Assembly: GCF_007713715.1 (NCBI RefSeq)
Contig: NZ_VJWX01000021.1
Coordinates: 1-32,020 of the forward strand
Length of the DNA: 32,020 nt
From: Amycolatopsis rhizosphaerae
GTDB taxonomy: Bacteria > Actinomycetota > Actinomycetes > Mycobacteriales > Pseudonocardiaceae
Reading direction: 5' to 3'
The translations under genes and the position numbers were made by a program. The notes beneath the pieces are model-generated. The model worked only from the letters and a program-made list of their open reading frames with translations. It was not told the DNA's origin and searched no databases. Shown here piece by piece: positions 1 to 32,020 of the stretch. Position 1 is the first letter of the stretch. Each line of letters opens with the position of its first letter.

Positions 1-31
1 TTCGGCAGCGTCAGATGGGTATAAGAGACAG
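1..31 (+). other. Nextera sequencing adapter left at contig end
   Basis: Bases 2-12 match the end of the Nextera read-1 adapter (TCGGCAGCGTC). Bases 13-31 match the 19-bp Tn5 mosaic end AGATGTGTATAAGAGACAG with one mismatch: g for t at 18. This is library-preparation sequence, not genome. An ATG at 15 inside it opens a false start for the pstP fragment. Confidence 0.96.
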
Positions 32-416
32 GCGGTACTTCGTGCTCAGCCAGTACTACGTAGGCGAGGGCTCCGCCAACGAGGTCGCGATCTTCCGCGG
101 GGTGCCGGGCAGTGTGCTCGGCATCCAGTTGCACCAGCAGGCCGAAGGCTCCTGCCCGCCGGGCGGCTCGATGTGCGACGTGCTCACCGTGCCGCAGCTG
201 CAGCAGGACGCGCAGAACGCGGTGCGCAACGGCGTGAAGAAGGACAGCCTGCAGGCCGCCCGCGACTACATCAACAACTTCCTGCGGTACAAGACGCTCA
301 AGGACTGCACTTCCCAGCAGACCGGCGGCGATCAGCAGCCGACCTCTGCGTCGGCCGGCGCGCAGGCGGGGAGGGACTGCTCGACAACCTCGCTCCTGCC
401 GGGCGGCGGCGGTTGA
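32..416 (+). CDS. pstP: PstP Ser/Thr phosphatase, C-terminal extracytoplasmic part (5' truncated)
   Basis: The first true codon in frame is at 33; about 127 residues remain. The visible protein reads RYFVLSQYYVGEGSANEVAIF and continues into a Cys-containing region with a paired-Cys pattern (CPPGGSMCDV) and a Gly-rich end. This matches the extracellular domain that follows the PP2C catalytic domain and membrane span of actinobacterial PstP. PstP dephosphorylates PknA, PknB and their substrates. The PP2C domain and transmembrane helix lie off the left edge. The stop (414-416) overlaps the rodA ATG in an ATGA arrangement, so translation is probably coupled. Identity rests mainly on the conserved order pstP-rodA-pbpA-pknA-pknB. 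The apparent ATG at 15 is adapter sequence. Confidence 0.88.
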
Positions 417-1903
417 TGAGCCAGCCTTCACCGCCCGACGCGGCGTCGATCTACCAGACGAACCCGCAGCGAGAGCTCCCGACGCGGCGAGGGACCGAGC
501 TGGCCATGCTCGGCTTCGCCGCGTTCATTGTGACCTGTGCCTTCGTCCTGGTCCAGGCCAATCAGGAGCAGGAGCTTTCGTTCTCCGTCATCTGGTACGG
601 CCTGGCCTACCTGGGGCTGTTCGCGGTGGCGCACTTCGCGGTGCGCCGCTGGGCGCCCTACGCCGATCCGCTGATCCTGCCCAGCGTGGCCCTGCTCAAC
701 GGCCTCGGCCTGGTGATGATCTACCGGATCGACCTGGCGCTGGCCGAACGCGCCACGCAGAGCGGCGACACCTACAGTTCCGCCGCGCCGAAGCAGGTGC
801 TGTTCACGGCGCTGGCGCTCGCCCTGTTCCTGGCGGTCCTGATCGTGGTGAAGGATCACCGGACGCTGACCCGCTACGGCTACATCGCGGGCATGGTGGG
901 CCTGTTCGCGCTGATACTGCCCGCGATCCTGCCGAGCTCGCTGTCGGAGGTCAACGGCGCGAAGGTGTGGATCAAGCTTCCCGGAGTGTCCATCCAGCCC
1001 GGTGAGTTTGCCAAGATCCTGCTGATGGTGTTCTTCGCGTCCTTCCTGGTGGCCAAGCGCGACCTGTTCATGGTGGCGGGCCGCAAGCTGCTGGGCGTGG
1101 AACTGCCTCGTGCCCGTGACCTCGGTCCGATGCTGATCGCGGTGCTCGCGGCGGTCTGCATCCTGATGTTCGAAAAGGACCTCGGGCAGTCGCTGCTGCT
1201 CTTCGGCATCGTGCTCGTGATGATCTACGTGGCGACCGAGCGCGGTATCTGGGTGATCGTCGGCCTCGGGTTCTTCGTGGTCGGCTGTGTCATCGCGTAC
1301 AACATGTTCACCCACGTCGAACAGCGTGTCGCCAACTGGATCGACCCGCTCGCCACCTACTACGACGCGGGCGGCGGGTACCAGATGGCCCAGGCCCTCT
1401 TCGGTCTGGGCACCGGCGGTGTGGGCGGCACCGGTCTCGGCGCGGGCAGGCCGGACATCGTGCCGGAGGCCAACAGCGACTTCATCACCGCCGGTCTCGG
1501 TGAGGAACTCGGCTTCATCGGGCTCGCCGCGATCCTGATGATGTACCTGATCCTGGCCACCCGCGGGATGCGCAGTGCCCTCGCGGTGCGCGACACCTTC
1601 GGCAAGCTGCTCGGCTGCGGCCTGTCCTTCGCGATCGTCATGCAGGTGTTCGTGATCGTCGGTGGCGTCACCAAGCTGATCCCGATGACCGGTATCACCA
1701 CCCCCTTCCTGTCCTACGGCGGCTCTTCGCTGCTGGCCAACTACATCCTGGTGGCGCTGCTGCTCCGGATCTCCGACGCGGCCCGGCGGCCGGCGCAGAA
1801 ACCGCGACCGCGCCCTCAGCAGCAGGCGCCGCTGGCGGAGGCGCACACGGTGCTGGTCCAGCGGCCGCCGGTGACCGGACCCGAAACGGGGACCCAGGCA
1901 TGA
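416..1903 (+). CDS. rodA: RodA/FtsW-family SEDS peptidoglycan polymerase
   Basis: The protein is 495 aa from the ATG at 416, chosen because it overlaps the pstP stop and gives the expected N-terminus (MSQPSPPDAASIYQ). It is a polytopic SEDS protein: membrane segments begin near residue 35 and continue to about 460. Seen motifs are FEKDLGQSLLLFG, with the acidic residues SEDS glycosyltransferases need, and TGITTPFLSYGGSSLLANY near the C-terminus. The family polymerises lipid II glycan strands in the membrane and works with a class B PBP. That partner, pbpA, follows with an ATGA overlap. The C-terminal cytoplasmic tail is Pro/Gln-rich and may be a phosphorylation region for the nearby kinases (inference). 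Confidence 0.95.
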   Translation: MSQPSPPDAASIYQTNPQRELPTRRGTELAMLGFAAFIVTCAFVLVQANQEQELSFSVIWYGLAYLGLFAVAHFAVRRWAPYADPLILPSVALLNGLGLVMIYRIDLALAERATQSGDTYSSAAPKQVLFTALALALFLAVLIVVKDHRTLTRYGYIAGMVGLFALILPAILPSSLSEVNGAKVWIKLPGVSIQPGEFAKILLMVFFASFLVAKRDLFMVAGRKLLGVELPRARDLGPMLIAVLAAVCILMFEKDLGQSLLLFGIVLVMIYVATERGIWVIVGLGFFVVGCVIAYNMFTHVEQRVANWIDPLATYYDAGGGYQMAQALFGLGTGGVGGTGLGAGRPDIVPEANSDFITAGLGEELGFIGLAAILMMYLILATRGMRSALAVRDTFGKLLGCGLSFAIVMQVFVIVGGVTKLIPMTGITTPFLSYGGSSLLANYILVALLLRISDAARRPAQKPRPRPQQQAPLAEAHTVLVQRPPVTGPETGTQA

Positions 1904-3369
1904 ACAAGCCCATGCGCCGCGTCGGCATCGCCATGCTGGTCATGGTGGTGCTGCTGCTGGCCAACATCACCTACATCCAGGTGGTCAAGGCCGACGACTA
2001 CCGCACGGACTCCCGCAACCAGCGGGTGCTGCTCGACGAGTACGCGCGGCAGCGCGGCAGCATCGTGTCGCAGTTCGACGGCCAGGTGCTGGCCGACGTG
2101 ACGGCCACCAACGACAAGCTCAAGTTCCAGCGCCGCTACCTCAACGGCCCGATGTACGCCCCGGCCACCGGGTACTACTCGGTCCGCTACGGATCGGCGG
2201 GGCTGGAGCGCGCCGAGGACGACATCCTCAACGGTTCCGACCCGCGCCTGTTCGTGCGCAGGCTGTCGGACATGGTCACCGGGCGGGACCCCCGCGGCGG
2301 GAACGTCCAGCTCACCATCAATCCGGTGGTCCAGCAGGCGTTGTACAACGCGATGACGTCCCACGGCTACACCGGTGCGGCCGTGGCGATGAACCCGAAG
2401 ACCGGCGAGATCCTAGGCATGGTGTCCACGCCGTCCTACGACCCGAACCCGCTGACCTCGCATGACGGCACCGAGCAGCAGCAAGCCTGGAGCAACTACA
2501 CCAAGGATCCGAAGAACCCGATGCTGAACCGGGCGATCTCGGAGACCTACCCGCCGGGCTCGACGTTCAAGCTCGTGGTCGCCGCGGCCGAACTGGAGAA
2601 CGGCGCGAGCCCGGACACCCCGGTGAGCAACGCTCCGAACGTGACCCTGCCGGGGACGAGCACCACACTGGAGAACTACGGCGGCGAGGTCTGCCCCGGG
2701 ACGACGTTCAAGGATGCGCTCGCGCACTCCTGCAACGTCCCGTTCGCCACCTTCGCCGGCCAGCTCGGCGCCGACAAGCTGCGCGCCACGGCCGCGAACT
2801 TCGGGATCGGCATGACGAACCTGACGATCCCGCAGAAGGTCGTCACCTCCAGCCTCGGTGACCTGGACTCGACCGCCGCGCTGTACCAGAGCGGCATCGG
2901 CCAGCGTGACGTCCGGCTGACCCCCCTGCAGGACTGCCTGCTCGCCGCGACCGTGGCCAACGGCGGGATGGCGATGAAGCCGCAGCTGGTCAAGAAGCTG
3001 CTCGCACCGGACCTGTCCGACCTGGAGGGCTTCACGCCCGAAGAGCTGACCGGCAAGCCGGCGCTGTCGGCCGCCAACGCCGAGATCCTCAAGCAGATGA
3101 TGGAAGCCTCGGAGGACAACACCAAGGGCCTTGGCAAGCGAGCCGACATCAAGATCGCGTCGAAGACCGGTACCGCGGAGCACGGCACCGACCCGAAGAA
3201 CACCCCGCCGCACGCCTGGTACACCGCGTTCGCGCCCGCCGACGCCCCGCAGATCGCGGTCGCCGTGGTCGTCGAGTCCGGCGGTAACCGGGGCCTGGAG
3301 GCCACCGGTGGCACGGTGGCCGCGGAGATCGGCCGGGCCGCGATCAACGCCCAGCTCGGGGGTGGATAG
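1900..3369 (+). CDS. pbpA: PbpA class B penicillin-binding transpeptidase
   Basis: The protein is 489 aa with one N-terminal membrane anchor (about residues 8-28), then a dimerisation region and the transpeptidase domain. The three active-site motifs are intact: S221-T-F-K224, S277-C-N279 and K422-T-G424. Ser221 is the expected acyl-enzyme nucleophile; M. tuberculosis PbpA uses Ser222, so spacing is normal. It cross-links peptidoglycan in the periplasm as partner of RodA encoded just upstream (overlap 1900-1903). Only three bases separate its stop from the pknA start. Confidence 0.96.
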   Translation: MNKPMRRVGIAMLVMVVLLLANITYIQVVKADDYRTDSRNQRVLLDEYARQRGSIVSQFDGQVLADVTATNDKLKFQRRYLNGPMYAPATGYYSVRYGSAGLERAEDDILNGSDPRLFVRRLSDMVTGRDPRGGNVQLTINPVVQQALYNAMTSHGYTGAAVAMNPKTGEILGMVSTPSYDPNPLTSHDGTEQQQAWSNYTKDPKNPMLNRAISETYPPGSTFKLVVAAAELENGASPDTPVSNAPNVTLPGTSTTLENYGGEVCPGTTFKDALAHSCNVPFATFAGQLGADKLRATAANFGIGMTNLTIPQKVVTSSLGDLDSTAALYQSGIGQRDVRLTPLQDCLLAATVANGGMAMKPQLVKKLLAPDLSDLEGFTPEELTGKPALSAANAEILKQMMEASEDNTKGLGKRADIKIASKTGTAEHGTDPKNTPPHAWYTAFAPADAPQIAVAVVVESGGNRGLEATGGTVAAEIGRAAINAQLGGG

Positions 3370-3372
3370 CGG

Positions 3373-4569
3373 ATGCTGTCCACGGGTCAGCTGGTGGCCG
3401 AGCGTTATCGCTTGGTCAGCCGGATCGCCGTCGGTGGCATGGGCGAGGTCTGGCAGGCCAGCGATACCCGCCTGGACCGCACCGTCGCGGTGAAGGTGCT
3501 CAAGGCCGAACTGTCCGGAGACGCCGAATTCCTGCACCGCTTCCGCACCGAGGCGCGCACCACCGCGTCGCTGAACCATCCTGGAATCGCGGCGGTCCAC
3601 GACTACGGTGAGAGCGTGGCCGACCCGGAGACCGGCAATGATCATTCCATCGCCTACCTGGTGATGGAACTGGTCGAGGGTGAGCCGCTCGCGGCGATCC
3701 TGGCCAGGGAGGTCAGGCTGCCCGCCGACCGTGTGCTGGATATCCTGGAACAGGCCGGCCACGCGCTGCAGGCCGCGCACGAACGCGGGTTGGTGCACCG
3801 CGACATCAAGCCCGGCAACATCCTGGTCACCCCGGGCGGGCGCGTGAAGATCACCGACTTCGGGATCGCCAAGGCGGCTCACGCGGCCCCGGTGACCCGC
3901 TCGGGCATGGTGATGGGCACCGCGCACTACATCGCGCCGGAGCAGGCGCTCGGCCACGACGCCGAGCCCGCGAGCGACGTGTACGCGCTGGCGGTGTGCG
4001 GCTACGAATGCCTGGCCGGCCATCGGCCGTTCCTGTCGGAGCATTCGGTGACGGTGGCCATGATGCACATCCGGGATCTGCCGCCGCCACTGCCGCCCGA
4101 CGTCCCGCCGGGGGCAAGGGCCCTGGTCGAGACCACCCTGGTGAAGGATCCGCGTCTGCGTTATCAGAACGGTGGAGAGTTCGCGACCGCCGTGGCGGCG
4201 GTACGGGCGGGAAGGCCCTTGCCTGCCCCCTCGGGTCTGGTTCAGGCTTATCCCCCGAGCCCCCCGGCGGCCCCGATGGTGCCGGGGGGTCCGGTGGGGC
4301 CGGTGTCGCATCCGGCGATGCAACCGGTCGCCCCGCCACCCGGCGCGGTGCTGCCGATGCCGGTACCGCCTCGCCGCCGCAACCTCACGGCGCTGTGGGT
4401 GGTGCTCGCCGTGTTGGTGGTGGGCCTCATCGTGGCGGCGCTGGTGCTGTTGCCCGGGTGGCTGAAACACCAGTCCCCCGCCGACGGGCCGGGCCGGGTC
4501 GGCACCAGTGACACCTTGCGTGGCCGGGGGCAACCGCCTCCCACCGCACCGAGCAGCTACAGGGCATGA
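3373..4569 (+). CDS. pknA: PknA transmembrane Ser/Thr protein kinase
   Basis: The protein is 398 aa with a Hanks-type kinase domain in residues 1-270. Seen: a Gly-rich loop VGGMGEVW, the VAVK lysine K41, the catalytic loop HRDIKPGN (D144, K146, N149) and DFG at 162-164. An activation-loop [11 protein letters not shown] follows. A Pro/Ala-rich juxtamembrane linker leads to one transmembrane helix near residues 340-362 and a short external tail without PASTA repeats, as usual for PknA. The family phosphorylates division and cell-wall proteins. The ATG at 3373 lies three bases after pbpA, so it belongs to the pstP-rodA-pbpA-pknA operon. Unlike tightly packed versions of this cluster, 167 bases separate it from pknB. 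Confidence 0.95.
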
Positions 4570-4736
4570 TGAGTACATCTTGGACGGAAACGGTATGGAA
4601 GAGGCGACCTCAGTGCTCGCGGTGAGCACCACTCCCCGGGAGTGGGCCATCGGCGCCCGACGGCGTTCAGGGCTGGACCACCCGCACCCGCGTGCGCGTT
4701 TTGAACGATTCTGACGGAACGGAACGGCTTTCCCCG
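4570..4736 (+). promoter_or_regulatory. pknA-pknB intergenic spacer
   Basis: This 167-bp gap lies between the pknA stop and the pknB ATG I prefer. No other gene is visible in it. A GTG at 4692 would extend PknB by 15 residues. I see no clear hairpin and no convincing -35/-10 pair. An internal pknB promoter here is possible but only inferred from the gap length. Confidence 0.4.
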
Positions 4737-6749
4737 ATGAGCGCACCCCAAGTTCTGTCCAACCGCTACGAGCTGGGCGACACGCTGGGCTACGGCGGCA
4801 TGTCCGAGGTCCACCACGGCACCGACATCCGGCTCGGTCGCGAGGTGGCGGTGAAGATCCTGCGTGCGGACCTGGCACGGGACCCGCAGTTCCAGGAACG
4901 CTTCCGCCGCGAGGCCCAGAACGCGGCGGCACTGAACCACCCCGCGATCGTCGCGGTGTACGACACCGGTGAGGCGCAGACGGAGTTCGGTCCGCTGCCC
5001 TACATCGTGATGGAGTACGTCAGCGGCCGCACCCTGCGTGACATCGTCAAGACCGAGGGTCCGATGTCTCAGAAGCGCGCGATGGAGGTCATGGCCGACG
5101 TCTGTGCCGCGCTGGACTTCTCGCACCGCCACGGCATCGTGCACCGGGACGTCAAGCCCGCGAACGTGATGATCACCGACCACGGCGCGGTCAAGGTGAT
5201 GGACTTCGGCATCGCACGGGCCATGCACGACGGCCAGGCCGCGATGACGCAGACGGCCGCGGTCATCGGCACCGCCCAGTACCTGTCGCCGGAACAGGCG
5301 CGGGGTGAGGGCGTGGACGCGCGGAGCGACGTCTACGCGGCGGGTTGCGTGCTCTACGAGCTGATCACCGGGGAGCCGCCGTTCACCGGTGATTCGCCGG
5401 TGGCGGTGGCCTACCAGCACGTCCGCGAGGACCCGAAGGCCCCGTCCTCGGTGAATCCGGCCGTCTCGCCCGAGCTGGACGCGATCGTGCTCAAGGCGCT
5501 GGCGAAGGGCCCGGCGAACCGGTACCAGTCGGCCGCCGAGATGCGCTCGGACATGGTGCGCGTGCTGTCCGGCCAGCGCCCGTCGGCGCCGATGGTGATG
5601 ACCCCCGACGAGCGCACCCAGGTGATGGACGAGGGCGGCCCGGGGCACGCGGGGGACTACAAGGAGTACGCGGCCGCACCGGGGGACGACGCGAAGAAGC
5701 GACGGCGCGTCCGGCTGTGGACCGCCGCGATCTTCGGCGTCATCGCCCTCGGGCTGGTCGCGTTCATCCTGTGGATCAACAACGCCTTCGAGACGAAACC
5801 GGCCACCGCGGTCGTGCCCGACGTGCGCGGCCAGCAGACCAACGCCGCCGTGGACACCTTGCACAGCAAGGGTTTCAACAAGTTGACCCTGGTGCAGGTG
5901 GTCTGCAAGATGCAGCCCGACCACCAGCAGCCGTGCACCACCGAGGACGTGGGCAAGGCGCTTTCCACCGACCCGGCGGCCGGGGCTTCGGTGAACGTGA
6001 CCACCGAGATCAAGCTGCGGGTCGCCAAGGCGCCCGGAAAGGTCGCGGTGCCGGACCTGACGAGCGCCCCGTACCGGACCGAAGCGGAGGCGCAGGCGAT
6101 GCTCACCGCGGCCGGGCTCTACGCGGACCCGAACATCACCTACGTCGACGTCAGCGACCCGAACCTGTACGGCAAGGTCACCAAGCAGAACCCGGCGGCC
6201 AACTCGCAGGTCGACGAGGGCAGCACGGTGAGCCTCACGGTCGCCAACACCAAGAACATGATCGCGGTCACCGACTACACCGGTCAGCAGGTCAGCGTGG
6301 CCGAAGCCGGTCTGAAGGCGCTCGGGTTCAAGGTGCAGAAGCAGACGCAGGCCACGGCGGATCCCGCGGGCACCGTGGTCAACCAGAAGCCGAACGCCGG
6401 CCAGCAGCCCGAGGGCAGCACCGTCACGCTCTACGTGTCCGACGGTTCCCAGGCGCTGATCAGCATGCCCAACCTGGTCGGGAAGAGCCAGACGGACGCG
6501 GAGAACGCGCTGGCCCAGGCGGGCTGGACCGGGCAGCTGAGCTACCAGGTCGACAAGGTGACCAGCTCGAGCCAGCAGGGCCTGGTCACCCGGACCTCCC
6601 CGCCGGCCGGATCGCAGATCCAGAAGACCCAGGCGATCACCATCTACCTCGGTGAAACCGGCAGCGGTGGAAGCAGCAGTTCGAGCAGCACCAGTTCAAG
6701 CAGGGGAGGCTTCCTGCCTCCTCCTGGCGGCGGCGGCAACGGTGGCTGA
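4737..6749 (+). CDS. pknB: PknB PASTA-domain Ser/Thr protein kinase
   Basis: The protein is 670 aa from the ATG at 4737. This start puts the catalytic residues at the same numbers as in M. tuberculosis PknB: K40, D138 of HRDVKPAN, D156 of DFG, and activation-loop T171 and T173 in TQTAAVIGTAQY. A GTG at 4692 would add 15 residues. After the kinase domain come a juxtamembrane linker, one transmembrane helix (about 328-349) and four PASTA repeats starting near residues 361, 438, 509 and 577. PASTA domains bind muropeptide or lipid II and link kinase activity to wall status. The tail is Ser/Gly-rich and ends in a Pro/Gly stretch. It is the last gene of the cluster. Confidence 0.96.
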   Translation: MSAPQVLSNRYELGDTLGYGGMSEVHHGTDIRLGREVAVKILRADLARDPQFQERFRREAQNAAALNHPAIVAVYDTGEAQTEFGPLPYIVMEYVSGRTLRDIVKTEGPMSQKRAMEVMADVCAALDFSHRHGIVHRDVKPANVMITDHGAVKVMDFGIARAMHDGQAAMTQTAAVIGTAQYLSPEQARGEGVDARSDVYAAGCVLYELITGEPPFTGDSPVAVAYQHVREDPKAPSSVNPAVSPELDAIVLKALAKGPANRYQSAAEMRSDMVRVLSGQRPSAPMVMTPDERTQVMDEGGPGHAGDYKEYAAAPGDDAKKRRRVRLWTAAIFGVIALGLVAFILWINNAFETKPATAVVPDVRGQQTNAAVDTLHSKGFNKLTLVQVVCKMQPDHQQPCTTEDVGKALSTDPAAGASVNVTTEIKLRVAKAPGKVAVPDLTSAPYRTEAEAQAMLTAAGLYADPNITYVDVSDPNLYGKVTKQNPAANSQVDEGSTVSLTVANTKNMIAVTDYTGQQVSVAEAGLKALGFKVQKQTQATADPAGTVVNQKPNAGQQPEGSTVTLYVSDGSQALISMPNLVGKSQTDAENALAQAGWTGQLSYQVDKVTSSSQQGLVTRTSPPAGSQIQKTQAITIYLGETGSGGSSSSSSTSSSRGGFLPPPGGGGNGG

Positions 6750-6758
6750 TCGGTCCTG

Positions 6759-6800
6759 AACGAGAAGGGCCAGGGCGAGCACGCCCTGGCCCTTCTCGTT
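6759..6800. terminator. Perfect 19-bp stem, probable bidirectional terminator
   Basis: Bases 6759-6777 pair perfectly with 6782-6800 around the 4-base loop agca. The hairpin lies between two convergent transcription units: pknB ends at 6749 on + and the ABC permease ends at 6807 on -. The + side ends in gttt and the - side in gtt, only short U runs, as is common in high-GC actinobacteria. Confidence 0.88.
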
Positions 6801-6806
6801 TGTGCC

Positions 6807-7439
6807 TCAGGCCCGCCGCCGCAGCAGCGCGGTGACCACGGTGACGGCGATGATCGCCGTGATCAGCGAGCAGGCCAGTCCGGTCAACACCGTGCCGAGC
6901 ACCGGGCCGGTGCCCGACATGGCGCGCAGCATCGGGTTGATCAGCGGCAGCCAGCGGAGCAGGAAGACCGCCATCAGCGCCGCCAGTGCGACGAGGACCG
7001 TGTAGCCGATGCGGGGCACGATCAGCCGGGAACAGGACAGGCCGACGGAGATCCCGGTCAGTGCCGCGGTGAGATGTGCGAGAGCCCCCACGCCCAGCGC
7101 GGCGGGGGCGAACCCCCTGAACACGATCGCCGACCACACCAGGGACACCACGGTCAGCCCGGCGCAACAGATCAGCACCGAAGCCGCCACGCCGCCGACC
7201 AGGCGGACCGGCCCGGCGTGGGTCAGCGTGATCAACCGCTGGACCGGATCCTCGGTGTCGACCAGTGCGATGGCCAGCCAGCAGGCGATCACCGTGAGCG
7301 CGCCGCACGACACTGCGTACTGCGGAATCTGCGGGGCCCCCCGGTCGGTGTAGAGCACGCCCATGACCAGGAGAAAGGCCAGCACGGGCGGCAGGTAGCG
7401 CTGCGAATGCCCCAGCAGGGCCAGCTGATAGCGGATCAC
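6807..7439 (-). CDS. ABC transporter membrane subunit
   Basis: The protein is 210 aa starting at the GTG at 7439 (VIRYQLALLGHSQ), which overlaps the stop of the ATPase read in its corrected frame (GTGA). It is hydrophobic throughout, with about six predicted membrane segments and few charges, and ends ALLRRRA. Pairing with an ABC ATPase immediately upstream identifies it as the permease half of an ABC-2-like exporter. The substrate is unknown. If the frameshift in the ATPase is ignored, a continuous frame falsely fuses the two proteins. Confidence 0.75.
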   Translation of the reverse strand: MIRYQLALLGHSQRYLPPVLAFLLVMGVLYTDRGAPQIPQYAVSCGALTVIACWLAIALVDTEDPVQRLITLTHAGPVRLVGGVAASVLICCAGLTVVSLVWSAIVFRGFAPAALGVGALAHLTAALTGISVGLSCSRLIVPRIGYTVLVALAALMAVFLLRWLPLINPMLRAMSGTGPVLGTVLTGLACSLITAIIAVTVVTALLRRRA

Positions 7440-8321
7440 CGGCCGCTCGGGCTTCCCGTGGCGGCGGTGCTGTCGTCGGCCGTGCTGTCGAGCTTGACCA
7501 CGGACCATCCCCGCCGCAGTGCCGACAGCAACACCGCGTCCGACTGGTCCCGCGCCACGGTCAGTTCGACCTCCCCGACGCCCCCGACCTCCCCGGCTTT
7601 CCTGACCCACCTCGATCACCCCGGGCTCGTCCCGCCAGTCGTCGGCGCCCTCGCCGCGGAGGACGATCCGCACGGCCCGCTCGTCGCCGGGCGTGGGCGG
7701 TAGCGCCGGTCTCAGCGAGCCCGCGACGAGCCGGGACACGCGCGTCGCACAGGCGCGCGCATGATCCACCCGGTGCTCGGTGAAGACCACGGCCGCCCCG
7801 CGTTCGCGGCTCTCCGCGAGGAGCTCGGCGAGCACACCGTGCGCGGCGGGATCCAGCCCGGACCACGGCTCGTCCAGCACGAGCAGCTCGGGCTCGGTCA
7901 GCAGGGCCTGGGCGAGCGCGACCTTCTGGGCGTTCCCCTTGGACAGGCTGCGGATCGGGGCGCCGGGACCGCCCACGAGCGCGAGCCGGTCCAACAACTC
8001 GACGGCACGTCCGGACAGGTCACGGGCATGAGGCCCGCCGCGGATCCGGCCCAGGTGCCGCAGGTAGCTCACCGCGGTCATGCGGGTGGCGGCCGGAAAG
8101 CGGTCGGGCACGTACCCGACCGACGGGCTGCCCTCGACCGCTCCGGCGGAAGGCGCCGAGAGCCCGGCGAGAATGCGCAGCAGGGTGGACTTGCCCGAAC
8201 CGTTGGTGCCGACCACGCCGAGCACCTCGCCGGGCCGGATCTCCAGGTTCACACCGGACAATACGTCCGGACCCGCGCCATAACGCTTTCCGACCGCGCG
8301 CAGCCGGAGCAGCGGGGTCAT
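7436..8321 (-). CDS. ABC transporter ATP-binding subunit with apparent frameshift
   Basis: From the ATG at 8321 the first about 236 codons give a normal ABC ATPase: Walker A GTNGSGKS at residues 38-45, signature LSKGNAQKVALAQ near 126, and Walker B LLVLDEPWSGLD near 146. After GVIEVG the frame becomes Arg/Gly-rich and protein-unlike. One frame over, the strand reads KAGEVGGVGEVELTV, then DQSDAVLLSALRRG, and stops at 7436-7438, overlapping the permease GTG. Removing one base near 7605-7608 (ccc on the + strand) restores about 295 aa. The start overlaps the pabA stop (ATGA). It energises export with the downstream permease. Either a sequencing or assembly error or a true frameshift is possible; the clean restored C-terminus and overlap favour error. 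Confidence 0.8.
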
Positions 8322-8959
8322 GCCACGGCGGTCTTGCGCAGTGCCTCGACCTCGGTGACCAGCGCGTCCACCACCGCCCGTGGCACCGGATGCCCGGCCC
8401 CGGCCATCCAGTTCGCCAGCATCAGGTGCCCTCGCTCGGTCAGCACGGATTCCGGGTGGAACTGCACCCCTTCCACCGGCAACTCCCGGTGCCGCATCGC
8501 CATCACCACTCCGGATTCGGTCCGGGCGGTGACCTCGAAGCAGTCCGGCACGGTCTCCGGCAGCACGGTCAGGGAGTGGTAACGGGTCGCGGTGAACGGA
8601 TTGGGCAGGCCGGCCAGCACACCCTTATCCTCGTGGAAAACCAGGCTGGTCTTGCCGTGCAGGAGTTCGGGCGCACGGTCCACGGTGCCGCCCCAGGCGA
8701 CTCCCATCGCCTGATGCCCGAGGCAGACACCGAGCACCGGGGTGCGGGTGTCGGCGCATCGGCGCACCACGTCGATGCTCTGACCCGCCCGCTCGGGCGT
8801 GCCCGGCCCCGGCGACACCAGGACGCCGTCGAACTCGGTGATGCGCTCGATGTCCACCTCGTCGTTGCGCCAGACGGTGCAGTCGGCACCGAGTTGGGCC
8901 AGGTACTGCACCAGGTTGTAGACGAAGCTGTCGTAGTTGTCGACGACGAGGACGCGCAT
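8318..8959 (-). CDS. pabA: Glutamine amidotransferase of aminodeoxychorismate/anthranilate synthase (PabA/TrpG)
   Basis: The protein is 213 aa from the ATG at 8959 (MRVLVVDNYDSFVYN); a GTG at 8965 would add two residues. It is a class I glutamine amidotransferase with nucleophile C79 in GVCLGHQAMG and the His168/Glu170 pair in VQFHPES. SPGPGTPERAG marks the oxyanion region. It releases ammonia from glutamine for aminodeoxychorismate or anthranilate synthase. The gene here is traditionally called trpG in Mycobacterium but annotated pabA in many relatives; no trp or pab synthase partner lies in this window. Its last bases overlap the ABC ATPase start. Confidence 0.9.
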   Translation of the reverse strand: MRVLVVDNYDSFVYNLVQYLAQLGADCTVWRNDEVDIERITEFDGVLVSPGPGTPERAGQSIDVVRRCADTRTPVLGVCLGHQAMGVAWGGTVDRAPELLHGKTSLVFHEDKGVLAGLPNPFTATRYHSLTVLPETVPDCFEVTARTESGVVMAMRHRELPVEGVQFHPESVLTERGHLMLANWMAGAGHPVPRAVVDALVTEVEALRKTAVA

Positions 8960-8983
8960 GGCCACCAGACTACCGGGGCTTCC

Positions 8984-9139
8984 TCACTGCACCGAGACGT
9001 TATTGAACGGCAGCAGCGGGTCCAGCCACGGGAACACCACGAAGAGCAGCAGTGCCACCACGCCCGCGACCAGCACGATCGCCAGGAAGAGCTTCGCGGC
9101 CACCGGCCCGGGCAGGTGCCGCCAGATCCAGCCGTACAT
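8984..9139 (-). CDS. 51-aa single-pass membrane protein
   Basis: A short frame starts with the ATG at 9139, the base next to the sortase TAG (9140-9142), and ends at 8984. It begins MYGWIWRHLPGPVAAKLF, has one strong hydrophobic segment (about residues 16-39) and ends FNNVSVQ. The arrangement sortase, small membrane protein, pabA, all on the - strand with gaps under 25 bases, suggests co-translation. An uncharged end plus a basic, Trp-rich N-terminus suggests N-in topology. Function is unknown; a role beside the sortase or in the division locus is only an inference from position. Confidence 0.8.
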   Translation of the reverse strand: MYGWIWRHLPGPVAAKLFLAIVLVAGVVALLLFVVFPWLDPLLPFNNVSVQ

Positions 9140-9976
9140 CTATCCCTCCCCGAGGGCTTGCAGCAACTGCGCGTAGGTCGCGCCGTTCCCCTTCGGGTAC
9201 TGGTTGGTCAGCACCGCGTGCACGATGAGCCGCTGCCGGTCCGAGAACTGGGGGTGGCAGGTGGTCAGCGTGAGGAGCGCGACCTGCTGCGCGGGCGGCA
9301 GCAGGTCGGGGGCCCGGTGCGGCACCGGCGCGATCACCGTGACCTGGTCCGGGGTCACCACCTCGCGCCCCACGGTTTGGCCGTAGGGCCCGCCGTCCTG
9401 GGCGTTCGTCCGCAACGTGCTGACTCGCCGGCACTTCGGATCGCGCCCCTTGCCGGTGGCCCAGCCGGCGATCTCGTCGGCGTGCGGCAGCACGCGGTAC
9501 ACGAAGAAATCGGTCTGGGTCTCGATGACGATCGCGTCACAGGAACTCAGCAGGTCGAGGTCGTTGAACGGGGCGCCCTTGCCGACCCGGTGCCCGGCGA
9601 CCGCGAAGTTGCCCGGCTCGCCGGGCAGTGCGGTGCCCTTGTAGTGCCCCGGCCCGACCTCCAGCGACTTTTCGTCGGTCCCCTGCTGAATGGTGAAGTG
9701 GTAGTCGGCGCCGAAGGTCGGGATGTAGATCTTGGCGAAGGCCTGGCCGTCGATCAGCTCGGGATGCAGTTCGCGCCCCTTGGCCCAGTCGCCTTCCAGC
9801 GTCGAGGCGGCATTGGCCTGCTTCTCGGCGGAGAACACGTCGGTCACGTACAGCTCGTAGACCACGAACAGCAGGATCACGAGGCCCGCCGTGATCAGCA
9901 GCTCGCCCAGGGTGCGCACGGTCTTCCTGCCACGGCCGGGCGACGACTTCGGCGGCGGTGCTTGCAGTATCGCCAC
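9140..9976 (-). CDS. Class E sortase
   Basis: The protein is 278 aa from the GTG at 9976. A basic cytoplasmic start is followed by one membrane helix (about residues 28-45) and the sortase domain. Catalytic residues are visible: His129 in AVAGHRVG, Cys240 in TLTTCHP, and Arg247/Arg249 in SDRQRL. Class E sortases cleave LAXTG-like signals and anchor surface proteins to peptidoglycan in high-GC Gram-positives. It starts a - strand run with the 51-aa protein and pabA, and is divergent from crgA. No sorting-signal substrate is encoded in the window. Confidence 0.92.
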   Translation of the reverse strand: MAILQAPPPKSSPGRGRKTVRTLGELLITAGLVILLFVVYELYVTDVFSAEKQANAASTLEGDWAKGRELHPELIDGQAFAKIYIPTFGADYHFTIQQGTDEKSLEVGPGHYKGTALPGEPGNFAVAGHRVGKGAPFNDLDLLSSCDAIVIETQTDFFVYRVLPHADEIAGWATGKGRDPKCRRVSTLRTNAQDGGPYGQTVGREVVTPDQVTVIAPVPHRAPDLLPPAQQVALLTLTTCHPQFSDRQRLIVHAVLTNQYPKGNGATYAQLLQALGEG

Positions 9977-10080
9977 GCGCGCTCCTCTCGTCAGCCCGCT
10001 TACGTTAACGTGTGGAGCCAGCGGTGGGTGCGCGCAAAGACGCTGTGCATCCCTAGTTCACCCGAGCGCGCGAGGTACCG
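9977..10080. promoter_or_regulatory. Divergent sortase/crgA promoter region with 10-bp palindrome
   Basis: The 104-bp gap between two divergent starts must carry both promoters. It contains a perfect palindrome ACGTTAACGT at 10002-10011. A GAGGT sequence six to ten bases before the crgA ATG is a usable ribosome binding site. The palindrome could be an operator or part of a -10 region; neither is proven. Confidence 0.45.
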
Positions 10081-10347
10081 ATGCCCAAGTCGAAGGTCCG
10101 CAAGAAGACGGCGTACACCCCGCCTGCCGACCGGCGCACCCCGGTCAAGGTGCGCGCAGCGGGGCCGTCCCATCCGATCTACAAGATCGTCATGTTCGGG
10201 CTGATGCTGATCGGCCTGGCCTGGCTCGTGGTGAACTACATCGCCGCGGACAAGATCGGTTTCATGTCCGATCTCGGGAACTGGAACTTCGCGGTCGGCT
10301 TCGGGCTGATGATCACCGGTCTGATGATGACCATGCGATGGCGCTAA
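10081..10347 (+). CDS. crgA: Cell division protein CrgA
   Basis: The protein is 88 aa and starts MPKSKVRKKTAYTPP, a Lys/Arg-rich cytoplasmic tail followed by two transmembrane helices (about 34-53 and 68-85) joined by a short loop, ending MMTMRWR. Length, basic N-terminus and the two-helix plan match CrgA, the actinobacterial septum protein that interacts with FtsZ, FtsI and CwsA. The cwsA gene lies about 2.4 kb away on the same strand. The start is supported by GAGGT just upstream. Confidence 0.96.
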   Translation: MPKSKVRKKTAYTPPADRRTPVKVRAAGPSHPIYKIVMFGLMLIGLAWLVVNYIAADKIGFMSDLGNWNFAVGFGLMITGLMMTMRWR

Positions 10348-10376
10348 CGGCCGCGGAAATTACTCCGAACGGCCTC

Positions 10377-10404
10377 TTGACGATGGATGACACGGTTGTA
10401 ATTC
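10377..10404 (+). promoter_or_regulatory. Candidate promoter of the PH-domain gene
   Basis: A TTGACG (10377-10382) is followed after 16 bases by TAATTC (10399-10404), a plausible housekeeping -35/-10 pair. The expected transcription start would fall near 10410, inside or beside the two DnaA boxes. Confidence 0.45.
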
Positions 10405-10412
10405 ATCCCCAC

Positions 10413-10434
10413 TGTGGATAACCCCTGTGGATAA
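10413..10434 (-). promoter_or_regulatory. Two perfect DnaA boxes in tandem
   Basis: TGTGGATAA occurs at 10413-10421 and again at 10426-10434, the exact reverse complement of the consensus DnaA box TTATCCACA. The two copies share orientation and are 13 bp apart start to start. They lie just downstream of the candidate promoter. The GTG start codon of the PH-domain gene (10427-10429) is inside the second box. Confidence 0.85.
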
Positions 10435-10831
10435 CTACGCGGCACACTGGGCTCCACAGCCGGCTCTCGTCGCCCTCGGCTGGCTGGCCGCTGCCGCCGC
10501 GCTCACGGGCGCCGTGCTCTACGCCGACCCGCGAGGTGCCCTGCTGCTCGGCGTCGCCGCGATGGTGCTGCTGGCGCTGTCGGTGCACGGCTCGGTGGTC
10601 AGGCCCCGGCTCGCCGCCGACCCACGGGGCGTGCGCGTGCGCACCGCCCGCGGCGCTCATGAGTTCACCTGGCCGGAAACGCGGACCACGCTGCGCACCG
10701 CCAAACGCCTCGGCCGGGACAGCACCACGCTGGAGATCTCCGCGGGTGACCACCTGTTCATCTTCGGCAGGCTGGAACTGGGCGCCGATCCGCGCGAGGT
10801 GCTCGACGCACTGGCGAACCTGCGGGGCTGA
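10427..10831 (+). CDS. PH-domain membrane protein (bPH type, Rv0010c-like)
   Basis: The protein is 134 aa from the GTG at 10427 (MDNYAAHWAPQPALVAL). Two hydrophobic segments (about 14-30 and 37-54) lead to a C-terminal domain of about 75 residues with strand-rich sequence (GVRVRTARGAHEFTW, LEISAGDHLFIFGRLELG), typical of the short bacterial PH domain. Its place between crgA and ppiA matches Rv0010c of M. tuberculosis. Function is unknown; a lipid- or protein-binding role at the division site is inferred. The start codon overlaps a DnaA box. Confidence 0.8.
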   Translation: MDNYAAHWAPQPALVALGWLAAAAALTGAVLYADPRGALLLGVAAMVLLALSVHGSVVRPRLAADPRGVRVRTARGAHEFTWPETRTTLRTAKRLGRDSTTLEISAGDHLFIFGRLELGADPREVLDALANLRG

Positions 10832-10842
10832 TCGGCTCCCGG

Positions 10843-11775
10843 TCAGCCGGGCGTGCAGACCAGTGCCGCCTGTGCGTCGGGCCCGCACACCACCCCGGCG
10901 AGCTGCGCGTCCCGGTGGACCACCAGCGCCACCGCGGCTGCCACCACCAGCAGCACCCCGGCGGTCTGCCACCCCACCCGGTTCTTCTTCGGGGCGTACA
11001 CCAGCACCGCGATGACCACCAGGCCGGTGAGGAAACCGCCGAGGTGCCCCCAGATCGAAATCTGCGGCACCCTCAGCGTGATGACCGCGTTCAGCGCGAC
11101 GGTGACGATGATCGGCATCGGGTTGAGCCGCATCCGGAGCACGACCACGAGAGCCCCGGCGAGCAGCCCGAAGATGGCCCCGGAAGCCCCGGCCGTCGCC
11201 CCGTTCGCATCACCGAAGGCGTACACCGCCGCAGCCCCGCCGAGCAACGAGACGAGGTACAGCACGAGGAACCGGGCCTTGCCGAGCAGCGGCTCCAGAT
11301 CCCGCCCCAGCACCAGCAGCGCGACCATGTTCGACAGGATGTGCAACGGGCCGAAGTGCAGGAAGCCACTCGTGACCAGCCGCCACCACTGGTCCGCACC
11401 CGCGATCGCCCTCGGCCACAGCACCCAGTCCCCGAACAGGGTGGAGACCTGGTTGTCCACCAGGCTGTTCGCCTGGACCACGGTGACCACGAACGCGAGC
11501 AGGTTCAACCCGATCAGCACCGGGGTGACCACGGACGTCCCCGACGACCGCGCCCCGACGAGAGCCTGGGGCGACATCGGCCGGGCGGCCCGCGCCTGCC
11601 GGTGGTTCACCGCCGCGCAGTCGACGCAGTGGGAGCCGACGTCGGCCTCACGCAGGCAGTCGGGACAGGCAGGCCGGCCGCAGCGCGTGCAGCTCAGACC
11701 GGTCTGCCTGTTCGGGTGCCACCAGCAGCCCGGCAGGGCCGGTGCCGGGGGATGAGCGTTGGGAGGCTGGTTCAC
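10843..11775 (-). CDS. Rhomboid-family intramembrane serine protease with N-terminal zinc-binding region
   Basis: The protein is 310 aa from the GTG at 11775, four to five bases after a good GGAGG. Residues 17-55 hold a Cys/His cluster (CWWHPNRQTGLSCTRCG, CPDCL, HCVDC) like a B-box zinc finger. The rest is a rhomboid core of six or more helices. Catalytic Ser198 lies in GASGAIFG and His244 in WGHLGGFLTG. WWRLVTSGFLHFGPLHILSN carries the loop and His/Asn residues of the family. Rhomboids cleave substrates inside the membrane. It lies downstream of ppiA on the same strand with a 30-base gap. Confidence 0.93.
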   Translation of the reverse strand: MNQPPNAHPPAPALPGCWWHPNRQTGLSCTRCGRPACPDCLREADVGSHCVDCAAVNHRQARAARPMSPQALVGARSSGTSVVTPVLIGLNLLAFVVTVVQANSLVDNQVSTLFGDWVLWPRAIAGADQWWRLVTSGFLHFGPLHILSNMVALLVLGRDLEPLLGKARFLVLYLVSLLGGAAAVYAFGDANGATAGASGAIFGLLAGALVVVLRMRLNPMPIIVTVALNAVITLRVPQISIWGHLGGFLTGLVVIAVLVYAPKKNRVGWQTAGVLLVVAAAVALVVHRDAQLAGVVCGPDAQAALVCTPG

Positions 11776-11805
11776 AATGCCTCCAAACTACCCGCCCGAA
11801 ACGAC

Positions 11806-12360
11806 TCAGCGCTCGATGTCGATCTTCTCGATGACCACTTCGTTGATCGGGCGGTCGGCCACCCCGGTGGCGGCGTTGGCGATCGAGTCGACGACCTGGC
11901 GCGACGCCTGGTCCGCGACCTCACCGAAGATCGTGTGCTTGAAGTTCAGGTGCGCGGTCGGCGCGACCGTGATGAAGAACTGGGAACCGTTCGTGCCCGG
12001 CCCCGCGTTCGCCATCGCCAGCAGGTACGGGCGGTTGAACTGCAGTTCCGGGTGGAACTCGTCGGCGAACCGGTAGCCGGGACCGCCACGGCCGGTGCCC
12101 GTCGGATCCCCACCCTGGATCATGAAGCCGGAGATCACCCGGTGGAAGACGGAACCGTCGTAGAAGGGCCCCGAGGAGTCCCCCTTGGCGTTGGGCTGGC
12201 TGTACTCCTTCGTGCCCTCCGCGAGGCCCACGAAGTTCTTCACCGTCTTGGGCGCGTGATCAGGGAAAAGGTTCAGCCGGATGTCCCCGTGGTTGGTGTG
12301 CAGCACCGCCTGGAGCTTGCCACCAACGAGGGATTCGTTGCTCTCACTCACGCCTCTCAT
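11806..12360 (-). CDS. ppiA: Peptidyl-prolyl cis-trans isomerase, cyclophilin type
   Basis: The protein is 184 aa from the ATG at 12360; a GTG at 12351 (MSESNESL) is equally possible. Cyclophilin motifs are intact: FHRVISGFMIQGGDPTGTGR with the active-site Arg, FADEFHPEL, and ANAGPGTNGSQFFIT. It catalyses proline isomerisation, here as a cytoplasmic protein because no signal peptide is seen. Position beside cwsA and the rhomboid/PH genes matches ppiA near the origin in related actinobacteria. A longer upstream frame to 12462 exists but overlaps the cwsA start and lacks family support. Confidence 0.93.
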   Translation of the reverse strand: MRGVSESNESLVGGKLQAVLHTNHGDIRLNLFPDHAPKTVKNFVGLAEGTKEYSQPNAKGDSSGPFYDGSVFHRVISGFMIQGGDPTGTGRGGPGYRFADEFHPELQFNRPYLLAMANAGPGTNGSQFFITVAPTAHLNFKHTIFGEVADQASRQVVDSIANAATGVADRPINEVVIEKIDIER

Positions 12361-12449
12361 CGTGCCATCCACAGCGCGATCGGCCGGAGACGGGCAGGAT
12401 AGGGGACGGGGTAACCACCGGTTGAACAACGATTGACGAGGTGAAGGCC

Positions 12450-13082
12450 ATGACCCGAGCAACGGACTCGGTCGGCGAGTCGGTCCGGACCGGCTTGCTG
12501 GGCCTGCGTAAACGCGCCGTCGAGGCGGGTAAGGCGGGGGCCGAGGCCACCGTCCGTGTCGCGCAGGTGGCCGCGGAGAGCACCGAAGGGGCCCGTAAGG
12601 AGGCGGCGAAGCGAAGCCGTCAGGCCACGGCGGACCTGGCCCGCAAGTCCGGCCAGACCCGCAAGGAGCTCGCCAAGGCAGGTAAGCAGGCGCGCAAGGA
12701 GGCAGCCGAACGGCTCGCCGAGATGCGCAAACCGGGCCGCAAGGCCCGCAAGGCCGCGCTACGGGCCGCCAAGGCGGCAGGGGAATCGAAGCGCAAGGCC
12801 AAGCGCGATTTCAAGATCGCGAAGAGGGACTTCAAGGCCGCACTGGCGGAGGCGAAGCTGGCGGCCAAGGGTGGCAGGCGCCGCCGCCGCTGGCCCTGGC
12901 TGCTGGGCATCGCCGTGCTCGCGGGCGGAGCGGCCTTCGCCGCCCTGCGCCCGAAGCCGCAGCCCCCGGTCGCGGCCGAGCCGCCACACACCGGCACGAC
13001 GCCGAAGGCCGAGACAGCGCCGAGCGCGAACGGCCAGCAGACCGCACAGGCGGCGTCCTCGGCTCAGCACCGCAAGGCCTGA
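12450..13082 (+). CDS. cwsA: Cell wall synthesis protein CwsA
   Basis: The protein is 210 aa from the ATG at 12450, preceded by GAGGTGAAGG; an in-frame GTG at 12441 is an alternative. Residues 10-145 are a long Lys/Arg/Ala/Glu-rich helix or coiled coil. One transmembrane helix follows (RWPWLLGIAVLAGGAAFAAL, about 150-170), then an extracellular Pro/Ala-rich tail. This layout and the location next to ppiA and crgA fit CwsA, which binds CrgA and Wag31 and supports polar growth and division. It is longer than the roughly 145-aa mycobacterial protein because of the extended basic region. Transcribed divergently from ppiA. Confidence 0.85.
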   Translation: MTRATDSVGESVRTGLLGLRKRAVEAGKAGAEATVRVAQVAAESTEGARKEAAKRSRQATADLARKSGQTRKELAKAGKQARKEAAERLAEMRKPGRKARKAALRAAKAAGESKRKAKRDFKIAKRDFKAALAEAKLAAKGGRRRRRWPWLLGIAVLAGGAAFAALRPKPQPPVAAEPPHTGTTPKAETAPSANGQQTAQAASSAQHRKA

Positions 13083-13094
13083 ATCCGGCCGAGA

Positions 13095-13148
13095 CAGTCT
13101 GAAGGCCACCATCGCGGCGGGTTCGCCGGGATGGTGGCCTTCGGACTG
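13095..13148. terminator. cwsA / DUF6918 convergent terminator hairpin
   Basis: Bases 13101-13113 (gaaggccaccatc) pair exactly with 13130-13142. Flanking bases extend the stem to 13095 and 13148 with one mismatch. The 16-base loop is GC-rich. It lies 12 bases after the cwsA stop and 12 bases before the end of the next gene on the - strand. Confidence 0.85.
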
Positions 13149-13160
13149 ACGGGACCGGGA

Positions 13161-13613
13161 TCAGGCGGTCGCCGCGTGCTTGTCGATCAGCTTGCCGAGG
13201 CGGGGAAGCGCTTCCTCGACGTTCTTCTTCCCGTTCGGGCGCAGCTTGCTGTAGACCTTCTTGATGCTGTCCCGGGAGGTCTGCTCCGCACGACCGTCGG
13301 TGACGCTGAGCAGCGCGTCCGCGGCCTCGTCACCGCGGCCCGCGAGGTAGCCACCGAAGTCGGTGCCACCCGTGGCCTTGTAGTCGGCGTAGAACGGCTC
13401 GAGGGAGGCAGCGAAATCGTCGAGCAGGCTGTCGACCGCCGAACCGATGATGCCCGGCTTGATCTTCTTGACGGCCGCGAAACCAGTCTTGATCACGGCA
13501 CCCGAAACGCCGCCCTTGTCCGCGACCTCTTCGTCGACCAGGTTCTCCAGGTCGGCGACGACGGCCGGACGCCTGCCGGAGTCGAGCAGGATTGCCTTGA
13601 GGGTGTCAGCCAC
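13161..13613 (-). CDS. DUF6918-family protein
   Basis: The protein is 150 aa from the GTG at 13613, with a purine-rich GAAGGAAA about eight bases upstream; longer in-frame starts (ATG at 13643) have no better site. It begins VADTLKAILLDSGRRPAVVADLE and is predicted mostly helical, soluble and without signal peptide, ending LGKLIDKHAATA. I match it to the uncharacterised actinobacterial DUF6918 family from memory; no catalytic motif is visible. It has its own 5' leader with a large inverted repeat. Confidence 0.7.
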   Translation of the reverse strand: MADTLKAILLDSGRRPAVVADLENLVDEEVADKGGVSGAVIKTGFAAVKKIKPGIIGSAVDSLLDDFAASLEPFYADYKATGGTDFGGYLAGRGDEAADALLSVTDGRAEQTSRDSIKKVYSKLRPNGKKNVEEALPRLGKLIDKHAATA

Positions 13614-13751
13614 GGATGTTTCCTTCTTCGCTTTGGGGTACATGGATTTACCTGCGGCCCTTGGCACACCGACCCCGGGTGCTGGTCCTCCCCGGCCGCA
13701 GGTGGCGATCAGAGTAGTACAAGATCGATCGGACACTTCAGGCCGTCTGCG
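13614..13751 (-). promoter_or_regulatory. DUF6918 5' leader with long-range inverted repeat
   Basis: CCTGCGGCC at 13651-13659 pairs exactly with GGCCGCAGG at 13694-13702, enclosing 34 bases with further GC-rich pairing potential. On the - strand this folds in the untranslated leader about 40 bases before the GTG. It could be a regulatory RNA structure or an attenuator. I cannot match it to a known riboswitch. Confidence 0.35.
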
Positions 13752-14309
13752 TTAGAGCCCCAGAGCGGAAATTGTTTGTTTCGTAACGGTTCTCGCCTTG
13801 ACTGTCTGCATCTGGTCGGTGGTGACCACGACCGCCGTGCCCTGCTTCGCGACCGCGTACACCGCACCCCCGTCCATCTGCTGGTATCCGCCCTGCCAGC
13901 CGGGGGGATCGGTCGCGGGATTGCTGGTGTCCACGGGCGCCACGTGGTCCACCAGAGCGGTGGCCACGGCCGGTTCGCCGACGTAGATCCGCACGGTCAG
14001 CTGGAGCTTTCCCGCGCGGTCGTAGAAGAAGCACGCCGGGTGGGGCCGGTCGGCGGAGAGCTTCACCACCGACACCCGCTGCCCGTTGGCCTGAGCGGCG
14101 AAGTCGGTGGCGAGGTAGGGGCATGGAGCGGCGGCCACCGGCTGCGGATCGGGCGGCAGCGCAGGGGCGGCCGAGGTGGTGGTGGTGGCCGGCGGCGGCG
14201 CGCTGGACGAGGACGGCTTGGCGACCGGCGCGGGGTGCTGGGAGCAGCCGACCGCGCCCAGGCCGGTGACCAGGGTGAAGGTTGCGAGAACGAGCACGAC
14301 TCGACGCAT
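13752..14309 (-). CDS. DUF2020-type putative lipoprotein
   Basis: The protein is 185 aa from the ATG at 14309 (MRRVVLVLATFTLVTGLGAVGC). A basic start, a hydrophobic stretch and a Cys at residue 22 give a lipoprotein signal with a loose lipobox (AVGC). A Ser/Pro/Thr-rich linker (about 25-55) follows. The exported domain contains CPYLATDFAAQANGQRVSVVK and a PACFFYDRAGKLQLTVRIYV stretch, with a Cys pair that may form a disulphide. This resembles the DUF2020 family of actinobacterial secreted proteins. Function unknown. Divergent from the dehydratase gene. Confidence 0.75.
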   Translation of the reverse strand: MRRVVLVLATFTLVTGLGAVGCSQHPAPVAKPSSSSAPPPATTTTSAAPALPPDPQPVAAAPCPYLATDFAAQANGQRVSVVKLSADRPHPACFFYDRAGKLQLTVRIYVGEPAVATALVDHVAPVDTSNPATDPPGWQGGYQQMDGGAVYAVAKQGTAVVVTTDQMQTVKARTVTKQTISALGL

Positions 14310-14337
14310 CGGGCACAGTGAACCACGCCCCAAGTCA

Positions 14338-14354
14338 CTGGACTATTGGTCCAG
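14338..14354. promoter_or_regulatory. 17-bp palindromic operator candidate
   Basis: CTGGACTATTGGTCCAG has perfect 6-bp arms (ctggac / gtccag) around a 5-bp spacer. It lies 20-37 bases before the dehydratase GTG and 28 bases before the divergent lipoprotein start, where an operator would act. Further GTCC sequences lie just downstream (14369-14372). Arms of this type are bound by GntR-family regulators, but no such regulator is encoded nearby. Confidence 0.6.
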
Positions 14355-14374
14355 ATATCCGACATACTGTCCAA

Positions 14375-15328
14375 GTGACCTTGACTCTCGACGACGTCCG
14401 GGCCGCCGCCCTGCGGCTGACCGGCCAAGCGCACCGGACTCCCGTGCTCACCTCCCGCACCCTGGACGAGCGGGCTGGCGCCGAAGTCTTCCTAAAGTGT
14501 GAAAACTTTCAGCGGATCGGGGCGTTCAAGTTCCGTGGCGCCTACAACGCGCTGTCGCAGCTCTCCCCGGAGCAGCTCGCGCGCGGGGTTTGCGCCTATT
14601 CCTCGGGCAACCACGCGCAGGCCGTCGCGCTGGCCGCATCGCTGCTGGGCACCAAGGCGACCATCCTGATGCCGATCGACGCGCCGGAGTCCAAGGTCGA
14701 AGCCGTGCGCGGGTACGGCGCGGACATCCGCCGGTTCGACCGGTACACCGAGGACCGGGCCGCCCTCGCCGCGGACCTGGCCGAGCAGCACGGTTTCACC
14801 ATCGTCCCGCCCTACGACCACCCGGCCGTGATCGCCGGCCAGGGCACCGCCGCACTGGAGTTCGTCGACGAGACCGGACGGCTGGACGCGATGCTCGTCC
14901 CGATGGGCGGCGGCGGGCTGATGGCGGGCAGCGCCATCGCCACCACCTCGCTGTTCCCGGACACGGCGATGATCGGTGTCGAACCGGCCGCGGGTGACGA
15001 CCACCAGCGCTCCTTCGCGGCCGGGGAACGGGTCGACATCGGGGTTCCCCAGACCATCGCGGACGGCCTGGCCGCGCCCACCCCCGGCGAACTGACCTTC
15101 GAGATCAACCGGCGGCTGGTCGGCGAGGTCGCCACGGTCACCGACGACGAGATCCGCGACGCGATGCGCTTCCTGTTCGACCGGATGAAGATCGTCGTCG
15201 AGCCCAGCGGCGCGGTCGGCGTGGCGGCGCTGCTGGCGGGGAAGGTCCGCCTCCCCGGCCGCCGGATCGGCGTACTCCTCTCCGGCGGGAACATCGCCAC
15301 CGAGCGGTTCTGCCTGCTCCTCGGCTGA
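14375..15328 (+). CDS. Threonine/serine dehydratase (PLP fold type II)
   Basis: The protein is 317 aa from the GTG at 14375 (VTLTLDDVRAAALRLTG); upstream in-frame codons run through the divergent promoter and are rejected. The PLP lysine is K52 in GAFKFRGAYNA. SSGNHAQAVA binds the cofactor and substrate carboxylate, and GGGGLMAG binds the phosphate. The C-terminal ACT-like regulatory domain of biosynthetic IlvA is absent, so this is the short catabolic or racemase-like type. It deaminates L-threonine or L-serine to 2-oxo acids; serine racemase activity cannot be excluded. The palindrome upstream suggests specific control. Confidence 0.88.
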   Translation: MTLTLDDVRAAALRLTGQAHRTPVLTSRTLDERAGAEVFLKCENFQRIGAFKFRGAYNALSQLSPEQLARGVCAYSSGNHAQAVALAASLLGTKATILMPIDAPESKVEAVRGYGADIRRFDRYTEDRAALAADLAEQHGFTIVPPYDHPAVIAGQGTAALEFVDETGRLDAMLVPMGGGGLMAGSAIATTSLFPDTAMIGVEPAAGDDHQRSFAAGERVDIGVPQTIADGLAAPTPGELTFEINRRLVGEVATVTDDEIRDAMRFLFDRMKIVVEPSGAVGVAALLAGKVRLPGRRIGVLLSGGNIATERFCLLLG

Positions 15329-15331
15329 CCC

Positions 15332-16195
15332 CTAGCGGCTCGGGAGGCCGAAGGAGTTCCAGGGCGGCTCGGGTGAAGGCGTCGCGTCGGCGTCGGTCAT
15401 CGGTTTCGCCCTCCCCCGGAACGTGATCAGGTCCTCGCCCGCCACGCAGCGGGCGGGGAACGCCGCCGAGGCCGCCCGAGCGGCCACCGCGGCGACCGGC
15501 AGTTCGACGGGCGACGCGGCCAGCACCACGTTGCCGAAACGGCGGCCCCGCAACACGCCCGGCTCGGCCAGCAGCAGCGCGTGCGGGAACACCGCCGTCA
15601 CGGTGGCGACGGTGCGGCGGGTGAACACCAGGCCGGGCCCATCCGCGATATTGATCAGGTAGGTGCCCGCCGGTCGCAGCACTCTCGCCACGTCCGTGGT
15701 GAACTCGACGGTGGCGAGCCCGCCGGGCATGCGGGCGCGCTGGAACACGTCGGCCACCACGAGATCGGCGGAATTGTCGCGCCGGGTGGCCAGCCCCTCC
15801 CTGCCGTCGGAGATCCGCACTCGCAGCTGAGGCACGGAGCGCAGGTCGAGCTGCTCGCGCACGAGCTCGATCAGCGGGCCGTCGGCGTCGAAGACCAGTT
15901 GCCGCGAGCCGGGCCGGGTCTCGGCGACGTAGCGGGGCAGCGTGCAGCCGGCGCCCCCGAGATGGACCGCTTCCAGCGGTCCCTCCCGGAGACAGTCGAC
16001 GACATCGCCCATGCGCCGCACGTAGTCGAATTCCAGGTGCGTCGGATCGTCGAGGTCGACGTAGGACTGTGCGATCCCGTCGACACTGAGCAGCCACCCG
16101 CCGGGCCGGTCGGCATCGGCCAGCAACTCGGCCGTACCGAAGCGCACCGGATACTTCCCCGGCACCGGTTCACCGCCCTTGCGCCGCTTCGCCAC
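15332..16195 (-). CDS. Spermidine-synthase-like SAM-binding protein
   Basis: The protein is 287 aa from the GTG at 16195, one base after the stop of the DinB gene. It has the aminopropyltransferase/methyltransferase Rossmann core: VHLGGAGCTLPRYVAET (motif I), LVFDADGPLIELV (acidic ribose-binding loop) and ADLVVADVFQ. Actinobacterial proteins of this shape are often annotated as spermidine synthase or fused-MFS relatives, but the substrate is uncertain. The C-terminus (PEPPWNSFGLPSR) is not part of the core. It is the last gene of the run SDR, MFS, DinB, this gene. Confidence 0.75.
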   Translation of the reverse strand: MAKRRKGGEPVPGKYPVRFGTAELLADADRPGGWLLSVDGIAQSYVDLDDPTHLEFDYVRRMGDVVDCLREGPLEAVHLGGAGCTLPRYVAETRPGSRQLVFDADGPLIELVREQLDLRSVPQLRVRISDGREGLATRRDNSADLVVADVFQRARMPGGLATVEFTTDVARVLRPAGTYLINIADGPGLVFTRRTVATVTAVFPHALLLAEPGVLRGRRFGNVVLAASPVELPVAAVAARAASAAFPARCVAGEDLITFRGRAKPMTDADATPSPEPPWNSFGLPSR

Positions 16196-16196
16196 G

Positions 16197-16712
16197 CTAC
16201 GGACCCGTCACGCCGTCGACCTGTTCCCTCAACAGGTCCGCATGTCCGTTGTGCCGGGCGTACTCCCCGATCATGTGCTGGTAGATCATGCGCAACGAGA
16301 ACGGCTCGCCGCGGTGGTCGAACGTGTCGTCCAGCGAGGCGTCCGCGACGGCCTCGTCGGCCAGACGCCACTCCTCGCGATACCGCGCGTAGTCGGCCTC
16401 GGCCCGCTCGGGGTCCAGATCGTCGAAATCGGCGTCCTTGCCCTTGGCCGGGTCGTACATCGGCGGCAGTTCCTGCCCCGAGAACCGCTCACGGAACCAG
16501 ATCCGCTCGACCTTCGCCAGGTGACGGATCAGGCCGAGCAGCGACAGGCTCGACGGCGGTACGGACCGCTGAGCGAGCTGCTCACCGGTCAACCCGGCGC
16601 ATTTGGCCAGCAGGGTCTCGCGTTGGAAGGTCAGGTAACCGGTCAGCAGGGTCCGTTCGGGCGCGCTGGTCGAGCCGCCCGCGCGAACCACCTCAGGGGC
16701 AGTCCATGTCAT
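16197..16712 (-). CDS. DinB/DUF664-family protein
   Basis: The protein is 171 aa from the ATG at 16712 (MTWTAPEVV), a usual start for this family. An ATG at 16739, which overlaps the MFS stop and has GAGGTG upstream, would add nine residues and suggests coupling. The four-helix DinB fold is indicated by SLSLLGLIRHLAKVERIWFR and YARHNGHADLLRE, which carry the metal-binding His residues. Members act as bacillithiol- or mycothiol-dependent transferases in some cases; the role here is unknown. Confidence 0.85.
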   Translation of the reverse strand: MTWTAPEVVRAGGSTSAPERTLLTGYLTFQRETLLAKCAGLTGEQLAQRSVPPSSLSLLGLIRHLAKVERIWFRERFSGQELPPMYDPAKGKDADFDDLDPERAEADYARYREEWRLADEAVADASLDDTFDHRGEPFSLRMIYQHMIGEYARHNGHADLLREQVDGVTGP

Positions 16713-16738
16713 GGGCAAAGCATGCCTGGCACCGATCA

Positions 16739-18304
16739 TCACACGGCACCTCGGTCGGCTTCCCGCCGCCGCGCGCGGGGCACGAACACGACGGTCAGCA
16801 GGATCACGACCAGCGGCAGCAGGCTGACCACGGCCATGGTGATCCGGACCGCGTTCGAGTAGTCCACGCCCAGCGTCAGGCCCTGCATCTGCTGCACGAG
16901 GTTCGGGTTGTAACCGGTGTTCCCGGGACTGTTCGCCATCGCGGCCGTCACCGCATCCACATCGTGCCGGGCCTGTTGCGCGGACAGCGCGCGGGACTCG
17001 GCGTCGGCCAGCCACTGCCGCTGGAACAGCAGGTTGATCAGCAGGATGTAGACCGTCGGCCCCAGCGCGTACCCGATCATCCCGAAGGTCGGCTGCACGG
17101 CGGTCACCGCGCCCGCCTTTTCGGGCGGGGCATGGGACATCACGATGTCCGAGGCCGGGGTGGAGGTGAGGAAACAGCCGAGGTTACCGAGCCAGGTGAT
17201 GAGCACCAGGAGCCAGACCGCCATCGTCGGTGTGGTCGTGGCGGCCTGCACCAGTCCGGCCGTGGTGAGCGCGATCAAGCCCACGAGCAGCACGGGCCGT
17301 GCGCCGTACCGGGCGATCAGCCGCCCGGTGAGCACACTGACCGCGGCCAGTACCAGGGTGCCCGGCAGGTACAGCTGCCCGATCGCCCTCGCGGACAGGT
17401 TCAGGACGTTCCCGCCGAACTGGCTCAGCACCACGCTGAACCCGGCGGACAGGAAGTTGAGGGTCAGCGCCGACACCACGGCGATCACGAAGGGGGCGAT
17501 GCGGAACAGGCTCAGGTCCAGCGCCGGCCGCGGGGTCCGCAGCTCCTGGATCACGAACAGGGTGAGCGCGACGGCGGCGACCAGCAGCGGTCCCCACGCC
17601 TGGACGGTGAACCCGTTCTGGATCTCACCGACGCCGAAGACAAGGCACAGCAGGGCACAGCCGAAGAGGACGACGCCGAGGACGTCGAAGCCCGCACCGC
17701 GCCGGACTGGAGGTTCGGCCACGTGGCGGATGGTGAGCATGAGGCCGCCCAGCGCCAGCACCGGCGTGACCAGGAACAGGTACCGCCAGCCCAGCGCGGC
17801 GACCAGTTGCCCGCCGATCAGCGGCGTCACACCGAACAGGAAGGCGTCGGTGGCCATGAAGACGCCCAGCGCTATCGGGCGTATCTCGTCGGGTATCGAC
17901 ACCCTCAGCAACGCCAGCGACAGGCCGAGCAGTGCGGTGAGCGCCAACCCGTCCAGGAAGCGCGCCATCAGCAGGAACCAGTACGTCGGGGACACCGCCC
18001 CCAGCAGTTGGGCGAAGACGTTGAGGGCGAACCCGAACAGCAGCAGGCGTTTGAGCCCGAACCGGTCGCCGAGGTTCCCGATCGCCAGCACCGCGGCGGC
18101 GATGACCAGCGTCGCAAGTCCGCTGAGGAACCCCAGCTTGTCGCTGGGCACGGCCAGGCCGTGACTGACCTCGGTCAGGTTGAGGCTGAGCATCAGCGGG
18201 TCGACGGCGGTGATGGCGAAGGCGAGGCCCAGCCCCAGTACCTGGGCCAACTGCGCCCAGGTCAGCCGGGCGCGGCGCTGCCTGGTCCGGACTGCCGCTG
18301 GCAT
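16739..18304 (-). CDS. MFS transporter, 14-helix DHA2-type exporter
   Basis: The protein is 521 aa from the ATG at 18304. A basic N-terminus leads to about 14 predicted helices. Motif A appears as GNLGDRFGLKRLL after helix 2. A Pro-rich central loop lies near residue 200 (EPPVRRGAGFDV). The C-terminus is Arg-rich (FVPRARRREADRGAV). DHA2 proteins export drugs or metabolites by proton antiport. Its neighbour upstream on the same strand is an SDR, 92 bases away. Substrate unknown. Confidence 0.88.
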   Translation of the reverse strand: MPAAVRTRQRRARLTWAQLAQVLGLGLAFAITAVDPLMLSLNLTEVSHGLAVPSDKLGFLSGLATLVIAAAVLAIGNLGDRFGLKRLLLFGFALNVFAQLLGAVSPTYWFLLMARFLDGLALTALLGLSLALLRVSIPDEIRPIALGVFMATDAFLFGVTPLIGGQLVAALGWRYLFLVTPVLALGGLMLTIRHVAEPPVRRGAGFDVLGVVLFGCALLCLVFGVGEIQNGFTVQAWGPLLVAAVALTLFVIQELRTPRPALDLSLFRIAPFVIAVVSALTLNFLSAGFSVVLSQFGGNVLNLSARAIGQLYLPGTLVLAAVSVLTGRLIARYGARPVLLVGLIALTTAGLVQAATTTPTMAVWLLVLITWLGNLGCFLTSTPASDIVMSHAPPEKAGAVTAVQPTFGMIGYALGPTVYILLINLLFQRQWLADAESRALSAQQARHDVDAVTAAMANSPGNTGYNPNLVQQMQGLTLGVDYSNAVRITMAVVSLLPLVVILLTVVFVPRARRREADRGAV

Positions 18305-18396
18305 GGCCTCATCGTCACACGGGAGAACGGCCACCGCCGGGCGGTCAGGCTGCAGAGGATCGCCCGTGATTCCCGTGCGGCCATCGGCCACCGGCT

Positions 18397-19287
18397 TCAG
18401 CCGCGCTTGACCAACTCGTCCTGGTACTCCGACGGTGCCCCTCCGGTCCAGGGCATGACCTGGCCGAACCGGACGAGTTCGCCGTACTGCTTCGGGTCGA
18501 TTTCCTTGGCGAACACCAGGTCGAGCAGGGCGCGAGCGGCCTGCTCCGGGGTCTGCGCCTGGCTGAAGTCGTCGAACCACGGCCGCGACGCGGCGGTATC
18601 GATGAGGCCGGGACAGACCGCAGCGATCAGCGTGCCGTCCGTGAGATCGCGCTCGCGGCGCTGCGCCGCGACCGCCCGCACGGCCGCGACCTGGGCCACC
18701 TTGGACGGGACGTTGATCCACGCCGGCCAGCCCAGCGATTCGGCGGTGCCGTCGTGGATGGCCTTGAGCCAGGCTTCGACGACCTGCTCGACCCGGTCGA
18801 GGGTGGCGCCTTCGAAAAGGTGGTGCAGCCGGGGATCGAGCCTGCCCAGCATGCCCAGGGAGCTGGCGACCACGAGCAGCCTGCCCCCGGGCCGCAGCAC
18901 CGGCCCGAAAGACCGCAGGATCGCGTGCGTGCCGCCGTTGGCCACCGCGACGAAGGCGTCGGCCTGCTCGGCCTGCGACCGGTCGGGGGTGATCCGGGCC
19001 GACGCGTTCGACAGGACGATGTCCACCCCGCCGTAGGCCCGTTCGAGTTCGGCGGCCATGCGTGCCACCGCGTCCGCGTCGCTGACGTCGAGCACCCGGC
19101 CCTCGACCCGGCTCTTCGTGCCGGGGGCGTTCGCGACGAGTGCGGCGGCGTCGGCGACCCGCCGTTCATCGCGTCCGGTGAGCAGAACCAGGTCCTCGGG
19201 CCCCAGCCCGGCCGCCAACCCCTCGGCGAGTGCGAAACCGAGCCCCTGGTTGGCCCCGGTGACCAGGGCGATGCGTTGCGCTGTCAT
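18397..19287 (-). CDS. Short-chain dehydrogenase lacking the catalytic tyrosine
   Basis: The protein is 296 aa from the ATG at 19287. The Rossmann start is intact: VTGANQGLGFALAEGL, with TGRD after strand 2 and NASA in place of NNAG. In the catalytic YxxxK position the sequence is N192-V-P-S-K196, so the Tyr proton donor is missing while Lys remains. I recall related annotated proteins with the same change, so it may be a subfamily feature rather than decay. Divergent from a LysR gene that probably controls it. Confidence 0.82.
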   Translation of the reverse strand: MTAQRIALVTGANQGLGFALAEGLAAGLGPEDLVLLTGRDERRVADAAALVANAPGTKSRVEGRVLDVSDADAVARMAAELERAYGGVDIVLSNASARITPDRSQAEQADAFVAVANGGTHAILRSFGPVLRPGGRLLVVASSLGMLGRLDPRLHHLFEGATLDRVEQVVEAWLKAIHDGTAESLGWPAWINVPSKVAQVAAVRAVAAQRRERDLTDGTLIAAVCPGLIDTAASRPWFDDFSQAQTPEQAARALLDLVFAKEIDPKQYGELVRFGQVMPWTGGAPSEYQDELVKRG

Positions 19288-19357
19288 GACTTCAGGTTAG
19301 GAACATCGCGGCCATGCGAACAGCGAAAGTTTCTCAGCGCTGGTATGCGTAAGTTTC
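19288..19357. promoter_or_regulatory. SDR/LysR divergent promoter with direct repeat
   Basis: The 70-bp gap contains GCGAAAGTTTC (19323-19333) and GCGTAAGTTTC (19347-19357), ten of eleven bases equal, 24 bp apart start to start, and ending at the LysR ATG. Repeats at this distance sit on the same helix face within about two turns. A LysR autoregulatory site is the simplest reading. Confidence 0.5.
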
Positions 19358-20278
19358 ATGGACTTGGCCGATGTCTCACCCGGCGCACTGCGGGTGTTCC
19401 GCGAGGTGACGGAACGGGGCACGCTCACCGCGGCCGCGGCCGCACTGGGCTACACCCAGTCCGCCGTCTCCCGGCAGATCTCGGCACTGGAACGGGCGGC
19501 GCGGGTGCGGTTGCTGGAGCGACGGCATGACGGCGTCCAGTTGACCGAAGCGGGGCACATCCTGCTGCGGCACGCCACGATCGTGCTGGACCAGCTGGAT
19601 GCCGCGGCCCGCGAACTGGCCGGCCTGCCCGCGCGGGCCGGTACGGTCCGGCTCGGCTGGTTCGCCAGCGCGGGTGCCTTCCTCGTCCCCGCAGCACTCG
19701 CGACGCTGCGCCGCACCGATCCGGCCATCACCGTGGTGACCCGCGAAGGCAGCACGCCAGCCCTCGCCCGCGCGCTGCGGACGGGCACGCTGGACCTCGC
19801 CGTGCTGGCGTCCGGACCACCGTTCCGCCCGCTCGACACGGAGTCGCCACCGCTGGAGTTGCGGACGCTCACCGAACGTCCGCTGTGCGTCGCGGTCCCC
19901 GCGACGCATCCGCTCGCGCGGGCCGAAGCGGTCACCGTTGCGGAACTGCGCGGTCAGCGCTGGATCGCCGCACCGTCCGGAAAGGACGAGCTGATGGGCA
20001 TGTGGCCGGGCCTGGACGATCGACCGGAAGTCGTCCACACGGCACGGGACTGGCTCGCGAAACTGCATCTCGTCGCCGCCGGTTGCGGCGTGACCACGGT
20101 GCCGGCGGGCCTCGCCTCCGCGGCCCCGGCAGGGGTGCGGATCCTGCCCGTGCACGGCGGCCCGGTCGAACAGCGCCGCGTCGTCCTCGCCCGGCTCCCG
20201 CAACCGCCCACGGAGGCCGTGAACCGGCTCGCCGACGCCCTCCACCGCGCCGCGGCCGAGGTGTTCGCGGGGAAATAG
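19358..20278 (+). CDS. LysR-family transcriptional regulator
   Basis: The protein is 306 aa. Residues 8-65 form the winged HTH (FREVTERGTLTAAAAALGY, TQSAVSRQISALERAARVRL). The rest is the periplasmic-binding-protein-like effector domain (RLGWFASAGAFLVPAALATL through AAPAGVRILPV). It is a DNA-binding regulator responding to an unknown small molecule. Divergent gene order makes the SDR-MFS run its likely target. Confidence 0.93.
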   Translation: MDLADVSPGALRVFREVTERGTLTAAAAALGYTQSAVSRQISALERAARVRLLERRHDGVQLTEAGHILLRHATIVLDQLDAAARELAGLPARAGTVRLGWFASAGAFLVPAALATLRRTDPAITVVTREGSTPALARALRTGTLDLAVLASGPPFRPLDTESPPLELRTLTERPLCVAVPATHPLARAEAVTVAELRGQRWIAAPSGKDELMGMWPGLDDRPEVVHTARDWLAKLHLVAAGCGVTTVPAGLASAAPAGVRILPVHGGPVEQRRVVLARLPQPPTEAVNRLADALHRAAAEVFAGK

Positions 20279-20285
20279 TTTCCGA

Positions 20286-20310
20286 AACCCTGCCATGCCG
20301 TGGCAGGGTT
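20286..20310. terminator. Perfect 10-bp stem hairpin after LysR
   Basis: AACCCTGCCA (20286-20295) pairs exactly with TGGCAGGGTT (20301-20310) around TGCCG. It starts eight bases after the LysR stop and ends 19 bases before the next gene's ATG. It can be a terminator for LysR. Its symmetry and closeness to the following start also allow an operator for that gene. Confidence 0.6.
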
Positions 20311-20329
20311 CGCGGCGATCGTCGTCGGC

Positions 20330-21247
20330 ATGAAGACAGATCTCACGAACAAGGTGGCACTGGTGGCCGGGGGTACCCGGGGCGCGAGCAGGGCGATCGC
20401 GGTGGAGCTCGGCAGGAACGGGGCGACCGTCTACGTGACGGGACGTTCCTCCGGGGGGCAGCGGTCCGAAGTGAACCGGACCGAGACCATCGAGGAGACC
20501 GCCGAACTGGTCCGGCAGGCGGGCGGAACATCGGTCGCACTGCGGGTCGACCACCTGGACCCCGAGCAGGTGCGGGGCCTCGCCGAGCGCATCGACGGCG
20601 ACCACGGCGGGCTGGACATCCTGGTGGACGGTGTGTGGGGCGGCGACCACCACATGGCATGGGGGCAGCCGGTGTGGGAGCACTCGCTGGAGGCGAGCCT
20701 GCGCATGCTCCACCTCGGGATCGACGCCCATCTGATCACCGCTCACCACCTGCTGCCGCTGGTGATCCGCAAACCGGGCGGCCTCGTGGTGGAGATGACC
20801 GACGGCACGGCCGAATACAACGCCCAGTACCGCAAGGGAACCACGTTGGCGTTCTACCTGGCGAAGGCCACGGCACACTACCTCGCCATCGGCGAAGCGG
20901 CCGAGATGGAGGTTCACGGGTGCACGGCGGTGGCCATGACCCCGGGCTGGCTGCGCTCGGAGGCCATGCTCGAAATCTTCGGCGTGCGCGAGGAAAACTG
21001 GCGTGACGCGACGGCCAAGGAACCGGACTTCGCCATCTCGGAGACACCGGCCTTCGTCGGGCGTACCGTCGCCGCACTGGCCGGGGATCCGGACAAGGCG
21101 CGCTTTTCAGGGCAGACCCTGAGCAGTGGTCAGCTCGCGAAGGTCTACGGGATCACCGATGTCGACGGCAGCCGTCCGGACGCCTGGCGCTACATCGCCG
21201 AGGTGTCGGGCACCGACCGGGCGGGAGACACCACCGGTTACCGGTGA
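20330..21247 (+). CDS. Short-chain dehydrogenase/reductase
   Basis: The protein is 305 aa from the ATG at 20330 (MKTDLTNKVALVAGGTRGAS). An in-frame upstream start at 20300 lies in the hairpin and is rejected. The cofactor loop is AGGTRGASRA. TGRSS follows strand 2, suggesting NADP. In the active-site helix the sequence is F-Y-L-A-K, so Tyr is three rather than four residues before Lys. MTPGWLRSEAML is typical of a recognisable SDR subgroup. Its end overlaps that of the convergent WYL gene by ten bases. Confidence 0.85.
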   Translation: MKTDLTNKVALVAGGTRGASRAIAVELGRNGATVYVTGRSSGGQRSEVNRTETIEETAELVRQAGGTSVALRVDHLDPEQVRGLAERIDGDHGGLDILVDGVWGGDHHMAWGQPVWEHSLEASLRMLHLGIDAHLITAHHLLPLVIRKPGGLVVEMTDGTAEYNAQYRKGTTLAFYLAKATAHYLAIGEAAEMEVHGCTAVAMTPGWLRSEAMLEIFGVREENWRDATAKEPDFAISETPAFVGRTVAALAGDPDKARFSGQTLSSGQLAKVYGITDVDGSRPDAWRYIAEVSGTDRAGDTTGYR

Positions 21248-22203
21248 CGCTCCACCATCCGCCGTGCGAGGTCCGCGAACGCGGCCCGCACGGCGGGTGG
21301 TGCGACGACCTCGACCTCCGGCCCCAGCCCGAGCAGTTGCGCGGCCGCGATCTCCGGTGTCTCCAACGCCAGTTCCACCTCGGTCCACCCGTCGGCACCC
21401 GGCGGACCGGCCTGCTCCAGCGCCTCCGCCGCGAGACCGGCACCGATGACCGAGGGCAGCGCGCGCAGGCCACCGGGACTGAGCCGGACCCGCACCGCCG
21501 TTCTGGCCAGCTCACGCTCGAACCGCGCCGACGAACGCTCCCACCAGCTCACGAGCTCGAACCCGGGTGGCCGGTCGAACCGCTCGTCGAGTTCCTCGAC
21601 CGCCTCGATCCGCCCGGCACGGTAGGTGCGCACCTCCTCCCCGACGGCCGCGACGAGGTACCACACCCCGGCCTTGAGCACGAGTCCCAACGGCTCCAGC
21701 ACCCGCTCGACGGTCCGATCCCCGCGCCCGTAGGTGACGCGCACGCGCCGCTGCTCCCACACCGCACGGGCGACCGCCGCCAGGTGCTCGGCGTCGTCTT
21801 CGCGTCGGAACCAGCCGGGCGCGTCGAGATGGAACCGTTGTGCCAGATGCTGTGCCTGCTCACGCAACGGGGCGGGCAGCGTCGCCGAAAGCTTCGCGTG
21901 TGCCGCCGACATCGCCGTGCCCAGCCCCAGTTCCGCCAGTGCTCGCGGCACCCCCATCGCGAAGATCGCGACCGCCTCCCGGGAGGTGAGCCCGTCGAGC
22001 CGGGTGCGCCAGCCCTCCACGAGCCGCACTCCCCCGTACCGCCCCGGCTCCGTCCACAAGGGAACGCCCGACGCCTGCAACGCCGCCACGTCACGATGCA
22101 TCGTCCGCTCGGACACCCCGAGTGCCTTCGCCAGTTCGGCGATCGTCGCGCTGCGGCGGCTCTGCAAGACGAACAGCAAAGCCACCAGTCGTTCCGCCCG
22201 CAT
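21238..22203 (-). CDS. YafY-type HTH-WYL transcriptional regulator
   Basis: The protein is 321 aa from the ATG at 22203. The N-terminal HTH 11/DeoR-like domain (about 1-60) reads MRAERLVALLFVLQSRR, then TIAELAKALGVSERTMHRDV. The WYL domain (about 140-235) contains GVWYLVAAV and the Arg-containing TYRAGRIEAVEEL, followed by a C-terminal extension domain. WYL proteins sense ligands, often nucleic-acid-derived, and repress or activate neighbours. It is divergent from the FMN reductase gene, its likely target. A small inverted repeat lies between them. Confidence 0.9.
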   Translation of the reverse strand: MRAERLVALLFVLQSRRSATIAELAKALGVSERTMHRDVAALQASGVPLWTEPGRYGGVRLVEGWRTRLDGLTSREAVAIFAMGVPRALAELGLGTAMSAAHAKLSATLPAPLREQAQHLAQRFHLDAPGWFRREDDAEHLAAVARAVWEQRRVRVTYGRGDRTVERVLEPLGLVLKAGVWYLVAAVGEEVRTYRAGRIEAVEELDERFDRPPGFELVSWWERSSARFERELARTAVRVRLSPGGLRALPSVIGAGLAAEALEQAGPPGADGWTEVELALETPEIAAAQLLGLGPEVEVVAPPAVRAAFADLARRMVERHR

Positions 22204-22223
22204 CTTCCCGATCCTGCCGCAGA

Positions 22224-22236
22224 CGGGAATCTCCCG
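22224..22236. promoter_or_regulatory. Inverted repeat between WYL regulator and FMN reductase
   Basis: CGGGA (22224-22228) and TCCCG (22232-22236) flank ATC in the 57-base gap between divergent starts. A possible operator; short, so chance is not excluded. Confidence 0.35.
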
Positions 22237-22260
22237 GATGGTCTGTTCCTTTCACCTGGC

Positions 22261-22848
22261 GTGTCTGTGAACGACGAAAACAACCGCGACTTCCTCTTCC
22301 TGCTGGGCAGCGCCCGCACCGGTGGCAACACCGAGCATCTGGCCCGGCGGGCCGCCGAAAAGCTGCCGCCGGGTGCCGACCAGCGATGGCTGCGGCTCCG
22401 CGACCTCCCACTACCCGCCTTCGAAGACATCCGGCATGGCAGCGACGGTGTCTACCCTCAGCCCACCGGACACGCGAAAACCCTGCTCGACGCCACCCTG
22501 GAAACCACCGACCTCGTCATCGCCTCGCCGCTGTACTGGTACAGCGTCAGCGCGAGCGTGAAGCTGTATCTCGACTACTGGGCGGGCTGGATGCGCGTGC
22601 CCGGCCTGGATTTCCGCAGCCGGATGGCAGGCAAAACGCTGTGGGCGATCACCGCGCTCAGCGAGGAAGACCCCGCCAAGGCGAGCCCATTGGTCGACAC
22701 CCTGCGCAGCACCGCCGACTACCTCGGCATGCACTGGGGTGGCGCACTCCTCGGCTACGCCAACCGCCCTGGTGACATCTGGCGAGACGGCAAAGCCCTG
22801 TCGAAGGCCGACTCGTTCTTCACCAGCGACTACTTCCGTCCAAATTAG
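22261..22848 (+). CDS. Flavodoxin-fold NAD(P)H-dependent FMN reductase
   Basis: The protein is 195 aa from the GTG at 22261; a GTG at 22267 gives 193. The flavodoxin-like fold is shown by FLLGSARTGGNTEHLARRA (FMN phosphate loop) and ASPLYWYSVSASVKLYLDYW (isoalloxazine loop). No Shine-Dalgarno sequence is visible, so the transcript may be leaderless. It reduces flavin or quinone-like substrates. Divergent from the WYL regulator. Its stop overlaps the end of a small convergent ORF. Confidence 0.87.
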   Translation: MSVNDENNRDFLFLLGSARTGGNTEHLARRAAEKLPPGADQRWLRLRDLPLPAFEDIRHGSDGVYPQPTGHAKTLLDATLETTDLVIASPLYWYSVSASVKLYLDYWAGWMRVPGLDFRSRMAGKTLWAITALSEEDPAKASPLVDTLRSTADYLGMHWGGALLGYANRPGDIWRDGKALSKADSFFTSDYFRPN

Positions 22849-23000
22849 GCGTAGCTGCCGTACACCCGTTGTCCGAACTTCTGCCGCAGCCGCGAGGAGG
22901 CGCCATCGGCGGGCGGTCGCCACCGTTCCTCGACAGTGGTGCCCGCCACGACGATCACAAAGCCGGCCAGACAGGACACCATCACTGCGACCGCCGACAC
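22845..23000 (-). CDS. Small membrane protein, about 51 aa (start uncertain)
   Basis: The frame ends in TAA at 22845-22847, overlapping the reductase stop. From the GTG at 23000 it encodes about 51 aa: a hydrophobic segment VAVMVSCLAGFVIVVAGT, then a charged tail with RWRPPADGASSRLRQKFGQR, ending YGSYA. A TTG at 23018 would give 57 aa. An upstream in-frame TGA limits the start. One transmembrane helix with a basic C-terminal tail looks like a real protein, but there is no strong ribosome binding site and no family I recognise. Confidence 0.5.
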   Translation of the reverse strand: MSAVAVMVSCLAGFVIVVAGTTVEERWRPPADGASSRLRQKFGQRVYGSYA

Positions 23001-23091
23001 CGCCGCACGCCATGACAAGCGGCGTGCGGCGCCTCAATGTACGAAGCGCCTGATCAGGCCACGCTGGGTCGGGAGAAACACATGCCGTGGG

Positions 23092-23153
23092 GCTGTGGGG
23101 GCTCGGCCCTCACAGCAGAACGGGACATCGGGTCGATGGCCAACGGCCATCGA
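23092..23153. terminator. Two hairpins downstream of the displaced tRNA-Ala 3' end
   Basis: Bases 23133-23141 pair perfectly with 23145-23153 (9-bp stem, loop aac). A second stem pairs 23092-23101 with 23107-23116 with one mismatch. Read on the - strand both follow the displaced tRNA end at 23165, where the terminator of the original tRNA-Ala gene would be expected. Confidence 0.6.
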
Positions 23154-23164
23154 ACAGGATCCGG

Positions 23165-23207
23165 GTGGAGCTGAGGGGAATCGAACCCCTGACCCCTGCC
23201 TTACAAA
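23165..23207 (-). repeat. attL-like copy of tRNA-Ala 3' part (43 bp)
   Basis: This segment equals bases 25709-25751 of the intact tRNA-Ala gene at 42 of 43 positions. It covers the T arm, variable loop, 3' acceptor strand and part of the anticodon arm, with no 5' half. The single difference (a at 23203 against g at 25747) falls in the anticodon. This is the signature of site-specific integration into a tRNA gene, marking the left end of the element. Confidence 0.93.
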
Positions 23208-23216
23208 GGTCCGAAC

Positions 23217-24209
23217 CTATACACCGCTTGACCTGCACATACTCAACACGCCCGCGACCAGCTGTCCCCGCCCGGTCGGTGTGTCGGCGGGCACTCGCCC
23301 GGTGGGACGCTCGGCGATGATTTCCATGCTTCCGGGACCGTCGATCAGCAGGGCGCTGGGAACCAGGTCGCCGCTCGTATCGGGCGAGGTACGGACCCAG
23401 CCCTTGATCTCCTCGACCCAACCCGAACTCGCGCCCGCTACGTAGATATGGTCCGGGCTGATCAGGCCCACGATCAGCTTGTCCTCGCCGACCTTCTCGG
23501 CCGTCTTCTCGTGGAAGTCGCCCAGTACGATCGCGGACCCTGCGCACAGGTTGTTGTCGCGGCGCTCCAGAGTGAGTAGGAGTCCCTTCTCCTCGTCCGA
23601 ATGTCCCGTGAAGGAGAGCCCGCGTTTGAGGTTGCCGAGTGCTTCGCCAGCAAACTCGAAGAACTCGGCCTCGCTCATCTCCTCGAACCTGTTTCGTAGG
23701 AGGTGGGACATGCCGATCCGACCGTTGGGCATGATCGTTGTCTTGGCGAACCCGACGTGCAGCCTGCCGTCCGCCAGCGGCAAGGAAGCGTAGATCTTCA
23801 ACGGGCCGTCGTAGGTGTGGAGGATCGGCAACCATTCACCATCCTTTTCGGCCTTCAGGAACGTCTCCGTGCCACGTTCCAGCTCCATGAGCTCGCCGGC
23901 CCGTGCCATCACCTTGCCCGCGAATTCGAAGGCCTCACTCCAGTCATCGCCCTTGGGACGATCGAACTGATAGGTGTACTCGGCGCCGCGAAAAGTCCCG
24001 GCCAGGAAGACCCGATCCATCCGTGATGCCTGCCAGATGCTGTGCACCCGGGTTATCTCGGCTGCCTGGATCGGCCGCTCCTCCTGTACCTGGCGCCATG
24101 CCTGCCGGACAGCGTCCTCGGCCTTGGCGGGCGCCGCTCCCCGAAGCAGGTCGTCATCCCTACCGTTTACCTGGAAGAGGATGACGTTTGTGTCCACAGT
24201 CGTATCCAC
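23217..24209 (-). CDS. Unknown 330-aa element cargo protein
   Basis: The protein is 330 aa from the GTG at 24209 (MDTTVDTNVILFQV); a GTG at 24197 is a shorter option. The reading frame is fully open with normal composition, unlike the broken genes beside it. No signal peptide or membrane helix is seen. It is acidic and mixed alpha/beta, with stretches RPIQAAEITRVHSIWQ, GTFRGAEYTYQFDRP, and LIVGLISPDHIYVAGASSGW. I do not recognise a family. Its stop lies ten bases inside the left attachment repeat, so it is element cargo. Confidence 0.75.
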   Translation of the reverse strand: MDTTVDTNVILFQVNGRDDDLLRGAAPAKAEDAVRQAWRQVQEERPIQAAEITRVHSIWQASRMDRVFLAGTFRGAEYTYQFDRPKGDDWSEAFEFAGKVMARAGELMELERGTETFLKAEKDGEWLPILHTYDGPLKIYASLPLADGRLHVGFAKTTIMPNGRIGMSHLLRNRFEEMSEAEFFEFAGEALGNLKRGLSFTGHSDEEKGLLLTLERRDNNLCAGSAIVLGDFHEKTAEKVGEDKLIVGLISPDHIYVAGASSGWVEEIKGWVRTSPDTSGDLVPSALLIDGPGSMEIIAERPTGRVPADTPTGRGQLVAGVLSMCRSSGV

Positions 24210-24455
24210 AGCACGGTGACTCTACGCAACCTCGCTGACATCCCCCAGGTACGTCGAATGGCGTAGGCGCCTTGTTCCGAACATCCGGTACGGAACGGCT
24301 ACGGGTCCTGGCCTCCGAGATACTGATGATGGCTGTCCACGAGGTCGGCCAGGTGCTCGCCAAGCTGATGCGGGCCTACGGCCCGCTTGGAGACCTCGCC
24401 GCAATCCCGGGCGCGGCAGGGTTGCGGGCAGCGGCCAACAGTGCCGAACGCCTCG
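24210..24455. other. Element region with no supported gene
   Basis: Both strands carry only short frames. A - strand stretch near 24318-24470 has a Cys-rich RCPQPCRARDCGEVSKR followed by helical sequence, and could be the remnant of a small zinc-ribbon-like protein, but start and family are unclear. The promoter for the 330-aa gene must lie here. Confidence 0.3.
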
Positions 24456-25040
24456 CCGCGGAGTCGGGGGATCGCGAGCGGAGCACAGGTCCTGGCCCAC
24501 CTCGCGGCCGAGGCCGGGGCCACCATCCCCGACACCTACACCGTGGCGACCCCCTCCGGCGGCACCCACCTCTACTTCCGCCAACCCACAAACGCCCGGC
24601 TGGGCAATACCCACCACAGGGCGGGGTGGCTGATCGACACCCGCGGCGTCGGCTGGGCAAGTCCTCATCCCCGGATCGACCACCCCGGCCGGGGTCTATG
24701 AGCTAACCCGCGATGTCGAACCGGTCGAGTTGCCGGGGTGGTTTACACCGGCTACTTGCCGAACGGCCGTCTACGGCACTGACCGGCGAGTGTGAACGTC
24801 TCGCAAGGGCACCACAGGGGCAGCACAATGCCGCGCAGATGGCCGCCGGGCGCGCTATCGGGGAACTGGTCGGCGGCGGGCACCTCACCCACGCCGCCGC
24901 CCACGCCGCCCTTATGCAGCAAGCCCTTGCCTCCCATGTCACCGGCCGGTGCGGCTGCACCGAACGTGGCATCTCCGCCGTCCTGAACTCCGCCCTGACC
25001 TATGGCGCCCGCACACCCCGCCACATCAACCACGCCCGGA
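24456..25040 (+). pseudogene. Bifunctional DNA primase/polymerase remnant
   Basis: Three reading frames in succession give one protein. From about 24456: QVLAHLAAEAGATIPDTYTV, TPSGGTHLYF and WLIDTRGVG. After a one-base shift near 24650: GQVLIPGSTTPAGVYELT. After another near 24750: ALTGECERLARAPQGQHNAA through ALTYGARTPRHI. These match the later part of the AEP-type Prim-Pol domain and the C-terminal helical region of element-encoded primase-polymerases. The N-terminal catalytic Asp region is missing. Confidence 0.8.
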
Positions 25041-25104
25041 GGGATGCCGCCGGCGTGGTGTGGATACCCGTGCGGGTGCAGTACGCCACGGCCGGGCTCG
25101 CCGC

Positions 25105-25466
25105 GGGGTTGCGGTCACGCTGTGGATCGCGGCCAGCCATGCGCAACCCGCCTGGGCGTGCGCGCCCCGGCTGGTCATCCGGGCACCGGAGAAGCGGTGT
25201 GGGAAGTCGCGGTTGCTCGACGTGGTGGAGGCCACCTGCCATAACCCGCTGATCACCGTCAACGCCAGCCCCGCCGCGGTGTACCGGTCGATCACCGGTG
25301 ACCCGCCGGCCCTGCTGGTCGACGAGGCCGACACGATCTTCGGGCCGAAAGCGGGCGACAGCAACGAAGAACTCCGGGGCCTGCTCAACGCCGGACACCA
25401 GCGGGGCCGCCCGGCCCTGCGCTACGACGCCGCCCTGTCCGCTGTGGTCACCATCCCGACCTTCGC
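25105..25466 (+). pseudogene. DUF3631-type ATPase remnant
   Basis: A single frame reads GVAVTLWIAASHAQPAW, then LVIRAPEKRCGKSRLLDVVE with a Walker A-like GKS, NASPAAVYRSI and a Walker B-like ALLVDEADTIFGPK. These are the core of DUF3631 proteins that accompany Prim-Pol genes in actinobacterial elements. The N-terminus is out of frame with the preceding remnant. The C-terminal part ends abruptly at VVTIPTFA, where integrase sequence begins. Confidence 0.8.
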
Positions 25467-25654
25467 CAGGAAGCGACGGTGCGGCGTTGGCGGAGCACTC
25501 TCTTGAAAAACGGAGTGGGCGCACCCACGGTCGCAAAGGCGTACCGGCTGCTCCGCGCCATTTTCACCACGGCGGTGGACGAGGACCACATAGTCAAGCG
25601 GAACCCAGGCCGGATCAAGGGCGCAGGAGACGACGAGTCGCCAGAACGGCCGTC
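25464..25654 (+). pseudogene. Tyrosine integrase core-binding domain remnant
   Basis: The frame reads QEATVRRWRSTLLKNGVG, TVAKAYRLLRAIFTTAVDED and KRNPGRIKGAGDDESPERP. This is the SAM-like core-binding domain of phage-type tyrosine integrases. The N-terminal arm-binding domain and the whole catalytic domain (R-H-R-Y) are gone. It ends at a hairpin 54 bases before the tRNA. Confidence 0.82.
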
Positions 25655-25688
25655 GGCCAGATCAGGGGAAATACCCCTTGACCTGGCC
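25655..25688. terminator. Hairpin beside tRNA-Ala 3' end
   Basis: Bases 25655-25668 pair with 25674-25688 (14 pairs, one bulged base, one wobble) around AAATA. On the - strand it follows the tRNA-Ala 3' end by about 20 bases, so it can terminate the tRNA transcript with element-supplied sequence. Confidence 0.7.
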
Positions 25689-25708
25689 CTCATCGGACTC
25701 AAAACTAT

Positions 25709-25751
25709 GTGGAGCTGAGGGGAATCGAACCCCTGACCCCTGCCTTGCAAA
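25709..25751 (-). repeat. attR-like repeat within intact tRNA-Ala
   Basis: Partner of the copy at 23165-23207, 42 of 43 bases equal. It runs from the anticodon loop to just past the 3' end of the functional tRNA, so integration restored a complete gene. Confidence 0.93.
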
Positions 25752-25782
25752 AGCAGTGCTCTACCAATTGAGCTACAGCCCC
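25710..25782 (-). tRNA. alaT: tRNA-Ala (anticodon TGC)
   Basis: The - strand folds as a 73-nt cloverleaf: acceptor GGGGCTG with CAGCTCC plus discriminator A; D arm with AGCTCAATTGGTAGAGCA; anticodon arm CTGCT-TTTGCAA-GGCAG with TGC at positions 34-36; T arm AGGGGTTCGATTCCCCT. CCA is not fully encoded. It follows tRNA-Ile in the gyrA region as in mycobacteria and is the integration target of the element. Confidence 0.97.
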
Positions 25783-25785
25783 GGA

Positions 25786-25804
25786 CGCGGGCTGGCTGCC
25801 CGCG
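25786..25804. terminator. Short GC hairpin between DLW-39 gene and tRNA-Ala
   Basis: CGCGGGC (25786-25792) pairs with GCCCGCG (25798-25804) around TGGCT. It lies four bases upstream of the tRNA 5' end, five bases past the DLW-39 stop on the - strand. A weak terminator or a processing element for the tRNA. Confidence 0.5.
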
Positions 25805-25809
25805 GGAGT

Positions 25810-25998
25810 TCAGTTGTTGTGGCCTGCGCCCGCGGCCTTGGCCGGCGCGCTGCCGTTGGACGAAACTGCCCCCAGCGGCTTCTCCGTCGGGGCGGTGGCT
25901 TCACGCCACAGGTCAGCTTCGGCCTTGGCGTCCTTGTTGCGCTTGATGACGAACAGCACACCACCCGCGATGACCGCGAGCGCCAACAGCTTCTTCAC
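25810..25998 (-). CDS. DLW-39 family small membrane protein
   Basis: The protein is 62 aa from the GTG at 25998 (MKKLLALAVIAGGVLFV); an ATG at 26010 would add four residues. One N-terminal membrane segment is followed by KRNKDAKAEADLWREAT, which holds the DLW signature naming the family, then an Ala/Gly-rich tail. These small proteins occur near gyrA in actinobacteria. Function unknown. Confidence 0.82.
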   Translation of the reverse strand: MKKLLALAVIAGGVLFVIKRNKDAKAEADLWREATAPTEKPLGAVSSNGSAPAKAAGAGHNN

Positions 25999-26122
25999 CT
26001 GAAGCCCCATTCTCGATGTTTCGGCTGACACACCGATGCTACTGCACCCCCGTCCGGGGTGAACGCGTAGTCCCACCACCGGCGGGTAGCGCCGAAATAC
26101 CGGCAACAGAACGAGATCCGAA

Positions 26123-26277
26123 ATGACCGACCGCGAAGACCGCCAGGAAGGCATCAAGGGCCGGGTCAAGGAGGCCATCGGCACGACCTTCGGCAACGAC
26201 TCGGCCCAGCGTGAGGGCCGCACCCAGCAGGACTACGGGCGCGCGCCGAAGGGGCGCGTCAGCGTGCCGAGCAATAG
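26123..26277 (+). CDS. CsbD-family stress protein with apparent frameshift
   Basis: Starts at the ATG at 26123: MTDREDRQEGIKGRVKEAIG, then TFGNDSAQREGRTQQDYG, a short CsbD-like protein. After codon 39 the frame continues through a terminator-like hairpin to 26413 with unlikely composition. One frame over, the sequence reads AEGARQRAEQQ and stops at 26275-26277, a fitting C-terminus. Adding one g in the ggg at 26237-26239 joins both parts into about 51 aa. A missing base in a GC run is the simplest explanation. Confidence 0.7.
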
Positions 26278-26291
26278 TGGTTCGCACTCTC

Positions 26292-26324
26292 GAGGCCGGC
26301 TGGGGAAGGAACCCGGCCGGCCTC
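26292..26324. terminator. 13-bp stem terminator after csbD-like gene
   Basis: Bases 26292-26304 pair with 26312-26324 (one G-U wobble) around GAAGGAA. It lies 14 bases after the corrected CsbD stop and three bases before the parS-like palindrome. Confidence 0.8.
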
Positions 26325-26326
26325 CT

Positions 26327-26344
26327 TGGTTCCACGTGGAACCA
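26327..26344. promoter_or_regulatory. parS-like centromere site
   Basis: TGGTTCCACGTGGAACCA is a perfect 18-bp palindrome. Its core GTTCCACGTGGAAC differs from the common chromosomal parS GTTTCACGTGAAAC only by one symmetric substitution per half, and I recall this core variant among Pseudomonas parS sites. A location about 3.5 kb from gyrA, close to the origin, is where ParB loading sites cluster. Confidence 0.85.
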
Positions 26345-26409
26345 GCGTCTTCGCTGGTAGAGCCGTTTTCGTTGACCTTGCCCAAGGGGCAGGCCGCACA
26401 GTGTGCGGC

Positions 26410-27474
26410 ATGAGGAAGGCAAGCGGGGAACTGCTGACGATCGGAGCCTTCGCCCGGGCCTCGGCCCTGTCCGCGAAGGCGTTGCGGCTCTACGACGAAC
26501 TCGGCCTGCTCCGCCCGTGCACGGTGGACGAGGCCTCCGGTTACCGCTTCTATGCTCCGGAACAGCTCGCGCGGGCCCGTCTGGTGGCCTGGCTCCGGCG
26601 ACTGGGGATGCCGCTGGCGCGGATCAAGGTCGTCTGCGAACTCGACGCCGAGGCCGCGGCGGAGGAGATCACCGCGTACTGGCGCCAGGTGGAGGCGGAC
26701 CTCCGGGCCCGCCGCGAGCTGGCCACCTTCCTCATCGATCACCTCTCGAGGAAGGAAGAACCCATGACACCGCTCGCCATCCGCTATGCCGCCCTGTCCG
26801 ACCGCGGCCTCGTCCGCGCCTCGAACCAGGACGCCGCCCATGCCGGAGCGCACCTGCTCGCCGTGGCCGACGGATTCGGCCCGGACCTGGCAGGGCAACG
26901 CGCCAGCGCGCTCGCGGTGGAAGCACTCAAACCCCTCGACCGGGCCGTACCGGCCGGCGAGCTGCTCAACGCGCTAGGCGCCGCCGTCCAGCGAGCCGGC
27001 CGGGCCGTGCGGGAGCTGTCCACGGGCGAGAGCGAGGCGGGGACGACGCTGACCGCGATCGTGTGGTCCGGATCGGAACTGGGGCTCGTCCACCTCGGGG
27101 ATTCCCGCGTGTACCTCCTGCGGGAGGGCCGCCTGTTCCAGCTCACGCACGACCACACCCTCGTTCAGGCGATGATCGACGAGGGCCGCCTCACCGAGGC
27201 GGAAGCCGAATCCCACCCCCAGCGCACGCTGCTCGTCAAGGCGCTCCACGGCCGTGGCACCGCGGAACCGGACATCGAACTGCGCGAAACCCGGCCTGGT
27301 GACCGATACCTGCTCTGTTCCGATGGACTCCACCGCGCGGTGAGCACAGTCCACCTGATCGAGGTGATGCGCGAAGTGGCCGACCCTGGCGAAGCCGTGC
27401 GTCGGCTCGTCGACCTGGCCAATCGCCGCGGCGGTACGGACAACGTCTCCTGTGTCGTCGCGGACGTGTGCTGA
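26410..27474 (+). CDS. MerR-type regulator fused to PP2C phosphatase
   Basis: The protein is 354 aa from the ATG at 26410 (MRKASGELLTIGAFARAS). Residues 10-80 are a MerR winged HTH (KALRLYDELGLLRPCTVDEA, SGYRFYAPEQL), followed by a dimerisation helix to about 115. Residues 120-354 are a PP2C domain: RASNQDA, AVADGFG, GTTLTAIVWSG, HLGDSRVYLL, CSDGLH and GGTDNVSCVV. The metal-binding Asp residues are present; the usual DGMGG is DGFGP. An in-frame ATG at 26764 (codon 119) follows AGGAAGG by eight bases, allowing a PP2C-only product. Confidence 0.9.
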   Translation: MRKASGELLTIGAFARASALSAKALRLYDELGLLRPCTVDEASGYRFYAPEQLARARLVAWLRRLGMPLARIKVVCELDAEAAAEEITAYWRQVEADLRARRELATFLIDHLSRKEEPMTPLAIRYAALSDRGLVRASNQDAAHAGAHLLAVADGFGPDLAGQRASALAVEALKPLDRAVPAGELLNALGAAVQRAGRAVRELSTGESEAGTTLTAIVWSGSELGLVHLGDSRVYLLREGRLFQLTHDHTLVQAMIDEGRLTEAEAESHPQRTLLVKALHGRGTAEPDIELRETRPGDRYLLCSDGLHRAVSTVHLIEVMREVADPGEAVRRLVDLANRRGGTDNVSCVVADVC

Positions 27475-27585
27475 CCAGTCCCTTGCCACGAACGGGTTCT
27501 CCCCACGGGTACGGGACCTACGCCCCTTGCCCGACCTGAGCCGGAATGTGTTCCGTGGAGGCAAGGAACGTCGAAGGAGGTACCC

Positions 27586-27945
27586 ATGGAAACCGGAATC
27601 CTGATCAGGTGGGGCATGCCGAGGCCGGGACGGGAAAAGGAGTCCCTGAGCTTGTTCGAGAAATCAGGCCAGTACTACCGCCGTCTCGTCACGGAAGGGA
27701 AACTGACCTTCTTCGAGCCCTTCATGCTCGCGAGCGGTGACTCCGAGGTCGAGGCCGGATTCTTCATCCTCAAGGGAGAAGTGACCCACATCTTCGAACT
27801 ACTGGAGGATCAGGAGTTCCGCGATCTGCTGGCGCAGGGCAGCGTGCTCGCCGAGCACTACCGCTTCGACATGCTCGCCGTCGGCGACAGCATCCGGCGG
27901 TGGCTTGACGAGTACCAACGTGCTCTCACCACCGTGGGTACCTAA
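27586..27945 (+). CDS. Conserved-looking 119-aa protein of unknown function
   Basis: The start is certain: AAGGAGG at 27574-27580 stands five bases before the ATG. The protein is soluble and mixed alpha/beta, with FEPFMLASGDSEVEAGFFIL and LEDQEFRDLLAQG, and could be a ferredoxin-like dimeric barrel (inference). No catalytic motif or family is recognised. It is 111 bases after the MerR-PP2C gene and may be cotranscribed. A strong hairpin follows. Confidence 0.75.
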   Translation: METGILIRWGMPRPGREKESLSLFEKSGQYYRRLVTEGKLTFFEPFMLASGDSEVEAGFFILKGEVTHIFELLEDQEFRDLLAQGSVLAEHYRFDMLAVGDSIRRWLDEYQRALTTVGT

Positions 27946-27960
27946 CCCGGCACGGACACA

Positions 27961-27997
27961 CGAAGGCCGGTTCGCGTACTCCGCGGGCCGGCCTTCG
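27961..27997. terminator. 10-bp stem terminator
   Basis: CGAAGGCCGG (27961-27970) pairs perfectly with CCGGCCTTCG (27988-27997); an inner CGCG/CGCG pair closes part of the loop. It lies 15 bases after the 119-aa gene. Confidence 0.8.
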
Positions 27998-28083
27998 ATC
28001 TTCCGAATTTCCGGACGACCGACCGCGTGCGATGTCACCAGCTCAAGGTGTGGCGGGCTACCGACAAGGCCATCAAACAAACT

Positions 28084-28115
28084 GAGCCCGTCTCCCCTGA
28101 TCGGGAAACGGGCTC
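28084..28115 (-). terminator. Terminator behind the tRNA-Ile 3' fragment
   Basis: GAGCCCGT (28084-28091) pairs with ACGGGCTC (28108-28115), with inner TCCC/GGGA. On the - strand it begins seven bases after the tRNA-Ile 3' copy, the normal spacing of a tRNA terminator, so it was probably the terminator of an earlier tRNA-Ile gene. Confidence 0.7.
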
Positions 28116-28122
28116 TGACTCG

Positions 28123-28147
28123 GGTGGGCCCAGGAGGACTTGAACCT
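28123..28147 (-). repeat. Partial copy of tRNA-Ile 3' end (25 bp)
   Basis: The 25 bases match the intact tRNA-Ile gene at 28942-28966 exactly: 3' flank, acceptor strand and most of the T arm. The rest of the tRNA is absent. A direct repeat of a tRNA 3' end 819 bp from the intact gene suggests a small integration or duplication scar. Confidence 0.85.
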
Positions 28148-28232
28148 GCGCTGAGTCACCTCCAGCGCTCAACGCGGGGAACGAGTACTACAGAGCCAAA
28201 GTGCACTCGAACCGCCCTTTTCCACTGCCGGG

Positions 28233-28703
28233 TCAGCGGCGCGGCGGCCGCACCGTCGCAGAGACGACCGCCGCGATCGCGGTGAGGAACGCGAAGATCG
28301 TGGCCAGCCCGATCGGAACCCCGTTGCTCTTGTGGAAACCGAGCACGAAGTCGAGGTGGGCGCCGAAACTCGTCCCCGGCGGCATCGGCACGACCACAAC
28401 CGCCACCACGTACAGCAGGCACAGCCCAAACAGTGTCCACGCCGCCCAGACGCGCCGCGCGAGCAGGAAGGCGACCGGCACGACCAGGACGAACGCGGAG
28501 ACCAGGCCGGCCACGACGTTCAGCCACACCATGCCCGACCACTCGTGGAACGGGCCGCCGATCAGCACGTTCGCGAGGACGAACCACACCAGCGCGATCG
28601 CCGTGCAGCCCGCGAGGGCGGCCGCGACCGCACCGGCCGGGAGGTTCGCCCGGCGCCGGACCGGCACGGGGATGGGCGGAGGGAAGCCCTGTGGCACTGA
28701 CAA
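28233..28703 (-). CDS. Four-helix membrane protein of unknown function
   Basis: The protein is 156 aa from the TTG at 28703, chosen because AGGAG stands about seven bases before it; a GTG at 28697 is an alternative. A Pro-rich cytoplasmic start (MSVPQGFPPPIPVPVRRR) leads to four predicted helices, beginning near residues 22, 58, 86 and 132, and ends ATVRPPRR. No known motif. It lies between the tRNA-Ile gene and its 3'-end copy, so it may be cargo of a small insertion. Confidence 0.75.
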   Translation of the reverse strand: MSVPQGFPPPIPVPVRRRANLPAGAVAAALAGCTAIALVWFVLANVLIGGPFHEWSGMVWLNVVAGLVSAFVLVVPVAFLLARRVWAAWTLFGLCLLYVVAVVVVPMPPGTSFGAHLDFVLGFHKSNGVPIGLATIFAFLTAIAAVVSATVRPPRR

Positions 28704-28903
28704 ACGAGGCTCCTGAGGATCTTGGGTGGGTGCGAGCCTCTCATCTCCCGTCGCCGCGATTCACTCGGCTGGCCGGTTCCGGCCGCGCGGAATTCACGGC
28801 GGGCACGCACCGTCGCCGAGATCAGTGCACCTAGCCAGTGGAGAGCTAGGTGTGCGAGCACCGCATCACGGCGCTTCAGACGCTAGTCACCCAGAACCGA
28901 CGA
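28704..28903. other. Intergenic region with a short inverted repeat
   Basis: No gene is supported. CACCTAGC (28828-28835) pairs with GCTAGGTG (28845-28852) around nine bases and could be an operator of the 156-aa gene or a hairpin. No other structure is apparent. Confidence 0.35.
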
Positions 28904-28933
28904 AGGCCGGTCGCGACATGCGCGGACCGGCCT
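28904..28933 (-). terminator. tRNA-Ile terminator
   Basis: AGGCCGGTC (28904-28912) pairs with GACCGGCCT (28925-28933), with an inner GCG/CGC. On the - strand it begins 11 bases after the tRNA 3' end and is followed by TT. Confidence 0.75.
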
Positions 28934-28943
28934 CTGACCTCGG

Positions 28944-29017
28944 TGGGCCCAGGAGGACTTGAACCTCCGACCTCTTCGTTATCAGCGAAGCGCTCTAACC
29001 GCCTGAGCTATGGGCCC
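28944..29017 (-). tRNA. ileT: tRNA-Ile (anticodon GAT)
   Basis: A 74-nt cloverleaf: acceptor GGGCCCA with TGGGCCC plus discriminator A; D arm TAGCTCAGGCGGTTAGAGC; anticodon arm with CTGATAA and GAT at 34-36; T arm with GGTTCAAGTCC. Encoded 3' bases are CC then G, so CCA is completed after transcription. Position after gyrA and DUF3566 is as in mycobacteria. Confidence 0.97.
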
Positions 29018-29047
29018 CGGGAACGACAGAAGACTACAGGATGTCCT

Positions 29048-29767
29048 CTACTCCCGTTCAGCCAGGGTCACTTCAAGGCCTCCGGCCAGGTCAGCGGACA
29101 CGTTGTAGATGAACGCGCTGACCGTGGCCAGGGCCGAGAGCAGCACGATGTTGATCGCGCCGAGGATCGCGGCGATGCCGAACACGCGCCCGGCGCTGAT
29201 CAACGGTTCCGCGGGCGCGTTGCCGGCGTCCCCGGAGACCAGCGACGAGTAGGTGCCGTTCAGCTTGTCCCACACGCCCATGCCGTCCAGCACGGTGTAG
29301 AGCACGCCGACCGCGACCAGCCAGACGAAGAACAACGCGACGCCGAGGACCAGGGACAGCTTCAGCACCGACCACGGGTCGACCCGCTTGACCTGCAGAC
29401 TGGCGCGCCGAGGCCCCCGGCCGGGGCGGCGCAGGGCACTGGGTGTGGCGCGCTTGGTCCCGGTGCCGGCGACGCTCACTGGTTCCTGCCCCTTCAGCCC
29501 CGACGTTTCCTCGGACGGCCCGCCGGGGTTGCCGAACATCCCCTTGGCCGCGGTACCGGTCACCACCGGTCGCTCGGCACCGTCCGTATCCGAGTACAAC
29601 ACACTTTCCCCGGCCTGGCCGCCCGGAAGCCACTGCGTTGGCGCATCGGCGTTCGCGGTGGCTTCCTTGGCGGAATCGTCGGGGGTGTCCTTGCTCACCC
29701 GCTGCCACGGCGGCGTGGCCGGCTCACCGTTGGTCGTGGATGTTTCCGGAGTCTCGGGCGAAGTCAC
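29048..29767 (-). CDS. DUF3566 transmembrane protein downstream of gyrA
   Basis: The protein is 239 aa from the GTG at 29767, 11 bases after the gyrA stop. Residues 1-125 are a disordered Pro/Thr/Gly/Ser-rich cytoplasmic region ending in a basic patch. The DUF3566 domain follows (VKRVDPWSVLKLSLVLGVAL), with two membrane segments near 135-158 and 195-220, and ends NVSADLAGGLEVTLAERE. The same gene follows gyrA in M. tuberculosis (Rv0007). Function unknown; cotranscription with gyrA is likely. Confidence 0.92.
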   Translation of the reverse strand: MTSPETPETSTTNGEPATPPWQRVSKDTPDDSAKEATANADAPTQWLPGGQAGESVLYSDTDGAERPVVTGTAAKGMFGNPGGPSEETSGLKGQEPVSVAGTGTKRATPSALRRPGRGPRRASLQVKRVDPWSVLKLSLVLGVALFFVWLVAVGVLYTVLDGMGVWDKLNGTYSSLVSGDAGNAPAEPLISAGRVFGIAAILGAINIVLLSALATVSAFIYNVSADLAGGLEVTLAERE

Positions 29768-29778
29768 TCACTCAGTCC

Positions 29779-32020
<2,242 letters not shown>

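Follow-up and report, generated by a model that had tools for sequence, protein, structure and literature searches.

The 2.5 kb between two copies of a 43-bp repeat at a tRNA-Ala gene of Amycolatopsis rhizosphaerae is the relic of an AICE-type element of known kind, and the 330-aa gene lying between the repeats is probably a copy of a chromosomal gene family that a rearrangement joined to the attachment (att) end of that element. Both were studied in a stretch of 32,020 nucleotides (the window) from an assembly of 7.67 Mb across 896 contigs. An earlier note on this DNA had read the same gene as cargo, kept selectively for something it gives the host while the rest of the element decayed. We found that reading unsupported, because the protein family looks chromosomal, the gene also occupies this interval in a genome of another genus that has no second repeat there, and the 3' end of the gene is chimeric. 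For the same reasons we would be cautious with this kind of inference: a lone intact gene in an otherwise dead element is too easily taken for selected cargo. The relic itself is mostly ordinary, and the protein family is mildly interesting. Features between and around the repeats are listed in Table 1.

Table 1. Features of the tRNA-Ala interval (window coordinates)
Feature	Position	Strand	Basis
Distal attachment repeat, 42/43 against the tRNA 3' end	23165-23207	minus	Repeat comparison
Element end adjoining the distal repeat	23208-23264		91% identity to the relic in G013 (L072) over 100 bp, repeat included
Tail of the 330-aa frame, read through into the element end (stop codon 23217-23219)	23217-23270	minus	Alignments, model
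Native part of the 330-aa gene	23271-24209	minus	Family alignment, models
Upstream stretch common to the G093 copy, 73% over 96 bp	24210-24308	minus	DNA comparison
Open frame with the Prim-Pol remnant, matched by the profile over residues 31-89	24387-24701	plus	PF09250, E 1.3e-11
RepAM (DUF3631 protein) fragment, codons 31-157 of 416	25111-25494	plus	Alignment to full-length homologues
Tyrosine integrase fragment, codons 116-180 of 375	25476-25673	plus	Alignment; phrog_1 integrase, E 2.8e-5
tRNA-side attachment repeat, the tRNA 3' 43 nt	25709-25751	minus	Repeat comparison
tRNA-Ala (anticodon TGC), target gene	25709-25782	minus	ARAGORN

A decayed AICE-type element at tRNA-Ala

The position and strand of the tRNA-Ala(TGC) gene make the right-hand copy of the repeat exactly the tRNA 3' end. 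The distal copy differs from it by one A/G, and the repeat and the span described in the earlier note stand as given. When the window was scanned with the 43-mer, the two copies (43 and 42 matches) were followed on the same strand by a place with 26 matches, and the other strand reached at most 24/43; these next-best places exclude a chance origin of the repeat. The gene 5' of the tRNA (25813-26010) encodes DLW-39. The earlier placement of the element between gyrA and cwsA is right if the gene at 12441-13082, beside the PPIase gene, is cwsA, as is likely from the gene order of Mycobacterium tuberculosis.

Three mobility genes lie between the repeats, each recovered as a fragment only, as had been described from the open reading frames. 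The Prim-Pol fragment covers positions 68-127 of the 158 in the PF09250 profile. The RepAM fragment has 84-85% amino-acid identity to five full-length homologues of 416-417 aa, and the PF12307/DUF3631 domain, located at 170-349 in the one full-length relative that was scanned, lies beyond the codons kept in the window. The integrase fragment is 56% identical to a 375-aa tyrosine integrase and adjoins the tRNA-side att; the catalytic domain, at 180-353 in a full-length relative, is absent. The RepAM and integrase fragments abut each other in the pattern left by a deletion. A comparison with the predicted genes of 10 loci, including the transfer genes of intact-looking elements, found no FtsK/SpoIIIE-type transfer gene between the repeats, and at E 1e-3 the genes from these loci that matched the interval were of the RepAM type and integrases only. 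Decay by deletions would explain why the catalytic part of the integrase, the bulk of RepAM and Prim-Pol, and any transfer gene are gone. With these genes absent, the relic would presumably be unable to move by its own means.

The pieces resemble those of the RepAM/Prim-Pol AICEs of the pMEA300 class in their integration at a tRNA 3' end, in an integrase lying on the tRNA side by the att, and in the RepAM (PF12307) and Prim-Pol (PF09250) modules. A published study describes DUF3631 as the RepAM replication initiator of pMEA300-type AICEs, places repAM next to Prim-Pol in 12 of its 40 Prim-Pol AICEs, and records both tRNA 3'-end sites and AICE remnants (PMC3218068). Among the features by which AICEs are recognised, the window has direct repeats derived from a tRNA 3' end; a working integrase next to the att and a whole replication gene (RepSA, RepAM or Prim-Pol) are represented by fragments. 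Unlike members of the pMEA300 class, the relic retains neither a complete integrase or replication gene nor an FtsK-type Tra, and it spans 2.5 kb between its repeats.

We compared the site in 18 other genomes of the genus, all of which have this tRNA-Ala, using 10.2-17.5 kb around each. The 43-mer is present as a single copy in 15 of them, with a partial second copy in one (G012, 32/43, 553 bp away) and with a full second copy in two. In G002 (L061), the same tRNA-Ala and the same 43-bp repeat (42/43) are used by an apparently intact AICE that measures 12,184 bp between the repeats and encodes RepSA, an FtsK-type Tra and, next to the tRNA, a tyrosine integrase. It differs from the window relic in its 12.2-kb length, in having RepSA and not RepAM, in the att end beyond the repeat and in carrying no copy of the 330-aa gene. 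G013 contains a relic of 1,821 bp, the first 100 bp of which, repeat included, correspond to window 23165-23264 (Table 1); this 100-bp att end had matches in only 3 of 390 family genomes, namely the own genome, G013 and one weak match. The tRNA repeat, the Prim-Pol, RepAM and integrase pieces, the single-copy sites, the 12.2-kb AICE and the 1.8-kb relic together identify the interval as an AICE-type relic, and the proposal of a tRNA-Ala-integrated element reduced to remnants is upheld by them.

What separates the backbone genes from the tRNA is variable. A spermidine-synthase-like gene (window 15335-16195) is present in the stretches of 17 of the 18 relatives and a DinB-type gene (16197-16691) in those of 8, and the distance from the backbone genes to the tRNA ranges from less than 0.1 kb in G003, where the DinB match ends, to several kb holding differing genes. 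Window 22849-23164, which flanks the distal repeat on the left, had no match at any of the 18 sites, and therefore no strict empty site with both flanks can be aligned. The expectation of empty sites in relatives is borne out in the 15 single-copy genomes and not in the form of a two-flank alignment.

The 330-aa gene and the contexts of its relatives

The frame of the 330-aa gene is open, as previously stated, and about 310-313 of its residues are native. The family alignment reaches only to about residue 313, the last 17-20 residues are missing from the other 27 rows of the 28-row alignment, and residues 309-330 were modelled with pLDDT below 50. At the DNA level, homology to the gene copies of G093 and G013 begins at 23278, and the element end common to the G013 relic stops at 23264. 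From this boundary and the absence of the tail in the other 27 rows, it follows that the last 17-20 residues are a read-through into the att end. The sequence comparisons show that the gene has lost its own stop codon, its 3' end having been joined to the att end by a rearrangement; the description of the gene as intact holds for the open frame and not for its end. The GC content is 63%, compared with 69% for the window, and is also 63% in the G093 and G032 copies. The upstream stretch held in common with G093 possibly represents the gene's own promoter region.

No profile of Pfam, PHROGs, NCBIfam or PADLOC matched the protein, and the searches made gave the family no name from the first three collections. 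Homologues were found in 12 of 19 genus, 19 of 200 family and 10 of 397 order genomes, sets that overlap and include the own genome; all 10 order-level genomes with a homologue belong to the window's own family. Copies are scattered singly over chromosomes, and the family, whose proteins have a length of about 300 aa, looks chromosomal and multi-copy. The tree leaves the window copy unplaced, in none of its starred groups. Plasmid, phage and viral collections contained no relative; 119 viral stretches matched a pattern, none of them a relative.

We examined the surroundings of 17 other copies with at least about 58% identity (L040-L053 and L133-L135; about 10 kb on each side, 14 kb in all for L051) by tblastn, with four integrases, RepSA, RepAM and Tra as the seven mobility queries, a search that could miss other kinds of element. 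None of the 17 copies lies inside a detected element. One context (G015) has an element near the gene, which is outside it because the element's attR, a tRNA-Phe 3' end, comes before the gene; in G017, both the gene and its right flank are the same as in G015, and that element is missing. Five DUF3631-bearing elements, each covered by a stretch of about 20 kb rather than by mapped ends, adjoin tRNA-Ile (G011, G014 and G009), tRNA-Ser (G015) and tRNA-Phe (G013), and none carries the gene. No recurrence of the gene in a detected element was seen (0/17 close copies, 0/5 DUF3631 elements and 0/1 tRNA-Ala AICE).

A close copy of the gene occurs in G093, a genome of another genus, with 82% DNA identity over 922 bp besides the upstream similarity. 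It lies between tRNA-Ala and the lipoprotein/PPIase genes in the same orientation, 6.7 kb from the tRNA, and no second repeat was found within the 19.9-kb stretch. A relative with the gene in the same place and without the repeat is what the earlier note had itself named as counting against its reading, and G093 is such a relative in both interval and orientation. The G032 copy stops 78 bp short of a tRNA-Ser, and the end of that tRNA does not recur in the stretch examined. We also noticed, post hoc and as no more than a lead, that close copies lie within 1 kb of tRNAs flanked by AICE-type elements at tRNA-Phe (G017/G015) and tRNA-Ser (G032).

How the gene came to lie between the repeats

The reading that we consider likely is that of an AICE-type relic at tRNA-Ala to whose att end a copy of a chromosomal family was joined by rearrangement. 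As the alignments show, the rearrangement fused the 3' end of the gene to the element's att end, leaving a frame 17-20 residues too long. The gene most likely entered in one of two ways, through capture of a chromosomal gene at the distal element end or through recombination into the element as it decayed.

A later and independent insertion of the gene into the relic, with the interval serving as an accumulation site for many unrelated genes, is possible, if rather doubtful. The variable length and gene content of the stretch between backbone and tRNA would fit such a site, as would the single, scattered family copies, but no clear target duplication or inverted ends were found around 23278-24308. 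The sole shared word flanking the gene block, a 7-bp repeat, was judged to be near chance.

We regard it as unlikely that the element carried the gene as cargo at its distal end and that, as the mobility genes decayed, the gene was selectively kept for a host benefit such as defence, regulation or stress response. Its place between the repeats, adjoining the distal att, is where cargo would be expected, and at two other loci a close copy is found near a tRNA used by AICE-type elements. The open frame also bears the mark of constraint. Between the window and G093 genes, dN is 0.13-0.14 and dS 0.40-0.42 (dN/dS about 0.3), and with G032 as the outgroup the window branch has 19 changes that alter the amino acid and 21 that are silent, against 24 and 16 on the G093 branch; 27 and 10 are ambiguous. 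These estimates indicate purifying selection, datable neither to before nor to after the capture, so that the constraint may predate it and is compatible with a trapped chromosomal gene. Against selected cargo stand the lost stop codon, the G093 copy, found in this interval with no second repeat, the collections of plasmids, phages and viral contigs without a relative, and the elements detected, which neither enclose any of the other close copies nor, in the DUF3631 and tRNA-Ala cases, carry the gene.

It seems still less probable that the gene has long resided between tRNA-Ala and the spermidine-synthase/PPIase side, inherited in common with G093, and that the element was rearranged around it (for example by tandem insertions followed by deletion of the middle att). 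Interval and orientation agree with G093, the homology includes about 100 bp upstream, and the dS of 0.42 is not far below that of the PPIase gene. In the same two genomes, dS is 0.51 for PPIase, 0.87 for DLW-39 and 1.1 for the lipoprotein, in a set that leaves out the rhomboid row (out of frame) and the 13161 row (three stops upstream of the G093 start). The slightly lower divergence of the 330-aa gene than of these core genes hints at transfer. The gene is absent from all 18 same-genus stretches, 17 of which reach the spermidine-synthase-like gene, and a comparison of G093 with window 22000-27500 matched only the gene and its upstream stretch, the tRNA side and one 23-bp word. Moreover, if an element had simply inserted at the tRNA, the gene would be expected beyond the distal att, which is the arrangement at tRNA-Phe in G015.

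A deaminase fold in the family protein

Beyond the relic, the analysis brings out a small actinobacterial family that has a deaminase fold stripped of its zinc ligands and that includes, in six genomes examined, a paralogue flanked by glnD and ffh. The full model (pLDDT 85, pTM 0.62) has two domains, at about residues 1-102 and 118-307. A VIA-align search with the N-terminal domain listed 50 rows, all from the deaminase superfamily, the best with a Z of 6.9 (rmsd 3.4, 86 aligned), which is middling since it is below 8. Foldseek gave nothing significant for the full model (no E below 0.13), and profile searches of PDB sequences returned only chance-level rows. Weak matches to PF14440, the family of the XOO_2897-type deaminases, were found in 8 of 28 family members (best E 0.0012); none of the 19 genus genomes exceeded the curated cut-off, at which all 14 controls were equally silent. 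The window protein resembles the XOO_2897-type deaminases in the cytidine-deaminase fold of its N-terminal domain; unlike them, it has no PF14440 match of its own and is fused to another domain.

The zinc ligands of deaminases are provided by the HxE and PCxxC motifs. At the columns assigned to these motifs by motif order and secondary structure rather than by superposition, the cysteines of PCxxC are replaced by S62 and D65 in all 28 members, and residue 29, at the HxE position, is never histidine. The N-terminal domain is therefore apparently a cytidine-deaminase fold without zinc ligands, and we infer that enzyme activity has been lost in the family. A deaminase fold lacking these ligands tentatively suggests that the protein is not a deaminase and that it binds a nucleotide-like ligand in order to sense or sequester it.

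The C-terminal domain was modelled with pLDDT 89 and pTM 0.86. Foldseek found nothing significant for it and VIA-align no Z of 5 or more (best 3.6), which leaves the domain with no PDB match and does not imply a new fold. DUF1444 (YtpQ, PF07285) was suspected for this domain, but that profile matched none of 39 C-terminal domain members at E up to 10 and none of 60 genomes of the phylum, while the control in Bacillus subtilis worked. No PADLOC profile matched the window protein; among the 28 members there were weak candidates for PDC-M45A in three (best 1.4e-4) and for SduA in one (0.033), and a rescan of 10 members gave one partial match (L029, 4.5e-4). A role in defence or immunity is possible.

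The two tRNA-adjacent loci in G017/G015 and G032 could mean that the family travels with AICE-type elements. We give little credence to the fuller version, in which dead-deaminase two-domain proteins travel with AICEs, are left beside the target tRNAs on decay (Ala here, Phe in G017/G015, Ser in G032) and serve the host as decoys or sensors in nucleotide conflicts or against deaminase toxins or phages.

In six genomes (L054-L059), a clade with about 40% identity lies between genes that we take to be glnD and ffh; it was placed there by the run of gene lengths, and the neighbour sequences were read in L055. Stand-alone frames of the N-terminal domain and of the C-terminal domain also exist.

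Element targets at the core locus

The same tRNA-Ala carries a second decayed element of 1.8 kb in one relative (G013, L072), and in another (G012, L071) a partial repeat, matching at 32/43, lies 553 bp from the tRNA-Ala copy. The 1.8-kb relic and the partial repeat suggest that insertion and decay happened repeatedly at tRNA-Ala. Three relatives (G011, L128; G014, L129; G009, L131) have DUF3631-type elements beside a tRNA-Ile that neighbours tRNA-Ala and lies next to gyrA, all with a full-length RepAM, the DUF3631-type replication protein of pMEA300-type AICEs. Therefore, the core locus of the window seems to hold two element targets, tRNA-Ala and tRNA-Ile, a few kb apart. Judged by its sequence, the G014 element also carries a putative DNA methylase-like gene.

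Genes flanking the distal repeat

We searched 18 stretches fetched from around the same tRNA-Ala in other genomes of the genus for the genes of the block listed below. Its LysR and WYL-type regulators had distant matches (28-37%) in two of the 18 stretches each, and the MFS, the two SDR and the FMN reductase genes had no match at E 1e-5 in these stretches.

Gene block left of the distal repeat and members of the 330-aa protein family
Feature	Sequence	Positions	Remark
MFS, two SDR, LysR regulator, WYL-type regulator and FMN reductase genes	window	16739-23164	between DinB-type gene and distal repeat
Distant family member	L029	1480-2397	
Broken family copy	L053 (G008)	9427-10336	stop and split frames
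Partial family copy	L051 (G013)	3798-5129	443-aa frame

Family of the 330-aa protein

PADLOC candidate PDC-M45A was weakly matched by 3 of the 28 aligned family members; the match of the distant member in L029 was weak and partial (E 4.5e-4, residues 216-300). A paralogue of the 330-aa protein is located between the nitrogen-sensing gene glnD and the SRP gene ffh in six genomes (L054-L059), these neighbours having been read from sequence in L055 and assigned by gene-length pattern in the remaining five loci. The broken copy in G008, which has three further close, open copies, shows that family copies do get lost. In the partial G013 copy, the N-terminus is fused to unrelated sequence.
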